A DNA stretch of 64,000 nucleotides from Kriegella aquimaris. GTDB taxonomy: Bacteria > Bacteroidota > Bacteroidia > Flavobacteriales > Flavobacteriaceae. The notes under the pieces are model-generated. The model did not search any database, had not been told where the DNA came from, and saw nothing but the letters and a program-made list of their open reading frames with translations. Shown in pieces: positions 1 to 64,000 of this stretch (its first letter is position 1; the number at the start of each line of letters is the position of its first letter). The stretch covers positions 124,001 through 188,000 of the forward strand of contig NZ_FNGV01000007.1 in the NCBI RefSeq assembly GCF_900103215.1, written 5' to 3'. Made by a program: the position numbers and the translations under genes.

Positions 1-1267
1 AAAAGACCAAATGTGTACTAAAACCTAAATATTCTTGAGTAATTTGAAATTCCATCATCAGAGGGGTTTTGGGCATAGCCCCGAACATAGGATGAAAAGG
101 TTCTCGTGGCTGAAAATCGATAGCTCCGTTCTTGGTTTGAACTAAAACATTATCCCTGAATTTTCCATCAAAAGGCACAAATTGAGTGTAGGCCTGTTTC
201 GCCCTATCGGAGGTGTCATGTTCCGAATATACAAAAGCGCGCCAAATAACATTACCACCAAAGGGCTCTAGTGCCATGGCCATCATATTGGCACCGTCCA
301 CATGGCTCCTGCCATAATTTTGAGGTCCAGGCTGCCCTTCAGAATTTGCCTTTACTAGAAAACCGCCAAAATCGGGAATGTAATCATAAATTTCTTTGAC
401 CTTGCCATGCCACCAGTTTTGAACATTAAGGTCAAGAGGGTCAGCTGTTTCCAAGCCCCCTATTTCTATTGGGGCTGAAAACCGTGCGGTAAGGTATATT
501 TTTATGCCATAAGGTCTAAAAACCTTGGCCAAGGCCTGTACCTTTTCTAAATAAGCAGGAGTCAATATTAAAGCGTTCGCATTTACATTGGTGAGGGAGA
601 CCGCATTGATACCTATTGAGGCGTTTGCCCGTGCATAATCGATATAGCGTTGATCGATGTATTCCGGTAATTTTTGCCAGTTCCATAAAGAGAAACCTGC
701 ATAGCCACGCTCTACTGTGCGGTCAAGGTTATCCCAATGGTTAAGCATACGTATATTTACTTTGGGAGCATCAGAAAGCATAATGTGTTTTAAGCTTTCA
801 CGTTGTTGCATGAGATTGAGCAATCCAAAAACACCGTATAGAATACCGATATCTTCATTGGCTGTAACAATCAGAACTTGTTTTCTTTCAAAAAGAACGG
901 TCTTTATTACAAAACCGTCCGCGCCTAGTTGGTCAAAATCGAAGGCTAGCCTTTTTAAAAGCGAGGATTCAAGGTTGCTTTTTTTGGCTATGACCACGGT
1001 GTTTTCCGAATTTCTTAGTTTTTCAAAATCGGGTAATTTTCGCAACATTTTTTTTATTCCGGTAGTAAGTTCTCTTTCGGCAGCATGTAGCATCTCATTG
1101 CCGTTCTGAAAATAAATGGATTTGAAAGTATTCTGATATTCTTTTAAAAGTGCCGGCTCCTCGATTTCTGAATACCCCAACCATAAATCATATCCGGGGG
1201 GCGATTGAGCGAAAACTAAGGTGATTTGTAGCATAAAAAACAGGAAAATCGCTTTCGTACGGCTCAT
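1..1267 (-). CDS. aguA: GH67 alpha-glucuronidase, 3' end cut off by window edge
   Basis: Removes (4-O-methyl-)glucuronic acid from the non-reducing end of xylo-oligosaccharides, an essential debranching step in glucuronoxylan use. I translated it by hand from an ATG at 1267; 422 codons are visible and no stop occurs before the window edge, while family members are about 700 residues, so the C-terminal part is missing. Residues 1-21 form a signal peptide ending around FAQS, which suggests a periplasmic enzyme. The signature WDNLDRTVERGYAG is present. E310 in NSEGQPGP fits the general acid, and D384 in IDFQPREPF and E406 in MEFQITQEY fit the two basic carboxylates known in the family. It is divergent from the hybrid regulator and near a GH10 xylanase, which supports a xylan role. 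Identification is firm. Confidence 0.95.
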   Translation of the reverse strand, partial: MSRTKAIFLFFMLQITLVFAQSPPGYDLWLGYSEIEEPALLKEYQNTFKSIYFQNGNEMLHAAERELTTGIKKMLRKLPDFEKLRNSENTVVIAKKSNLESSLLKRLAFDFDQLGADGFVIKTVLFERKQVLIVTANEDIGILYGVFGLLNLMQQRESLKHIMLSDAPKVNIRMLNHWDNLDRTVERGYAGFSLWNWQKLPEYIDQRYIDYARANASIGINAVSLTNVNANALILTPAYLEKVQALAKVFRPYGIKIYLTARFSAPIEIGGLETADPLDLNVQNWWHGKVKEIYDYIPDFGGFLVKANSEGQPGPQNYGRSHVDGANMMAMALEPFGGNVIWRAFVYSEHDTSDRAKQAYTQFVPFDGKFRDNVLVQTKNGAIDFQPREPFHPMFGAMPKTPLMMEFQITQEYLGFSTHLVF

Positions 1268-1719
1268 ATAATCATAGTATTTTATAATAGTATGGTTGCT
1301 TAAAGGTAAATAATTAGTAACCAAATAAATTAAGCTAAAATGAAGGTTAAGAATCTCTAGATATAAATTATTATCAAATGAACAAAATAACGACAAAGCA
1401 CCACTTCTTTAATCTGTATAGAAGAATTAGGCTTTTCGGTAATCTTTTTTTGGTATTGAAAAGTAAATACCGTATTCAAAGATGTATGATTAAGCACTAA
1501 GGAAGTAGCATTCATGTTGCCCATGCTAGTAATTATGATGCATTTGAACAGGTATACTATTTTTTCTAATTATATTGATACTTCAGATTCGATCTCGTTT
1601 AAATGGCGCTCGTATAATCGTGCATAGTGAGCGCCTTGTTTTAAAACATATTTGGGTCGATTTCTACGTTATATAAACTACTGATCTTTGTAAAGTGCTA
1701 TTCATTTTTTAATATCATT
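1268..1719. other. Divergent intergenic region, GH67 / hybrid regulator
   Basis: 452 bases without a convincing gene. It must hold the promoters for the leftward alpha-glucuronidase and the rightward regulator. Visible structure: a tandem ATAGTAT repeat at 1274-1280 and 1287-1293, just upstream of the glucuronidase start, and a GC-rich inverted repeat at 1605-1635, listed separately. No perfect Bacteroidota -7 box (TAnnTTTG) was found; GATCTTTG at 1683-1690 is the nearest on the plus strand. Confidence 0.6.
1605..1635 (+). promoter_or_regulatory. GC-rich hairpin upstream of the hybrid regulator
   Basis: GGCGCTC (1605-1611) and GAGCGCC (1629-1635) are a perfect seven-base inverted repeat, extendable by two G-T pairs, with a loop of about 13 bases. 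It is followed by TTGTTTT. In an otherwise AT-rich leader this resembles an intrinsic terminator or attenuator. No rightward gene lies upstream of it, so it may act in the regulator's own leader or be a protein-binding dyad. Confidence 0.4.
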
Positions 1720-4700
1720 ATGAAAGTTGCCCTTATAATTAAAATTTGTGTTGCAATTGTATTGCTGATCTGCAGTCACATGAATGCCCAAGATCGCTCC
1801 GAAGAATATACCTTCGTAAATATAGAACAGAATAACACCCAGCGGGCGGTCTCAAGTATTGTACAAGATAGCCTTGGATTGATTTGGATGGGCACCAATG
1901 GCGTAGGGTTAAAAAAGTATAATGGTATCGATTTCGTGTCTTACAAACAAGACTTCAATGAAGAGAAATCGTTGAGCAGTTCATTGATTTATGTCACTTA
2001 TGTGGATAAATCAAATAGATTGTGGATTGGTACCGAGGCTGGATTGAATTTATATGATCGAGATTATGATGAATTTAAACAGGTAGTCCTTTATAGAGAT
2101 TCGGTGGTACTAGAGAATGTTCCTGTCAGGGCAATTCAGGAAAACTCTGACGGTTCACTGGTTATTGGATCTCATTACAATGGTTTGTTCGAAGTGGATC
2201 AAGAAACGTTAAAAGGCTATAGCGTTCCTATACTTACGAATACGCCAATTTCTGCTCTTCAGATCAATAGCTTGATAAAAAGTAGTACCGGTAAACTATT
2301 AATGGGGGCCAATCAGGGTCTTTTTGAATATGACGGTTCTAGGGTTCATCCCGTTTTATCTATTTATGAGTCGTCAGATACTGATTTTTCCTATAATATC
2401 GAATCGATGTTACAAGATGATGAAGGTTCGATATGGATAGGAACTTTTTCTAACGGTTTGATAAAAGTAGAGGTAACCCCGTTTAATTCTTACGAGGTTC
2501 ATAATTACAGAATAACCGACCAACGTGTTTTAGCCCTTGCACAGGCTTCCGATGGCAATATTTTATGTGGCACCGAAAATGACGGACTTTTCGTATTAAA
2601 AAAAAATGGGACCATTCGTAAAAATTATCGGTATAATAAATTTGACGCCAACAGCATAAAATCGAATTCTATTTGGTCAATTTTTGTAGATACACAAAGT
2701 CGAATTTGGATTGGTTATTACAATAACGGGGTAGGGGTATACGACCTTCTTTCCGATAAATTTAAAGATATAGAGAGCCTCGCCAATACGAACAATTCTC
2801 TACAATTACCGTCGGTGACCGGTATAGTTAGCAATAGTAATGGCCAGATATGGATTGGTATGGATGGTGGGGGCATTGATATTTATGATCCGGTCAAAAG
2901 AAATATCGTTCACCTCAAAGACCCCAGTAATAAGTTGTTTTCAGGTTTGGACGCCGGTGATGTGGTGGCACTTTTTATGGATAGTAAAGATAATCTTTGG
3001 GTGGGAACATGGAATTCAGGAATTTTTCTTCTGCCCGCTAACACTTCCTCATTTCTTAATTATACGGCATCGAATACGAATTGCGGATTAAGATCAAACC
3101 GCATTATGAGCTTTGCAGAAGACTCAAAAGGAACCATTTGGATCGGATCTTATGTTGAAGGGTTGCATTCTTATAACCCAATCAGTAAGATTTTCAGTCA
3201 TCATAATAACGATATATTCGAAAATCCTAATCCCGGACATGGCGCAATGCGAAAAGTATTGGTCGATAAAAATGATACTATTTGGATGGGAACAACAGCT
3301 GGACTTTACAAAATGTCTAATGACCTGACCGGCCCCCAAAAGGTAATATCCCTAAAGGAAAACATGCATCAAGATTTAGGAAATAAACTCGTTGTCGATG
3401 TGATTGTTTCTTTATTCGAGGATAGTAAAGGAGTGATATGGATAGGTACGGATGGTGCCGGTCTATGTAAATATGATCCCAGTAATGAAAACTTTGTTTG
3501 GTATGGTCAAAAAGATGGTCTGGGTCAAGAAACCATTGCATCAATTATGGAAGATAACAACGGAGATCTTTGGATGGGAGGCAACAACGGTCTTTCACAT
3601 TTCGATATGACAAGCCAGACCTTCAAAAATTTTGATACCAACGATGGCTTACTTTCAAACGATTTTAATTTCAATGCTTCCTATAAGGATGTAAATGGCG
3701 TATTATATTTCGGTAATTATGGGGGCATTAATTATATAGATCCGAAGAACATTAAGTTCAATACGAATGAACCTCAGGTTTATTTTACCGATTTTAAGCT
3801 TTTTAATAAATCCGTAGTTCCGAACCAAGAACAATCTCCCTTGAAAAAAGTCATTGGTCAGACCGAAAGTCTTAGTTTGAAACATCATCAATCCGTATTT
3901 ACCATTGAGTATGCGGGAATCAACCTGACCCGGCCCAAGAAAAATCAATATGCGTTTTATTTGGAAGGTTTTGAAGATAAATGGAATTATGTTGGCGACA
4001 CGCGCAGTGCCACCTATACTAACCTACCTTCGGGAGATTATACATTCAAGGTGAAAGCCGCCAACAACGATGGTATTTGGAACGAAACCCCGAAAACTTT
4101 ACAATTAACGATACTTCGACCATGGTGGGGTACCAATTTAGCTTTAATTTTTTACGTGCTCGGTATAGTCTTGATTTCCTTTTTTTTGACTAATCTCATC
4201 AAACAAAGAATAAGGGAAAAACGAATAGTACAGTTTGAAAGGGATAGAAGAATTCAAGAGGAAACCTTAAATGACCGAAAAATTCAGTTTTTTACCAATA
4301 TATCGCATGAGTTTAGAACTCCGTTGACGCTTATCTTGAACCCCTTGGAAGATATTATGCACGATTCGGGGCTTGTTTTGACAAAAACTATTAAAGAAAA
4401 ACTTCGAATTATCCATAAAAATACGAGCAGACTAAAGCGATTGATAGATGAATTGATGGATTTTAGAAAATTAGAAATCAACAAGTTATCTGTTAAAATA
4501 TCTGAAATAGAGGCGATATCCTTTGTTAAGGAAATAACCGATCACTTTGAAGAAGAGGCCGTACTTAAAAATATTGTATTCCAAGTAGAATCCGATGATT
4601 TGTCCATAACGCTGTGGAGTGACCCTTCGATGTTGGAAAAAATAATTTTCAATATACTGTCAAACGCTTTTAAAATTACTCCTGACCATGGGGAGATTAC

Positions 4701-5853
4701 CGTGGGGGTGGTAAGATGCAACCAAAAGGTTACTTTTCCATTAATATATACGGAACAACCTATACATGCTTTGGAAATTTATGTGGAAGACACCGGTAGC
4801 GGTATAAAGAAGGACGAAATAGAAAAGGTTTTTGAGCGATTTTATCAGGTGGAAAAAATGAACAGTCAATACTATGGAGGTACTGGAATTGGTCTCGAAG
4901 TAGTTAAGAATTTTGTGGATCTTTTAAAAGGGAAGGTGGTTGTAGAAAGCGAAGAAGCCTTAGGAACAAAATTCAGGGTTTTTCTACCCCTGGGTAATGC
5001 CCACTTTAAGGAAAATGAGCTGTTTTTGGCACCGGAACAAGAGAGTGATAAAGTCGATGTGCCTGATTTTGAAGAAGAAATTATTCATCAAATATTGGGT
5101 GCCAACGGCCAAAAGACCTTACTTATCGTTGAAGATAATACAGAATTACGAGATTACCTTAAGAACGAGTTGAGCCATGATTATATGATTATTGAAGCCG
5201 TTAACGGAGCACAGGGACTGGAAGCAGCCACGAAAAGAATTCCCGATATGATTTTGACAGACGTCGTCATGCCCGAGATGGATGGTTTTGAATTTTGTAC
5301 ACGTATTCGAGAAGACCTTAAGACTAGTCATATTCCCTTGTTGATGTTGACTGCGAAAGCAATGACCGATGACTGGGTAAAAGGCATAGATTCAGGGGCC
5401 GACGTTTATCTTAGTAAACCTTTTGAAATGAAGGTGTTAAAGGCACAACTCAAACAAATTATCACCAGCCGCCAAGTTCTTTTTAATAAGTACCTTAAAG
5501 ATTCAAATAATGTCAAAATACCCGGAAATACGACTAACTTGGATAAAAGGTTTATTCACAAAGTGTTGGACTATATCTCCGAGAACATGGCCGATGAAAA
5601 CCTCAATGTCGAACATTTGGCCGATGAATTGCACTTGAGTCGGAGTCAATTATATCGTAAAATTAAAGCCCTTACCGGATATTCGGCTAATGAGTTTTTA
5701 CGCAGAATACGATTGGAAAAGGCCAAGCAAATGATAGAAGGGGGAAACGAGTCTATTAGTGAGGTGTGTTTTAAAGTAGGTTTTTCATCACCTTCCTATT
5801 TTACAAAATGCTTTAAGGCCCACTTTGGAGTATTGCCTACAGAGTTAAAGTAA
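1720..5853 (+). CDS. Hybrid two-component system (HTCS) regulator
   Basis: One-protein two-component regulator typical of Bacteroidota polysaccharide loci. It senses an oligosaccharide in the periplasm and activates transcription in the cytoplasm. Order along 1377 residues: signal peptide (about 1-23); two seven-bladed propellers of Reg_prop repeats with recurring (I/L)W(I/M)G motifs to about 735; a Y_Y_Y domain (about 740-800); a membrane helix (about 807-830); HisKA with phosphoacceptor H863 in SHEFRTPL; HATPase with DTGSGI and GGTGIGLEV; a receiver domain with E1138/D1139, phosphoacceptor D1181 and K1233; and a C-terminal AraC-type helix-turn-helix (about 1280-1377). All catalytic residues are present. 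Its position between GH67 and GH10-GPH-GH43 suggests it responds to a xylo-oligosaccharide; the ligand is inference. Confidence 0.95.
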   Translation: MKVALIIKICVAIVLLICSHMNAQDRSEEYTFVNIEQNNTQRAVSSIVQDSLGLIWMGTNGVGLKKYNGIDFVSYKQDFNEEKSLSSSLIYVTYVDKSNRLWIGTEAGLNLYDRDYDEFKQVVLYRDSVVLENVPVRAIQENSDGSLVIGSHYNGLFEVDQETLKGYSVPILTNTPISALQINSLIKSSTGKLLMGANQGLFEYDGSRVHPVLSIYESSDTDFSYNIESMLQDDEGSIWIGTFSNGLIKVEVTPFNSYEVHNYRITDQRVLALAQASDGNILCGTENDGLFVLKKNGTIRKNYRYNKFDANSIKSNSIWSIFVDTQSRIWIGYYNNGVGVYDLLSDKFKDIESLANTNNSLQLPSVTGIVSNSNGQIWIGMDGGGIDIYDPVKRNIVHLKDPSNKLFSGLDAGDVVALFMDSKDNLWVGTWNSGIFLLPANTSSFLNYTASNTNCGLRSNRIMSFAEDSKGTIWIGSYVEGLHSYNPISKIFSHHNNDIFENPNPGHGAMRKVLVDKNDTIWMGTTAGLYKMSNDLTGPQKVISLKENMHQDLGNKLVVDVIVSLFEDSKGVIWIGTDGAGLCKYDPSNENFVWYGQKDGLGQETIASIMEDNNGDLWMGGNNGLSHFDMTSQTFKNFDTNDGLLSNDFNFNASYKDVNGVLYFGNYGGINYIDPKNIKFNTNEPQVYFTDFKLFNKSVVPNQEQSPLKKVIGQTESLSLKHHQSVFTIEYAGINLTRPKKNQYAFYLEGFEDKWNYVGDTRSATYTNLPSGDYTFKVKAANNDGIWNETPKTLQLTILRPWWGTNLALIFYVLGIVLISFFLTNLIKQRIREKRIVQFERDRRIQEETLNDRKIQFFTNISHEFRTPLTLILNPLEDIMHDSGLVLTKTIKEKLRIIHKNTSRLKRLIDELMDFRKLEINKLSVKISEIEAISFVKEITDHFEEEAVLKNIVFQVESDDLSITLWSDPSMLEKIIFNILSNAFKITPDHGEITVGVVRCNQKVTFPLIYTEQPIHALEIYVEDTGSGIKKDEIEKVFERFYQVEKMNSQYYGGTGIGLEVVKNFVDLLKGKVVVESEEALGTKFRVFLPLGNAHFKENELFLAPEQESDKVDVPDFEEEIIHQILGANGQKTLLIVEDNTELRDYLKNELSHDYMIIEAVNGAQGLEAATKRIPDMILTDVVMPEMDGFEFCTRIREDLKTSHIPLLMLTAKAMTDDWVKGIDSGADVYLSKPFEMKVLKAQLKQIITSRQVLFNKYLKDSNNVKIPGNTTNLDKRFIHKVLDYISENMADENLNVEHLADELHLSRSQLYRKIKALTGYSANEFLRRIRLEKAKQMIEGGNESISEVCFKVGFSSPSYFTKCFKAHFGVLPTELK

Positions 5854-6061
5854 TACGGTATATTTTTCCAATGAGACTTTTAATCAATAGTAACCATAGC
5901 CTAATTCAAAAGTAAAGTACTACATACCAAAATTTAAGCTAAAACTTTCAACAATATCTGCTGAAAAAATTGTTAATGGTATTTAGAATGAAATATGCCA
6001 CAAATGTTTTAAAGTCCGCTTCATATGTCGTACCCATTGCATTTGAATTAAGCGAATTTTA

Positions 6062-6068
6062 TAACTTG
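6062..6068 (+). promoter_or_regulatory. Weak candidate promoter for the GH10-GPH-GH43 unit
   Basis: TAACTTG at 6062-6068 resembles a shortened Bacteroidota -7 box and lies 16 bases after TTTG at 6042-6045, a possible -33 element. Spacing and sequence are imperfect, so this is only a candidate. An AACAAT/ATTGTT repeat with a 13-base spacer lies further upstream, near 5950-5975. Confidence 0.2.
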
Positions 6069-6087
6069 AACCTAAATTGATAGGCAT

Positions 6088-6119
6088 TTCCGTGCGACAA
6101 CCAATTTTCACGTACGGAA
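6088..6119 (+). promoter_or_regulatory. Inverted repeat in the xylanase leader
   Basis: TTCCGTGCG (6088-6096) and CGTACGGAA (6111-6119) pair at eight of nine positions with a 14-base loop. The dyad ends only 22 bases before the chosen xylanase start. It could be an operator or an mRNA hairpin limiting ribosome access. Confidence 0.35.
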
Positions 6120-6141
6120 CCTCCTAATGCAACAAATCATT

Positions 6142-7272
6142 ATGAATAGAAAGACTGCGAGCACAGTATTGCTACTTGGCATTTTGTTTTTAAACGGATG
6201 TGGAGAAAAAAAGAAAGACATAGAAACACCTAAGAAATCGGAAACACTAAGTCTTAAAGAGGCTTTTTCAGAAGACTTCCTGATTGGCGTGGCAATCAAC
6301 AATCGGGTAATTGAAGAGACTGATACATTAGCAGTGGGTTTGGTGGCCCGCGAGTTCAATTCCATTAGTCCGGAAAATGTCATGAAATGGGGAGAGTTGC
6401 ATCCTGCACCGGATGTTTATCATTTTGATTTGTCGGATAAGTATGTAGCCTTCGGAGAAAAGAAAAATATGCACATCATTGGTCATACTTTACTCTGGCA
6501 TAGCCAGATCGGTTCTTGGATGAATGAAGTAAAAGATAGTGCAGTGATGTCTAGCTATATAGAGAATCATATTAATGCCGTGGCTGGCAGGTATAAGGGG
6601 CGAATTTATGGATGGGACGTATTAAATGAGGCACTTAATGAAGACGGTTCTTTAAGAGAATCTATTTTCCTTAAGGTTATGGGCGAAGACTATATCGAAC
6701 GCGCTTTTAGCCTTGCGGCGAAGGCAGACCCGAAAGCTGAACTCTACTATAACGATTATAACATGTGGAAACCTGAAAAAAGAGCAGGTGCCATCAAACT
6801 CATAAAAAAGCTACAAACTAAAGGCGCCCGCATTGATGGGGTGGGTATGCAAGCACATTGGAGTTTAAGTGGACCTTCACTAGAAGATATTGAGCAGAGT
6901 ATAATTGCCTACGCTGAATTGGGCTTGAAAGTTATGATTACCGAGTTGGATATCACGGTACTTCCAAATCCTTGGGATCTGGAAGGTGCAGAGATAAGTC
7001 AGAATTTCGAAGGCAGCGAAATTATGAATCCTTTTCCTAATCAATTGCCTGACTCGGTACAAATACAATTGGCCGAGCGCTATGAAAATATCTTTAGGCT
7101 CTTTTTAAAACATAAAGCAAAAATTGACAGGGTTACTTTTTGGGGAGTGAACGATAAAGTTTCTTGGCTAAATAACTGGCCTATAAAAGGAAGAACAAAT
7201 TACCCGCTACCTTTTGACAGGGCATTCGAGCCGAAAAAAGCTTATGAGCGTATTTTAAGATTAAAAAAATGA
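6142..7272 (+). CDS. GH10 endo-1,4-beta-xylanase, lipoprotein
   Basis: Retaining endo-xylanase cutting internal beta-1,4 bonds of xylan. An upstream in-frame ATG lies at 6127; I prefer 6142 because it gives a compact type II signal peptide ending in LNGC, so the protein should be lipid-anchored, perhaps on the surface. Numbering from the 6127 ATG, the acid/base is E168 in WDVLNEA and the nucleophile E273 in ITELDI; GHTLLWHSQIGSW is another GH10 signature. Length (376-381 residues) fits a single catalytic domain with no binding module. It heads a tight unit with the sugar symporter (34-base gap) and the GH43 enzyme, consistent with control by the hybrid regulator just upstream. Confidence 0.95.
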   Translation: MNRKTASTVLLLGILFLNGCGEKKKDIETPKKSETLSLKEAFSEDFLIGVAINNRVIEETDTLAVGLVAREFNSISPENVMKWGELHPAPDVYHFDLSDKYVAFGEKKNMHIIGHTLLWHSQIGSWMNEVKDSAVMSSYIENHINAVAGRYKGRIYGWDVLNEALNEDGSLRESIFLKVMGEDYIERAFSLAAKADPKAELYYNDYNMWKPEKRAGAIKLIKKLQTKGARIDGVGMQAHWSLSGPSLEDIEQSIIAYAELGLKVMITELDITVLPNPWDLEGAEISQNFEGSEIMNPFPNQLPDSVQIQLAERYENIFRLFLKHKAKIDRVTFWGVNDKVSWLNNWPIKGRTNYPLPFDRAFEPKKAYERILRLKK

Positions 7273-7306
7273 GCACCCGTAATAATGCATTAATCGAAGA
7301 ATACAT

Positions 7307-8764
7307 ATGAATTCGAATTCGCAAAAATTAACCGTCAAGGAAAAAATCGGGTACAGTTTGGGAGACCTTGCCGCCAATTTGGTCTTTCAGACCTTAATGA
7401 CCTACTTGGCATATTTCTACACGGATATTTATGGGCTTGAAGCAAATCATGCCTCTGCCATAATGCTTACGGTAGGTCTAATTGCGGCTTTTGGATTTAA
7501 TCCTATAATTGGCGCGTTGGCCGACAGAACGAAATCGAAGTGGGGAAAATTTAGACCATGGATTCTTTACACCGCTATTCCTTTGGGAGTAATATCCCTT
7601 TTGGCCTTTAGTACCCCCGATTTTGAATATAAAGGGAAGGTAATTTACGCCGTTATTACCTATACGCTCTTACTGTTGTTGTATGCCGCCAATAACCTAC
7701 CATATTCGGCATTAAGCGGCGTTATTACGGGCGATATGGCAGACCGAAACAGTTTGTCATCATACCGTTTTGTAGCGGTAATGTTCGCCCAGTTCTTTGT
7801 ACAGGTGTTTATGTTGCCCATCATTGAATCTGTCGGAGATGGAGATAAGGCACTGGGTATTGAAATCGTAATGACTTGGTTGGCGCTTATCGGCACGATA
7901 CTATTATTGGTTACCTTTTTTACGACCAAGGAGCGTATAATCCCGAAACCGGAGCAAACATCTAGTCTTAAAGAAGATTTAGGGGATTTATTTAAAAACC
8001 GACCTTGGGTTATTATTCTAATTGTTACCACATTGGTTTTCGTTACGTTGGCGATGAAGGGTGGTTCTTATGTGTATTATTTCGAAAATTATGTTAATGA
8101 AGAAAAGCTAACCCACTTTATTCGCCCTATTTTGGAAGTATTGTCTGGGATAGGGGTGAATTTTTTTGGAGAAAACCCCGTATCGGCAGGCTTTGGTCTG
8201 TTCAACGCCGGAGGTATTATTTTTATGATTGTCGGTATTGCGTTTTCAAAACGCTTTGCAGATAAATATGGTAAAAGGGATGTTTTTAGCGTAGCGCTGT
8301 TTCTTTCGACTTTGTTTATAATCTTATTCTATTTTTTCTCGAAAACAGCAATAGCGTTAATCTTCATTTCACAGATATTACATGGTTTTTTCTATGGGCT
8401 AACGATCCCCTTGCTTTGGGCAATGATTGCCGATGTCGCCGATTATTCAGAATGGAAAAATAATCGTCGGGCTACAGCCATTATTTTTTCGGCGATGATG
8501 GTAGGTCTGAAAGGAGGATTGAGCATAGGCAGTGCCTTGGTCGCTTGGATTTTAGGTTTGTACCATTATGTGACCAAAGAAGGCGCTGTTTTGGGAGCGA
8601 CCATTGTGCAGCCCGAAAGTGCCGTTCAGGGAACAAAAATGTTAGTGAGCATTTATCCTGCAATTCCCTTTTTAATAGGTATCGGTCTATTGTTTTTTTA
8701 TGAAATAAATAAAAAAATGGAGGTTCAGATAGAAGCAGAACTTAAAGAAAGAAGAAGTAATTGA
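7307..8764 (+). CDS. GPH-family (MFS_2) sugar:cation symporter, probable xylo-oligosaccharide importer
   Basis: Inner-membrane transporter of the glycoside-pentoside-hexuronide family, which imports sugars with Na+ or H+. The N-terminus EKIGYSLGDLAANL, with the family's conserved aspartate in TM1, and the cytoplasmic loop GALADRTKSKWGKFRPW are characteristic. 485 residues with about twelve hydrophobic helices fit the family. A longer loop near residues 265-300 (ENYVNEEKL...FFGENPVS) separates the halves. Placement between the xylanase and a cytoplasmic GH43 suggests xylo-oligosaccharides or xylobiose as substrate, as for XynP/XynT relatives; the exact substrate is inference. The 13-base gap to the next gene indicates co-transcription. 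Confidence 0.9.
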   Translation: MNSNSQKLTVKEKIGYSLGDLAANLVFQTLMTYLAYFYTDIYGLEANHASAIMLTVGLIAAFGFNPIIGALADRTKSKWGKFRPWILYTAIPLGVISLLAFSTPDFEYKGKVIYAVITYTLLLLLYAANNLPYSALSGVITGDMADRNSLSSYRFVAVMFAQFFVQVFMLPIIESVGDGDKALGIEIVMTWLALIGTILLLVTFFTTKERIIPKPEQTSSLKEDLGDLFKNRPWVIILIVTTLVFVTLAMKGGSYVYYFENYVNEEKLTHFIRPILEVLSGIGVNFFGENPVSAGFGLFNAGGIIFMIVGIAFSKRFADKYGKRDVFSVALFLSTLFIILFYFFSKTAIALIFISQILHGFFYGLTIPLLWAMIADVADYSEWKNNRRATAIIFSAMMVGLKGGLSIGSALVAWILGLYHYVTKEGAVLGATIVQPESAVQGTKMLVSIYPAIPFLIGIGLLFFYEINKKMEVQIEAELKERRSN

Positions 8765-8777
8765 TATAAATAACACC

Positions 8778-9815
8778 ATGCCTGAAGAATCTGTAGAACA
8801 CATTGATTTTGATAATCTGAACAAACGTGCCATTTCACAACCGTTGGTCAAAAATATTTATACCGCAGATCCGTCGGCACATGTTTTTAACGGGAAAATT
8901 TATATTTACCCCTCACATGATGTGGATGCGGGAGAAGCATTTGATGATTTGGGAAGCCATTTCGCTATGGAAGATTATCACGTAATCTCAATGGACAATA
9001 TTAATAGTGCTGCGGTCGACAACGGGGTGGCATTACATGTGGAAGATGTAATTTGGGCCGAAAAGCAAATGTGGGCACCAGACGCGGCACATAAAAATGG
9101 AACGTATTATTTATATTTTCCAGCTAAAGACTACGATGGAATATTTAGGATTGGAGTCGCAGTAAGTGATTCCCCGACCGGACCTTTTGCCCCGCAACCA
9201 GATGCAATCAAGGGAAGTTTTTCAATCGACCCGGCAGTTTTTGAAGATGAAGACGGTAACTATTATATGTATTTTGGAGGTCTATGGGGCGGACAATTAC
9301 AGCGTTGGCGAGCAGGAAAATTTAATGCGGAATACCCCGAAAGTCCTACAGCGCATTTACCAGCTGACCAAGAGCCCGCATTATTGCCATTAGTTGCCAA
9401 ATTGACTGAAAACCTATTGGAATTTGCCGATACGCCACAAGAAGTTCAAATATTAGACGAAAATGGAGATTTATTATTGGCAGGAGATAATGAGCGTCGG
9501 TTCTTTGAAGCATCGTGGGTTCATAAATATCAGGGCAAATACTACTTTTCCTATTCTACCGGTGATACGCATTACATTTGCTATGCCATTGGAGAATCTC
9601 CTTATGGCCCCTTTACGTATGGCGGGCGTATTTTGAATCCGGTCGTGGGTTGGACCTCACATCATTCGGTTTGTCAAGTGGAAGATAAATGGTATTTATT
9701 CTATCACGATTCAAGCCTGTCTAAAGGTGTTACCCATTTGAGGTCGATAAAAGTTGCTGAACTAACACATCGCCCAGATGGAACCATCGAGACCTTAAAT
9801 CCTTATAAAGATTAA
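8778..9815 (+). CDS. GH43 beta-xylosidase / alpha-L-arabinofuranosidase, cytoplasmic
   Basis: Inverting glycosidase of the five-bladed propeller GH43 family. No signal peptide is visible, so it should act in the cytoplasm on oligosaccharides brought in by the preceding symporter. The catalytic trio fits well: base D31 in TADPSAHVF, pKa-modulating D151 in SIDPAVF and acid E244 in FFEASWVHK. Length (345 residues) matches a single-domain enzyme without the C-terminal lectin-like module of some xylosidases. GH43 includes both xylosidases and arabinofuranosidases; the xylan context favours xylosidase, but sequence reading alone cannot separate them. Last gene of the rightward unit; the neighbouring gene is convergent 49 bases on. 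Confidence 0.9.
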   Translation: MPEESVEHIDFDNLNKRAISQPLVKNIYTADPSAHVFNGKIYIYPSHDVDAGEAFDDLGSHFAMEDYHVISMDNINSAAVDNGVALHVEDVIWAEKQMWAPDAAHKNGTYYLYFPAKDYDGIFRIGVAVSDSPTGPFAPQPDAIKGSFSIDPAVFEDEDGNYYMYFGGLWGGQLQRWRAGKFNAEYPESPTAHLPADQEPALLPLVAKLTENLLEFADTPQEVQILDENGDLLLAGDNERRFFEASWVHKYQGKYYFSYSTGDTHYICYAIGESPYGPFTYGGRILNPVVGWTSHHSVCQVEDKWYLFYHDSSLSKGVTHLRSIKVAELTHRPDGTIETLNPYKD

Positions 9816-9864
9816 CTTCTCCTCACTAAAAATTAATGAACCCATAGAGGTATTGTGACATTGT

Positions 9865-12800
9865 CTAATTCAATTCAACAAATTGCATGGCATCATTGTT
9901 CTTCGCGGCAATAACATACGTTTTACTATTATAGTTAATGGTAGCCAAGTCCTTTACGTCACCTGGCACAAAAAAACCACTTTTTGAGGCGGGAATTGCT
10001 TGAAAGTCCCCTTCACCGTTGCCCTTTAGAAAAAGTCCGTAACTCGCGTCATTTCGAGGAGTCTCCACTTCTGAAACGTATAAGTTTCCTGCAATGAGAA
10101 GGTCTAACAGACCATCTTTGTCATAGTCATCCACCAAAATTCCATTTATGCTAGAAGTCTGTGCTTCGATAGGGAGTTTGTGTACGATGAATTGACCATT
10201 TTTATTTTCCAAATAAACGCTGGCAAATGATTTTACTTGGTAGTGTAATGCCGATTCCAGAGACTTTTCAGTGTATACCTCTTCCAAGGTTGCATCGGCA
10301 AAACTTTCATAATTCTCAAACTTCTGTTTAATGGAAGGTATCTGTTGCGAGGAGCACGATCGACCCCTCACCGGATATTGTTTCCCTTCATTGTAATAAC
10401 TTAGTACAATATCTTCATTACTGTCATTGTCAAAATCATGGGCGAAAATATCGAAGGTTTCATTTTCTGTGGCTTTGTATTTGTAATTTAAACCATTATT
10501 TCCGACTACATAATCCATATCCCCGTCTTGGTCAAAATCGCCTTGTTCGATGCTCCACCACCAGCCCGTAGTATCTTTGGTCAGTCCCATGTCTTCAGAT
10601 ACCTCTTCAAAACCCGTATCGGTATTTTCGAAGACGCGAATGGGCATCCATTCGCCTACAATAATGATGTCTGGCCGACCATCACTGTTAAAATCGGTAA
10701 TAATAGCATTTGTGGCCATACCAAGATTTTCAAATTCTGGAGGTTGCATTTCTGTGGCAAAGTTAAATTTTACGTTGTCTCTGCTGCTTTCATTTCTGAG
10801 TATATAACTAGTGGCAGGTGACGGATAGTTGCCTGGAACCTGTCTACCAAGAATCAACAAGTCTTCTCGGCCATCTTTATCAAAATCGGCATGGTATACA
10901 TTTGAACCACTCGTACTAATTTTGGGCAAAGATGTAGGATTTGCTTTTATAAAATTACCGGTGCCATCATTGAGGTAGAGTCTATCTTGAAGAGCCTTCG
11001 AATCTCTTGCGAATTCATAGCCACCACTTACCACATAAAGATCGTTGTCTCCATCGCCGTCGGCATCGAAAAGTAGTGCTCCCATGTCTTCACTTGATTT
11101 GTCGTCCTCTAAAAAAGGGGCAGCTTGGTTCTCGAATCCATTTGTGGATTGAAAAAAAATACTTCCTACGAAGTTGGCGGAACCTCCAATAAAATAGTCA
11201 TCTAGACCATCGTTGTTCATGTCGCCGACAACCAATGTCGGGCCAAAAGCAGACATTTTATGGGGCAATAGTACCTGTTTTTGAAAATCGTCGTAATTGT
11301 TTTCTTGATGTTTATGTTCGGGAAAAATGTCAGTGATGCCTGGAGCAAATAACTTAGATTTCATGTTTGCTTGAATTTGGCTGTCAACAGCATCGGAATG
11401 TTTTAAAACAAGGGTCTGATTTCCATTAATATTCTTTAGTTCTTGGATCTTACCATCTGTCCAAACTACTTTTAGGCTATCTATTTTTTTAGATTTGGCC
11501 AGTCCAAAATGAAGTTCTGGTGCCACGGAAGATTGAAACCCCCGGGTTAGGGTAAGTTCTTGCATTTGCGTTCGGCCATTTGCAGTAACGTATACCCGAT
11601 TGCCGAGACCGAATTTGTTCATTGATTCTTCTTCGAATTTGATGGTCAGGTAATGGTTGCTTTCAGAACTTTTGTTCTGAAAAACCGATGCAGGGTCGTC
11701 AATGTTATTTGTAATGATTTCAAGATCCCCATCATTATCAAGATCGGCATAGGCAACACCGTTGGAAAAGCCTTTGAATTCAATGCCCCACGTATCGTTG
11801 GCTTGTTCAAATTCTAAATTTCCCTTATTCTTAAAAATGAAATTGTCAATTTTTTCAGATGGAATTTCAAGGCTCAATTGTAATAAAGTGTCTGCACTTA
11901 GTTTTAAATTTTTGAGTTTATTGAAGTAGTCGTTATTATTGATTTCCCTTCTGGTACCATTGGAAACAAACAAATCTTTTAGACCGTCATTATCAAAGTC
12001 TGCGAATAGGGGTCCCCAGCTCCAATCGGTGGAGGAGGTTCCTGTTATTCTAGAGACATTGGAGAAATGTGGGATATTATCAGTAAATACGCCTGAATTC
12101 AACTGCATACAATTGTGCATGTACTGGTAACCAAATCCAGCATTGACAACATCCCAGAAAAGATCGATGTTCATGCTCGCCATATTGGCTTTCTGTCTTC
12201 TATTGCTTTGTGCCGACATATCTACCTGGAAAATATCAAGATTTCCATCGTCGTTAAAATCGGCAATATCGGCACCCATTCCATAGAATGCAGTATGTGA
12301 TGTGGCTTCTTTAACAACTTCACTGAACGTACCATCTTGGTTATTGAGGTACATGAAATCAGGAGAATTAAAGTCATTGGAAACGTAGAGGTCTGGCCAC
12401 GAGTCGTTGTTGAGGTCTCCTACGGTTGCACTTAGAGATAATCCAAAGGCTCGCAAGCCCGAGGTATTTGTAACATCTATAAAACGATCTCCGTGGTTCT
12501 CGTACAAATGACCTGTTTCATCACTCTTGACATTTTTCATCTTGTAAGCGTAAACAAATGTCGGGGAATCAAATTTGGTGGGCGGATAGTTGGCAACAAA
12601 AAGATCCAAGTCGCCATCTTTGTCATAATCAAAGAAAGTTCCTTGAACACTGTTACCGATATCATCTATGCCATATTGGGCTGCTTTTTCCGAGAAGGTG
12701 CCATCTCCATTATTCAAATAGAGCTCGTTGTTTCTTGGGCCGAATTTTCCGCCGACCGAACAATAGATGTCTAGAAAGCCATCACCATTTATATCGGCCA

Positions 12801-13176
12801 TAGTGGCACCAGTATACCAGCGACTATCACCGGAAACCCCTGCTTTTTTAGTAATATCTTCGAATTGCAGGTTGCCCTTGTTTAAATATAATTTGTTGGA
12901 GACTTGATTTCCTGTGAAGTAAATATCTAGGAGACCGTCATTGTTTATATCTCCAGTGGAAACACCGCCACCCATGTATAGATAGGAATAAGTGAAATAG
13001 TTCAGGCTGTCATTTTCGACCAAATTGTTAGCAAATTCAATTCCGGTTTGGGATGAATTCAAAGAGGAGAATATTTTCGTTTTTTGTTCCGCCAACTCTT
13101 TTTTTGGGGTACAATTGATTGAGCTCACTAAAACAATCGAACATAAAAAAAATCTTTGGGCTAGATTCATTTTCAT
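9865..13176 (-). CDS. FG-GAP/VCBS repeat lipoprotein with ASPIC/UnbV domain
   Basis: Large exported protein (1103 residues) of the CRTAC1-like type. A type II signal ends in SSINC (C22). Beyond it are many FG-GAP/VCBS propeller repeats with calcium-binding loops of the form D-x-N-x-D-G-x-x-D, for example DINNDGLLDIYF and DFDNDGLKDLFV. An ASPIC/UnbV domain lies around residues 505-590 (HYLTIKF to QTLVLKH), with further repeats to the C-terminus. No catalytic motif is recognisable. Such proteins are often encoded next to SusCD pairs in marine Bacteroidota, and a surface glycan-binding or structural role is usually assumed. It lies 128 bases downstream of the SusD-like gene, past a hairpin, so it may be expressed at a different level. 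Function unproven. Confidence 0.85.
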   Translation of the reverse strand: MKMNLAQRFFLCSIVLVSSINCTPKKELAEQKTKIFSSLNSSQTGIEFANNLVENDSLNYFTYSYLYMGGGVSTGDINNDGLLDIYFTGNQVSNKLYLNKGNLQFEDITKKAGVSGDSRWYTGATMADINGDGFLDIYCSVGGKFGPRNNELYLNNGDGTFSEKAAQYGIDDIGNSVQGTFFDYDKDGDLDLFVANYPPTKFDSPTFVYAYKMKNVKSDETGHLYENHGDRFIDVTNTSGLRAFGLSLSATVGDLNNDSWPDLYVSNDFNSPDFMYLNNQDGTFSEVVKEATSHTAFYGMGADIADFNDDGNLDIFQVDMSAQSNRRQKANMASMNIDLFWDVVNAGFGYQYMHNCMQLNSGVFTDNIPHFSNVSRITGTSSTDWSWGPLFADFDNDGLKDLFVSNGTRREINNNDYFNKLKNLKLSADTLLQLSLEIPSEKIDNFIFKNKGNLEFEQANDTWGIEFKGFSNGVAYADLDNDGDLEIITNNIDDPASVFQNKSSESNHYLTIKFEEESMNKFGLGNRVYVTANGRTQMQELTLTRGFQSSVAPELHFGLAKSKKIDSLKVVWTDGKIQELKNINGNQTLVLKHSDAVDSQIQANMKSKLFAPGITDIFPEHKHQENNYDDFQKQVLLPHKMSAFGPTLVVGDMNNDGLDDYFIGGSANFVGSIFFQSTNGFENQAAPFLEDDKSSEDMGALLFDADGDGDNDLYVVSGGYEFARDSKALQDRLYLNDGTGNFIKANPTSLPKISTSGSNVYHADFDKDGREDLLILGRQVPGNYPSPATSYILRNESSRDNVKFNFATEMQPPEFENLGMATNAIITDFNSDGRPDIIIVGEWMPIRVFENTDTGFEEVSEDMGLTKDTTGWWWSIEQGDFDQDGDMDYVVGNNGLNYKYKATENETFDIFAHDFDNDSNEDIVLSYYNEGKQYPVRGRSCSSQQIPSIKQKFENYESFADATLEEVYTEKSLESALHYQVKSFASVYLENKNGQFIVHKLPIEAQTSSINGILVDDYDKDGLLDLLIAGNLYVSEVETPRNDASYGLFLKGNGEGDFQAIPASKSGFFVPGDVKDLATINYNSKTYVIAAKNNDAMQFVELN

Positions 13177-13231
13177 AATAAGCGATAGACTTTCAATTCA
13201 TAATTTACAGATTTTGAATGAAATTGAAGAA

Positions 13232-13265
13232 AAAAAACAGCATGCCCAGAAACACACTGTTTTTT
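13232..13265 (-). terminator. Candidate terminator between SusD-like and FG-GAP genes
   Basis: AAAAAACAG (13232-13240) pairs perfectly with CTGTTTTTT (13257-13265) around a 16-base loop; on the minus strand the stem runs into a T tract. It starts 39 bases past the SusD-like stop. The stem is A/T-rich, so termination may be only partial. Confidence 0.45.
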
Positions 13266-13304
13266 ACAACTGCAACTAACTCAATCTAAAAACTGTTTAA
13301 TTCT

Positions 13305-14792
13305 TTAGTATCCGGGGTTCTGATCAGCCGAACTAATGTTTATGTTCGAATCTATTTCACCCTGTGGTATCGGTAAAAGCTCGTGTTTTCCTACTTGAAA
13401 ATTCGTTCCTGAGAGTTCGGTTTCCGCAATACCCCAACGAATTATATCGTTGAACCTTGATTGTTCTCCAGCGAGTTCTACTTTACGTTCATGAACCAAT
13501 GCATCAAAGACTTGTTCTTGAGACATACCTGTTGGCAAATCGTCGAGGCCTGCCCTATCGCGAACTTGATTGATATAGCCAATTGCTACATCTTGGCTTC
13601 CACCAGCTCTCATACTTTCGCATTCGGCCATCATCAGCAGTACATCGGCATACCTAAGGTATTTGAAATTTATACCGGACGTTTGATCTTCATTGGCATC
13701 CTTATAATAATTACAGTATTTTGACCAACCGGCATTACCGCCACCGTTACTTGGGAAATGATCAACTTCGAGGGATCCTCCTGGACCAAAAGTATCGCCA
13801 TTAACATAAAAAGACTGTTCGAAGCGAATATCGTCGGGTTCATACTCATTTAATAAGTCATCGGAAGGAAATACATTGAACCAGTCATTAAAACCGTATT
13901 CTTGCCCTCTAAAAGTTGCTTCATTCGGCCCCTGTCCGCTTCTATCTGAATTCCATTGAGCACTTGTTCCAAAATCATCATCGTATTCTATTTCAAAAAT
14001 TGATTCAACACCGTGTTCCGTTTCCTCCATAAAATTGTTGAAATAATTGTCTTCGAGTTCATAACCACTCAAAGCGTTGAATTGTGTAAGTGCATCATCA
14101 TACTGTTCCAAAAACAAATAAACTTTACCTAACAAAGCATGTGCCGCCCCTTTGGTTGCCCGTCCATTTTCCTCATCACCTTTCTCGAGCAATACAGGAA
14201 TTGCTTCCTGTAGATCTTTCACAATCAGGGAATAAATTTCGGCACTCGTACTTTTTGCCGGACCTACACCATCTTCTGGAGGTAAAACGGTTACCAACGG
14301 TGCGTCTCCAAACCTCGTGACAATAAAGAAGTAAAAAAGTGCCCTAAGGAACTTCGCTTCGCCAATTGCCTTTTGCTTTAAATCATCGCTCATTACCGAG
14401 GGTAATATGGCATTGATTTTATCAGAATTTTCAACTACAAAATTAGCTTTGTTGATGCCTCTATAACAGCTTTCCCAATAAGCTCCGATTGCGCCGTGAC
14501 TGGCGTCGAAAGAAAAATCAAGATATTGTCTTTTATCCGCTTCCAGCTGTGTATTTCCCCCATTTTCATGCGACATATTGTCCATCATAAAAAACATATG
14601 GCGGCTGTATAGGCCCTGAGTTTGTAAATTCGAGTATACAGCATTTACCGCGGACTGTACTTGTATAGGATTCTGGAAAAAGGAATCTGGCAAGAGTTCG
14701 TTAGGGTTCGTGAGTTCCAAAGAATCTTCATTACAGGATACGCTGAGACCTATAAGGGCCAAAATCGTTAAAATAATTTTATTTTTTTTCAT
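13305..14792 (-). CDS. SusD/RagB-like glycan-binding lipoprotein (pair 1)
   Basis: Outer-membrane lipoprotein that caps its SusC partner and captures oligosaccharides. Signal peptide with lipobox at C20 (SVSCNED). The N-terminal LTNPNELLPDSFF, the helical TPR-like body and the C-terminal stretch FNDIIRWG...LPIPQGEID..NPGY are diagnostic of SusD. 495 residues is normal. It begins 10 bases after the SusC-like gene ends, so the two are co-transcribed. Placement beside the xylan genes makes xylo-oligosaccharides a reasonable ligand, but the pair is convergent to the xylanase unit and the link is inferred. Confidence 0.95.
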   Translation of the reverse strand: MKKNKIILTILALIGLSVSCNEDSLELTNPNELLPDSFFQNPIQVQSAVNAVYSNLQTQGLYSRHMFFMMDNMSHENGGNTQLEADKRQYLDFSFDASHGAIGAYWESCYRGINKANFVVENSDKINAILPSVMSDDLKQKAIGEAKFLRALFYFFIVTRFGDAPLVTVLPPEDGVGPAKSTSAEIYSLIVKDLQEAIPVLLEKGDEENGRATKGAAHALLGKVYLFLEQYDDALTQFNALSGYELEDNYFNNFMEETEHGVESIFEIEYDDDFGTSAQWNSDRSGQGPNEATFRGQEYGFNDWFNVFPSDDLLNEYEPDDIRFEQSFYVNGDTFGPGGSLEVDHFPSNGGGNAGWSKYCNYYKDANEDQTSGINFKYLRYADVLLMMAECESMRAGGSQDVAIGYINQVRDRAGLDDLPTGMSQEQVFDALVHERKVELAGEQSRFNDIIRWGIAETELSGTNFQVGKHELLPIPQGEIDSNINISSADQNPGY

Positions 14793-14801
14793 GATTTTTT
14801 T

Positions 14802-17800
14802 TTAGAATGATAATTGGACTCCAAGTATAATTGATTTAGGTTGAGGGTAGTTACCTCTATCGATTCCTAATTCATATTGCCTATTTCCACCGTCATTTGT
14901 TAAAGGGTTTCCTATCTCAGGATCCAAACCTGAATAGTCTGATAACGTTATTAAGTTCTGACCACTTAGGTAAATTCTGCATTTTGAAAAATATTGATCA
15001 AGTGAAGTATTGTCAAGGGTATAACCTAAGGTGATATTTTTTAATCGGGTATAGGAACCATCTTCTACAAAACGATCGGATATGGAATTAAAATTTTGAT
15101 CTGAACCGCCGGCCTTTGGAACCGAATTGGAGGTTCCGGGCCCCGTCCATCTATTTAATACGTTTGTACCAGAATTGAATAAACGTGGCATGCCTTCAAG
15201 ATCGTATATATTAGTGTTGTATACGTCGACCCCGGCAACACCTGAGATAAATAGATTGATATCCAATTGCTTATATTTTGCATCTAGATTAAGTCCGTAG
15301 GTGACATCGGGATAGGGATTACCTATTTTAACACGATCATCTGCATTTATTTGACCATCGCCATTTTGATCAATAAAACGAATATCACCAGGGTTAACGG
15401 CAAGCTCTCCCTCGTCATTCGGTGTTTGGTTCAGAACAGCATCAACTTCTGCAGGAGTTTGATAAATACCATCGGTAACATAACCAAAGAAAAAGAATAG
15501 TGGCTCACCTACCTCTATACGGGAAATGTCTTGCGATTCGAAAGAGCCACCCGATAGTGACTCGTTAGAGCCCAATGATTTTACTTCGTTACTTGAAGTA
15601 CCGACATTTAGGTTGGCCGACCAAGTAAAGTCTCCCTCAAAATCGTTATAACCCAAATTCAATTCAAAACCTTTGGTATCGACTGAACCTACATTTTCAG
15701 TCACAGAACCGGAGTTTATTCCTAAAGATCCCGGCAAAGGTCGACTCATCAAGAGGTCGTCGCTAGTATTGCTAAAATATTCGACAGCTCCTGTAAATTT
15801 GCCTTTAAAAAGTTCGAAATCCAGACCAATATTCTTCATGGTAGTTTCCTCCCATTTCAGGTCAGGATTGGCCAAACCACCTGGAGTTGTTCCGGTCGCC
15901 AACGTACCGCCTAAAGGATAAAAGAAATCAGATAATAAGGTTGCACTATATTGATAGTTTCCAATTCTGTCATTTCCGGTTATCCCCCAACTACCTCTTA
16001 ACTTCAAAATGTTAAAGGCAGAATTTGACAAGAAACTTTCCTGCGCGATGTTCCATCCAACTGCTACCGAAGGAAAGGTTCCCCATCTGTTGTTGGAGCC
16101 AAAACGGGAAGAGGCATCGCGTCTAATTGAAGCAGCAAAAATATACTTTTGATCGAAGTTATAGTTGACCCTACCTAAATAGCCAATACGATTATATTCA
16201 AAAGATTGCGACTGTAAAAAAGATTGTTCATTTGAAACCTGATTTAGTTCGTTTGTAATCGGATTTTGGCTATTCGAATTCAAAATCTCGTCCACGGTCT
16301 CTTGCTTCTCGGCAAGTACCAAGACCTCTAAATTGTGAAGGTCGTTAAAGGTGGTAGTATAGTTCAGACTGTTCGTTATCGTAATTGATTTTCTTAGAGT
16401 TGAATTTTTGGTAATAGCGGCAAAAGTGGAGCTGTGGGTAGCTCCTTCGCTATCATCATTATAAGAGGGCCTGAATATGTTGGTGTTTGAATTTCTGTAC
16501 TCTAAACCGACTTGACTTTTGAATTTCAAATCTTTAATTATTTCAAGCTCACCAAAAAGGCTTCCTATAATTGCAGCCGATTTGTTGATATGTTCGCCCA
16601 ATGTTTGAACACGAATGGGGTTTTCGGCATCTTGTCCGTCTAAACCACTGCTCGGCCCCTGAAACCCCCCTAGATTATTGGAGTTGTAAATTGGTAAATA
16701 AGGCGGTATTTTAATGGCGTGCTCCAACAAAGACCGCGCACCAAGGTTTCTTTCAGGGTTTTGTTTATTAAACGATACTGACATCGTCTCTCCAAAATTA
16801 AACTTGCCCACCGTAAAATTACTATTGGCCCGAAATGAAAATCTCTCAAAACCGGTTTCTATTATGGCGCCTTCTTGGTCCATATATCCCGCCGAAAATC
16901 TAAAATCACTATTTTCTCCACCACCCGCAATGCCCAGATCAACCTTTTGCATAATGCCAGTTCGGAAAAGGGCATCTTGAAAATCAGTATTGTTTCCGGA
17001 AGAGGAAAGGGGTGAGGTAGGTACGATACCAAATGCATCGTTGGCGAACTGTAAATATTGCTCGGAGTTCAATACATCAAATCTTTGATTTGCATATTGA
17101 ATTCCTGTATAGGCATCTACATTGATTGTGGTTTTACCTGACCTTTTACCTTTTTTTGTAGTTACCATCACAACACCATTAGAACCTAGTGAACCGTATA
17201 TAGCAGTTGTAGAGGCGTCTTTCAAAATGTTGATTGATGCGATATCGTTTGGGTTTAAATCGCCCAAACCACTGGCAATTACACCGTCAATAACATATAA
17301 GGGGTCGTTATTGTTCATAGTTCCCAGCCCCCTGATTCGAACAACGGGCGCCGTTCCTGGAGAACCCGAGTTGAGAACGGTAACGCCGGCAGCCCTGCCT
17401 TGAAGCGCCTGATCGGCCGTTGCTACGGGAAGAGCTGACAACTCGTCTGCACCTACGGTGGAAATTGCCCCGGTAACCTCTGCCCTTGATTGCGTACCAT
17501 AACCAACTACGACAACTTCCTCTAGTGCTTCGGCATCTTCTTGAAGATTCACATTGATGGTATTCTGATTACCAACTGATATGGTCTGGGTCGTCATTCC
17601 TATATAGGAGAATACCAATTGATCCGAAGAGTTGATATCTGAAATGGAATAATTACCATCGAAATCGGACGTTGTCCCATTTGTGGTACCTGAAACTAAA
17701 ATGGAGGCACCAGGTAATGGGGCTCCCGACGCATCGGATACCATACCCGTAATGGTCTTGGTTTGTGAGAATGCATTTTGCCCCCATAGCGTGAGCAATG

Positions 17801-17834
17801 CAATACAGACAATTCTGAGTTTAATCATAATCAT
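14802..17834 (-). CDS. SusC/RagA-like TonB-dependent outer-membrane transporter (pair 1)
   Basis: TonB-dependent porter importing oligosaccharides across the outer membrane with its SusD partner. Order: signal peptide (1-24), CarboxypepD_reg-like domain (about 28-98, ITGMVSDASGAPLPGAS), a TonB-box-like EEVVVVGYG (105-113), the plug domain, then a beta-barrel ending in ILGVQLSF with terminal aromatic F. 1010 residues is typical. No STN domain is present, so it is not expected to signal through a FecR/FecI pair, unlike the SusC at 40914-44336. A second in-frame ATG at 17828 is an equally possible start. Confidence 0.95.
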   Translation of the reverse strand: MIMIKLRIVCIALLTLWGQNAFSQTKTITGMVSDASGAPLPGASILVSGTTNGTTSDFDGNYSISDINSSDQLVFSYIGMTTQTISVGNQNTINVNLQEDAEALEEVVVVGYGTQSRAEVTGAISTVGADELSALPVATADQALQGRAAGVTVLNSGSPGTAPVVRIRGLGTMNNNDPLYVIDGVIASGLGDLNPNDIASINILKDASTTAIYGSLGSNGVVMVTTKKGKRSGKTTINVDAYTGIQYANQRFDVLNSEQYLQFANDAFGIVPTSPLSSSGNNTDFQDALFRTGIMQKVDLGIAGGGENSDFRFSAGYMDQEGAIIETGFERFSFRANSNFTVGKFNFGETMSVSFNKQNPERNLGARSLLEHAIKIPPYLPIYNSNNLGGFQGPSSGLDGQDAENPIRVQTLGEHINKSAAIIGSLFGELEIIKDLKFKSQVGLEYRNSNTNIFRPSYNDDSEGATHSSTFAAITKNSTLRKSITITNSLNYTTTFNDLHNLEVLVLAEKQETVDEILNSNSQNPITNELNQVSNEQSFLQSQSFEYNRIGYLGRVNYNFDQKYIFAASIRRDASSRFGSNNRWGTFPSVAVGWNIAQESFLSNSAFNILKLRGSWGITGNDRIGNYQYSATLLSDFFYPLGGTLATGTTPGGLANPDLKWEETTMKNIGLDFELFKGKFTGAVEYFSNTSDDLLMSRPLPGSLGINSGSVTENVGSVDTKGFELNLGYNDFEGDFTWSANLNVGTSSNEVKSLGSNESLSGGSFESQDISRIEVGEPLFFFFGYVTDGIYQTPAEVDAVLNQTPNDEGELAVNPGDIRFIDQNGDGQINADDRVKIGNPYPDVTYGLNLDAKYKQLDINLFISGVAGVDVYNTNIYDLEGMPRLFNSGTNVLNRWTGPGTSNSVPKAGGSDQNFNSISDRFVEDGSYTRLKNITLGYTLDNTSLDQYFSKCRIYLSGQNLITLSDYSGLDPEIGNPLTNDGGNRQYELGIDRGNYPQPKSIILGVQLSF

Positions 17835-18168
17835 TGGGTTTTAGTTAGTATACGTGTTCAGTACACTCATAAATACAGAGAAAATACATCAGAGCAAATA
17901 TATGCGGAGGGCATTGAGGTTAATAAAAGAAATGAAGCAAACTATGAGAATCATGTTGCATCTAAGCCTGAAATATGGTTATTTGTGAATTTTGAGGATG
18001 CAATATTGTGAATATAGAAATTGTGTAGTGGGAAAAGTGAGTATGAAAATTGACAATCGCCAAACCCCATTTGGGTTTTGCCATTTCTGTATTTCTAACT
18101 TGATCACAAGAGGTCGATCAACGTATGATTACAAATAACTTGCAGGGAAGAAGGGAAGGGTTCAATAT
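17835..18168. other. Upstream region of the SusCD pair 1 operon
   Basis: Non-coding stretch (part of the 540-base gap up to 18374). It contains a perfect -7 box for the SusC gene and, at 18059-18081, an inverted repeat (GCCAAACCC and GGGTTTTGC, one mismatch, five-base loop) about 225 bases upstream of the start that might be an operator. No gene is supported. Confidence 0.5.
17895..17902 (-). promoter_or_regulatory. Bacteroidota -7 promoter element for SusC pair 1
   Basis: The minus strand reads TATATTTG, an exact match to TAnnTTTG, about 60 bases before the SusC start. The -33 region (near TTATTAA, about 20 bases upstream) is weak, so activator dependence is possible. Confidence 0.4.
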
Positions 18169-18206
18169 AAAAAAAGTCTGTGCAAATCGTTTCGAGGTGC
18201 ACAAAC
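18169..18206 (-). terminator. Intrinsic terminator after the YHYH gene cluster
   Basis: On the minus strand GTTTGTGCA (18206-18198) pairs with TGCACAGAC (18184-18176; eight Watson-Crick pairs plus one G-T) around a 13-base loop, followed directly by seven T (18175-18169). It lies about 170 bases after the stop of the last YHYH gene and is the best-formed terminator in the window. Confidence 0.75.
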
Positions 18207-18374
18207 CCTTTTAAATCGAAAATGGTATTAGAATTATTTCTAGTTTTTTAATTAAAATGGCCTTTATTAATTTGAGCGCAAGAATTACAGAGCCCAGGTT
18301 TAAAATCCGAAAAATGGATTTGCTTTCGGTAATCAAATTCTTGATGTATCAGAATAGATTGTGTAATTGTACAA

Positions 18375-19346
18375 TTAACCATTCGGAGGTCTGTTCGTCG
18401 GCCTGTTGTTTGGACGGGGACCATTCGGACCGCCACCTCCTGGCGGGGGACCTCTTCTCTCCGTGTCGGTAAACTCGCCCATTAGGCATCGACCCACATA
18501 GGGATAAGAGTTTGTTACTAAATAGACATAATCACCGTTTATCTCAGTGCCATTACATTCATCTAAATCGCCCGACCCCTTTACATATTCCCAATCAGAT
18601 AAGAAAGTTCCATCTTGTTCAGTGCCATTGATATCAACATCAATGCTAACTTTTGGATTGGAATAGGTGCAGTCTGTACCAGTACGACTATCATCGACTA
18701 TGCGATAACTTGGCTTATATGCGCTACTTTTTGAATAATAGATAAGAAAACCATCGTGGGCGAAACCGACATGTACCAGGTCTTCGTCACTGTCAAAGGT
18801 TTCAATAACACCAGTTGGTGTGCCATGGTAGTGGTAAGCTCCATTTGGTTGTACGTGGGCATTGTTAAAATCAAGACCAAGATCGATCAAGTCTTGAAAA
18901 GCCTCGACTCGATAATTTTCACCGCTTTCGCAAACCACGACTTCAGCTGTTCCGGGCTCAAATTTCACTCCGTTCAGTGCCACACCAGGTTCCCTGACCC
19001 ATTTTGATTTACCTGTATATACAGGTTTTATGGGAAATACGTACGTTCTATCTTGGGCGCTAATAGTATTTGGATTTCCTTGATTGGGAAATGCACCTGT
19101 TTTATGATTGGGAATAGCATTGGTAACCATGGTGCGTTTATCACCTTGAACGGTTACGGTAGTTTTTGTTCCAAAATTCTCATTATTCAAGATGTATGAG
19201 CCAAAGTAGTCGCTATGGTTATGAGCCACTTCAGAACCCGAAGACTCATTATGACTATGACTGTGGGCAATTTTTTTCTTTTGTCCGTTGCAGCCATAGA
19301 ATAAGCCAATAACAACAATCAATAAAGCTGTATTAAAATTTCTCAT
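18375..19346 (-). CDS. YHYH-motif lipoprotein with histidine-rich N-terminus
   Basis: Exported protein of 323 residues with a type II signal ending in FYGC (C19). A His-rich segment follows (AHSHSH at 27-32, HNH at 42-44), which could bind metal. The core carries AYHYHGTPTGV (YHYH at 171-174), then VGFAHDGFLIYY, the hallmark of the YHYH protein family, plus paired cysteines (C139, and later TDCTYS, DECNG, GRCLMG). The tail is a low-complexity Pro/Gly/Asn region (about 298-323). The family has no established function; metal binding is a suspicion based on the motif. It is the last gene of a leftward unit with another YHYH protein and an EF-hand protein. Confidence 0.8.
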   Translation of the reverse strand: MRNFNTALLIVVIGLFYGCNGQKKKIAHSHSHNESSGSEVAHNHSDYFGSYILNNENFGTKTTVTVQGDKRTMVTNAIPNHKTGAFPNQGNPNTISAQDRTYVFPIKPVYTGKSKWVREPGVALNGVKFEPGTAEVVVCESGENYRVEAFQDLIDLGLDFNNAHVQPNGAYHYHGTPTGVIETFDSDEDLVHVGFAHDGFLIYYSKSSAYKPSYRIVDDSRTGTDCTYSNPKVSIDVDINGTEQDGTFLSDWEYVKGSGDLDECNGTEINGDYVYLVTNSYPYVGRCLMGEFTDTERRGPPPGGGGPNGPRPNNRPTNRPPNG

Positions 19347-19435
19347 TACTCACTGTTTAATCTTGTTTTTTTAGTATTTCCTTATTCGTGTTCCTACCCA
19401 TTATTTTTTAACCGACTTATGTCTATATCAGATAG

Positions 19436-20071
19436 TTAACTTACTTTCCGCATACCCGGTCTTCGAACGGTGAACAGTTTCGAAATAATGAACATTGTTA
19501 GCACCGCCAGGCTACCCAGACCCACAACTACCCACGATAGACTTGCTTCTTCCACCGTTTCCACTTGAAATTGGTTATCACGCGAATAGATAGACAGTTC
19601 AAAATTATTACCCTTTTTTAAAAAGAAATTTTTAGACTTGTTATCCTTGGTAATAATTTTAAATACGCAATTGTTATTTGATGTCTCATTGAGACCGGTG
19701 ATCTTAACATCAAGGGATTTCAATTTATCGGGAAGACCTGTTAGGTTGAATTTTATAACGGTATGATGCCCCATCTCTATATAGCCATTTCTTAACTTCG
19801 CCATAGCGTTTCCGTTAGCCATCAGTTCGATATTATCTTCGAGGTATTGCATCAATAATTTTTGGAATTCTTCTGCTGGTAAATTGTTTACATCAATATC
19901 GGGGTAATTGTATAGCAGTTGATATCGATATCCATCAAAAGAGGAACTTAATTGAAGTGTCCATTGATTGTCTTCTCCTTGTACTAGGGCCATGGTGGCT
20001 ATTTGAGAATTATGGGCCCGCAAAAAAAAAGTGGCACTGAATAATAATATCGAACAAATTATTTTTTTCAT
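19436..20071 (-). CDS. Exported protein with C-terminal membrane helix, unknown function
   Basis: I do not recognise a family. From the preferred start at 20071 (upstream in-frame ATG at 20101, which would put ten residues before the signal peptide) it has 211 residues: a signal peptide ending near FLRAHN, a mostly beta-rich exported domain, a helix (WVVVGLGSLAVLTMFIISKLF) about 20 residues before the end, and a basic tail RRPGMRKVS. This topology puts the domain outside the inner membrane. It lies between two YHYH lipoprotein genes, 33 bases after the first and 89 before the second, so it probably belongs to the same process. Confidence 0.65.
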   Translation of the reverse strand: MKKIICSILLFSATFFLRAHNSQIATMALVQGEDNQWTLQLSSSFDGYRYQLLYNYPDIDVNNLPAEEFQKLLMQYLEDNIELMANGNAMAKLRNGYIEMGHHTVIKFNLTGLPDKLKSLDVKITGLNETSNNNCVFKIITKDNKSKNFFLKKGNNFELSIYSRDNQFQVETVEEASLSWVVVGLGSLAVLTMFIISKLFTVRRPGMRKVS

Positions 20072-20104
20072 CACTATATTGATTTGATAGATTTTGAGCA
20101 AGCT

Positions 20105-21169
20105 TTAATTCAATTCGTATATGCCTTGAGCACCATTAAAGCAGTTGATGAAACTGTTGGTGCCTGGAGCGGCGACATGATAGTGATAACCTCTAATATC
20201 GTCGGTATGGCCACGGCAATCATCTAAGTCCGTTGGCTCGGCGCCATCTTCGTTCATTTGTTCATGAATGCCAAACCCGTCCATGGCGTAACCGATCATT
20301 CCTGCATGACCATCTGATTGGGCAACCACGGTTGTGGTTCCTGTAGCTGCGTGGTAGTGATACCCAGTAGCGGGATTTACGTGACCACCATTATCGTCCA
20401 TCGGAGCAATAGTGTAGGCACCAAGAATTTGGGCAGTTGGGGCCGGAGGGTCAAAGTTTACGCCATTGAACGCTGTTCCGATCACTGAAGATTCCATACC
20501 TGCTGGAGCACCGCCATTGGGTGGGGCTTGACCATCAGGAGGACCTCCGCCGTCTGGTGGGCCAGCTAGGGCTCCTCCTATAAAATCAGGAGCGTCAAGT
20601 TTTACCGGAGTAACAGGTATATAGTAGGTCACGGTAATATCGTCAAAATAGGAATGCTGACAGTAGACGCAATAGTTTGCGTATTCTTCTCCAACATTAG
20701 GGTTAGCTGCTGCTTCACAGGCCTCCTGACTATCGGTGGTATAGATATCGCCATTTTCATCATACATTTTCCAAGTACTATCTGAATAAAATTCATCAAG
20801 ATTTTCTATAAACGCACCATCTACATCATAGAGTTCGCCGTTTTCAAACCATTTCCCTCCCTTATCGGCTCCATCGGCGATATTGGTCGGGCACCAGGGA
20901 CCCATGGTATGGTCGCTGGGTGTTGTGTTCGTCACGATTTTATAACACAGGGCTACAGTGCCATCTGAGAGTGTTTTTTCCTCGGTAGTTATTGGTTCTA
21001 CCAAACCTTCAGAAAGAAAAAGTGATGGGTCTACATTAACGATTCCTTCGATTTCGGAAACCTCTTCACTCTCTTCGTTCCCATTTGAATTGTTACTGCA
21101 GCTTAGGCATGAAAAAACAAGGAAAGGAGTATATAGAAAGCTTAGTTTTGAAATTAAAAAATATTTCAT
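20105..21169 (-). CDS. YHYH-motif lipoprotein with two YHYH copies
   Basis: 354-residue exported protein with lipobox near C24 (SCLSCSNN). It has an acidic linker (NEESEEVSEIE), an N-terminal region with cysteines including YCVYCQHSYF (C167, C170), a Pro/Gly-rich low-complexity segment (about 204-224), then TGYHYHAATG (YHYH 270-273) and RGYHYHVAAPG (YHYH 328-331). HAGMIGYAMDGFGI between them parallels the AHDGFLIYY stretch of its neighbour, so the two proteins share a fold but differ in N-terminal additions. No enzyme signature was seen. It lies downstream of the EF-hand gene in the same leftward unit. Confidence 0.8.
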   Translation of the reverse strand: MKYFLISKLSFLYTPFLVFSCLSCSNNSNGNEESEEVSEIEGIVNVDPSLFLSEGLVEPITTEEKTLSDGTVALCYKIVTNTTPSDHTMGPWCPTNIADGADKGGKWFENGELYDVDGAFIENLDEFYSDSTWKMYDENGDIYTTDSQEACEAAANPNVGEEYANYCVYCQHSYFDDITVTYYIPVTPVKLDAPDFIGGALAGPPDGGGPPDGQAPPNGGAPAGMESSVIGTAFNGVNFDPPAPTAQILGAYTIAPMDDNGGHVNPATGYHYHAATGTTTVVAQSDGHAGMIGYAMDGFGIHEQMNEDGAEPTDLDDCRGHTDDIRGYHYHVAAPGTNSFINCFNGAQGIYELN

Positions 21170-21195
21170 GATAGCTGTTTTTATTTTCGATTTGC

Positions 21196-21486
21196 TTATT
21201 GGCGCCCCTGTCTTTTTGGTTTAGGTGCCTTTTCGATTTCTTCTTTGGAAATGAAACCATCTTCGTTTGCATCGATTTTGGCAAAATCATTTTTTAATGG
21301 TCCCTTAACTTCCTTTTTAGAGAGCTTTCCGTCCTCATCTTTGTCCATTTGCTTTATTATTTCTTCGGCCGAAGGCGGCTCTTGGTTTCCCCTATTGTTT
21401 TGTGAAGGTTGTGCGTAGCCGTTGAAAGCGAAAAACGAGACGATTAAGCCAAGTTTTAATCCAGTTTTACAAGTTTTTTTCATCAT
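21196..21486 (-). CDS. Small exported EF-hand protein
   Basis: Starting at 21486 (MMKKTCKTG) gives about 96 residues with a signal peptide ending near NGYAQP; the upstream ATG at 21531 would add a polar, improbable leader. Two EF-hand loops are clear: DKDEDGKLSKKE and DANEDGFISKEE, both with D-x-(D/N)-x-D-G and a terminal glutamate, so two calcium ions can be expected. It ends in a basic tail, PKPKRQGRQ. As first gene of the YHYH unit, it may supply a calcium-binding partner. Opposite it starts a LytS/LytTR pair, so one intergenic region probably serves both. Confidence 0.8.
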   Translation of the reverse strand: MMKKTCKTGLKLGLIVSFFAFNGYAQPSQNNRGNQEPPSAEEIIKQMDKDEDGKLSKKEVKGPLKNDFAKIDANEDGFISKEEIEKAPKPKRQGRQ

Positions 21487-21676
21487 TATCTTTTTGTTAA
21501 AAATTCTATTTTGGACTACAAAGATGGACATTGGTTAAATATCAAATGACCGTTTTAAGTGAGTGAAGGCAGGTTTTCAGTTAACGGAGGGATTCTATCT
21601 GTGAAGTCTCGTTTTCAAGGTGATAACAATGATGTTTTCGCCGTTGCAATCAATATTATTTCCTTTAATTTGCGGT

Positions 21677-22693
21677 ATGAACAGATCAAAACGATATTTA
21701 TTTCAGGTATTCCTGTGGGCGGCTATTTGGATTGTAGGGTGGCTTGTATTGGGTGGTGATTTCCAATTTGTCAAACAGAATTTGATTTCATTCGTTCTTC
21801 AGATTCTGGTGGTTACGGTATTGGTTTATTATACGGCGCCGACGCTTCTTTTAAAGAAAAAATACACATTTTTTATTCTTGTATCTATAGGTCTTCTTTT
21901 GATTTGTTCGGCAATAAGTTCACAGATTTTTCAGGGTCCACCACCACGAAGAGGGGCTTTACCCGATATGAGGGTGCAACCGCCACCTCGATTTTTAATA
22001 GAATTTTTACTGGTAACAATTGCCTATGTACTTGCCACGATCGTCGAGACTTTCCTGTTTGCACAAAAGCACGAAAAAGAGACGATTCGAAATAAAAATG
22101 AAAACTTGCAGACCGAACTCAAACTTTTGAAATCACAGATAAATCCTCATTTTTTATTCAATTCCCTGAATAACATCTATGCCCTTTCTGCTATTGATTC
22201 AAACAAGACACAACAGAGCATTAGTTCATTGTCCGATATGCTGAGATACGTACTTTATGAATGTGACCGCCCCTATGTGCCACTTCATAAAGAAATTGAC
22301 TACATCGAAAATTATTTAAAACTGTTCTGTTTAAAAAGCAGTAAAGTCTTTCCTATAAAGACAGATTTTAAGGTTATGGATAATAATGTAAACATAGCCC
22401 CGATGTTATTGATTCCTTTTGTAGAAAATGCGCTGAAGCACGGGAATCTTGAGAATATAAAAAATTCTTTCTTGACAATTAGTATCTATTCCGATTCAAA
22501 AGAAATTAAATTCGAAATAGCGAATAGTGTACCTGAAACAGTTTTGAACAAGGATAAAGTTGGGGGCATCGGACTCGAGAATGTGAAGAAAAGGCTGGCC
22601 CTGCTGTATCCGAATCGTCATGAACTGATTATTAATGACAAATCGACTATTTTTGAAGTTAAACTACATTTAAATTTAGATGGAAAAGATTAA
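21677..22693 (+). CDS. LytS/YehU-type sensor histidine kinase (system 1)
   Basis: Membrane sensor kinase of the His_kinase (PF06580) type that phosphorylates the LytTR regulator encoded next. The start at 21677 (MNRSKRYLF) gives 338 residues; an ATG at 21620 is in frame but precedes an unlikely leader. Four hydrophobic helices occupy the first 150 residues, with a proline-rich loop (GPPPRRG...QPPPRF) between helices 3 and 4 that probably faces the periplasm. The phosphoacceptor lies in QINPHFLFNSLNNIYALS (H158), followed by an ATPase domain with NALKHG and GGIGLENVKKRL. The end overlaps the regulator by 14 bases, so the two are translationally coupled. Confidence 0.9.
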   Translation: MNRSKRYLFQVFLWAAIWIVGWLVLGGDFQFVKQNLISFVLQILVVTVLVYYTAPTLLLKKKYTFFILVSIGLLLICSAISSQIFQGPPPRRGALPDMRVQPPPRFLIEFLLVTIAYVLATIVETFLFAQKHEKETIRNKNENLQTELKLLKSQINPHFLFNSLNNIYALSAIDSNKTQQSISSLSDMLRYVLYECDRPYVPLHKEIDYIENYLKLFCLKSSKVFPIKTDFKVMDNNVNIAPMLLIPFVENALKHGNLENIKNSFLTISIYSDSKEIKFEIANSVPETVLNKDKVGGIGLENVKKRLALLYPNRHELIINDKSTIFEVKLHLNLDGKD

Positions 22694-23357
22694 ATGTTTA
22701 GTAGTCGACGATGAAGAGTTGGCCAGAAATTTATTGGAAACCTATATAGACAGAATCGATTTTTTAGAGTGTGCCGGTTCCGCCGAAAGTCCCGTCGAGG
22801 CCATGGAAATAATGCGCGAGATTAACATAGATTTACTTTTTCTAGATATTCAAATGCCAGAAATCAAGGGAACGGATTTCGCTAAAATGATTGCACCGAC
22901 TACACAGATTATTTTCACTACGGCCTATTCTGAATATGCCGTTGAAGGTTTTGAGTTGAATGCGCTTGATTATCTTTTGAAGCCTATTACATTCGAACGT
23001 TTTTTGAAGTCGGTCTCCAAAATCAAAACGGAGACGAAAACTTCTGATCAAGACGGTACGATAACCGTGAAATCAGGTTACGATCTTCATAAACTGAAGT
23101 ATGATGACATTCTTTATATCGAAAGTGATAGTGAGTATGTGATTTATTATTCAAAGGAAGGCAAGTTAATGAGCAATCAGTCGCTTAAATCTTTGGAAAA
23201 TATGCTGCCCAAGGAAAAATTTATGAGAGTGCATCGCTCCTATATTATCAATAAGACAAAAGTTTCAGCTTTAAAAGGAAGAGATTTAATTATTGGGAAA
23301 GTCAGTATTCCGGTAAGTGCCAAATATTTCGATTTGGTGAGACAAGAATTGTTTTGA
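22680..23357 (+). CDS. LytTR-family response regulator (system 1)
   Basis: 225-residue regulator: receiver domain (about 3-120) with phosphoacceptor D56 in LLFLDIQMPE and the switch/lysine region FTTAYSEYAVEGF...LLKPI, then a LytTR DNA-binding domain (about 130-222) with FMRVHRSYIINKTKV. Cognate partner of the overlapping kinase. LytTR regulators bind imperfect direct repeats, often at their own or neighbouring promoters; the divergent EF-hand/YHYH unit is the obvious target, by inference. Closely similar to the regulator at 29233-29961. Confidence 0.95.
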   Translation: MEKIKCLVVDDEELARNLLETYIDRIDFLECAGSAESPVEAMEIMREINIDLLFLDIQMPEIKGTDFAKMIAPTTQIIFTTAYSEYAVEGFELNALDYLLKPITFERFLKSVSKIKTETKTSDQDGTITVKSGYDLHKLKYDDILYIESDSEYVIYYSKEGKLMSNQSLKSLENMLPKEKFMRVHRSYIINKTKVSALKGRDLIIGKVSIPVSAKYFDLVRQELF

Positions 23358-23400
23358 ATGGCGTGGTATTAGTATTTGTAAAGCCTTTTCAGAAACATCA

Positions 23401-23685
23401 CTACTCGCTTTCTTCAATGGGTTCACCACTGATTATTTTTAATTCCTTTAATGTGATTGTGAGGCTCTTATCCGTATCTATAAGTTCGAAATCTGCATAA
23501 ATAAGACTTTTTCTAGCCTTTTTTGCCTCGTCTTTACTGATAACCCCATCATGATCGATATCTAACCGTTTGAACATTTTGAATGAAGCATTGTTCTGTT
23601 GCTTTTTTTTCTCTTGCGGATAGAGGCAGGTCAAGAAAAAGAGGTTTAATATAAAAATGCTTGTTTTTAGAATATCTTTTCTCAT
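23401..23685 (-). CDS. Small exported EF-hand-like protein
   Basis: 94 residues with a signal peptide (MRKDILKTSIFILNLFFL) and possible cleavage or lipidation near TCLYPQ. One canonical EF-hand loop is present, DIDHDGVISKDE; a second, DTDKSLTITLKE, keeps the flanking acids but lacks the central glycine, so it may bind calcium weakly or not at all. It is convergent to the LytTR regulator of system 1 and resembles the EF-hand protein at 21196-21486 in size and plan. Function unknown. Confidence 0.7.
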   Translation of the reverse strand: MRKDILKTSIFILNLFFLTCLYPQEKKKQQNNASFKMFKRLDIDHDGVISKDEAKKARKSLIYADFELIDTDKSLTITLKELKIISGEPIEESE

Positions 23686-23734
23686 GGCTAATGTGTTGAC
23701 AATTTGATTGTGTATTTTCGTTTCTTGAAAGATT

Positions 23735-24991
23735 TCAATTGATTTTTCGCTTTCTAAACCATAAATCTTCCAAACTCAGGTTCAGCGTGAGCAAATGGTA
23801 ATCTTCTTTTACTAGAATGTTTTGGATTTGACCTTTGGAGCCGTAACTGTATGATAGGTTCAATAGTGAGTTGGTGCCTTTGCTAAGCGGAATTCCAATG
23901 CCCGTGGTGAGATTAAAGCCCTTCACCCGCGTGTTTCCGATGGCCAAATAACCAGTGTCATAGTTGAAACCTGCGCGATATCGAATGCGTTGTGATAGTT
24001 TATAGCTATCTTTATTTTTTATGTACTCTGCACCAAAGGCATAAATGTCTTGATCAACATAATGGCCCAAGTTCTCGCTTTGTTCGGTCGCACTCCAATA
24101 GTTCTTTTTATAATCTGCGCTCAAGGTCAACGATTTGTAAAGCGTACCACTTAAACCAACACCAACTTCCAAGGGCATGGTGAAACTCGAAGCATCGGAT
24201 GTCGTATTGTCTTCAACTACAATCTCGGAGCCATCTAGGTTCTTCATCGCGTAGCGTTCGAGAGTTCCATTTAACACCGTTGGAAATTGAAGAGTACTAC
24301 CAATGGTCACGTTTTCCAATAGATCATATTGTAGTCCAAAACCCATACGAATACCATTATAATTGGTAGTTTCCGTTGATTCGAAAGAGCTGCTACTGAT
24401 CTGGAAGTCTTCATTTTCTTCGATACTTCCAAATAAAAAGGAGGCAGCCAATCCAAGGCGTAAATTATCAACGATCTCGTAACCCAGATTTAAGCGTAAG
24501 TCACTCAATCCACCAATACCTGCAACATTACTTTCGAAAAATTCAGTGGTTCCTTCAATATTACTTTGCAGGCCCACTAACGTATAACCGACATCGCTAT
24601 AAGGAACCATTGTAATACCGGCCCCTAAGCCTTCGGTGATTCGAAAAGCGAAGGCAAAGTTTGAAAAGTTAAGGCTCGTGCGCCCCTCTGAAGTGCCTAC
24701 ATTGCTATAGTTGTTGTATTCACTGGTTACACCTATATCATAAAAAAAGGAGTTCTGAGGAACCAACGCAAAATTGGCAGGGTTTAAGTTATTGATTTCC
24801 GTTTCAGTTTTTAAGCCAATTCCTGTATACCCCAGCCCATTCGATTTTCCTATACTGGTCTGATTGATAACACCAAGACCATAAAGTGAATAGGGTGAAC
24901 TGGTCAGCCCTTCGGATTGAGCCTGTATGAATGTCGAGAGTGAAACGAGACCTGTGGTAAGTAAAAGGATTTTAATTTTCAGCTTCATCAT
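23735..24991 (-). CDS. FadL/OmpP1/PorV-like outer-membrane beta-barrel protein
   Basis: 418-residue predicted outer-membrane barrel: signal peptide (ending near FIQAQ), then the N-terminal stretch SSPYSLYGLG...LNPANFALVPQNSFFYDIG typical of PorV/OmpP1-type proteins, alternating beta-strands and a C-terminal strand rich in aromatic residues (LEDLWF). FadL relatives carry hydrophobic ligands; PorV relatives act in type IX secretion. I cannot choose between them. Its first 20 bases overlap the end of the DUF4270-like gene upstream, which indicates translational coupling and a joint role at the outer membrane. Confidence 0.7.
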   Translation of the reverse strand: MMKLKIKILLLTTGLVSLSTFIQAQSEGLTSSPYSLYGLGVINQTSIGKSNGLGYTGIGLKTETEINNLNPANFALVPQNSFFYDIGVTSEYNNYSNVGTSEGRTSLNFSNFAFAFRITEGLGAGITMVPYSDVGYTLVGLQSNIEGTTEFFESNVAGIGGLSDLRLNLGYEIVDNLRLGLAASFLFGSIEENEDFQISSSSFESTETTNYNGIRMGFGLQYDLLENVTIGSTLQFPTVLNGTLERYAMKNLDGSEIVVEDNTTSDASSFTMPLEVGVGLSGTLYKSLTLSADYKKNYWSATEQSENLGHYVDQDIYAFGAEYIKNKDSYKLSQRIRYRAGFNYDTGYLAIGNTRVKGFNLTTGIGIPLSKGTNSLLNLSYSYGSKGQIQNILVKEDYHLLTLNLSLEDLWFRKRKIN

Positions 24992-26312
24992 AGATGGAAT
25001 AGGTGAGTTCTAAAGTGGTACTATAATCTGAATTGTTGTTTCCGTTGAGTATAAATCGGTCTACGGTACTATTGTAGTTGTCGGGCAATAGCACAAGTGC
25101 TTCACCCGTATATCTTTCCGTTACCAAAAGCTTTTCGATATAACTGCTTAATGGCAGTTCATAATAAATGTCATTAAATTCCTGATTGTCCCGATTTAAA
25201 ACGGCGACATAAGATAGCTGTTCGGTTAGGTCGTTGTTCTTATCGACGAGATAGACCGATAAACTATCCCTTAAAATCAAATGGTCGTCATAGCTTTGGG
25301 CGGCGGGTTTTATTTTTAAAACGGCATTTAAAATAGTGCCTTCACCGGGTATGTCGTAAATACTTTTGATATGGGGAAATTGAATTCGAGTGGCAATCCC
25401 TACACCTGACTGTATAAAACTTCGGCCTTCGGCATTGGCGCTTTTAAGATCAATTTCTTTATCGGTAAGTGTTTTTAAATATTCGTTGGGTTCTTCAGCC
25501 GTTATTTGATTGAAAAACGGGATGGGAGAACTAGTGGTGTTGATCGTGAAATCGATATAATTGTCCACGCGCTCAGTTTCTTCCGCGGTGCTGAAGTAAA
25601 GACGCATATAACTATCTTCCGATGCTAGTGAAAAACCAATAATCGATCCATCGTCACTTTCCCCTGGAAATAATCCCATGCCCTTAAAATGCGCATTGAA
25701 TTCGGCAAAGTTCGTAATTGATTTTTCCTGAAACTCCTTAAAAAGATCTAGTCCGAGGCTGTCGGAAAGCTTAATTTCCAAAGAATCGGCACTTATAGGT
25801 CTGGGGGTATATGATAGTGTTCCGAGATTTTCTTCCTTATATGTAAAACTAGCCGTATTGTAAAGGTCATCTCCATTGTAGGCTTTCAGGGTTTCATTAA
25901 GTTCCTTGATCTGAATGGTGTTTTGTTTCAGGGTGTCGTTGTAATAGTATTTGTCGAACTTTAAATACATCGCAATACTATCGAATTCTGCTTCTGAATC
26001 TATAGTGTATGTCGTGGGCAACAGTTCAAAGTAGCTTGCACATCGCACGGTCCCGAATTCGGGATCGATATATTTGCCTACCAAAACCCTTGACGATTGT
26101 GAGGTGATAAGACTGTCGAATTTGATGGTTGATGTTGCTACGGTAATGGTATCAATTTGTATGACCCTAATGTTACTTTCTGTAAAGACTTCCCCCGCGA
26201 CGAATTCAGAACTATCAATAGCATCTTCGTTGCATGCGACAAACACCACAGGGAAGAGGAAAATAATTAAAGGTAGCAAGCGGAGGACTTTATGTATGGT
26301 TTCCCTTTTCAT
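24972..26312 (-). CDS. DUF4270-like outer-membrane lipoprotein
   Basis: 446 residues with a type II signal (FPVVFVACNED, C27). The body resembles DUF4270 proteins of Bacteroidota: an early segment on the pattern SSRVLVGKYIDPEFGTV, beta-rich repeats and a C-terminal block RFILNGNNNSDYSTTLELTY. No catalytic residues are evident and the family's role is unknown. The stop overlaps the start of the FadL/PorV-like gene, so the lipoprotein may assemble with that barrel. Assignment rests on recalled family features and is moderate. Confidence 0.65.
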   Translation of the reverse strand: MKRETIHKVLRLLPLIIFLFPVVFVACNEDAIDSSEFVAGEVFTESNIRVIQIDTITVATSTIKFDSLITSQSSRVLVGKYIDPEFGTVRCASYFELLPTTYTIDSEAEFDSIAMYLKFDKYYYNDTLKQNTIQIKELNETLKAYNGDDLYNTASFTYKEENLGTLSYTPRPISADSLEIKLSDSLGLDLFKEFQEKSITNFAEFNAHFKGMGLFPGESDDGSIIGFSLASEDSYMRLYFSTAEETERVDNYIDFTINTTSSPIPFFNQITAEEPNEYLKTLTDKEIDLKSANAEGRSFIQSGVGIATRIQFPHIKSIYDIPGEGTILNAVLKIKPAAQSYDDHLILRDSLSVYLVDKNNDLTEQLSYVAVLNRDNQEFNDIYYELPLSSYIEKLLVTERYTGEALVLLPDNYNSTVDRFILNGNNNSDYSTTLELTYSIYDEAEN

Positions 26313-26552
26313 ATATTTTGTTGATTTTCATCAAAGGTAGAATGCAAGTACAAGGCTCAAAACCCGAATAGACCAACGCCAATTCTTTTAAGATCAATCC
26401 TGAAATTCTCACGATGAAAGTGGTAGAGGCGTTCGTAGATCAAATTGTCCATTTGATATGTTAAAACCTCCCTTTGATCTATTCTGTTTTTTAACGGCGG
26501 ATGCACGTTTTAGCTTTGATGAAAATTAGGACCAAAAAATAAATTATTAAGA

Positions 26553-27545
26553 ATGAGAAGAATTGAAGATAATTTTAAAACTATAACCCTTTTTAGTGTA
26601 TTGATGCTGTTACTCACCAGTTGCTCGAATGATGATGATGAGGAAGACTTGGGCAACTGGGTTGACAGGTCGGTATTTGACGGCAGCCCTAGAAGTAGTG
26701 TTTCAGGGTTTACCATTGATAATACTGGTTATATGGGTGTTGGGTATGATGGTGATGATTATCTGACATCGGTATGGGCGTATAATATGGAAGGTGACTA
26801 TTGGTCTCAAAAGGCAGATTTTCCAGGAGTGGCTAGAAATGCGGCCGTAGGTTTCGAAGTAAACGGTATCGGCTACATTGGTTCTGGTTATGATGGGCTA
26901 ACCGAACTGAGCGATTTTTATGCCTACGACCCAAGTTCGAATACTTGGACGGAAATTGCGGACCTCGAAACACCTCGAAGGAATGCCATAGCTTTTGGTG
27001 CCAATGGGTTTGGATACTTCGGTACCGGATTTGATGGTGATAATGACCGAAAAGACTTTTGGAAATACGATCCATCATCAGATACTTGGGTAGAACTGGA
27101 AGGTTTTGGTGGCGATAAGAGAAGGGCGGCAACGACCTTTACTATCGGAGATAAAGTGTATTTAGGAACAGGAGTCTCCAATGGTGTTTATCTAGATGAT
27201 TTTTGGGTGTTTGATACAACCACCGAAAGTTGGACCAAAAAATTAGACCTCGACGAAGAGGATGATTATCAGGTTACAAGAAGTAATGCCCTAGGCTTTA
27301 CAATGAATGGATATGGATATATTGCTTGTGGAGAAAGATCTGGACCTACCAATTCAATTTGGGAATATGACCCGTCGTTGGATACGTGGGAGGTAAAGAC
27401 TTCCTATGAAGGGTCGTCGCGTCAAGATGCCATCGTTTTCTCAAATACAAGTAGGGCATTCATCGGTATGGGAAGAACAGGAAGTCTGTATTTAGATGAT
27501 CTTGACGAATTTTTCCCCTTTGATGAATACGAAGAAGAAGATTAA
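26553..27545 (+). CDS. Kelch-repeat lipoprotein
   Basis: 330-residue lipoprotein: type II signal ending LLLTSC (C24), an acidic run SNDDDEED, then six kelch repeats forming one propeller. Each has a G-Y/F-x-G-x-G turn and a later W/F-x-Y/F-D strand, for example YGDDYLTSVWAYN-type and LSDFYAYDPSSNTW units. No catalytic signature is present; kelch propellers usually bind proteins or glycans. A hairpin terminator follows (27576-27609). Its neighbour encodes a DUF4907-like protein, a pairing I associate with Bacteroidota kelch genes, though I cannot verify it here. Confidence 0.8.
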   Translation: MRRIEDNFKTITLFSVLMLLLTSCSNDDDEEDLGNWVDRSVFDGSPRSSVSGFTIDNTGYMGVGYDGDDYLTSVWAYNMEGDYWSQKADFPGVARNAAVGFEVNGIGYIGSGYDGLTELSDFYAYDPSSNTWTEIADLETPRRNAIAFGANGFGYFGTGFDGDNDRKDFWKYDPSSDTWVELEGFGGDKRRAATTFTIGDKVYLGTGVSNGVYLDDFWVFDTTTESWTKKLDLDEEDDYQVTRSNALGFTMNGYGYIACGERSGPTNSIWEYDPSLDTWEVKTSYEGSSRQDAIVFSNTSRAFIGMGRTGSLYLDDLDEFFPFDEYEEED

Positions 27546-27575
27546 AAATTTTTCATTGAGTGATTTTAGTTGATG

Positions 27576-27609
27576 AATGGGGTCTTGCAGTGGTGCCTGG
27601 CCCCATTTT
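27576..27609 (+). terminator. Intrinsic terminator after the kelch gene
   Basis: AATGGGG (27576-27582) pairs perfectly with CCCCATT (27601-27607) around an 18-base loop and runs into TTTTAAA. It lies 31 bases past the kelch stop, so the downstream gene probably has its own promoter. Confidence 0.7.
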
Positions 27610-27757
27610 AAATACCAAGATGTTCATAGTTTTAAAAGGGAATATCGGTTGAATATAGATTGCGGATAATTTTATTCAGACCAGAAAGGTTGTTAAAGTA
27701 TGACTCAATGAAGTTCAAGAAACAAAACTTTATTTAAGAATTAAATAACAGTATAAA

Positions 27758-28096
27758 ATGAAATTTTCTCTAAATATTGGGATGTTATTTCTTGTAGGTT
27801 TATCATTTTTGACCGTATTGAAATTTATTCCTTCACAAACACCTGTTGTGCCTTCTTTTGATACCGCTATTATTGTTGTTGAAGATGGCTACGGTTATCA
27901 AATTTTAAAAGATGATAAGCTCATCATACAGCAAGAGTACATTCCTGCCATCAATACGAAACAAGCAATTGGAACGGTGAAAGATGCGCAGTTGCTCGCC
28001 GATTTGGTGGTCTATAAATTAAGAAAAGGTGACAGTCCAGTGGTAGCAACGACCGAACTTGACGATTTGAACATTGTTATATTGGAGAGACAATAA
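27758..28096 (+). CDS. DUF4907-like small exported or membrane-anchored protein
   Basis: 112 residues: an N-terminal hydrophobic helix (MLFLVGLSFLTVLKFI) acting as signal or anchor, then a compact domain with GYGYQILKDDKLIIQQEYIPAI and a C-terminal alpha/beta stretch (AQLLADLVVYKLRKGD). This fits the DUF4907 family of Bacteroidota, which has no known function. It lies 8 bases before the LytS-type kinase of system 2 and so is likely part of the same transcript; an accessory role in sensing is possible but speculative. Confidence 0.65.
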   Translation: MKFSLNIGMLFLVGLSFLTVLKFIPSQTPVVPSFDTAIIVVEDGYGYQILKDDKLIIQQEYIPAINTKQAIGTVKDAQLLADLVVYKLRKGDSPVVATTELDDLNIVILERQ

Positions 28097-28104
28097 AATT
28101 TTTA

Positions 28105-29139
28105 ATGACTTTAGAAAAGAAAAATATATCCCAAATTTTAGCGCATATTTTTATATGGGGGTGCTTTTGTATTTTGATAATTTATCCCATGATATCTCAA
28201 TCTAGACCTATACCTTCTAATTTAATGGCTGGCTTGGGTACGGGTATGCTTTTGTTTTATGTGAATTATTTCCTAGTGGTTCCTGAGCTGCTATTGAAGC
28301 GCAACATTCAAATTTACATTGCAGTATCGGTTTGCTTGATCATTGTAGCTGCCTTATCGGTCAATTTTTTCTTTACTCCTGAAATGCCTGAAAACTTTCC
28401 GGAAAAAATGATGACTAGAATGACGCACAGGCATACCAATTTGTGGAATCCGCGAATTTTTATATCTATTAGTTTCATTGGAATTCCATACATCATAAGT
28501 GCAATGCTCCGTATGTATACGGAATGGAAGAAAAATGAAGACCTCCGTAAAGTGGTAGAAAAGCAGAAAATACAATCGGAACTGCAATTTTTAAAAACAC
28601 AGTTAAATCCACATTTTTTATTTAATTCACTGAATGCCATTTATGCCCTTTCCGTTAAACAATCACCCGACACGTCACAGGCAATTGTCGATTTAGCGGA
28701 ATTGATGCGCTATATGCTCTATGAGGCCGATAAAGACCTTGTACCCCTAAGCAAAGAATTGGAATACATAAAAAGCTATGTGCAATTGCAGCGCCTTCGT
28801 TTATCGGATAGTGAGAATGTCACCCTACAAATTTCGGGTGAAGAAAAGAATAAAGTCATTCCCCCTTTATTGTTTATCTCCTTTATTGAAAATGCCTTCA
28901 AATATGGAACCGATTATGAAGGAAAGACCGATGTAAGAATAAACCTTTTACTGCAACACAAGTCTATACAGTTACGAGTGACGAATAAAATAGGAGTGTT
29001 CAAAGAGCCGACGAAAAGTTCAGGCGTAGGTTTGCAGAACATTAAAAATAGATTGAAACTATTATATCCCTTGGCACACGAGCTGATTGTTAATAACGAT
29101 GGAACAACATATTCGGTCAGTTTGACCCTCAGACAGTAA
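28105..29139 (+). CDS. LytS/YehU-type sensor histidine kinase (system 2)
   Basis: 344-residue sensor kinase: four N-terminal membrane helices (to about residue 145), a coiled linker (EWKKNEDLRKVVEKQKI), the PF06580 phosphoacceptor block QLNPHFLFNSLNAIYALS and an ATPase domain with ENAFKYG and GVGLQNIKNRLKLLYP. Plan and motifs match the kinase at 21677-22693, so these are paralogues. A gap of 93 bases separates it from its probable partner regulator. The signal sensed is unknown. Confidence 0.9.
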   Translation: MTLEKKNISQILAHIFIWGCFCILIIYPMISQSRPIPSNLMAGLGTGMLLFYVNYFLVVPELLLKRNIQIYIAVSVCLIIVAALSVNFFFTPEMPENFPEKMMTRMTHRHTNLWNPRIFISISFIGIPYIISAMLRMYTEWKKNEDLRKVVEKQKIQSELQFLKTQLNPHFLFNSLNAIYALSVKQSPDTSQAIVDLAELMRYMLYEADKDLVPLSKELEYIKSYVQLQRLRLSDSENVTLQISGEEKNKVIPPLLFISFIENAFKYGTDYEGKTDVRINLLLQHKSIQLRVTNKIGVFKEPTKSSGVGLQNIKNRLKLLYPLAHELIVNNDGTTYSVSLTLRQ

Positions 29140-29232
29140 GCAACATAATAGGCGAGACCAGTTGGCGTGAAATACCACGCAAATGGAGCGAAGGATTTCA
29201 TCAGACCCTAATGAACTAACAAAAACGAACAG

Positions 29233-29961
29233 ATGAAATGTATTATCATTGACGACGAACCCCTTGCCATTGAAATTTTGGTAGACTATTGTAGTAAGAT
29301 CGATTTTGTTGAGGTGCTAGGAACCTTTACCAATCCGTTGGAAGCTATCGCGGTTATAAAAGAAAAAAAGGCCGATTTGATATTTTGTGATATTGAAATG
29401 CCACAAATTAGCGGTATTGATTTTATAAATTCTTTGGATAATAGGCCGTTATTTATTTTTACTACTGCTTATTCGCAATATGCCGTTGAAGGGTTTGAAC
29501 TGAACGCGGTTGATTATCTGGTAAAACCGATACCCTACCATCGTTTTATAAAGGCTGTTTCAAGAAGTAAAGAACTCTTGGCGAGCCAAGAAAAACCATT
29601 GGAGAATAATAATATATTTTCATCGCATGGTGAAACCAACGACTCCCAAAAATTTATTTTTGTTAAAGCCGAGTATGAGAGCATCAAAATAAATCTTGAC
29701 GATATAGAATACATTCAAGGCTTAAAAGATTATTTGAAAATACATATCACTAATACGAATAAAGCCATACTCACACTAATGAGTTTTAGGGAGCTGTTGG
29801 ATAGACTTCCGCCCAACCAATTTTTAAGGGTGCATAAATCATTTGTGGTAAATGTGAATTATATAAATACGGTGCAACGCAATAGAATTGTAATCAATGA
29901 TATACGCATACCCATTGGAGAAAGCCATAAAGACACGTTCTTTTCAGTTTTGGGTCTTTGA
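29233..29961 (+). CDS. LytTR-family response regulator (system 2)
   Basis: 242 residues: receiver domain with D53 in LIFCDIEMPQ and the block FTTAYSQYAVEGFELNAVDYL, then a LytTR DNA-binding domain (about 145-240) with FLRVHKSFVVNVNYI. Partner of the kinase just upstream. The receiver's C-terminal half is nearly identical to that of the regulator at 22680-23357, so cross-talk between the two systems is possible. Targets are unknown. Confidence 0.95.
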   Translation: MKCIIIDDEPLAIEILVDYCSKIDFVEVLGTFTNPLEAIAVIKEKKADLIFCDIEMPQISGIDFINSLDNRPLFIFTTAYSQYAVEGFELNAVDYLVKPIPYHRFIKAVSRSKELLASQEKPLENNNIFSSHGETNDSQKFIFVKAEYESIKINLDDIEYIQGLKDYLKIHITNTNKAILTLMSFRELLDRLPPNQFLRVHKSFVVNVNYINTVQRNRIVINDIRIPIGESHKDTFFSVLGL

Positions 29962-30228
29962 TGACAATTATTTTTGCATTCCAATATTCTATCCAAAAGA
30001 GCTAGTCCCCTGAGGTAAGCTCTGGTATATTGACTTGGACCTATTTTGATTTTTAAATTAGGTTAGCATTTTTCAACGCTTCGAACGGTTAAACCCTATT
30101 AGTTAAATAGACTAAAAAGCTAACCTTCAGAAAAAATGGTATTCGATGTAAAAGGGATATAAAAAAAGTGATAAATTACCGAACGTTCCCCTAGTTCGAA
30201 TCTTAATTTTCACTTTTACGATAGACCT

Positions 30229-31689
30229 ATGCTAATAACAAATCGAATTGCCCCCATTTTGTCCCTAATATTTCTACTCGGAGCTTGCCATACGAATAAA
30301 AAAAAAGAACCCTTAAAAGAATCCGAGAAACCAAACATACTGGTCATTGCCGTAGACGATCTCAACGATTGGGTTGGCGTTTTGGGTGGGCATCCGCAGG
30401 CTAAGACACCTCATATGGATCGGCTGGCCCAACGCGGGATGCTTTTTACGAATGCCCATTGTCAGGCTCCGGTCTGTAATCCGTCACGCGCAAGTGTGAT
30501 GACTTCGCTATATCCCAGCACCTCCGGTATTTATTTTTTGAACCCAGATATTACCAAATCTCCTGTGGCCAGTAAAAGCATGGTGATGCCCAAACGATTT
30601 GAGAAAGAAGGTTATCACGTATTTGGGGCAGGAAAACTATTCCATAATGGAAAAGGGATCAATGAAGCCCATGTGCCAAATTATGCAGGGCAATTCGGAG
30701 GTTTTGGTCCTATGCCCGATGAGAAAATCAGTAGTTATCCGGGACACCCATTGTGGGACTGGGGTGCATTTCCCGAGCGCGATGATCAGATGCCCGACTA
30801 TCAACTTGCTAGTTGGGCCGAGGCCCGTTTGGCTGAAAAGCAGGAGCAACCCTTTTGGATGGGTATCGGGTTTTATAGGCCGCACGTACCCCAATTTGTA
30901 CCTCAAAAGTGGTTCGATATGTATCCGATGCAATCGCTTCAATTACCACAAACAATTACTGACGATTTGAATGATATATCTTCATACGGGGTAGATATCA
31001 CACGTTTAAATCATGTGTCTCCCACTTATGAGTGGGTTGCTGAAAATGAAGCATGGAAACCGCTCGTACAATCCTATTTAGCCTGTGTAAGCTTTGTTGA
31101 TGAACAGGTAGGGCGTGTACTGACCGCACTCGATAATGGTGATTATGGAGATAACACCTATGTGGTGTTATTCAGCGATCACGGTTTTCATTTGGGTGAA
31201 AAAGAACGCTTTGCCAAGCGCAGCTTATGGGAAGATGGCGCCCGTGTGCCTCTAATTATCATGGGACCGGGTATTCCAAAGGGTAAGGTTTGCAACAAGC
31301 CTGTTCAATTGTTGGATATCTATCCTACTTTATTGGCACTCAGCGGACTTGAGCCAGATGCGACACACGAGGGGAATTCCTTAATTCCCTTATTGGAAAA
31401 TCCTGAAAGTGAATGGGCACAATACGCCAGAACGAGTTTTGGCCCCGGTAATTATGCTATTGTATCGGATGGGTATCGCTTTATTCAGTACAACGATGGT
31501 TCTGAAGAATTTTACGACCACAATAGTGACCCTCAAGAATGGTATAATGTCATCGATAAACCAGAATATGTCGAAGTGATAGAACAACATCGCTCTCAGA
31601 TTCCCGAACAGCGGTATAAGATATTGGGCAAGGGTTCAACCGGACACTTGTCGTACGATGCTTCGGAGGAGAATAGAAAAACGAATTAA
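30229..31689 (+). CDS. S1-family sulfatase, iduronate-2-sulfatase-like lipoprotein
   Basis: Formylglycine-dependent sulfatase hydrolysing sulfate esters from a glycan. Lipobox GAC (C20) indicates a lipid-anchored exported protein. The calcium-binding aspartates lie in AVDDLND (D43, D44). The maturation motif is canonical C-x-P-S-R: C83 in CNPSRAS. FSDHGFHLGEKE supplies further active-site residues. 486 residues and the WVGVLGGHPQAKTP/GAGKLFHNG pattern resemble the iduronate-2-sulfatase branch of S1; actual substrate unknown. It is transcribed alone, rightward, convergent to the long sulfatase/SusCD unit, with a hairpin between the convergent stops. Confidence 0.92.
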   Translation: MLITNRIAPILSLIFLLGACHTNKKKEPLKESEKPNILVIAVDDLNDWVGVLGGHPQAKTPHMDRLAQRGMLFTNAHCQAPVCNPSRASVMTSLYPSTSGIYFLNPDITKSPVASKSMVMPKRFEKEGYHVFGAGKLFHNGKGINEAHVPNYAGQFGGFGPMPDEKISSYPGHPLWDWGAFPERDDQMPDYQLASWAEARLAEKQEQPFWMGIGFYRPHVPQFVPQKWFDMYPMQSLQLPQTITDDLNDISSYGVDITRLNHVSPTYEWVAENEAWKPLVQSYLACVSFVDEQVGRVLTALDNGDYGDNTYVVLFSDHGFHLGEKERFAKRSLWEDGARVPLIIMGPGIPKGKVCNKPVQLLDIYPTLLALSGLEPDATHEGNSLIPLLENPESEWAQYARTSFGPGNYAIVSDGYRFIQYNDGSEEFYDHNSDPQEWYNVIDKPEYVEVIEQHRSQIPEQRYKILGKGSTGHLSYDASEENRKTN

Positions 31690-31790
31690 ATAGAAATTCC
31701 GGTTTAGAAGCTTAAATGGGTTTTAGCAGTTATCACGATAGTTGTCGCTGTTTTTAGTACGCCCATACCTGATATGCTCAATATTATTTG

Positions 31791-31814
31791 ATGATTCTAA
31801 TAGGAATCATTTTC
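31791..31814 (+). terminator. Intrinsic terminator between convergent sulfatases
   Basis: ATGATTC (31791-31797) pairs perfectly with GAATCAT (31804-31810) around a six-base loop and is followed by TTTC. It sits between the stop of the rightward sulfatase (31689) and that of the leftward one (31817). Confidence 0.6.
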
Positions 31815-31816
31815 TG

Positions 31817-33517
31817 TTATTTCGTATTCTCTTCGGTGATATAGGAAGAAAATAGGTCTTTAAATGGCACATTTCTTACTTCCTCATTGGCATTGTATTC
31901 TTCATTAATTACAGGCCAGTACCGCTTCGCTACATTTTCTGTTAACCAACCCATTAATTTTTTAAAGAGTTTATCTTTCAATTCGGGCATTTGCAAAGCC
32001 AAATCATTTTTTTCGAAGGGATCTTCTTCGATGTTGTATAGCCGTAACCTTCCGTACCAATCAAAAATTAGTTTATAGTTCCCATCACGAATGGCAGAAT
32101 GTGGTGTAAGGGCATACGGCTCATAAGGACTGTTATAAATCACATTAAAGGGATAATGCCAATAGTGGTCTTTTTTGGAATATTTTTTTTGAACATTCTC
32201 TGTATCGGAAAGAAGGGACAAGATACTTTGTCCATCGAGCGAGTTGGCTTTGGAGATCGCATTTGCATCATAGCCTGCTGCTTCTAAAATAGTAGGATAA
32301 ATATCCGTACAATCTACGGGCAAATCTACCCATTGGCCTTCTTTTAGTTTCCCTTTCCAGCGGAATATCAATGGTACCCTAATGCCACCTTCTGTCAAAC
32401 ATGCTTTTCCTCCTAAAAAAGGACTGTTGTCGGTACCATCGCCTCGAGGGGTTATTTTTCTATCAATTCCCCCATTGTCAGACATGAAAACTACGAGCGT
32501 GTTTTCTTCAAGTCCTGTTTCTTTTAATTTATCGAGAAGCTGACCTACCGAACGATCCATACTTTTTATCATCGACGCATATACCGGGTCTTTATGACCG
32601 TTCCATCCTTTTGTGTTTTTGTTTTCAAAATAGGCCACTTCTTCTTCCTTGCCTTGATAAGGCGAATGCACGGCAAAATGTGAAAAATATAGAAAAAAGG
32701 GTTCCGCTTTTATCTTTGCCCTTTTGTCCATAAAATCAAGGGCCTGCAGTGTAAGATCATCTGTCAGGTATTCCTCCTTGGTCATATTTCCTGAGTCGCC
32801 GATTTCCCATTCGTCTTGTGGCATTTTAGGAAAACGTTTTTTCGATGTTTCATCCCAACCTTTTCGCCAATCGAAATATGCCGAACCTCCACCATCGAAC
32901 CATGCCAAAGGTTCAAAGCCTTGATCAGCGGGCTGATAATTCTTGGCACCGAAACCACCAATATGCCACTTGCCAATAAATGCGGAATGGTAATCTTCTA
33001 ACGCTTCGGCTATTGAAAGCTCATCGCTGCCTGCGTCGAAGTCGGTTCCCGTTGGCACGGCCGAGTTTGAGGTGCCGTTTATAAGTGCCTGTTCTATTTC
33101 GATATTGTCTTTGTGTTCAAGCACGTCGTGCGTGTAATAGCCTTCGGGAGTTTTTAAATTTTGATTGTAATATGTTTCCCTTAATGGCATAGCGGTAGTA
33201 AAGCCCAAACGGCTTGCATATTTACCGGTAAGGATGCTGGCTCTGGTTGGCGAGCATAGTTGGTTGGCATAGGCTTGTGAAAATGAAACACCTTCGGCCA
33301 TCAATTTGTTGATGTTAGGGGTCTCATAAAAGGTGCTATCCATTGGTGTGCCCAATACCCTTGAGGCATAAGCTTGGGTGTCCATTATACCATAATCGTC
33401 GGCCAGTATGAATATAATATTGGGCCGTTCAGGAAGTTTGTCAGACTCCTTTTTTGCCTCTGATTTACAACTTGTAAAAATGATTGCCGAGAAAATAATC
33501 AGTAAGAAGTGTCGCAT
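31817..33517 (-). CDS. S1-family sulfatase, lipoprotein
   Basis: 566-residue formylglycine sulfatase with lipobox FTSC (C17). Calcium ligands in LADDYG (D40, D41). Maturation motif C-x-P-T-R: C88 in CSPTRAS, an accepted variant of the formylglycine consensus. FMSDNGG supplies additional metal ligands. A long insertion between GTPMDSTFYETPN and the motif, and the C-terminal subdomain, distinguish it from the other three sulfatases here, so it probably removes a different sulfate. Last gene of the leftward glycan unit, 160 bases after the GH78 gene. Subfamily within S1 cannot be assigned by eye. Confidence 0.92.
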   Translation of the reverse strand: MRHFLLIIFSAIIFTSCKSEAKKESDKLPERPNIIFILADDYGIMDTQAYASRVLGTPMDSTFYETPNINKLMAEGVSFSQAYANQLCSPTRASILTGKYASRLGFTTAMPLRETYYNQNLKTPEGYYTHDVLEHKDNIEIEQALINGTSNSAVPTGTDFDAGSDELSIAEALEDYHSAFIGKWHIGGFGAKNYQPADQGFEPLAWFDGGGSAYFDWRKGWDETSKKRFPKMPQDEWEIGDSGNMTKEEYLTDDLTLQALDFMDKRAKIKAEPFFLYFSHFAVHSPYQGKEEEVAYFENKNTKGWNGHKDPVYASMIKSMDRSVGQLLDKLKETGLEENTLVVFMSDNGGIDRKITPRGDGTDNSPFLGGKACLTEGGIRVPLIFRWKGKLKEGQWVDLPVDCTDIYPTILEAAGYDANAISKANSLDGQSILSLLSDTENVQKKYSKKDHYWHYPFNVIYNSPYEPYALTPHSAIRDGNYKLIFDWYGRLRLYNIEEDPFEKNDLALQMPELKDKLFKKLMGWLTENVAKRYWPVINEEYNANEEVRNVPFKDLFSSYITEENTK

Positions 33518-33677
33518 TGGTTTAAGTGGTCTTATTCGAAATTGGTAATTCGATTTTCAGTTGGGTGTAATATCCCCAGCGTCTAAGGAAACAATGATAT
33601 TTTTCAGTTTTGAGGTATTATCGCTATCGAGGAATTTGATATTATTACCTATAGCAAGAATATAAATATCAATTTTA

Positions 33678-36446
33678 TCAGAACGTTATTTTTGAACTAA
33701 TGGAATACTTTCCGGATCCTACTTCCAGTATGGTTTCGCCGCCGTTCGATTCTAAAATTTTAATATCCTGTATTTTTGAAATATCTCTATTTCCCTCTTT
33801 GATATCCGTAATTTTAGTTGTGGGAATATACACCTTTGCCTTGGTGTTTACAGGAATCTCAATATGCATCATAATTTTGTTCCCTTTCCAGTTCCAAGCA
33901 GATACAATAGTACCATTGATACTTTTGTAACTTCCTTTGATGTCATTCATTTGTTTGCTAATCGCGGGTTTTACGATGATGTTTCGATATCCGGCATCTT
34001 CGGTATCAATGCCGATTGCATGTTGAAACATCCATTCGGCAACGGAGCCAAAAGCATAATGACTGAAAGAATTCATTTTGGCGTTGAGGTCGGAATTGGC
34101 GGTATCGTCTTTGGTATAGCTGTTCCAACGTTCCCAAATAGAAGTACTTCCATTGACTACCGAATATCCCCAACTTGGGTATTCCGTCTGTTTGAAGAGG
34201 GTATAGGCTAAATCGTTATGGCCATATTTTGATAAGGCCAACATCACATGTTTCGTTCCTAAAAAACCAGTGGTGAATTTGTTGCCGTTCGCTCTTATTT
34301 TTTCTGCCAAACGGTCAGCGCCTTTCTGCGCAAGATCAACAGGGTAAAGATCAAAATATAGGGCGAGCGCATAAGAGGTCTGCGTGTCCTCGGTGGTGCG
34401 GCCGTTGGCAAGAATGTATTTTTCGGTAAAGGCTTTTTTGATGTTTTTGAACAGGGACCCGTACTTTTCAAAATCTTCCGTTTTATGCAATGCCTTGGCC
34501 ATTTCAGCCATCAGTTTGGCATCGTAACCGTAAAAGGAAGCCCCAACAAAATCGTTGCTTGTTTTTTCATTTACCGAAAGCCAATCGCCCCAATTGTTTC
34601 CTCCCCCAGGTCTTAAATAATCAGTGCTGGCATCGGCCTGAAACTGCATAAATTTTTGCATACCCGCGTACATGTAGTCTAAAATACGGGTGTCGTTATA
34701 CACCTTGTACATGTTGTATGGGATAATGACCCCGGCATCCATCCAGGCAGGAGAATATTGATTGGGTCTAGAATAGGGAAAAGGCGCGAAGTTAGGGTAG
34801 GCGCCATACCATCGCTGGGCATCATCAAGATCAACCAAGAACTTTGTCATAAAGGCGGCCACATCGGCATTGTAGGTTGCTGAACGCATATAGGTCTGGG
34901 CATCTCCTGTCCACCCCAAACGTTCGTCCCGTTGTGGGCAATCGGTTGGTACTTCAATAAAGTTTGCACTTTGGGTAGTTTTGATATTTTCAAAGAGGGT
35001 GTTGTTCATCGCGTTCGACGAACTAAAAGTACTCGCATCGGTCTCGATAGAACTTAAAACAAGGCCTGTAATCGCATTCAAATTGGGTTTTCCGGGGTAT
35101 CCGGTAACTTCTACGTACTGAAAGCCATGATAGGTAAACTTGGGTTGCCAAGTCTCTACGCCTTCACCTTTTAAGATATAAGTGTCGGTTGCACGAGCCA
35201 ATCTGAGGTTCTCCGTCTGAATGTTACCGTCACCTTTGAGAATCTCCCCAAAGCGAAGTTGTACTTTGGTTCCTTTGGGGCCCTGCACTTCCAAGGAAGC
35301 GATGCCTGCTATATTCTTACCAAGATCAAAAACAAAGGTTCCCGGTTGTGGTTCTGTTATGGCAACGGGCTTTAGAAGCTCGGTATTTTTTATTAATGTT
35401 CCCGGATGTGCCTGTAGGCGGCCATTGGGATAGGTATATACCTTTGGGTCTTTCCAAGTACTGTCGTCGTAACCTGCCGAGTCCCAACCTGAATTTTCCA
35501 ATCGGGCATCATAGGTTTCCCCCATTAGAATATCAGCTTCACGGGTGGGGCCTTGATTGGCTTTCCATGACCTATCCGAAGCTATGATTTCAGAAGTTCC
35601 ATCTTCATATTCCAAATGTATTTGCCCCATAAAAGATGGATTGACACCATAAAATTCGCGGACCTTATCTAAACGAACCAATAGGGCATAACCAACATAA
35701 CCGGCGTACCAACCATCGGCGATAATTGCTCCGACTACATTTTCACCCTGCTGTATTTGGTCAGTGATATCAAAGGTTTGATAATGCAGGCGTTTGTTGT
35801 AATCTGTCCACCCCGGAAGCAAATAGGAGTCCCCCACCTTTTTTCCATTCAAACGGAGTTCATACAAACCAAGCGCAGTTGTATGGGCCGTTGCCCTTTT
35901 TACCTTTTTTGATGTTTTAAATGATTTGCGCAAATAGCGAGCGGGGGGAAGGTACAAACTGTCGTATTTATCGGTTTGATTATATCCCACATCGTGACCA
36001 ATAAAAAGGCCTTTCCATTGAGAAAAACGCAATAGGCCCATAGACCAACGTGCCGCTTCACTCCATTGCGATTCCTGAGCCACTTCGTCCCAAACTTTTA
36101 CTTTCCAATAATAGCTGGTATTCGAAATGAGCGCACCTCCACCATATTCGATTTGATTGGTATTGTTGGAGTTGGTTTTACCGCTGTCCCAAATGTTCCC
36201 ATGATTTTTTTCTAGTTCTGCTATGCTCGAAGCAACAATGATTCGGTATGCTGATTGATACCGATTTCTACCTTCTCCTGTCAATACCCAGCTAAATCTT
36301 GGTTTCTCAATGTCGATTCCTTCAGGGTTTTCATGATATTCCACTCGAAGTTCTTCGATGACAAGGGGTACAACCATCTTATCTTTGGTAAAAGAGACGT
36401 TAAGAGAAAACGTTACGGTTAGAAGAACAAGAAGTTTTATTTTCAT
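33678..36446 (-). CDS. GH78 alpha-L-rhamnosidase
   Basis: Removes terminal alpha-L-rhamnose with inversion. 922 residues: signal peptide (to about 20), an N-terminal beta-sandwich starting with LRVEYHENPEGID, a Bac_rhamnosid_N module (about 165-340), a concanavalin-like domain, the six-hairpin catalytic domain (about 460-800) and a C-terminal beta domain. The catalytic block TDCPQRDERLGWTGDA includes D502, E508 (expected general acid) and D515. It lies between sulfatase genes in the leftward unit, so desulfated rhamnose is probably released here. No lipobox; likely periplasmic. Confidence 0.95.
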   Translation of the reverse strand: MKIKLLVLLTVTFSLNVSFTKDKMVVPLVIEELRVEYHENPEGIDIEKPRFSWVLTGEGRNRYQSAYRIIVASSIAELEKNHGNIWDSGKTNSNNTNQIEYGGGALISNTSYYWKVKVWDEVAQESQWSEAARWSMGLLRFSQWKGLFIGHDVGYNQTDKYDSLYLPPARYLRKSFKTSKKVKRATAHTTALGLYELRLNGKKVGDSYLLPGWTDYNKRLHYQTFDITDQIQQGENVVGAIIADGWYAGYVGYALLVRLDKVREFYGVNPSFMGQIHLEYEDGTSEIIASDRSWKANQGPTREADILMGETYDARLENSGWDSAGYDDSTWKDPKVYTYPNGRLQAHPGTLIKNTELLKPVAITEPQPGTFVFDLGKNIAGIASLEVQGPKGTKVQLRFGEILKGDGNIQTENLRLARATDTYILKGEGVETWQPKFTYHGFQYVEVTGYPGKPNLNAITGLVLSSIETDASTFSSSNAMNNTLFENIKTTQSANFIEVPTDCPQRDERLGWTGDAQTYMRSATYNADVAAFMTKFLVDLDDAQRWYGAYPNFAPFPYSRPNQYSPAWMDAGVIIPYNMYKVYNDTRILDYMYAGMQKFMQFQADASTDYLRPGGGNNWGDWLSVNEKTSNDFVGASFYGYDAKLMAEMAKALHKTEDFEKYGSLFKNIKKAFTEKYILANGRTTEDTQTSYALALYFDLYPVDLAQKGADRLAEKIRANGNKFTTGFLGTKHVMLALSKYGHNDLAYTLFKQTEYPSWGYSVVNGSTSIWERWNSYTKDDTANSDLNAKMNSFSHYAFGSVAEWMFQHAIGIDTEDAGYRNIIVKPAISKQMNDIKGSYKSINGTIVSAWNWKGNKIMMHIEIPVNTKAKVYIPTTKITDIKEGNRDISKIQDIKILESNGGETILEVGSGKYSISSKITF

Positions 36447-36503
36447 GGATGTATTTTATTTTCAGGAAAGTGGATACGATTACTTATCGATGCTGTTTTT
36501 AGG

Positions 36504-37949
36504 CTAATTGGTATAGGGAACGGTACCAGTTTCATCTACAGGATATCCCCATTTTTCAATGTATTCCATGCCGGGCAGGAATTCATCACCGGTTTGCTTT
36601 AACCGTTCGGATAGCAGTTTTTCCATATCGTCTTGCAGGGTGGCATGCCCTTCTTTACCCACTAGATTGGTCAATTGGTAAGGGTCATCGTAATTGTCAA
36701 AAAGCAACCACGGGCCATTTAAATCTCTAGCATAAGTGTACTGTCTGGTCTTAATAGCCCTGTACTCCCTACCTCCATATTTTACTTTGTTCCATTGCCC
36801 GAATGGTTGTACGCAGGTCAATAATGCGGCTTCTCCTACTTGCTCTTTACCTTCCATATAAGGCCGATAATCTATTCCTTCCACAGTATTGGGTATTGCA
36901 ATGTCGCACAGACTCAAAAGGGTGGGCATGATGTCTTCTGAATTCATTAAAGCTTCCCGTTTTCCGGAAGCGATTTTAAAATTTTCAGGTATGTGATACA
37001 ACATGGGCACCCTTGCCGATTCTTCATAGGGTTGCTGTTTTTTATAAGCACCATGAGAACCCAATAAATCTCCATGATCAGCAGTAAAGACAATAATTGT
37101 ATTATCAAACTGTCCGGAATCTTTTAGATTTTTTATCACTTTACCGATCATATCATCAAGTGCCGCTATATGCGCATAATAGCCTGCTAAATCTTTTTTG
37201 GCTCGCTCTTTTAAACTATCAGGTACATTTCTGCGGAGTTGTATCTTGGCAGGGTCAAAGCGTTTGCGATATTCTTCGGGAGCTGTATGATATGGGGCGT
37301 GAGGGGTACCGTAGGAAACTATCATCATAAACGGATTCTCTGCAGACTTCCTTTTTTGAAGATAATCGATGGCGGCATCGGTCTGTTCGAAAGTATCATA
37401 ACCTTCCCAAGTCTTTCGGGTCGGGTCGTCATTGTCGTAATATACGGAATGGTTATAATCGTGCGTACATTCGTTTCCTTTCCAGAAATCGAAACCTTGT
37501 CTTCGCTTCCCGGGGGCGACGTTCTGCAGCCTTCCATGTCCGTCTAAATGCCATTTACCGATATAGCCGGTGTCATAACCTGATTTTGAAAACACCTTGG
37601 CAATGGTGACCGCGTTGGTATCGAGCTGTACATCGTTCATAAATACGCCATGGGTCAAAGGTCGCTGACCTGTTAAAAGCGATGCCCTAAATGGGGAACA
37701 GACCGGCATACCCGAAACGGCGTTTTCAAAATTCACACTTTTAGCGGCAAGTGCGTCGAGGTTCGGAGTACTTATATTAGGGTCGCCGGCATAGCCTGTG
37801 GCTTGTGCACGCCACTGGTCGGTCAGTAGCACCAAAACGTTGGGTCGCGATGTTTTTTGCCCTTCTTCGGTCTTTTCTTTTTTATTTTCGTTGCAAGAAG
37901 TGAGAAAAATAATACTCAGTAAAAAAAATAAATAATTGGTTTTCTTCAT
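36504..37949 (-). CDS. S1-family sulfatase, lipoprotein
   Basis: Formylglycine sulfatase. I start it at 37949 (MKKTNYLFF) because that gives a lipoprotein signal ending LTSC; the ATG at 37985 would overlap the upstream gene and add a polar leader. Maturation motif canonical C-x-P-x-R: CSPFRAS, C84 from this start. Metal ligands in LLTDQW (only one aspartate before Q, common in this branch) and TADHGDLLGSHGAYKK. About 481 residues. It follows the next sulfatase by 11 bases, so the two are made together; differing active-site surroundings suggest different sulfate positions. Confidence 0.92.
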   Translation of the reverse strand: MKKTNYLFFLLSIIFLTSCNENKKEKTEEGQKTSRPNVLVLLTDQWRAQATGYAGDPNISTPNLDALAAKSVNFENAVSGMPVCSPFRASLLTGQRPLTHGVFMNDVQLDTNAVTIAKVFSKSGYDTGYIGKWHLDGHGRLQNVAPGKRRQGFDFWKGNECTHDYNHSVYYDNDDPTRKTWEGYDTFEQTDAAIDYLQKRKSAENPFMMIVSYGTPHAPYHTAPEEYRKRFDPAKIQLRRNVPDSLKERAKKDLAGYYAHIAALDDMIGKVIKNLKDSGQFDNTIIVFTADHGDLLGSHGAYKKQQPYEESARVPMLYHIPENFKIASGKREALMNSEDIMPTLLSLCDIAIPNTVEGIDYRPYMEGKEQVGEAALLTCVQPFGQWNKVKYGGREYRAIKTRQYTYARDLNGPWLLFDNYDDPYQLTNLVGKEGHATLQDDMEKLLSERLKQTGDEFLPGMEYIEKWGYPVDETGTVPYTN

Positions 37950-37960
37950 GCTTGTTATTT

Positions 37961-39307
37961 TTAATTTTGAGGTTCTTGATTCCAAGACACTTCGATTTGG
38001 TTTAATAATTTCTCCACAATTTCAGGGTGCGCATCTGAGAGGTCTTCTTTTTCGAAGGGGTCCTTGTAAATGTTGAATAACTGAATCTTCTCATTTGGTC
38101 TGTTCGTTTTATCGGGAACGATAAGCTTATACGGATCCGTCATGATTAGTCTATATTTGAGACTTTCATTAACCGTATAAAAGTCATGATTGTAAATCTC
38201 CCCAAATATAGCCTCTCGATTTTTTTGCTCTGTTTCATTTAATACATTAATTCCATCAAGTTCTTCGGGTCGTTTCATTCCCAATAGATCCAATACCGTT
38301 GGTACCATATCTAAGCTGCTGGCCAACGTTCGGTCATCAAGTTTAGGAGTAATTTTGCCTTTCCATTTGAACATGATAGGGGTACGCATTCCATAATCAT
38401 ATGGCGATTGTTTTGAAATCGGATTGTAATTTCCGTTATCCTCGTTCTGAACCCAGCCATTATCGCAAACATAGACAAATATCGTGTTTTCTGTCTCCCC
38501 TTTTTTGTCAATATAGTCCATCAATTCCCCACAAGTTTGATCAAACCATTCACACATGGCCCAGTATTTGGCTATATATTCCGTAGGGGCTTTGGGCAAA
38601 TATTTTTGCAACAGACTATCAGGTGGATTGTGTGGCGAATGGGGTAAAAAAGGCGCGTACCACATAAAGAACGGTTTCTTTTTTTCCAAAGCCAAATCGA
38701 TGTAGCCATAAAGGGTATCCATTCCCTTACGGCCAATTTCCAGACCATAATCACCATGCCTGCCGCCACGGTCGGGATCACCATGAGTCATACCATAATC
38801 AAATCCTCCATTCGCATAGTTACCTATCCACCATTTCCCGGTTTGAAAGGAGAGATAGCCCTTTTCCTTCAACATCTTGGGCAAGGTATTCAGTTTTTTG
38901 AAGTTTTCTATAACAGGAGCATAATTTTCAGCCCTCCAAGGCGCCTTCCAAGCCGACTTTCCTTTCTTGTCATCGCCCGGAAGCACCCGGTCATTCGCAA
39001 GAACCATATGGTCGCGGGGATAGACACCGGTGATTATAGACGCCAAAGACGGTGCACATAATGATGTAGGTACGTAGCCATGGGTAAAAGTGTGGCTTTC
39101 CTGAACCAGTTTATCGATGTTTGGGGTTTCTATATGTTCATGTCCCATAAAACCATAATCGGTCCATGCTTGATCGTCCGATAATATAAACACAATATTG
39201 GGCAGTTCTTCTTGTGGTTCTTCTTTGGGTGCCTGTTTGGCATCCTTACACGAGGTAAGACAAACTTTCGTCAAAAATATTAATAGCAGTAAGGTGAAAT
39301 TTTTCAT
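37961..39307 (-). CDS. S1-family sulfatase with non-canonical CAPSL maturation motif
   Basis: Sulfatase fold with calcium ligands in LSDDQAW, CDNGW and the usual C-terminal subdomain. The start at 39307 (MKNFTLLLL) gives a lipobox LTSC. The maturation segment reads TSLCAPSLAS: cysteine (C92 from the upstream ATG at 39331, C84 from 39307) and proline are present, but the arginine of C-x-P-x-R is leucine (TTG on the minus strand at 39046-39044). I read the bases and the change is real in this sequence. Leucine here occurs in some sulfatase branches, as I recall, so the enzyme may still be matured. It follows SusD by about 78 bases. Confidence 0.88.
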   Translation of the reverse strand: MKNFTLLLLIFLTKVCLTSCKDAKQAPKEEPQEELPNIVFILSDDQAWTDYGFMGHEHIETPNIDKLVQESHTFTHGYVPTSLCAPSLASIITGVYPRDHMVLANDRVLPGDDKKGKSAWKAPWRAENYAPVIENFKKLNTLPKMLKEKGYLSFQTGKWWIGNYANGGFDYGMTHGDPDRGGRHGDYGLEIGRKGMDTLYGYIDLALEKKKPFFMWYAPFLPHSPHNPPDSLLQKYLPKAPTEYIAKYWAMCEWFDQTCGELMDYIDKKGETENTIFVYVCDNGWVQNEDNGNYNPISKQSPYDYGMRTPIMFKWKGKITPKLDDRTLASSLDMVPTVLDLLGMKRPEELDGINVLNETEQKNREAIFGEIYNHDFYTVNESLKYRLIMTDPYKLIVPDKTNRPNEKIQLFNIYKDPFEKEDLSDAHPEIVEKLLNQIEVSWNQEPQN

Positions 39308-39326
39308 ATTCTCTCTTTTTTCGGTT

Positions 39327-39361
39327 TGCAAATGATTTGCATCTTGGCTTCTTGTAAGAAG
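39327..39361 (-). promoter_or_regulatory. Two palindromes between SusD and the sulfatase genes
   Basis: TGCAAAT-g-ATTTGCA (39327-39341) and CTTCTT-gt-AAGAAG (39348-39361) are two perfect inverted repeats in a gap of under 80 bases. They may form adjacent mRNA hairpins that reduce read-through from susCD into the enzymes, or bind a regulator. The first spans the weaker upstream ATG at 39331 of the sulfatase, which supports the start at 39307. Confidence 0.4.
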
Positions 39362-39385
39362 TTGTTCAGATACAAAGAACTATAT

Positions 39386-40903
39386 TTAATACCCAGGATT
39401 CTGTGTCATATTGGGATTTAAATCCAGCTCGTTATTTGGAATCGGATATAACAACTTCTCTTGTGTTATGGCAAAGGATTCAGGACCGAAGGCAATAAAA
39501 TCAGGTGGAACAAGGGTGGGGTTTGCTTTTTCTTTTATGCCGTAAGCTGTAATAACTTCAATGGCTTTACCAGTTCTTACCAAATCGAACCAGCGGTGAT
39601 TTTCAAAGGCCAGTTCAACTCTTCGCTCCTGCGCTATTGCATTTCTGAAAGATTCTTGATCGGGTAGGTCGGTAGGGGTTAGTTCAGGTAATCCGGCTCG
39701 TAATCTTACCCTATTGAGCATATCGAATGGTGTTCCAGTCTGATAGCTTTGTTCATTAATTGCCTCCGCCAGCATCAACAAGACATCTGCATAACGGTAC
39801 ACGGGCCAATTGTCGGGAGATCTAGAAAAATCGGGATCGGTATCATGGTTGTACTTGTTAATATAGTATAAAGGGCTGGGGTCTCTATCAAAATATGCTA
39901 CAGATATATCCTTTCTTATATCGTTGGCTTCATAAGCTTCAACCAAATCGGTTGTGGGTATATTTCTTCCTGGAGCACTCTCAGGACCTAAGACTACAAC
40001 ACCTCTTGATCCCACAGGGGCAAATTGGTAAATAAAATTACTTGATTCACCTTCTGCTCCCTCTTTGAATTGAACCTCTAAAATAGATTCTGGGTGGTTC
40101 TTATTTGTCGGATCGAAGACATCAGCATAATTTGCCAGTAAATCATATTCGTTGGAACCTATGATGTTATTGAGTTGGTTTTGTGCATTGGAATAATCAC
40201 CTCTTGTCAAATACGCTTTGGCCAGAAGCATTCTTGCGGCTCCTTTGGTAACTCGGCCCACATCATTACCTGCATAGCCCGGTGGTAAATTTGAAATGGC
40301 AAATTCCGCATCTTGAACAATGGCCTGATAAACATCTGCAATAGAGTTTCTCTCAAGAGCAAATGCATCTTCAGCAGAATTAACAGGCTCTATGAGCAAT
40401 GGTACATCTCCCCAGTAACGAACGGCGATAAAATGATAAAAGGCCCTGAAAAAACGCAATTCTGCTTCCATTGATTTGGCTGAAACCGGATCTATCTCAG
40501 CTTTATTCAGATAAAATAGGGTAACGTTACAATCTTTTATTGCACTGTAAATCGTATTCCACGCGTCCGATATAGGACCTGCATCTGAAGTCATTTTAAA
40601 CTGGTCTAAAAAACCATATTGTCTTCCACCTCCTAAGGAACCCTGGTCTAATAGGTTGTCATAAGTTGTATTATCAGACCTACCCTCTTCCAAGAAGTGG
40701 GCGCTTAGCGCATAGTCTTGTAAACTGCCATATACTCCTAGCAAAGCCTGATCGAAATCTTCCTCTGTTTGGTAAAAATTTCCTTCGGTTAAGTAATGGT
40801 TTGGAGTAACATCCAAGAACTCATCACTACAACCTAGAAAAACTAACATTGAAACTATAGGAAGTATACTTCTGACCTTAAGTATTAAATTATATCTTTT
40901 CAT
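39386..40903 (-). CDS. SusD/RagB-like glycan-binding lipoprotein (pair 2)
   Basis: Partner of the SusC-like transporter just upstream. The start at 40903 (MKRYNLILK) places a type II signal ending FLGC; an ATG at 40933 would overlap SusC. SusD hallmarks: LDVTPNHYLTEGNFY near the N-terminus, TPR-like helices, the YRYADVLLMLAEA block and the C-terminal LLYPIPNNELDLNPNMTQNPGY. About 505 residues. It should bind the sulfated, probably rhamnose-containing oligosaccharide that the adjacent sulfatases and GH78 process. Confidence 0.95.
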   Translation of the reverse strand: MKRYNLILKVRSILPIVSMLVFLGCSDEFLDVTPNHYLTEGNFYQTEEDFDQALLGVYGSLQDYALSAHFLEEGRSDNTTYDNLLDQGSLGGGRQYGFLDQFKMTSDAGPISDAWNTIYSAIKDCNVTLFYLNKAEIDPVSAKSMEAELRFFRAFYHFIAVRYWGDVPLLIEPVNSAEDAFALERNSIADVYQAIVQDAEFAISNLPPGYAGNDVGRVTKGAARMLLAKAYLTRGDYSNAQNQLNNIIGSNEYDLLANYADVFDPTNKNHPESILEVQFKEGAEGESSNFIYQFAPVGSRGVVVLGPESAPGRNIPTTDLVEAYEANDIRKDISVAYFDRDPSPLYYINKYNHDTDPDFSRSPDNWPVYRYADVLLMLAEAINEQSYQTGTPFDMLNRVRLRAGLPELTPTDLPDQESFRNAIAQERRVELAFENHRWFDLVRTGKAIEVITAYGIKEKANPTLVPPDFIAFGPESFAITQEKLLYPIPNNELDLNPNMTQNPGY

Positions 40904-40913
40904 CACGAGTGTT

Positions 40914-43900
40914 TTAGAAATTAATGTTGACACCTAGGGTGTATGTTCGGTTTATCGGATATGAGAAGTCGTCAACACCCAACCTTTGCGGATTATTACC
41001 AAAATTGCTTACTTGAGGATTCCACCCTGAGTATTTGGTGAATTTTGCTAAATTTTGAACACCAAAATTAAAGCGCAAACTGGATATAAATATATTATCC
41101 AATGCTGAAGCTGGTACCTGATACCCTAGCGATACATTTTTGATCCAAATATGGTCTCCATCTTCAAGCCAAAGATTTGATGCTGCATGTTGACCAGGGT
41201 AATGGATAGCGGGAATCAAGCCATTGCCGGGGTCATCGGTAGACCTCCATCGATTCAAAAATTCTGTGCTAACGTTCCATCTTCCTTTCTCATTATACAG
41301 TACTTCGTTTAGCTGAGGGATGATTTGGTAGCCAAATGCGCCGGTAGTCAATATGGAAAGGGATAGATTTTTGTATTTGAAAACATTGTTAAACCCTAAA
41401 ATTACTTTTGGATGGGGATTGCCAATATGCTCTCTATCAAGACCACTTATCGAGCCGTCTCCGTCAACATCTCTATAAATATAGGCTCCGAGCTCTTTCG
41501 CACCGGCCCACCCGAATAGGTTGGGGTCGTCTAGTTGTTCTTGGGTGTTAAAAATTCCATCAATAACATATCCACGCAATGAACCTACAGGTAAGCCCAC
41601 TTGGGTAATGTTCCAGGTAGAGATGATTTGTGATATTTCTTCGGGAAGGTAGGTTACCTCATTTTTAATGAAGGATAGGTTTAAATTGCTGTTCCATGAA
41701 AAATCACCACTATAAACTCGGGCACCCAATTCAAGGTCAACCCCTTGGTTTACCATTTCTCCAATGTTGGTTCTGGTAGATGCAAAGCCTGATGCCTTTG
41801 GTATAGACAGATTAAAGAGCATATCTTCCGTAGTTTTCTTAAAATAACTCATGTTTAGTGTAATGGCATCATTTAAAAATCCCAAAGAAAGACCCAAATC
41901 AAGCTGTTTGCTTGTTTCCCATTTGAGGTTGCTAGCCCCTAATGAGGTAAGTGATTTTCCTACTTGTATGTTGTCATTCAGCACATAGTTAAAATTATTG
42001 TTTAGGTTATTTAAGTTTGGAATAGAAAGTATGGTTCCGAAACGGTCAAAATCCCCGATAGCGGAATTTCCGGTTACGCCATAACTCGATCTCAGTTTAA
42101 ACTCGTTCATAAAGAAATCTTCAGGATAGAAATCTTCTTCAGAGACGCGCCAACCAACGGATGCCGAAGGGAAATTTCCATATTTATTGTCGTATCCAAA
42201 CCTAGAGGATCCCTCTCTTCTGAAATTCACTTCCATTAGGTACTTCGATTTGTAGTCGTAACTGAGGCGGGCAAAATACGCCGCTAGAGACCAATTGGTC
42301 AAATCTGTAACTGCGGCGAATACATCTGCTGCCTCTAGAAAATTTAAAGTATTGTCACTAGGGAAACCTGTGGCATTGATTGCAGACAATTCACCACTTT
42401 GTTTTTGTGCGGTGTACCCTAATAAAGCACTCATAGAATGATTTCCAATCGTTGTATCATAGGTCAAGAGATTATCAATACCCCAATTGGTGATATCACT
42501 TTTTTGATTCGCTCCCGAATTCACGAATGGCGGGGCACCAGGGGAAAGATTAGACGCGTTGCCTATGGCAAATCTACCGATAGAACTTGGAGTAAAGGTG
42601 TTAACCTCCCTAGTCAATAGACGCCCATAAAGCTGAGGTTTATAATGCAGACCGGGAAGAATTTGCATATCTAAGTTAACACTGGCGTTTATATCTCTTT
42701 CCACTCTATTATTTGTAAGTGCCTGTGCCTCGAATATTGGATTGGTATAGGCGAAGTAGCCCGGCGAATCTGCGGGTATATAAGGTTTTAGGTCACCATT
42801 TTCATCATAGGGAGATTGTAATGGACTTGCCGTTACCGCTTTCATTATGACGCCTCTCGATCCATCTTCAGGAATTGAGTTGTTGTCGGAATATGATACG
42901 AACATATTAGTCCCAACTTTTAGCCAATCATTGATAGTGGCATCTGCATTTGCTCTCAGCGATAACCTTGAAAAATCAGTGTTTAAAAGAACACCTTCTT
43001 GGTTTAAATACCCAGCGGATACAACACCTTTAAACTTGCTATTACCACCTCTGAATGTCAGATTGTGATCTTGAAAGAGTGCACTCCGCATAAGCAGGTC
43101 CTGCCAATTCGTACCACTGTTTTGTGAATTACTTAAAGCATCTTGATAAATTTGGGGTACTGGATTGCTGTTCCCACTTCGCTGATTGATTTCTTGAACT
43201 CTTTCTATATTGTATTGGGCGTATTGTTGTGCATTTAATGTTTTCGGACGCCAATTATTCGGTACCGATTGAAACCCACTAGACCCATTATAGGTAAGTT
43301 CGCTCTGCGATTCTTTTGCTTTTAACGTCTGAATCAATATTACACCGTTGGTACCTCTTGCCCCGTATATAGAAGTGGAGGCTGCATCTTTTAAAACGGT
43401 AATTTTTTCTATGTCATTGGGGTTTAGGCTCTGAGGTATGCCATTGCCCACTGGAAAACCATCAATGACTACGAGGGGTTCGATTCCTGCATTAATAGAA
43501 CTGATACCCCTAACGCGAATGCTTGGGGCAGCGCCCGGAGAGCCATTACTTTCGCTGATGGTGACACCAGATACTCTCCCTTGGAGAACTTGGCCTGAAG
43601 TGGAGTTGGGCATGTCTTGTACACCACCCATATCTACTTCGGAAACAGCGGAGGTAATCTTTTTTTTACTCTGTGACCCATAACCGACCACGACCACTTC
43701 GTCCAATCCTGCTGCACTTTCTTCTAAAATAACACGAAGATTGGTTTGCCCGCCTATTTGAACCTCTTTGGTAGAAAAGCCAATATAGGAAATCACCAAA
43801 ATCGCGTTTTCATTTGAAACGTCAATCGCAAAATTACCGTCAAAATCTGCGGTTACTCCATTGGTCGTGCCTTTCTCTACAATATTGGCCCCTGGTAATG

Positions 43901-44336
43901 GAGTGCCATCTTTATCGGTTACAGTACCCGTAAAAAGTTGCTGAATTATTTCCTTTTTTACGATTTTGGGATTTTTCTTCAGGAAAATTGCTCCGTTTGC
44001 AGTAAACTGAAATTCAAAGTTGGTTAGCATTGCGCATTTGTCAAGCAAGTCTCCAACCTTTACAGTGCCCTTCTTGATTTCTACAAGCGGACTCCCAACA
44101 AAAAGATCGGAACGATATATAAAGTTGTAATCCGTTTGCTTTTTGACCACCTCCAACACTTCTTCTATAGAAAGTTTTGCATCTTCGGTAAACGTAATTT
44201 TTTTGTTTTGTGAAAATCCTTTTTCCACGCTAAATCCGAACGAAATAATCGAGAAGAAAAAGATGAAGATTTTCATGGTGATAAGTAGGGATGTCTTGAC
44301 ATAGCCAAGGGGGTTCCCATTTGGTTTAGTTTTCAT
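40914..44336 (-). CDS. SusC-like TonB-dependent transporter with STN signalling domain (pair 2)
   Basis: 1140-residue outer-membrane porter. Order: signal peptide (about 1-43), STN domain (about 47-122, LSIEEVLEVVKKQTDYNFIY), CarboxypepD_reg-like domain (about 135-207), TonB-box-like DEVVVVGYG (212-220), plug, and barrel ending YTLGVNINF. The STN domain is the difference from the other two SusC proteins in the window: in this arrangement it contacts the periplasmic part of the FecR anti-sigma factor encoded directly upstream, so ligand binding would release the ECF sigma factor and induce the operon. Confidence 0.96.
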   Translation of the reverse strand: MKTKPNGNPLGYVKTSLLITMKIFIFFFSIISFGFSVEKGFSQNKKITFTEDAKLSIEEVLEVVKKQTDYNFIYRSDLFVGSPLVEIKKGTVKVGDLLDKCAMLTNFEFQFTANGAIFLKKNPKIVKKEIIQQLFTGTVTDKDGTPLPGANIVEKGTTNGVTADFDGNFAIDVSNENAILVISYIGFSTKEVQIGGQTNLRVILEESAAGLDEVVVVGYGSQSKKKITSAVSEVDMGGVQDMPNSTSGQVLQGRVSGVTISESNGSPGAAPSIRVRGISSINAGIEPLVVIDGFPVGNGIPQSLNPNDIEKITVLKDAASTSIYGARGTNGVILIQTLKAKESQSELTYNGSSGFQSVPNNWRPKTLNAQQYAQYNIERVQEINQRSGNSNPVPQIYQDALSNSQNSGTNWQDLLMRSALFQDHNLTFRGGNSKFKGVVSAGYLNQEGVLLNTDFSRLSLRANADATINDWLKVGTNMFVSYSDNNSIPEDGSRGVIMKAVTASPLQSPYDENGDLKPYIPADSPGYFAYTNPIFEAQALTNNRVERDINASVNLDMQILPGLHYKPQLYGRLLTREVNTFTPSSIGRFAIGNASNLSPGAPPFVNSGANQKSDITNWGIDNLLTYDTTIGNHSMSALLGYTAQKQSGELSAINATGFPSDNTLNFLEAADVFAAVTDLTNWSLAAYFARLSYDYKSKYLMEVNFRREGSSRFGYDNKYGNFPSASVGWRVSEEDFYPEDFFMNEFKLRSSYGVTGNSAIGDFDRFGTILSIPNLNNLNNNFNYVLNDNIQVGKSLTSLGASNLKWETSKQLDLGLSLGFLNDAITLNMSYFKKTTEDMLFNLSIPKASGFASTRTNIGEMVNQGVDLELGARVYSGDFSWNSNLNLSFIKNEVTYLPEEISQIISTWNITQVGLPVGSLRGYVIDGIFNTQEQLDDPNLFGWAGAKELGAYIYRDVDGDGSISGLDREHIGNPHPKVILGFNNVFKYKNLSLSILTTGAFGYQIIPQLNEVLYNEKGRWNVSTEFLNRWRSTDDPGNGLIPAIHYPGQHAASNLWLEDGDHIWIKNVSLGYQVPASALDNIFISSLRFNFGVQNLAKFTKYSGWNPQVSNFGNNPQRLGVDDFSYPINRTYTLGVNINF

Positions 44337-44428
44337 AAATTTGAATGTTAATTAGTTTTTTTAATTAATGATTCCGGGGGTGGAGGTTTAAATTTTCCAG
44401 ATCTAGACTCCATTCCCTTTTTTAAATT

Positions 44429-45565
44429 TTAATTCATCGTAATCGTTTTTTTATTTATTTCATAATTGACTTCGTTGGTGTTCTTTATGATATTCAATAT
44501 TTCATCAAGCTTTAGCGTTTTTCTAAAAACGCCATTGAAAGTTAGCTTCTTTATAGCTTCCGTTTGAAAGACTACGTCAACATCGTACCAGCGCGAAAGC
44601 ACTTGCATGATGTCTTCTAATGGTCGATTTTTGAAACTGAACAGGCCTTCTTTCCAAGAGATTTCATCATACACGTCTACCTTCGAAACAACGAAGTTTT
44701 TTAAATTACGGTTGAATCTGGATTGATGTCCGGGAGTAAGGCTTTTAGACCCGCTTTGGTTTTCGACCCTAACTTTGCCTTCTACCAAAGTTGTAGAAAC
44801 TTGGTCTTCACCTTTATAAGACTTTATGTTGAACTCGGTACCTAGTACTTCTACTTGCTGTCCCTCTGATTTTACAATAAAATGAGTGCCATTGTGTTCA
44901 GAGCTGGGAGATACATCAAAATAGGCTTCTCCGTATACCAACTCTACTTGACGGGTCTCATTAGATGCAAAAGCCACAGGGTACTTAAGTTGCGTTTCAG
45001 AATTGATCCATACTTTCGTTCCGTCAGCGAGAACTACAAAAAACTGCCCTCCTCTAGGGATGGTGAGAATATTTTGGGCCATAAGCTTTTTAGGAAGCTT
45101 TTCTTCTGAATTATATACCAATTGCTCACCATTACTGGAAGCCTTGCCCGTTTTATAGGATTTCCCTTTTTCCAAAGTAATATGCGAACCGTCTTCTAAA
45201 GTCAATGTAGCTTTGTCGGTGCCAATTTGAATGGGGTTTTCGGTAATTTCGGAAGAGGAATTTGGAAGCGGTACCTCAATTTTCTCTGTATGGGAAAGCC
45301 ACAAGGAACCGATGCCCAAAAAAAATACGACGGCAGCTACATACTTCATGTAAGTTTTGCGGCTCCCTTTTTTTTCAATTTTGGATGAAACCCCATCCCA
45401 TCCCTTCTTAATGTCAACAACATCGAGCCCCTTGCTATAATGATCCTTTACCCTATTGAAGTAGATACGGTGTTCGCTGGATTCATTGTACCAGACATCG
45501 AAAATTATTCTTTCGTTTTCTTCGAGGGTATTGTTAATTTTCTTTAAAATAAGCTTGAACTCCAT
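44429..45565 (-). CDS. FecR-family anti-sigma factor
   Basis: 378-residue inner-membrane anti-sigma regulator: an N-terminal cytoplasmic part that holds the sigma factor, one membrane helix (about 73-90, MKYVAAVVFFLGIGSLWL), a periplasmic FecR domain (about 165-262, TIPRGGQFFVVLADGTKVWINSETQLKYP) and a C-terminal DUF4974-like STN-binding domain (FSFKNRPLEDIMQVLSRWYDVDV). It passes the signal from the STN-bearing SusC to the ECF sigma factor encoded 122 bases upstream. Confidence 0.95.
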   Translation of the reverse strand: MEFKLILKKINNTLEENERIIFDVWYNESSEHRIYFNRVKDHYSKGLDVVDIKKGWDGVSSKIEKKGSRKTYMKYVAAVVFFLGIGSLWLSHTEKIEVPLPNSSSEITENPIQIGTDKATLTLEDGSHITLEKGKSYKTGKASSNGEQLVYNSEEKLPKKLMAQNILTIPRGGQFFVVLADGTKVWINSETQLKYPVAFASNETRQVELVYGEAYFDVSPSSEHNGTHFIVKSEGQQVEVLGTEFNIKSYKGEDQVSTTLVEGKVRVENQSGSKSLTPGHQSRFNRNLKNFVVSKVDVYDEISWKEGLFSFKNRPLEDIMQVLSRWYDVDVVFQTEAIKKLTFNGVFRKTLKLDEILNIIKNTNEVNYEINKKTITMN

Positions 45566-45687
45566 AAGCGATTTTATTTGCCTCTTATCAATAAGACAAA
45601 CAAATTGTCAAAATGGGTGACAAAAAAATATAATATTTTAAAATTTGATGATTTTAAATGAGAATTACATAATTATTAAAGTCATTG

Positions 45688-46236
45688 TCACATTGTGGAG
45701 AACAGTAGTCCAATGTAGATAATGAGTTCGCCTAATCTTACCTTGGCCCTTTTTAATTGGGTTTTTACAGTATTGGTAGATACGCCCAATTCTCTTGCTA
45801 TTTCTTTGTAGGGGTAGTTATTGATAAAACGCAGCATGACGATTGCGCGCATTTTTGTTGGTAAATTCTCGATTACATTGCGAATCTGTTCGTGGCGAAC
45901 GTGTTTTTCTTCTTCAGGGAAGAAATCTGGGCTATAAGAAGCCTTTGTTATGAGAATTTTTGATATATCCGTAATCTTTATCGCTTTTAGGGTATTTAGA
46001 CACCTATTCCGAACCATAGCATATAAATAGGCTTTCAGATTAGTTTTGAGATTAATGCTATTTGATTTTTCCCAGAGATATACAAAAACTTCCTGTACAA
46101 CATCTTCACTTGAATCCTTGTCAAAGAGATATTCATTGGCATAATTGACCAATTCTGGATACAGGCCTTCGAAGAGCCTTTTAAATACAAAATGGTTTTT
46201 ATTCTGTATCTCCCTAAAGATTGTTTTTGAGTCCAA
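45688..46236 (-). CDS. ECF RNA polymerase sigma factor (FecI-like)
   Basis: 182 residues with sigma region 2 (about 12-78, SSEDVVQEVFVYLWEK) and region 4 (about 115-168, with the helix-turn-helix YPYKEIARELGVSTNTVKTQLKRAKVRL). This is the Bacteroidota FecI-like type that pairs with FecR and an STN-bearing SusC. It should drive transcription of the leftward sulfatase/GH78/SusCD genes once released. Its start is 476 bases from a divergent GH78-like gene, and the gap carries a pair of inverted repeats. Confidence 0.95.
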   Translation of the reverse strand: MDSKTIFREIQNKNHFVFKRLFEGLYPELVNYANEYLFDKDSSEDVVQEVFVYLWEKSNSINLKTNLKAYLYAMVRNRCLNTLKAIKITDISKILITKASYSPDFFPEEEKHVRHEQIRNVIENLPTKMRAIVMLRFINNYPYKEIARELGVSTNTVKTQLKRAKVRLGELIIYIGLLFSTM

Positions 46237-46712
46237 AATTAATATTGAATATACGCTGTTTTTATCCTAAAGACCTAATTCTTCTTACTAAAATGTGCTA
46301 CTTCCCTAAGCAAGTTTCATAAAAAACTCTCGATGAGAAAAATTTGGGTATTCGAAAAAAAGAATCCAAATAGTATCGTCTTGGTCCTTAATTACTCAGA
46401 TAAATTCATTTATCTTCTTTTTTGATTAACGATAAAACAATGATATGCATTATTATTTGGAAGCGTATCCTGTACTGTACTGCAGTTTTATTTAAGCAAT
46501 GAGAGTGGATTGGAATATAAAATCATTTATTCTTCCATAATAATATGTAACGCTGATTGGCATATATAATATCAGAGCCAAACCATGTGAATTTTTGAAT
46601 AGTCTATTTAATACTAACCGTAATTAACCCTGGATATTTTGGTTACAGTATGGTACAGGATAGTTTTACATCTTCTAAAGTCTAATTTTAACGCTTAACT
46701 TAAAAATAGAAA
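46237..46712. other. Divergent intergenic region with paired repeat elements
   Basis: 476 non-coding bases between the ECF sigma gene and the rightward GH78-like gene. The only strong structure is the 17-base element at 46466-46482 and its inverted copy at 46646-46662. No perfect TAnnTTTG box was found on the plus strand; TATTTTG near 46634 comes closest. Confidence 0.6.
46466..46662. repeat. Pair of 17-base inverted elements (candidate operator)
   Basis: 46466-46482 reads TATCCTGTACTGTACTG. The reverse complement of 46646-46662 reads TATCCTGTACCATACTG. They match at 15 of 17 positions and are 163 bases apart in opposite orientation, the second ending 50 bases before the GH78-like start. Each also has internal symmetry around GTAC. 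This looks like a two-site operator allowing looping, by inference. Confidence 0.55.
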
Positions 46713-48467
46713 ATGAAGAGACTATTTCAAACGGTATTTGCTTTTTTAAGCCTCAGCATTATGTATGGCCAATTACCCCCGGTTTTTGGGGAAACCTACA
46801 AAGATTATACTAGCAATTCAGAAATGGTCAAAACGTATCTTACCCCACAAAGAATCGTTTGGCAGTCCGATGATTCTGGGGCATTCATTAAAAATGCGAA
46901 GGCATTGTTGGAAAAGGGAAATGGGCAAGTTGCAGTAAATGACCAAGACCTGTTCCATTTTGTTAGTTCTGCAGACGACCGACCCGGTATTTTGTTGGAT
47001 TATGGTAAAGAAATTCATGGTGGAGTAAAAATTTCGATGGGTATTCGTGAAAGCAAGACTCCGTTAAAGCTTCGGTTACGTTTTGGTGAATCGGTAGGGG
47101 AGGCCATGTCAGAAATTGGGGGCGACCAAAATGCGACCAATGAACATTCGCTACGTGATTTTATTATCGAAATCCCTTGGTTGGGAAGTATTGAGGTTGG
47201 TGAGACCGGTTTTCGATTTCTACGTATCGATGTGGTTGAAGCGAATGAAGATGCCCCGATAAAAGCGATCGAGGCCGCTTTTGTGTATCGTGATATTCCG
47301 TACTTGGGATCTTTTGAGAGCAGTGATAAGCGGTTAAACGATATTTGGGCGACAGGTGCCTATACTGTACACTTAAATATGCAAAACTATTTGTGGGACG
47401 GAATCAAGCGAGATCGTTTGGTCTGGGTTGGAGATATGCACCCTGAAGTAATGACAATTAATACGGTATTCGGAAAACATGCCATCGTGACCAAAAGTCT
47501 CGATCTTGCCCGTGACCAATATCCATTACCTCAATGGATGAACGGAATAAGTTCATATTCGATGTGGTGGATATTAATTCATAAAAATTGGTATGATTAT
47601 CACGGAGACCTTGTTTACCTAAAGAAGCAGGAGCATTATATGATCGGTCTTCTCGATCAACTAAGTACATTCATTGATGAAGACAATAAGGAGATTTTGA
47701 ATGGCGGTCGTTTTTTGGATTGGCCTACGAGTGAAAAACCTGAGGCCGTTCATGCAGGACTTCAAGCCATGATGGTCATGACGTTCGAAGCCGGTGCCAA
47801 TATCATGAAGGTATTAGGGCGTGAAGATTTGATGACCAAATATGCAAAAGTGTCCCAAAAGCTAAAACAGCACGAACCAAAGAACAATACCACCAAACAG
47901 GCAGCAGCCTTAATGGCCCTAGCTGATTTACAGAATGCAAAAAAGGTAAATACGGAAGTGTTGACACAAGATGGGGTACGGCATATGTCGACCTTTTATG
48001 GGTATTATATATTGGAGGCCATGGCCAAAGCTAATGATTATACTGGTGCACTAAGAGTTATTCGCGATTATTGGGGAGGTATGCTAGATTTGGGTGCAAC
48101 CACTTTTTGGGAAGATTTTGATGTTTCGGATGTTAGAAATAGCAGCCGAATAGATGAATTGGTGCCGGAAAACAAAAATGATATCCATGGTGATTTTGGC
48201 GAATACTGCTATGTGGGTTACCGTCATAGTCTATGTCATGGTTGGGCAAGCGGACCAACTTCTTGGTTGAGCCAACATGTGTTGGGTATTCATGTTTTGG
48301 ATGCTGGTGAAACGGTAAAAATCACACCTCATTTAGGCGATCTTGAATGGGCCAAAGGTGGTTTCCCTACCAAATATGGAATCTTGAAAGTAAATCACCG
48401 TAAAAATGCCGATGGTTCGATAGAGTCAAAAGTAGACGCACCAGATGGTTTGGCAATAATCAAATAA
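46713..48467 (+). CDS. Short GH78-like six-hairpin glycosidase
   Basis: 584-residue exported protein (signal peptide ending SIMYGQ) related to alpha-L-rhamnosidases: a short N-terminal beta-sandwich (about 50-190) then the six-hairpin domain with YLWDGIKRDRLVWVGDMHPE (225-245) and a C-terminal HGWASGPTSWLSQHVLGI...ITPHLGDLEWAKG. It lacks the Bac_rhamnosid_N module of the GH78 protein at 33678-36446. Where shorter GH78 enzymes have D-x4-E-x6-D, this has D229-x4-D234-x6-D241, so the general acid may be an aspartate. Rhamnosidase activity is likely but unproven. It is alone, rightward, convergent to the LacI gene. Confidence 0.8.
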   Translation: MKRLFQTVFAFLSLSIMYGQLPPVFGETYKDYTSNSEMVKTYLTPQRIVWQSDDSGAFIKNAKALLEKGNGQVAVNDQDLFHFVSSADDRPGILLDYGKEIHGGVKISMGIRESKTPLKLRLRFGESVGEAMSEIGGDQNATNEHSLRDFIIEIPWLGSIEVGETGFRFLRIDVVEANEDAPIKAIEAAFVYRDIPYLGSFESSDKRLNDIWATGAYTVHLNMQNYLWDGIKRDRLVWVGDMHPEVMTINTVFGKHAIVTKSLDLARDQYPLPQWMNGISSYSMWWILIHKNWYDYHGDLVYLKKQEHYMIGLLDQLSTFIDEDNKEILNGGRFLDWPTSEKPEAVHAGLQAMMVMTFEAGANIMKVLGREDLMTKYAKVSQKLKQHEPKNNTTKQAAALMALADLQNAKKVNTEVLTQDGVRHMSTFYGYYILEAMAKANDYTGALRVIRDYWGGMLDLGATTFWEDFDVSDVRNSSRIDELVPENKNDIHGDFGEYCYVGYRHSLCHGWASGPTSWLSQHVLGIHVLDAGETVKITPHLGDLEWAKGGFPTKYGILKVNHRKNADGSIESKVDAPDGLAIIK

Positions 48468-48496
48468 TTTGGGATACGGAAAGACACCGCTCTATT

Positions 48497-49525
48497 TTAT
48501 TCCGCCGGCACTGTTGATTCTCTTATTATTAGTTCATTGCGAATAATTAAGGTTTCAGAAACAATATTCTGGTCATTATCCTCAATTTGTTTGATAAGAA
48601 GGCGTGCTGAAGCTTGTCCCATTTCAAAGGCATGGTCTTCTATAGTTGTTAATGAAGGTTGAATGATTTTAGATATAGGTGTATTACTAAATCCCACAAC
48701 GGCGATATCTTGGGGAACAGAAAATTTTCGCTCTCTGGCTGTTTGAATAACGCTAACAGCAGTTATGTCATTGGCGCAAAAAATGCCATCGGGTTTTGTA
48801 TTCATATCGAATAACGCATTAGCAAAATGGCGTCCTTCTTCTTCGCTAAGGATGTTGCCATAAAAAATAAAATCTTCATTAATAGTCAAATTGTTTGCGA
48901 TTAAAGCGGCCTTATAACCTTCTAATCGGGCTTTGAATATTGAGGAATTTAAATTTCCTGCAATATGGGCTATTCTTTTACACCCAATTTTTGCTAGATG
49001 GTCGCAAGCTTTAAAGGCGGCATCGTAATCATTGATCAAGACTTTGTTTGATTCTAGGTCGTTGCAAACACGATCAAATAATACAAGGGGTATTTTTGTA
49101 TTTGCCAATTGTTTATAATGGTCGATATCGGATGTTTCCAAAGCTAAACAGGCAATAATGCCATCAGCCTTGTTAGACATCAATATCTCAACGCTTTCTA
49201 CCTCCTTTATATACGAATCTTTGGTTTGAAAAATCGAAACATAATAACCAGCTTCATTGGCAACTTCTTCAATTCCGCTTATCGAAGAAGAGTGAAAATA
49301 GCGATCTATTCTCGGGACTATTACACCAATATGATTGGTTTTTCTTCTTCTTAAATTTGATGCAACTGAATTGGGTATATAGCCTAGTTTTAAAGCTGTC
49401 TTTTTTATCTTCTCACGTGTTTCCTCTCCAATGCTGTGATGATCTTTTAATGCTCTTGAAACAGTAGATGTAGATACGCCTAAGATTTTGGCGAGACCTT
49501 TCATCGTTATACGTGTGTTTCCCAT
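48497..49525 (-). CDS. LacI-family transcriptional regulator
   Basis: About 342 residues from the preferred start at 49525 (MGNTRITMKGLA); an upstream ATG at 49564 would add an odd leader and run into the operator. The N-terminal helix-turn-helix reads MKGLAKILGVSTSTVSRALKDH, with hinge NSVASNLRRRKTNHIGVIVP, followed by a periplasmic-binding-protein-like sugar domain (GFSNTPISKIIQPSLTTI). Two AAACG-centred palindromes lie in its upstream region, so it probably represses itself and the divergent GH109-NagB genes until a sugar effector binds. Effector unknown; an amino sugar is the contextual guess. Confidence 0.95.
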   Translation of the reverse strand: MGNTRITMKGLAKILGVSTSTVSRALKDHHSIGEETREKIKKTALKLGYIPNSVASNLRRRKTNHIGVIVPRIDRYFHSSSISGIEEVANEAGYYVSIFQTKDSYIKEVESVEILMSNKADGIIACLALETSDIDHYKQLANTKIPLVLFDRVCNDLESNKVLINDYDAAFKACDHLAKIGCKRIAHIAGNLNSSIFKARLEGYKAALIANNLTINEDFIFYGNILSEEEGRHFANALFDMNTKPDGIFCANDITAVSVIQTARERKFSVPQDIAVVGFSNTPISKIIQPSLTTIEDHAFEMGQASARLLIKQIEDNDQNIVSETLIIRNELIIRESTVPAE

Positions 49526-49560
49526 CCCGTAAAAGTAATAAATAATCCTATTGCATTTTA

Positions 49561-49576
49561 ACACAAACGTATGTGT
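49561..49576. promoter_or_regulatory. LacI-type operator candidate 1
   Basis: ACACAAACGTATGTGT is a near-perfect 16-base palindrome centred on CG, the usual LacI-family operator geometry. It lies 35 bases upstream of the LacI start at 49525, suitable for autorepression. Confidence 0.6.
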
Positions 49577-49703
49577 AATTATCTAAATTTTTAATACGAT
49601 ATGTTAAAATAATATTCAGAATTTGCTATTTGATAATATTTCAACTACTACAATATCAATATTTTATATTTAAACTGTTGCTTTTGCTGAAAAAACAATT
49701 AAC

Positions 49704-49719
49704 ACACAAACGTTTGCGT
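49704..49719. promoter_or_regulatory. LacI-type operator candidate 2
   Basis: ACACAAACGTTTGCGT shares ACACAAACGT with operator candidate 1 and has a perfect central CAAACGTTTG palindrome. The two centres are 143 bases apart, which would permit a repression loop. Upstream of the GH109 gene by about 300 bases. Confidence 0.6.
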
Positions 49720-50017
49720 ATATATTATTGTTTTGATAGATTTACGGGAACTATGAATTGATTTGCAAGGTTGGTATTGAAGTATCGCTTATGTTTTTTT
49801 TGGAAAAATAATAGGATTAAAACATTTGTTCAACGCATAAAAGACTTACGAAAAACCCCCCAAATAAATTCAACTTATTGGAATGAAACTGGCAATTGTA
49901 AGCCGAATTGAGGTGTTCAATTATAAATAGCGAATTGTGATAAAAGCTAATGCTATAAGCGTAAAGCTATGTTCGTAGGTTGAAAAAAGAACGTAGCTAA
50001 ATAAAAAAAATGCTCTA

Positions 50018-51445
50018 ATGAAAAATCAAACTCGAAGAAATTTTATCAAGTTATCTGCATTGAGTACAGGGTTTTTAGGACTTTCTGCACATGGTGTATT
50101 TGCCCAAGATGAAATTCAAAAAAGAATTGCTGGCCTTAGTGAAACGCCGCAAGCTATTGGTAACTCGGCAATCGGTCTAAAATACGACCCCATTAAACAG
50201 GTGAGAATAGGTGTCATAGGAGTTGGTAACAGAGGGTACGGCCATGTAAAGAATATTAATTCATTACAGCCGAATGCGAAAATAGTTGCTATTGCCGATG
50301 TTAGGGAAAGTAGAGCTAAAAGAGCATTGGAACTGCTGAATAAATTGAACAAAAAAAAGCAGTCTATTGATTTGTATTTCGGTGACGAAGAAATATGGAG
50401 AGATATGGTAAAACGAGACGATATTGATTTGATAGTTGTCGTCACGCCTCCCACCGAACATGCGCACATGGCAGTTTATGCAATGGAACAAGGTAAACAT
50501 GTCGTATCGGAAGTTCCGATTGCACTTACTATTCAAGAGTCATGGGACATTATTAACACTGCTGAAAAAACGCAACGGCACTGCATGATGCTTGAAAATT
50601 GCTGTTATGGAGAAGAAGAGCTTTGGGTTTTAAACATGGTTAAGAACAATGTCTTTGGTTCGTTGACCCATGCAGAAGGAGGCTACATTCATTCCTTGTT
50701 ACAAAAATTGTTCGTAAAAAGCGATGACCCTGCCACTAGTGCTTATTACAAACAATGGCGGTTAAGGTTACATGCCGAAATGCATGGAAACCTATACCCG
50801 ACCCATGGATTGGGTCCGATCGCTAATTATATGGATATCGGCAATGGTGACCGGTTCGATTATCTTGTTTCAATGGATTCTTCAGAAGAGTCTTTGCATC
50901 AATATGCTACACAATCGTCACCTGATAACGATTTTTATAATCAAAAGAACTTTTCTCATGGCGATATGAATAGTTCAATGATAAAAACGGCAAAAGGAAG
51001 ATCGATACTACTACAGCACGATGTCGTTTCACCTCGCCCCTATAGCCGCATTAATGCTTTGTCAGGAAGTAAGGCATACCATGAAGGGTATCCCAGCCGC
51101 TTATCGCTGTACGACGAAGGTCTTGGTCATGATTGGCTCAACGAAGAAAAGTTTAAGGAAATGCAAGAAAAATATGAACATCCGATTTGGCATAAAATGA
51201 AGGAAGATGCTCAAGAGCAAGGAGGCCATGGAGGCATGGATTACATTATGTTCTACCGTTTAATTCAAAATTTGAATAATGGATATCCCATGGACATGAA
51301 TGTCTATAACGGGGTTGACTGGTCCGTAATTCTACCACTTACCAAGTTATCGGTCGAATTGGGAAGCATACCTATCAAATTTCCTGATTTTACCCGAGGT
51401 AATTGGAAAGAAGAAAGAGAACTAGGGTTCTTTCAAAACATATAA
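50018..51445 (+). CDS. GH109-type NAD-dependent glycosidase (Gfo/Idh/MocA fold)
   Basis: GH109 enzymes are alpha-N-acetylgalactosaminidases that use bound NAD in a redox-assisted mechanism. 475 residues: a Tat-type leader (TRRNFIKLSALSTGFLGLSA), so it is exported folded with cofactor; a Rossmann fold with GVIGVGNRGYGH (66-76); then family marks LENCCYGEEELWVLNMV (192-208), GGYIHSL (221-227) and GNLYPTHGLGPIANYMD (257-273). The Tyr and His of YPTH match residues reported as important in the characterised enzyme. NagB-like deamination is encoded 30 bases downstream, supporting an amino-sugar substrate. A related oxidoreductase function cannot be excluded. Confidence 0.85.
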   Translation: MKNQTRRNFIKLSALSTGFLGLSAHGVFAQDEIQKRIAGLSETPQAIGNSAIGLKYDPIKQVRIGVIGVGNRGYGHVKNINSLQPNAKIVAIADVRESRAKRALELLNKLNKKKQSIDLYFGDEEIWRDMVKRDDIDLIVVVTPPTEHAHMAVYAMEQGKHVVSEVPIALTIQESWDIINTAEKTQRHCMMLENCCYGEEELWVLNMVKNNVFGSLTHAEGGYIHSLLQKLFVKSDDPATSAYYKQWRLRLHAEMHGNLYPTHGLGPIANYMDIGNGDRFDYLVSMDSSEESLHQYATQSSPDNDFYNQKNFSHGDMNSSMIKTAKGRSILLQHDVVSPRPYSRINALSGSKAYHEGYPSRLSLYDEGLGHDWLNEEKFKEMQEKYEHPIWHKMKEDAQEQGGHGGMDYIMFYRLIQNLNNGYPMDMNVYNGVDWSVILPLTKLSVELGSIPIKFPDFTRGNWKEERELGFFQNI

Positions 51446-51475
51446 CACAAATTTTACAAATTAAAAGCTTAGAGT

Positions 51476-52213
51476 ATGGAGATTATAATTTCAAATGACA
51501 AACAAGAATTGGGTGAAAGCGCGGCGAAACGGGGTGCGGAGTTAATTCGTAAAGCAATTGAAAAAGAAGGGGAGGCAAATATAATTGTCGCAACGGGTGC
51601 ATCACAGTTCGAGATGTTGTCTGAACTTGTAAAAGAGGATGTAGATTGGACAAAGGTAACCGGATTTCACCTTGATGAATATGTAGGTATGCCAGATGTG
51701 CATAAGGCCTCATTCCGTAAATACCTGAAAGAACGATTTGTTGATTTGGTACCTCTCAAAAAGTTTTATTACATAGCGGGTGATGCTGAAGACCCATTGG
51801 AAGAGTGTAATAGGATCGGTAAGATAATTTCGGGTATTAAAATTCATGTAGCCTTTGTTGGAATAGGTGAAAACGGTCATTTAGCCTTTAATGATCCACC
51901 AGCAGATTTTGATAGGGAAGAAGCTTATTTCGTTGCTGATTTAGACAAAGCTTGTAGAGAACAACAACTTGGCGAAGGTTGGTTTGCTTCCTTGGAAGAT
52001 GTTCCTAAGCAAGCCATTAGTATGTCGGTTAAGCAAGTATTGAAATCAGAAGCAATAATAGCGAGTGTTCCTGATAGCCGTAAGGCTAACGCTGTTAAAA
52101 ATTCAGTCGAATCAGAAATTTCTCCCGAGGTTCCGGGTACGGCGTTAAGATTACATCAAAAAACTTGGTTGTATTTAGATAAGGCGTCTGCAGCTCTTTT
52201 AAGTGAGTCATAA
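51476..52213 (+). CDS. Glucosamine-6-phosphate deaminase-like protein (NagB family)
   Basis: Cytoplasmic NagB-fold enzyme of 245 residues, expected to turn an amino-sugar 6-phosphate into a ketose phosphate plus ammonia. The motif FHLDEYVG (64-71) and HKASFRKYL (76-84) match NagB. At the second active-site motif it reads [14 protein letters not shown] (129-142): the histidine is kept (H135), but the E. coli Asp141 position is N133 and the Glu148 position is D140. Such changes may mark a different substrate, for example galactosamine-6-phosphate, or a NagB-like subfamily. It is co-transcribed with the GH109 gene. No kinase or deacetylase gene is in the window. Confidence 0.8.
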
Positions 52214-52567
52214 GAGATTTTTTTTAGTATAACAGAATTAAGTAAAGCAAATAAACTGATTATATGGATAATGAACTTAACTGGTTGAATACCTTGGTTA
52301 ATGCTCGATATTTTTATGATGATGGTGATGATATTCCGATATGTTCTGGGTAGTTGGTGAACTTCCGAATAAGAAGTTTGCCACTTAGGACAACATTGAT
52401 TAATACCTGAACGGGTTAACGAGTATACACGAACTGACTTGGGGTATGTTGTTTTTCTAAAGCGCATATTGAAATAGGTCCTATGAGTTCCGCAATTAAG
52501 AAGTATTAAGCTATACCCTTTTTCCTTTTTTTTTGCTTGAGCGATTAACTAACTAATAAAAAAAACT
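52214..52567. other. Intergenic region before SusCD pair 3
   Basis: 354 bases with no supported gene. A weak hairpin (AACTTC 52360-52365, GAAGTT 52373-52378) and a T-rich stretch at 52517-52533 are the only visible structures. A promoter for the SusC gene is likely here, but no clear -7 box was found. Confidence 0.5.
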
Positions 52568-55500
52568 ATGAAAATTAAATTAAATTATGCATTTGTTTGT
52601 TTGAGAAGGAAGGTGCTAATGAACGTGATGAGAGCCTTTATTCTTTTGTGTTTTACAAACGTTTTTAGTGCTACACCAAATGTTGTTGTTTCTGAAAAAG
52701 TTCCACAGCAGCAGATAAGCGGTACTGTAGTTGATCAAAACGGACAACCATTACCTGGTGCCAACATTCTTGAAAAGGGAACAACGAATGGTACACAAAC
52801 AGATTTTGATGGGAATTTTTCAATTCAATTAGAAAATCAGAACGCTACGCTTCTAGTGTCTTATTTGGGCTTTGTGACTAAAGAAATTGAAGTAACAAAC
52901 CAAACTTCCTTAGACATTGCTTTAGAAGAAGATGCTAATAGTCTAGATGAAGTAGTAGTAGTAGGTTACGGTACCATGAAAAAAAGTGACCTTACCGGAT
53001 CGGTAGCAAATGTAAGTTCCGATACCTACAAAGATCAACATATGACGCAAATTACCGATATGCTACAAGGTACTGTCGCGGGGCTGAACATGACTCAAGG
53101 GACCACTGCTGCCGGAGGAGGAGCGATTGAAGTAAGGGGGGCCAATTCATTGAATGCATCGACCCAACCGATGATCGTTGTCGATGGTTCTATTTACAAT
53201 GGAAGTCTTCGTGATATAAACCCTTCCGATGTTAAATCAATTGATATCTTGAAAGATGCTAGTTCTGCAGCTGTTTATGGATCTAGGGCATCTTCGGGTG
53301 TAATTTTGATTACAACGAAAGGTGGAACCAAAGGGAAAACCAGCATCAATTTCACATCACAGGTTGGAGTAGTAAGTACAACCAATAAATTTGCCCCTAA
53401 CGATGCCGGTCAATACCTTACGTTTCGACAAGATGTGAAGAGAGCGCTTGATACGAGTTCGCCTTCTTTTTATTATGACAACCCAAACCAGTTGCCAACC
53501 GGGGTAAGCCTTGACCAATGGAGAGGTGCGAGTAATAATCCCAATGCCGATAATACTAGGGAATGGTTGACAAGACTTACATTTTTCCCTGTTGAAATGG
53601 AAAACTATATCAACGGAAAATCAGTTGATTGGTATGATAAAGTTATACGCAAGGGAGCTGTTCAGCTAAAATATGATTTGAGTATCAATGGAGGAACTGA
53701 TGAGTTTACCTATTTCTGGTCTATGGGCTACATGGAAAATGAAGGTATTGTTCTCGGTGATGACTATTCTGCCTTGACAACACGTTTGAATTTAAACTTC
53801 AAGCCTACAAAATGGATGGATATTGGGATGAACACACAATTCACAAATCGGGATGAAAGTTCGGTTGCAGCTGATTTAGGCGATATGTATCGGATGAGTC
53901 CTTATGGGTCGGAATATAATGACGATGGAACCATAAAAAGATACCCCAATGACTTTACCGTTGCGAATCCTTTACTTGAATATTACGGACAAGATCGTTC
54001 CAATAAAATTAACTCGTTATTTAGTACCTTATATACAAATATTCAATTACCATTCGGTATTAAGTATAAATTATCTTTCCAACCTAGATTTGAATTTTCG
54101 GGAGATTACAATTTTTGGTCGTCTGAAACAATACAAGGTGGTCAAAGTGGGTATGCAACAAGGGAAGAGTATAATTCCTTTAACTGGATATTGGATAATA
54201 TAATTACATGGAAGAAGACATATGGAGCACATTCTTTCGATTTAACATTATTGCAAAGTGCAGAGCAAAATAAGTCCACCTATTCTTATTTACAGAATGA
54301 GCAATTTACACCAAATCAAAACCTTGGTTATAATGGCCTTCAATATGGCGTAAATCCTGCGGTAAGCACGAACGACAAAGAATCTACTGCTGATGCATCA
54401 ATGGCACGATTAAATTATGTCTTTAATGATAAATATCTTCTAACAGCGTCTGTGAGAAGAGACGGGTACTCTGCATTCGGACAAGAAAATCCAAGAGCTG
54501 TCTTTCCCGCTGTAGCGCTGGCATGGAAAGTTTCTGATGAAGGTTTTTTTAATGTTGACCAAATAAATCAAATGAAACTCCGAGCGTCTTGGGGAATAAA
54601 CGGTAACCGCGATATCGATATTTATGGCTCATTGGCTCAAACACAATCAGATATTTATTATGATGGAACCAATACCCAGGTTGGTGTATACAACAGTACT
54701 TTAGCTAATAAGTCTTTGCGTTGGGAGAAAACGGAATCGCTCAATTTTGGTCTTGACATGGGCATGTTCAATAACCGTATAAATTTTGCCGCTGATGTCT
54801 ATTTCATGAAAACAGTAGATCTTCTGATGGAGCGAAAATTACCTGAAATTACCGGGTATTCTTCGATTTTATCGAACCTTGGTGAGTTACAGAACAGTGG
54901 TGTAGAAATGACGCTGAATACAGTTAATATCAGCAATGAGAATTTAACATGGAAAACGGATCTTACTTTTGCTCTTAACCGAAATAAGATTAATAAATTA
55001 TTCAGCAATTTTGATGAAAATGGTGTTGAATTGCCCGATTATACAAATGAATGGTTTCCAGGTCAAGCTATAGATGCTGTTTGGGATTATAAAACCTTGG
55101 GAATTTGGCAAGTTGATGAGGCTGCCGGCGCTGCTGCTGTTGGATTAGAGCCAGGAGACTGGAAAGTCGAAGATATTGATGGTGACGGAACCTATGATGA
55201 ATTAACCGATAAACAGTTTATTGGGTACACAGAACCTCGGTTTAGACTGGGAATGAGAAATCAGTTTAATTTCTTAAAACACTTTTCTGCTTCAATTTTT
55301 CTAAGAGGTGAATTTGGTCAACTAGGAGCATTCTCTTATGCGCTTCGAAATGGGGGTAGCGATACTTATGATAGAAGAAATGAAGTGAATATTCCCTATT
55401 GGACAGCAGACAATCCAATAAATGATTATCCGCGTTTGATTACCAATACAACAGTGTATGGTGGTGGAATTCAAATATATAAACCAAATTCTTTTGTAAG

Positions 55501-55690
55501 GGTACAAGATTTGACCTTGTCATACAACGTACCTTCTGCTTTTATGGAGCGTAATGGTATGTCTAATGCCAGAATATTTTTCTCTGGACACAATATATAC
55601 ACTTTTTCCAAATGGCCGGGATGGGATCCAGAATCGCTGAACAATCCGTTGACAAAGACATATTCATTAGGATTTAGTATAACATTATAA
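52568..55690 (+). CDS. SusC/RagA-like TonB-dependent transporter (pair 3)
   Basis: 1040-residue outer-membrane porter: leader (about 1-35, MRAFILLCFTNVFSA), CarboxypepD_reg-like domain (about 49-120, ISGTVVDQNGQPLPGAN), TonB-box-like DEVVVVGYG (127-135), plug and barrel ending YSLGFSITL. No STN domain, so control is more likely through the LacI regulator than through a sigma/anti-sigma pair. Followed by its SusD partner 21 bases on. The context (GH109 and NagB-like genes) suggests import of an N-acetylhexosamine-containing glycan. Confidence 0.95.
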   Translation: MKIKLNYAFVCLRRKVLMNVMRAFILLCFTNVFSATPNVVVSEKVPQQQISGTVVDQNGQPLPGANILEKGTTNGTQTDFDGNFSIQLENQNATLLVSYLGFVTKEIEVTNQTSLDIALEEDANSLDEVVVVGYGTMKKSDLTGSVANVSSDTYKDQHMTQITDMLQGTVAGLNMTQGTTAAGGGAIEVRGANSLNASTQPMIVVDGSIYNGSLRDINPSDVKSIDILKDASSAAVYGSRASSGVILITTKGGTKGKTSINFTSQVGVVSTTNKFAPNDAGQYLTFRQDVKRALDTSSPSFYYDNPNQLPTGVSLDQWRGASNNPNADNTREWLTRLTFFPVEMENYINGKSVDWYDKVIRKGAVQLKYDLSINGGTDEFTYFWSMGYMENEGIVLGDDYSALTTRLNLNFKPTKWMDIGMNTQFTNRDESSVAADLGDMYRMSPYGSEYNDDGTIKRYPNDFTVANPLLEYYGQDRSNKINSLFSTLYTNIQLPFGIKYKLSFQPRFEFSGDYNFWSSETIQGGQSGYATREEYNSFNWILDNIITWKKTYGAHSFDLTLLQSAEQNKSTYSYLQNEQFTPNQNLGYNGLQYGVNPAVSTNDKESTADASMARLNYVFNDKYLLTASVRRDGYSAFGQENPRAVFPAVALAWKVSDEGFFNVDQINQMKLRASWGINGNRDIDIYGSLAQTQSDIYYDGTNTQVGVYNSTLANKSLRWEKTESLNFGLDMGMFNNRINFAADVYFMKTVDLLMERKLPEITGYSSILSNLGELQNSGVEMTLNTVNISNENLTWKTDLTFALNRNKINKLFSNFDENGVELPDYTNEWFPGQAIDAVWDYKTLGIWQVDEAAGAAAVGLEPGDWKVEDIDGDGTYDELTDKQFIGYTEPRFRLGMRNQFNFLKHFSASIFLRGEFGQLGAFSYALRNGGSDTYDRRNEVNIPYWTADNPINDYPRLITNTTVYGGGIQIYKPNSFVRVQDLTLSYNVPSAFMERNGMSNARIFFSGHNIYTFSKWPGWDPESLNNPLTKTYSLGFSITL

Positions 55691-55711
55691 TAACCTTAAA
55701 TAACCTTAAAG

Positions 55712-57481
55712 ATGAATAAAATACAAAAACAACTTGCAATATTAGGTTTGGTTATGTTTGTCATGATCACCTCATGTTCGAAAGATTGGTTAGAGCCAAA
55801 ACCTTTATCTTTTTTCAGCCCTGAAAATGTGTATGTTGATAAGGAAGGGTTTGAGTCAATGCTTTATACGTTGAGAAAGGCTTTGAAAAGTGAAAATACC
55901 GGATATTTGAATTCTATAGCTGCTGAGTATTCAGCTTCTGATTTAGCGTCTCCTTGGTCTCAACTTGATTTCCATAAGCTTACGCCGAATCAATCGCAAT
56001 ATTATCCTTTTTTAGATTTTTTCACAGAAACATTCGGTCATATCAAGAATGCAAATGTTGCTATATCGAGAATCGATGATATTGAGTGGGATAGTCAGGA
56101 CGACCGTAATGCAATTTTAGCGGAAGCCCTATGGCACAAATCATATTGGTATTATCGATTGGTAAATACCTATGGAGATGTTCCTTATGTAAATGAGGAA
56201 ATTACGGGCGAAAAGCTTGATTTTCAGACAACCAGCAGATGGACTATTCTAACTCAAATGGAGGAAGATTTGGAATTTGCTGCACAATGGCTACCCGATG
56301 TTGCGGGTCCTGGAGATATCTCTAAAGGAGCTGCGAATTATTTGTTGACAAAGGTTTATCTCGCAAACAGTAAGTTTGACCAAGCTATTACAAGCATAGA
56401 CAAGGTTATCGAAGGGCCTTACTCATTAATGGAAGATAGATTTGGTGTTGATGTAGCTGATACAAACCGAAATCTGATTTGGGATCTTCATCGTCCCAAA
56501 AACTTCAATTCTTCTGAAAATAGAGAAACAATACTTGCTGTTGTAGATAGGTATGAAGCTCCTTCCGATGCACGGTCCGATGGATTATATACGATGCGTA
56601 ATTACAACGCTCAGTGGTTCCAGCCAGCTGTGTTGGATAGTCAGGGTGCACCCGGTATGACAATTGACGGTAGTGGGCAGGTTATGTATGATTCGCTAGG
56701 CAGAGGAAATTGTAATGTGCGCCTCACCCATCATTATCAATATAAGTTATGGAATTATGGCGGACAGACTTGGGAAAACACACAAGATTTAAGACGTGCC
56801 GATATTAACTGGGTCGATAAGCATGAATTATTGTACAATAATCCTAGTTCTGTAGATTTCGGAACACCGGTTAAAGAAGAGTACTTCGCGCAAGCAATTG
56901 ATACGTTTAAGTATATTTATGCAATGCCGCATTATATTATGTATGTTCCCCAAGATGACCCTACGGCAAGACCTATGGGAGGAAATGGCGACTGGTACTT
57001 ATTCAGGTTGGCCGGTGCTTATTTGCTCAGGGCTGAAGCCTATTACTGGAAAGATCAATTGGCAAGTGCTGCTGATGATATTAACATGGTAAGAAGAAGA
57101 GCGAACGCGATACCGATATCAGCGGGAGATGTCACGCTTGATTTTATTTTTGATGAAAGGGCAAGAGAGCTTTTTGCAGAAGCCCCTAGACATTCAGAAT
57201 TAGTAAGAGTGTCATATATACTAGCACAGCAGAATAGAGATGGTTATAGCCTCAGTGGCTTCGGAGACAAGAATTTTTATTATGACCGCGTAATGAAGTA
57301 TAATAAAACCTATGAAAAGCAAGTCACTTTACTGGGTAACACAGCGGGTATGGAACCTTACCATGTACTCTGGCCTATTCCCTCTAAAATAATTACTGCT
57401 AATACATTAGGTGTAATTAACCAGAATTATGGTTATGATGGTTATGAAAGAAACGTACCACCGCTAGAAGTGATCGAATAA
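55712..57481 (+). CDS. SusD/RagB-like glycan-binding lipoprotein (pair 3)
   Basis: 589-residue SusD homologue, longer than the other two (495 and about 505), with extra loops in the middle (about 260-380) that may shape the binding site. Lipobox MITSCSKD (C22). N-terminal WLEPKPLSFFSPENVY, LFRLAGAYLLRAEAYYW and the C-terminal HVLWPIPSKIITANTLGVINQNYGY are SusD features. It follows its SusC by 21 bases and ends in a long hairpin. Confidence 0.95.
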   Translation: MNKIQKQLAILGLVMFVMITSCSKDWLEPKPLSFFSPENVYVDKEGFESMLYTLRKALKSENTGYLNSIAAEYSASDLASPWSQLDFHKLTPNQSQYYPFLDFFTETFGHIKNANVAISRIDDIEWDSQDDRNAILAEALWHKSYWYYRLVNTYGDVPYVNEEITGEKLDFQTTSRWTILTQMEEDLEFAAQWLPDVAGPGDISKGAANYLLTKVYLANSKFDQAITSIDKVIEGPYSLMEDRFGVDVADTNRNLIWDLHRPKNFNSSENRETILAVVDRYEAPSDARSDGLYTMRNYNAQWFQPAVLDSQGAPGMTIDGSGQVMYDSLGRGNCNVRLTHHYQYKLWNYGGQTWENTQDLRRADINWVDKHELLYNNPSSVDFGTPVKEEYFAQAIDTFKYIYAMPHYIMYVPQDDPTARPMGGNGDWYLFRLAGAYLLRAEAYYWKDQLASAADDINMVRRRANAIPISAGDVTLDFIFDERARELFAEAPRHSELVRVSYILAQQNRDGYSLSGFGDKNFYYDRVMKYNKTYEKQVTLLGNTAGMEPYHVLWPIPSKIITANTLGVINQNYGYDGYERNVPPLEVIE

Positions 57482-58211
57482 TAATAAGATAGATAGAACT
57501 AACCCCACTATTAAAGAAGTTGATGGTGGGGCTAGTAAAAGATATTGTGGTAGTTCACCGGCAATGGTTAAGTATCGATTTCTGTTTCTAATATATCAAC
57601 GTAATTATCAGGTTATTAGGTGAGTATAAGTTTTAAGATTGCATCTATAAATCCTTTGCTCAACGTAAATACCGCAATAATAGTCATAGTTTATTTTCTC
57701 TATAATTGTTTTTCGAAGGCAGCGCTTTATGGCAACAGTTTTTGAATGGTGTTAGCCCCCAACACAGGCTATTCTTTTTTTTGAGTATCAAAAGCAATAC
57801 ACCGGTCTTTAATCTTAGTATATGGGAACGATGAAATTCACTTTTCACTTTTACTTGCATAAAAAAGCTTTTTCTTCGTAAGAAGAAGGAAAAATGAAAT
57901 TTGTCTGCGATGCAGTCTTAAACCATATTGGAGTTTCTTTGTTTGTGTTGAAATATAGATAAACCTTCCGCTTATGCCCATGGTTTTGGTGGGAGTTTGT
58001 TTAGCTGTCGGCTTGATTTATTAGAGAGTAACAATTCGTTTTATAAAGGGAAAATGAATTGGGTTTCTAGGGTAAAACTATCGGAAATTGTATCTTTTCA
58101 GAGAATTCGATTTTGTATTTGAGAAAACCATAAAGGTTAGGTCAAGTGATAAAATGGAAAATAGAGAAAAAAGGAGTAGGTGTCCTAATAAATAAAAAAT
58201 AGCAACTAATC
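57482..58211. other. Long intergenic region with a 3' hairpin
   Basis: 730 bases without a convincing gene in either strand. Near the start is the hairpin at 57499-57535. The remainder is AT-rich with scattered T runs; I see no repeats, palindromes or homology to neighbouring genes. It probably holds the promoter of the oxidoreductase-led unit downstream. A decayed gene cannot be excluded. Confidence 0.5.
57499..57535 (+). terminator. Long hairpin after SusD pair 3
   Basis: CTAACCCCACTA (57499-57510) pairs with TGGTGGGGCTAG (57524-57535): ten Watson-Crick pairs, one G-T and one mismatch around a 13-base loop. It lies 18 bases past the stop. No T run follows, so it may protect the 3' end as much as terminate. 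Confidence 0.55.
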
Positions 58212-59522
58212 ATGAACGGAAAAAAAACGGATAACGGAAGAAGGAATTTCGTAAAGACTGGGGCAACTGCCATAGCAGGAGGAGCATTGTTGAGTAGTTT
58301 TCCAATGAAGGCTTTTGGTGCTGGCCAACAAAAGGAAATACGTATTGGTCTCGTAGGCTGTGGTGGTAGAGGAACCGGTGCGGCACATGAAGCACTTAAG
58401 ACATCAAAGGCGGTAAAATTAGTGGCCCTTGGTGAAGTTTTTGAAGATCGGTTAAACAGTGCTTATCAGAATCTAAAGAATACCTATGGAAATCAAGTGG
58501 AGGTTCCTGATTCCAAAAAGTTCATAGGTTTTGATGCCTATCAAAAGGTTATCGAGAGTTGTGATGTAGTTCTTTTGGCCACACCGCCACCGTTTCGACC
58601 GCTCCATCTTGAAGCTGCCGTAAAAGCCGATAAACATGTTTTTATAGAAAAGCCTTTGTTCGTAGATATTCCTGGATATCATAAGGTAATGGGAATCAAC
58701 GAATTGGCAAAGCAAAAGAACCTGAATTTAGGTGTAGGTCTTCAGCTGCGCTATGAAAACGGTTATCAGAAGATGAAAGAGCAAATCGATAGCGGTATGA
58801 TTGGAGATATAACATCTTTAGATGTGTATTACAATGTAGGCGCACCTAAAATACATCCCCGGCAACCGGGCCAGACGGAAATGAATTATCAGGTGAGAAA
58901 CTGGAGGTATTTTACTTGGCTTTGGGGAGGCCAATTGGCGGGGCAGACCATTCATCAAATAGATTTGATAAATTGGTTTATGAACGATTATCCGGAGGTA
59001 GCCCAAGGATTAGGTGGAAGGCAATCGTTTAATGGGCCCGACCAAGGGAATACCTACGACCACCATTATGCAGAATTTGAATATTCCAATAAGATCAAGT
59101 TACACGTTCAGTCCAAAACTATGGATAATACATGGAATAAGGTCGGTTTCCATATTCAAGGGACAAAAGGTTATGCCAACGAAAAATCTGAGATTTACAA
59201 TACGGCGAATGAACCGATATGGAGGTATCGTGATCAAGAGGAGACAGTAGGTCCGACCCAAAAATGTCAGTCCGACTTCATTAATTCGATAATCAATAAT
59301 AAACCGCTAAATCAAGTGGACTATGGAGCAAAGTCTACCTTGACCACTATTGTAGGGAGAATGGCTATTCACTCTGGGCAAATAATCACGGTTGAGGAAG
59401 CCTTAAAATCTAAAAAAAGTATTTTACCCAAAGAGTTTAATTGGGATGCCGAGATGCCTTCTATGCCGGGCCCTGATGGTAACTATAGTATACCAGTGCC
59501 AGGTAAAGTTGAGGTACTTTAA
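58212..59522 (+). CDS. Gfo/Idh/MocA-family oxidoreductase with Tat signal
   Basis: 436 residues: an RR leader (NGRRNFVKTGATAIAGGALLSS), so export by Tat is expected; a Rossmann fold with IGLVGCGGRGTGAA (about 46-58); the EKPL motif of the family (FIEKPLFVD); and a substrate-side segment WLWGGQLAGQTIHQIDLINWFM. It is probably an NAD(P)-dependent dehydrogenase or isomerase acting on a sugar in the periplasm. It lacks the YPTHGLGP and GGYIHSL marks, so it is not GH109. It leads a rightward run with an NRAMP-like transporter, an epimerase and an aldolase; gaps are 86, 79 and 4 bases. Confidence 0.85.
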   Translation: MNGKKTDNGRRNFVKTGATAIAGGALLSSFPMKAFGAGQQKEIRIGLVGCGGRGTGAAHEALKTSKAVKLVALGEVFEDRLNSAYQNLKNTYGNQVEVPDSKKFIGFDAYQKVIESCDVVLLATPPPFRPLHLEAAVKADKHVFIEKPLFVDIPGYHKVMGINELAKQKNLNLGVGLQLRYENGYQKMKEQIDSGMIGDITSLDVYYNVGAPKIHPRQPGQTEMNYQVRNWRYFTWLWGGQLAGQTIHQIDLINWFMNDYPEVAQGLGGRQSFNGPDQGNTYDHHYAEFEYSNKIKLHVQSKTMDNTWNKVGFHIQGTKGYANEKSEIYNTANEPIWRYRDQEETVGPTQKCQSDFINSIINNKPLNQVDYGAKSTLTTIVGRMAIHSGQIITVEEALKSKKSILPKEFNWDAEMPSMPGPDGNYSIPVPGKVEVL

Positions 59523-59608
59523 ATTCAGTGAAGGTCGGTATTTGGTGAAATGCCCAATCGATATAGTCATCTAGAAACTGAATAATATTAATATTAAAAT
59601 GAGATTAT

Positions 59609-60835
59609 ATGCCAACTCCCCCAAAAAAGGAAGGCTCAAAACTAAATAGGTATTTAAAAAAAATCGGTCCCGGCATTATTACTGCGGCCCTGGTCTTTGG
59701 TCCGGGAAGCCTCACAATAAATACCAAGTTGGGCGCCAGTTTCGGATATTCGTTGCTCTGGGTATTGATACTGACAGTTATATTGATGACGGCATTTACA
59801 AATATGTCGGCCAGGATCGGACTTGATAGCTCCGTTTCTTTTATAGAACGAATAAAGAACGAATTGGGCAAGCCGCTTGCATTTATGGTCGGTATCGGTA
59901 TTTTTCTGACAACTGCCTCTTTTCAAGCCGGTAATACGGTGGGCGCCGCTGTCGCCTTTTCCGAACTTTTTTCTACATCCTTGATACTTTGGATTATACT
60001 ATTTACCTCGGCCGCTATTTTCCTGTTATTTTTTAAATCTTTTTATAAAATTTTAGAAAAATTAATGATCGGGTTGGTGGCGCTTATGCTACTTTCTTTT
60101 TTGCTCACTATCATTATGGCGGCACCCGATATTTCCGAGATACTCAAAGGGTTCATTCCCTCGGTTCCTAAAGGATCCGAGTACCTCATTATTACCTTGA
60201 CCGCATCGAGTTTCTCCATTGTAGGCGCCTTTTATCAGTCTTACTTGGTACGGGAAAAAGGATGGAAACGTACCGAAGTGAAAGACTGCATGAGGGAAAG
60301 TCGCAACGGGATTATAGTATTAGGACTGCTTTCTACTTTGGTAATGCTTTGTGCTTCGGCGGTGCTTCACCAAAACAATATTGAGGTACGCAGTGCGTCT
60401 GACCTGGGAATGGCGTTGGAGCCCTTGTTCGGACCGTTCACTTCGAGTGTTTTTATGATCGGTTTTTTTGCTGCGTCATTTTCGTCGATGGTGGGCAATG
60501 CCACGATCGGTGGGGTGATATTGGCGGATACTTTTTTTTCCGAAAGCAACTTGAGCAGCTTCAAAGTCAGATTGATGATAATTTTAGTGGTGCTGATCGG
60601 GGCCGTAGTTGCCTACATTTTTGGAGCACTTCCGTTGGAGCTCATCATTTTCGCCCAAGGGATAACGATTATGATTGTGCCTTTGGCCGCTGTCATCATT
60701 CTGATTTTTGCAAACTCCAAAAAAATGTCCCTCGAATTAAGGAATTCAAAATATTCGAACTTTATGGGGGCCTTGGGAATTCTCGTTCTTTTACTGATGT
60801 CGGCTTATAGCATCGATTATTTATTTTTTAGATAG
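59609..60835 (+). CDS. NRAMP-fold transporter lacking the canonical metal-binding motifs
   Basis: 408-residue inner-membrane protein with about eleven helices. The start LKKIGPGIITAALVFGPGS...GASFGYSLLW aligns with the NRAMP pattern G-P-G-x-n-DPGN, but the TM1 motif DPGN is GPGS (31-34), and the TM6 MPH motif is replaced (SFSIVGAFYQSYLV, 201-214). Both are the residues that hold Mn2+ or Fe2+ in true NRAMPs. The fold belongs to the LeuT-like APC superfamily, so another substrate is plausible: Mg2+-type NRAMP relatives exist, and the sugar-enzyme neighbours suggest a sugar-derived acid. The substrate is inference. It would be annotated automatically as a divalent metal transporter; treat that with caution. 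Confidence 0.75.
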   Translation: MPTPPKKEGSKLNRYLKKIGPGIITAALVFGPGSLTINTKLGASFGYSLLWVLILTVILMTAFTNMSARIGLDSSVSFIERIKNELGKPLAFMVGIGIFLTTASFQAGNTVGAAVAFSELFSTSLILWIILFTSAAIFLLFFKSFYKILEKLMIGLVALMLLSFLLTIIMAAPDISEILKGFIPSVPKGSEYLIITLTASSFSIVGAFYQSYLVREKGWKRTEVKDCMRESRNGIIVLGLLSTLVMLCASAVLHQNNIEVRSASDLGMALEPLFGPFTSSVFMIGFFAASFSSMVGNATIGGVILADTFFSESNLSSFKVRLMIILVVLIGAVVAYIFGALPLELIIFAQGITIMIVPLAAVIILIFANSKKMSLELRNSKYSNFMGALGILVLLLMSAYSIDYLFFR

Positions 60836-60914
60836 GAAACCTAAAACAGGTATAGACAAAATTTATTTTTTGCCTACCAAACGGAATGATTAGATTAATA
60901 CAAATTGTAAATAA

Positions 60915-61937
60915 ATGAAAATTCAAAATGTACATGACCTTGAGGTGAAACTGGCGGAAACCACGCCAGAACTTATCGATGACCTAAGGAATGTAGAAGG
61001 TGATATTATGATCTTGGGCCTAGGAGGAAAAATGGGTCCTAGTCTGGCCAAATTGGCCATTAATGCGATTCAGGAAGGAGGTCTTGATAAAAAAGTAATA
61101 GGTGCCTCGAGATTTTCGAACAAAGCGATGAGGGACGAACTGGAGGCCTATGGAGTGCAGACTATAGCGGGAGACCTGTTGGATGAAAATTTTTTACAGA
61201 GCTTGCCCGATTGCAAGAATGTTATCTATATGGCGGGTAATAAATTCGGCACCTCCGGGAACGAGCATTTTACTTGGGCCATGAACGCTTACCTCCCAGG
61301 AAGGGTCGCCGAAAAATACAAAGATTCAAAAATCGTGGTCTTTTCAAGCGGCAACATCTATCCGTTTATGCCTGTAGAAAGTACCGGGGCAAATGAAAGC
61401 GTGGCACCAAGCCCCATCGGGGAATATGCGCAATCTTGTTTGGGTAGGGAAAGAGTTTTTGAACACTTTGCTATCAAAAATAATACACCGATGGTAATTT
61501 TTCGATTGAATTATGCCGTTGATCTTCGATATGGGGTGTTGTGCGAGGTAGCAAAATCGGTATTCAATAAGAGACCGATCGATATCACCACGGGTTATGT
61601 GAATGTCATTTGGCAAGGTGATGCCAATAGTTATGCGCTGAGATCCTTACGGCATTGTACGACACCTCCCCAAAAGTTGAATTGTACGGGCCCAGAGGTT
61701 ATTTCCATCGAATGGTTGGCCGGCAAATTTGGGGAATTGATGGACAAACCTGTTGAATTCACCGGCACATCGGCACCTACCGCACTACTCAACGACGCCT
61801 CTTATTCTTTTGAACTCTTTGGAAAGCCTAAGGTAAAGCTCCAAGAAATCATAGAATGGACGGCCCATTGGGTCATGAACGGTGGGGAAGATTTAGGGAA
61901 ACCCACTCATTTTCAACAACGTAAAGGCAATTTTTAA
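60915..61937 (+). CDS. NAD-dependent epimerase/dehydratase-family protein
   Basis: 340-residue cytoplasmic short-chain dehydrogenase of the extended type. The cofactor motif is ILGLGGKMG (33-41), preceded by about 30 extra N-terminal residues. FSSGNIYP (143-150) supplies the Ser/Thr position. The catalytic Y-x-x-x-K reads YAQSC (171-175), so tyrosine is kept but the lysine is cysteine. Other epimerase marks (RLNYAVD, NVIWQGDAN) are intact. Reaction unknown; it may oxidise or epimerise a sugar or sugar acid processed with the adjoining aldolase, whose start is 4 bases after this stop. Confidence 0.8.
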   Translation: MKIQNVHDLEVKLAETTPELIDDLRNVEGDIMILGLGGKMGPSLAKLAINAIQEGGLDKKVIGASRFSNKAMRDELEAYGVQTIAGDLLDENFLQSLPDCKNVIYMAGNKFGTSGNEHFTWAMNAYLPGRVAEKYKDSKIVVFSSGNIYPFMPVESTGANESVAPSPIGEYAQSCLGRERVFEHFAIKNNTPMVIFRLNYAVDLRYGVLCEVAKSVFNKRPIDITTGYVNVIWQGDANSYALRSLRHCTTPPQKLNCTGPEVISIEWLAGKFGELMDKPVEFTGTSAPTALLNDASYSFELFGKPKVKLQEIIEWTAHWVMNGGEDLGKPTHFQQRKGNF

Positions 61938-61941
61938 ACGT

Positions 61942-63012
61942 ATGCAACAAGAATTGAAACCGGAAATAAAGGAACTGCTTTTTAATGGCACGGTAATACC
62001 GGCATATCCATTGGCCTTGGATTCGGAAAGGAACTTTGATGAATTCCATCAACGATTATTGACCAGATATTACGTTGCCTCCGGTGCAGGGGGTATTGCC
62101 GTAGCAGTACATACCACACAGTTCGCTATCAGAGATCCAAAGATAAATCTGTTCGAAAAAGTATTGTCCGTAGCCGCCGACGAGGTTTTTAAAATAGGAC
62201 CGAAGCGGCCATTTATAAAAGTAGCAGGGGTCAGTGGTCCATCCGAACAGGCAGTAAAGGAAGCGCTGATTGCAAAAAAATTGGGTTATGATTTGGTATT
62301 GGTAAGCATAAATAGACTGGGCGATTGGTCTGAAAGCGCTTTACTAGACCGTGCCCGTGAAATCGGGAAACACATGCCCTTGTTTGGGTTTTACCTACAG
62401 CCTTCGGTCGGTGGAAAAGTACTTAGCGAAAAATTTTGGAAAGATTTTTCTGAGATTCCGAGCGTGCAGGCCATTAAAATAGCTCCGTTCAATCGCTATC
62501 AATCCCTCGAAGTGGTTAGGGCGGTTTGTAAGTCTTCACGATGCAATGATATTGCTATCTACACCGGCAACGATGATAATATCGTTAACGACCTTTTGAC
62601 CACCTATCAAATAATGACGGATAAGGGAATAGTGAATAAAGAGATTGTGGGCGGACTGCTTGGTCATTGGGCGGTTTGGACCCAAAAGGCGGTCGAATTG
62701 TTGAAAACGGTAAAGGAGATTAAAAAAGGGGGGAACCAAATGAGCAGGGCAATGCTTACCGAGAATATCAAGGTAACCGACGCCAATGCCGCATTTTTCG
62801 ACGCCAAGAACAATTTTAGGGGATGTATCGCGGGAATCCATGAAGTGCTCCGTAGACAAGGACTTTTAGAAGGCACATGGTGTCTTGACGAGAACGAAGA
62901 GATGTCTCCCGGGCAAAAAGAGGAAATAGACAGGGTATATCAAGAATATCCAGAATTGAACGATGATGCTTTTGTTATGGAAAATATTGAAAGTTGGAAG
63001 AACAACTTATAA
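61942..63012 (+). CDS. Dihydrodipicolinate synthase/N-acetylneuraminate lyase-family aldolase
   Basis: 356-residue DapA-family (class I aldolase) protein, a TIM barrel. The Schiff-base lysine fits K179 in AIKIAPFNRY and the partner tyrosine Y151 in FGFYLQPSVGG. The early motif, GTTGE in true DapA, is replaced by AVHTTQFAIR (55-64), so a lysine-synthesis role is unlikely. Family members with sugar neighbours cleave 2-keto-3-deoxy sugar acids or related ketoacids; that is the working guess. It is coupled to the epimerase-like gene (4-base gap) and is about 60 residues longer than E. coli DapA. Confidence 0.85.
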   Translation: MQQELKPEIKELLFNGTVIPAYPLALDSERNFDEFHQRLLTRYYVASGAGGIAVAVHTTQFAIRDPKINLFEKVLSVAADEVFKIGPKRPFIKVAGVSGPSEQAVKEALIAKKLGYDLVLVSINRLGDWSESALLDRAREIGKHMPLFGFYLQPSVGGKVLSEKFWKDFSEIPSVQAIKIAPFNRYQSLEVVRAVCKSSRCNDIAIYTGNDDNIVNDLLTTYQIMTDKGIVNKEIVGGLLGHWAVWTQKAVELLKTVKEIKKGGNQMSRAMLTENIKVTDANAAFFDAKNNFRGCIAGIHEVLRRQGLLEGTWCLDENEEMSPGQKEEIDRVYQEYPELNDDAFVMENIESWKNNL

Positions 63013-63073
63013 GACGATTCTTTTGAAGAGGACAAAATATATGGTAAATCTTAATATCGGCAGCAAATAAAAA

Positions 63074-64000
63074 ATGAGCTTGGCAATTCTTAAATATGGC
63101 AATCCTATAATCGTCTTTTTGTTGCTTATAGCATCCGGTTGTACGAAACCAACGACATTAGTTACTATTTCTGTTGCGGAACAAAATGGATTAGAACGAA
63201 ATTTAGAATATGTACAGGCAGACATTTCCCTACGGCATATTTTGAAACCTACAGAGAGCTTGGTTGCAGTCGGTCTCGATGGTGTTGTTGTTCCCGTTCA
63301 AACAACGGATACAATTAGAAACGAGAACGGGACTGGGGTACGAATTGTCTTTCCTGTTGCTATGAATCCCCATGAAGTAAAGAAATTCAGTATTGAGAAG
63401 CATGATAAAGCAAAAGATACTTTAAGAAGTGATTTATATTATTCCGAAAAAGCCGTATTTGTTGAAAATGAACATTATACCGCCCACTTTGGAACAAATA
63501 AAGATAAAAGAGGAGGACAAGTACTGAATTTAGAATTAAAAGGATTCAACAATCAATTACTGCATCGAAATCATAGGACTCCCATTCATTGGGCACCCAA
63601 TTTTTCAAAAAGCGATTCAGACCGTTACTATACGATGGAAAGTTTGTCTCCATCATCAAAGAATAGTGTTAAGGGCAACGGACCTTATACAGTAACAAAA
63701 ATCCGCACGGGTGAGACCGATAGTGTTCCGGAAATTAATGTAAGGGGAAAATATAAATTTTACGCCGGCCTTCCTTATTTTGAATTTTCTTCCACCATGA
63801 CAGTAACCCAGGATGTGGAGTTAAGCCTTTTGAGGAATGATGAAATGACTATGGATAGCCTTTTTACCCATATCATTTTTGCCAAACCCGATAATTCGAT
63901 TATAAATTTAGGCCTGTACGATGAGGAACTTGATGTTTTAGAGAAAGAACACATTACGGATGACACTCCTTGGTTGGCATTCTATAATAAAGACAAAGGC
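63074..64000 (+). CDS. Exported lipoprotein of unknown function, 3' end cut off by window edge
   Basis: I read this frame by hand from an ATG at 63074: 309 codons without a stop to the window end. It starts with a type II signal ending IASGC (C23), followed by a beta-rich domain with YVQADISLRHIL, a DLYYSEKAVFVENEHYTAHFGTN segment and RTPIHWAPNFSKSDSDRYY. I do not recognise a family with confidence. Position after the aldolase gene (61-base gap) suggests it belongs to the same sugar unit, possibly as a surface or periplasmic glycan-active protein. The missing C-terminus could settle the identity. Confidence 0.6.
   Translation, partial: MSLAILKYGNPIIVFLLLIASGCTKPTTLVTISVAEQNGLERNLEYVQADISLRHILKPTESLVAVGLDGVVVPVQTTDTIRNENGTGVRIVFPVAMNPHEVKKFSIEKHDKAKDTLRSDLYYSEKAVFVENEHYTAHFGTNKDKRGGQVLNLELKGFNNQLLHRNHRTPIHWAPNFSKSDSDRYYTMESLSPSSKNSVKGNGPYTVTKIRTGETDSVPEINVRGKYKFYAGLPYFEFSSTMTVTQDVELSLLRNDEMTMDSLFTHIIFAKPDNSIINLGLYDEELDVLEKEHITDDTPWLAFYNKDKG

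Follow-up and report, generated by a model that had tools for sequence, protein, structure and literature searches.

Proteins of the Nramp family that lack the DPGN motif have been grouped as 'Nramp-related' and described as paraphyletic, diverse, and mostly uncharacterised (PMC12873925), and an 'orphan' outgroup of the Nramps has also been described (PMC10606218). The closest characterised examples carry very different functional labels. PxpT of C. glutamicum, reported in 2026 and assigned by its authors to the NRAMP family as a relative of YcsG (50% identity), is encoded with PxpABC, and its in-frame deletion stops growth on 5-oxoproline and can be complemented; this evidence concerns growth rather than uptake, and the authors leave a metal role possible (PMC13274462). 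YcsG itself is reported as a Mn2+ importer of B. subtilis, as its overproduction raised cellular Mn2+, MntR binds and represses the ycsG operon, and an mntH mntA ycsG triple mutant was unobtainable without a spare copy of ycsG (PMC10448178). The NRMT protein of E. lenta transports Mg2+ and has altered motifs, DxxG in TM1 and TxxA/T in TM6 (PMC8806188). A supplementary figure legend on alginate systems from Alteromonas sp. 76-1 gives an Nramp the label 'metal-ion transporter' (PMC6431674). Among carriers of the APC type, the helix-breaking TM1 GSG of AdiC binds the substrate carboxylate through backbone amides, and the serine side chain is dispensable (PMC5877779).

The carrier gene described here is at positions 59609-60835 on the forward strand of the window, by which we mean the whole 64,000-nucleotide stretch of Kriegella aquimaris DNA that was analysed; its open reading frame runs from ATG to stop exactly at these bounds and encodes 408 amino acids. 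The product belongs to Pfam family PF01566 (Nramp; E 2e-69, 234.8 bits against a curated cut-off of 29.8), and it also passes NCBIfam NF037982, which bears the name of a divalent metal transporter, at 103.8 bits against a cut-off of 50. An AlphaFold2 model built from 18 sequences (mean pLDDT 85.1, pTM 0.83) predicts the Nramp (LeuT-type) fold with helix breaks at residues 30-31 in TM1 and 202-203 in TM6; its top structural matches are Nramp-family chains (DraNramp 6d91, VIA Z 46.8; EleNRMT 7qji, Z 42.5), followed by AdiC and ApcT at Z of approximately 30 (AdiC, 30.6). The predicted fold is thus shared with the canonical Nramp/MntH proteins DraNramp, EcoDMT, and BfraNramp (VIA Z up to 46.8, at 23% identity) and with NRMT, the closest solved structure by profile (7qia, E 1.7e-46; VIA Z 42.4), and its LeuT type with the APC carriers that have GSG or GAG in TM1 (AdiC, ApcT, and the LATs; VIA Z approximately 27-31).

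The likeness to canonical Nramps does not, however, extend to the metal site. As a first-pass annotation of this DNA had noted, the DPGN and MPH motifs are missing: alignments show that TM1 reads F-G31-P-G-S34 (G31 to S34 at 59699-59710) where canonical proteins have D-P-G-N, and that S203-I-V (60215-60223) replaces MPH in TM6, each at a helix break of the model. In TM3 (Q106 to N109, 59924-59935), N109 occupies the position at which all three canonical rows of our alignment and the NRMT row have glutamate, and Q106 a position that is aspartate in two of the three canonical rows; the TM9 arginine pair of DraNramp aligns to a gap and Ile324. These changes are no local accident and are conserved across the clade of 39 sequences described below. 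G31 and N109 are present in all 39, and Q106 in 38; the TM1 motif is GPGS in 34, GPSK in three, and GPGN and GPGT in one each; position 203 is serine in 34, alanine in two, and valine in three. Both the TM1 aspartate and the TM3 glutamate are therefore gone from 39/39 rows, whereas they are kept by 3/3 canonical rows and by NRMT. The TM8 pattern A289-x-x-S292-S293 (60473-60487; all of these segments lie on the forward strand) has S292 in 39/39 and S293 in 38/39 rows, with serine at these places in canonical rows too, and we take it to resemble the Na2-site pattern of other LeuT-fold carriers; its function is putative.

The carrier thus shows none of the features by which a canonical Nramp/MntH protein would be recognised (DPGN with MPH, the TM3 glutamate with the TM9 arginine pair, and grouping with such proteins in the tree), and its gene neighbours differ from theirs. 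Nor does it have the NRMT motifs, since it reads GxxS in TM1, without an aspartate, and SxxS in TM6. It does fit the Nramp-related description, a PF01566 fold without the metal-site and proton-path residues, as given in PMC12873925. It is neither a new fold nor a new category of protein, as a DPGN-less Nramp group is already known (PMC12873925, PMC10606218).

Relatives were gathered from a GTDB contig scan (18 loci), from genome searches at phylum, class, and family level, and from a plasmid search in which 17 of 487 matched records were inspected. Left out before counting were shorter or duplicate copies (L001-L005, L025-L034, and L057; the window is represented by L046), a match below cut-off (L006), a 145-residue partial carrier in L063, a 575-residue Nramp-like protein in L037, and the broken carrier of L023, whose cluster still has the SDR and DHDPS-like genes discussed below. 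In a tree of 68 rows, 39 of them, including the window carrier, form one branch with 100/100 support; 33 are from Bacteroidota, five from haloarchaea, and one from Neorhizobium. Elsewhere in the tree are a 16-row group with FIGPG[TS] in TM1 (99/96), which contains the PxpABC-linked proteins, five [IV]GTGS-type proteins, three canonical proteins, and EleNRMT. After removal of seven long-branch rows, three of them clade members, the remaining 36 clade rows were still together (SH-aLRT 99) and the groups stayed apart, so that the phylogenetic check proposed in the first-pass annotation separates this GPGS clade from canonical Nramps, NRMT, and the PxpABC-linked clade alike. The clade is rare, occurring in 5/395 genomes of the phylum sample (matches of at least 298 bits), 5/395 of the class sample, and 11/397 of the family sample (matches above 370 bits), these samples being overlapping and each including the host.

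Two further sets of sequences were encountered during the sampling. By the contig end of L063 (12959-13997), a partial window-type carrier (the 145-residue open reading frame, 80% identical) is found with a partial Gfo gene, and the same genome has two other carriers of the GPGS clade. Haladaptatus proteins with GPATM in TM1 (L077, 4983-6308, and L078, 5058-6317) are each encoded directly after an annotated sodium:proline symporter gene, one of the two loci having TenA genes farther upstream as well, and constitute another outlying Nramp-like branch.

The name under which such proteins are annotated raises the question of whether the carrier supplies a divalent metal, Mn2+ or Mg2+, to metal-dependent enzymes of the locus. 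Its fold, its family, and the NCBIfam name agree with this, as do the reported influence of YcsG on cellular Mn2+ and its control by MntR (PMC10448178) and the transport of Mg2+ by an NRMT with altered motifs (PMC8806188); moreover, should YcsG prove to be without DPGN, like the PxpABC-linked proteins examined here, a carrier could lose that motif and still transport metal. We nonetheless regard metal transport as quite improbable. Loss of the acidic residues of TM1 and TM3 makes it unlikely that divalent cations are bound in the known manner. NRMT keeps both residues and branches apart; the Mg2+ option of the first-pass annotation is accordingly disfavoured, and was rejected as a main reading. 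Mn2+ or Fe2+ was likewise rejected as the main reading on the missing acidic residues and the gene neighbours, and is retained as a rival through the YcsG report. No metal regulator is annotated in the six clade loci that have public annotation, unlike the two canonical control loci, where MntR (Acetobacter) or a metal-dependent regulator (Deinococcus) adjoins the Nramp gene. A plasmid match from Peribacillus (L075) had been considered as a further control but is not canonical by alignment and was not counted. For metals, the host encodes FeoB and two ZIP proteins, which also speaks against a metal role; five PF01566 proteins of its genome are above cut-off, none with DPGN. The fixed linkage of the carrier to one enzyme gene, described next, is a further argument against a metal.

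What is new about the GPGS clade is its linkage to a cassette of an SDR and a DHDPS-like gene, the loss of DPGN and MPH being already known. Searches of 397 family genomes with the carrier and with the SDR, in which no more than four (carrier) or five (SDR) candidates per genome were scored, listed the same genomes: the carrier (above 370 bits) is in 11, in 12 copies, and the SDR in the same 11, also in 12 copies, the host included. All 12 pairs are adjacent or one gene apart, at a distance of no more than about 1.2 kb and of fewer than 150 bases in nine of the twelve. Six more matches in the carrier search, at approximately 240 bits, belong to the PxpABC-linked group. Across the whole clade an SDR gene lies within 9 kb of the carrier in 33/39 rows and a DHDPS-like gene in 31/39, and although the loci were chosen by the carrier alone, many are related and these counts do not represent independent events. 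Within 9 kb, the SDR was not found in Neorhizobium, in four of the five haloarchaeal rows, or in L037, and the DHDPS-like gene was not found in these same six rows, in L012, where the contig ends, or in L050. In Neorhizobium the carrier gene is immediately preceded by a DHDPS-family gene of another kind, and on L050, an archaeal plasmid, the carrier shares 33% and the SDR 49% identity with the window proteins. The host genome has one match each for the SDR and the DHDPS-like enzyme. Conserved linkage to the neighbouring enzymes had been set beforehand as a test of the first-pass reading, and it is borne out by these data. No PxpA, PxpB, or PxpC homologue is present near any of the 39 clade rows, and no hydantoinase neighbours were found in the six publicly annotated clade loci, to which that search was confined.

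In the window itself the carrier sits, as previously described, between an exported oxidoreductase and sugar-type enzymes. Upstream is an exported-type Gfo/Idh/MocA oxidoreductase gene (58212-59522, forward) recognised by family profile matches and with an RRNFVK leader; downstream are an atypical epimerase/dehydratase-like SDR (60915-61937, forward), a DHDPS/N-acetylneuraminate-lyase-fold class I aldolase-like enzyme (61942-63012, forward), and an exported or lipoprotein-like protein (63074-64000, forward) that has no Pfam match, runs off the window, and has a homologue near 7/39 carriers, its role in the locus being presumptive. Beside this unit is a SusC/SusD outer-membrane pair recognised by Pfam (52568-55690 and 55712-57481, forward), and a GH109-type Gfo/Idh protein (50018-51445) and a NagB-like deaminase (51476-52213), both forward, are probably also part of the unit. 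A LacI-family regulator found by profile scan (48497-49564, reverse) may serve the locus. Among the ten open reading frames of at least 150 codons in 48497-64000, the carrier is the sole recognised inner-membrane carrier, in keeping with its earlier description as the only transporter of the unit; nine open reading frames scanned elsewhere in the window include one MFS_2 carrier (7307-8764). The longest open reading frame touching the gap at 57482-58211 is 61 codons, and a promoter and terminator scan of 57300-63200 gave no excess above shuffled sequences.

The two downstream enzymes could be classified to different degrees. SDRs follow a YxxxK rule, and in this family an invariant cysteine is at the expected position of the catalytic lysine (Y171xxxC175), such that it may be an unusual enzyme. 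The window SDR has no Pfam match of its own, and its profile matches to solved structures are weak (E 1.3e-5 for the best, TerB oxidoreductase, to 3.8e-4); given this and the cysteine, assignment of a specific reaction was dropped. The DHDPS-like protein also lacks a DHDPS match in Pfam, and a relative in L008 passes the Pfam DHDPS cut-off (37.1 against 22.1). A profile of the family nevertheless has matches to N-acetylneuraminate lyase and DHDPS (best E 4.5e-7), and the invariant Y151 and K179 are presumably the tyrosine and Schiff-base lysine whose roles are known from the class. Its AlphaFold2 model (pLDDT 90.8) has a best VIA Z of 32.7, to 3pb2, and because the matches listed, DHDPS enzymes and one 4-hydroxy-2-oxoglutarate aldolase, score alike at Z 31.3-32.7, the fold search yields an enzyme class only. 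That class, DHDPS/NAL, is shown by the predicted fold together with the residues.

Two observations concern the wider genome. At 30229-48467 the window encodes four sulfatases, a GH78 alpha-L-rhamnosidase, and a GH78-like protein, suggesting that genes near the carrier unit serve the use of a sulfated, rhamnose-containing polysaccharide. On another contig of the same genome (C13; L089, 8113-10851), an 80.5% identical paralogue of the exported-type Gfo/Idh protein is encoded next to a permease of the APC family, as though a different LeuT-fold carrier had taken the place of the Nramp.

At other clade loci the cassette is accompanied by a varying set of genes. An exported-type Gfo/Idh homologue is within 9 kb in 14/39 loci, and a cytochrome-linked glucose/sorbosone dehydrogenase (GSDH), unrelated to Gfo/Idh, is near 5/39 carriers. 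Alginate-lyase-family homologues (PF05426) are near 3/39 carriers, in L019 and L021 directly upstream, and in Haladaptatus a heparinase II/III protein is directly downstream. The haloarchaeal loci have Gfo/Idh genes in 5/5 cases and an FAH-family hydrolase in 3/5. A galactonate dehydratase above its curated cut-off lies approximately 2.8 kb upstream of the carrier in L062, a GH28 protein is in the cluster of L058, and a 3-keto-disaccharide hydrolase is in that of L014. NagB-like, AgaS-type, M20, and GH109-like proteins occur in several clusters.

Because the relatives in the clade nearly always sit beside the same sugar-acid-type enzymes, we think that the carrier probably, if far from certainly, imports a sugar acid across the inner membrane, most likely an aldonate or a uronate-derived acid, and not a divalent metal. 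The conserved neighbourhood thus supports the sugar-acid option of the first-pass annotation. Its broader suggestion, of a new solute class for this fold, is partly pre-empted by PxpT with its 5-oxoproline phenotype (PMC13274462) and by the known DPGN-less group (PMC12873925). Among the papers listed by our literature searches, as judged on titles and the beginnings of abstracts, none was found to propose a sugar-acid role for an Nramp protein.

The same neighbours can be read as serving a different small organic solute of the pathway, such as a neutral or amino sugar, a lactone, a 3-keto sugar, or an amide-bearing compound. The weak resemblance of the exported Gfo/Idh protein to glycoside 3-dehydrogenases (53 bits against a cut-off of 750) and the hydrolase of L014 would suit such a solute; the NagB-like, AgaS-type, and M20 neighbours fit an amino sugar or amide-bearing compound equally well, and the GH109-like proteins can be added to them. 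We consider such a solute unlikely, as the lyases, the galactonate dehydratase, the FAH hydrolases, and the pyruvate-aldolase-fold enzyme point to acids, and genetics connects PxpT with a carboxylate (PMC13274462). As the surrounding genes vary between loci, the clade may not share one common solute.

For import of a sugar acid, the open reading frame, predicted fold, clade, motif loss, and linkage are carried by the data, and for the solute class, binding mode, coupling, and pathway chemistry we infer the following route. An exported dehydrogenase or lyase, to judge from the gene families, would make the acid outside the cytoplasm. The acid would occupy the pocket that accommodates the metal in canonical Nramps; there the backbone of the unwound TM1 G-P-G-S would contact its carboxylate, by analogy to the GSG of AdiC and the LATs, and polar residues specific to the clade, among them Q106, N109, Y209, Q210, and N297, would contact its hydroxyls. 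G-P-G could act like GSG through its second glycine. The analogy draws on similarity of the predicted fold and on inference; in a profile comparison with two host APC permeases a weak 63-column match was found elsewhere, with TM1 unaligned. A rocking-bundle alternation would then bring the acid in, with Na+, suggested by the TM8 AxxSS pattern, as the candidate coupling ion, the Nramp proton pathway being absent. In the cytoplasm, the SDR and the DHDPS/NAL-fold enzyme may turn the acid into a 2-keto acid and split this into pyruvate and an aldehyde.

The nearest comparison for such a carrier is the PxpABC-linked clade, which has the same PF01566 fold and TM1 G-P-G, lacks the TM1 aspartate, has asparagine at the TM3 glutamate position (16/16 rows), and is likewise encoded within a catabolic operon. 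It differs in TM1 (FIGPG[TS] rather than GPGS), in TM6 (mostly VVPYN rather than FSI), in forming a separate branch (99/96), and in having PxpABC or HyuAB rather than the SDR and DHDPS-like enzymes as neighbours. FIGPG[TS] carriers adjoin PxpA, PxpB, and PxpC in 10/10 Bacteroidota rows (L038-L041 and L068-L073), which suggests use of 5-oxoproline there. In 4/6 rows from outside Bacteroidota they are beside hydantoinase/oxoprolinase A and B; in the other two, the locus ends at the carrier (L080) or no hydantoinase/oxoprolinase is present (L052). That two unrelated oxoprolinase-type systems occur beside one type of carrier argues that the carrier moves the substrate of these enzymes, although in one hydantoinase-linked locus (L079) an annotated iron ABC transporter permease lies just upstream and counts against this. 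From its PxpABC linkage we take the 16-row group to be of the PxpT/YcsG type, neither of these sequences being among the rows of the tree; the reported MntR control of YcsG is a further difference of this type from the window clade (PMC10448178).

The contrasting reports on YcsG (PMC10448178) and PxpT (PMC13274462) could be reconciled if the carrier moved a complex of metal and organic acid, in which the acid supplied the ligands that the protein has lost. Uronates and aldonates do bind divalent cations. 5-Oxoproline, however, is a weak metal ligand, and as our analysis yielded no positive evidence for a complex we consider this very improbable.

The [IV]GTGS-type proteins provide additional observations. 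On contig C14 of the host genome (L042, 34-3672), an IGTGS-type DPGN-less Nramp gene starts 4 bp after a KDPG aldolase gene, upstream of which are a kinase fragment and a phosphofructokinase; these neighbours suggest a KDG/uronate link for the [IV]GTGS branch too. In L044 (6035-8491) and L007 (7421-9880), an IGTGS-type Nramp-related protein is encoded directly after an amidohydrolase with an exported-looking leader; that of L044 is NagA-like, just above cut-off, and in L007 the pair is immediately before a window-type carrier.

A wider proposal, which we advance tentatively and regard as possible rather than probable, is that the DPGN-less part of the Nramp superfamily consists at its root of organic-acid carriers. 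At least three branches would import carboxylates through a TM1 G-x-G, namely the GPGS clade with its sugar-acid enzymes, the PxpABC-linked clade with its 5-oxoprolinases, and the [IV]GTGS proteins with a host copy after KDPG aldolase, and metal transport would have arisen later, within the family, by gain of the aspartate and glutamate at this site.

Annotated plasmid relatives of the carrier bear the name 'Nramp family divalent metal transporter'. If the sugar-acid reading is true, a group of proteins in marine bacteria and haloarchaea has been mislabelled as metal transporters, and the clade provides a candidate carrier for uptake across the inner membrane in some polysaccharide and uronate pathways. 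The question of what the ancestors of metal-selective Nramps carried would then become answerable by uptake assays.
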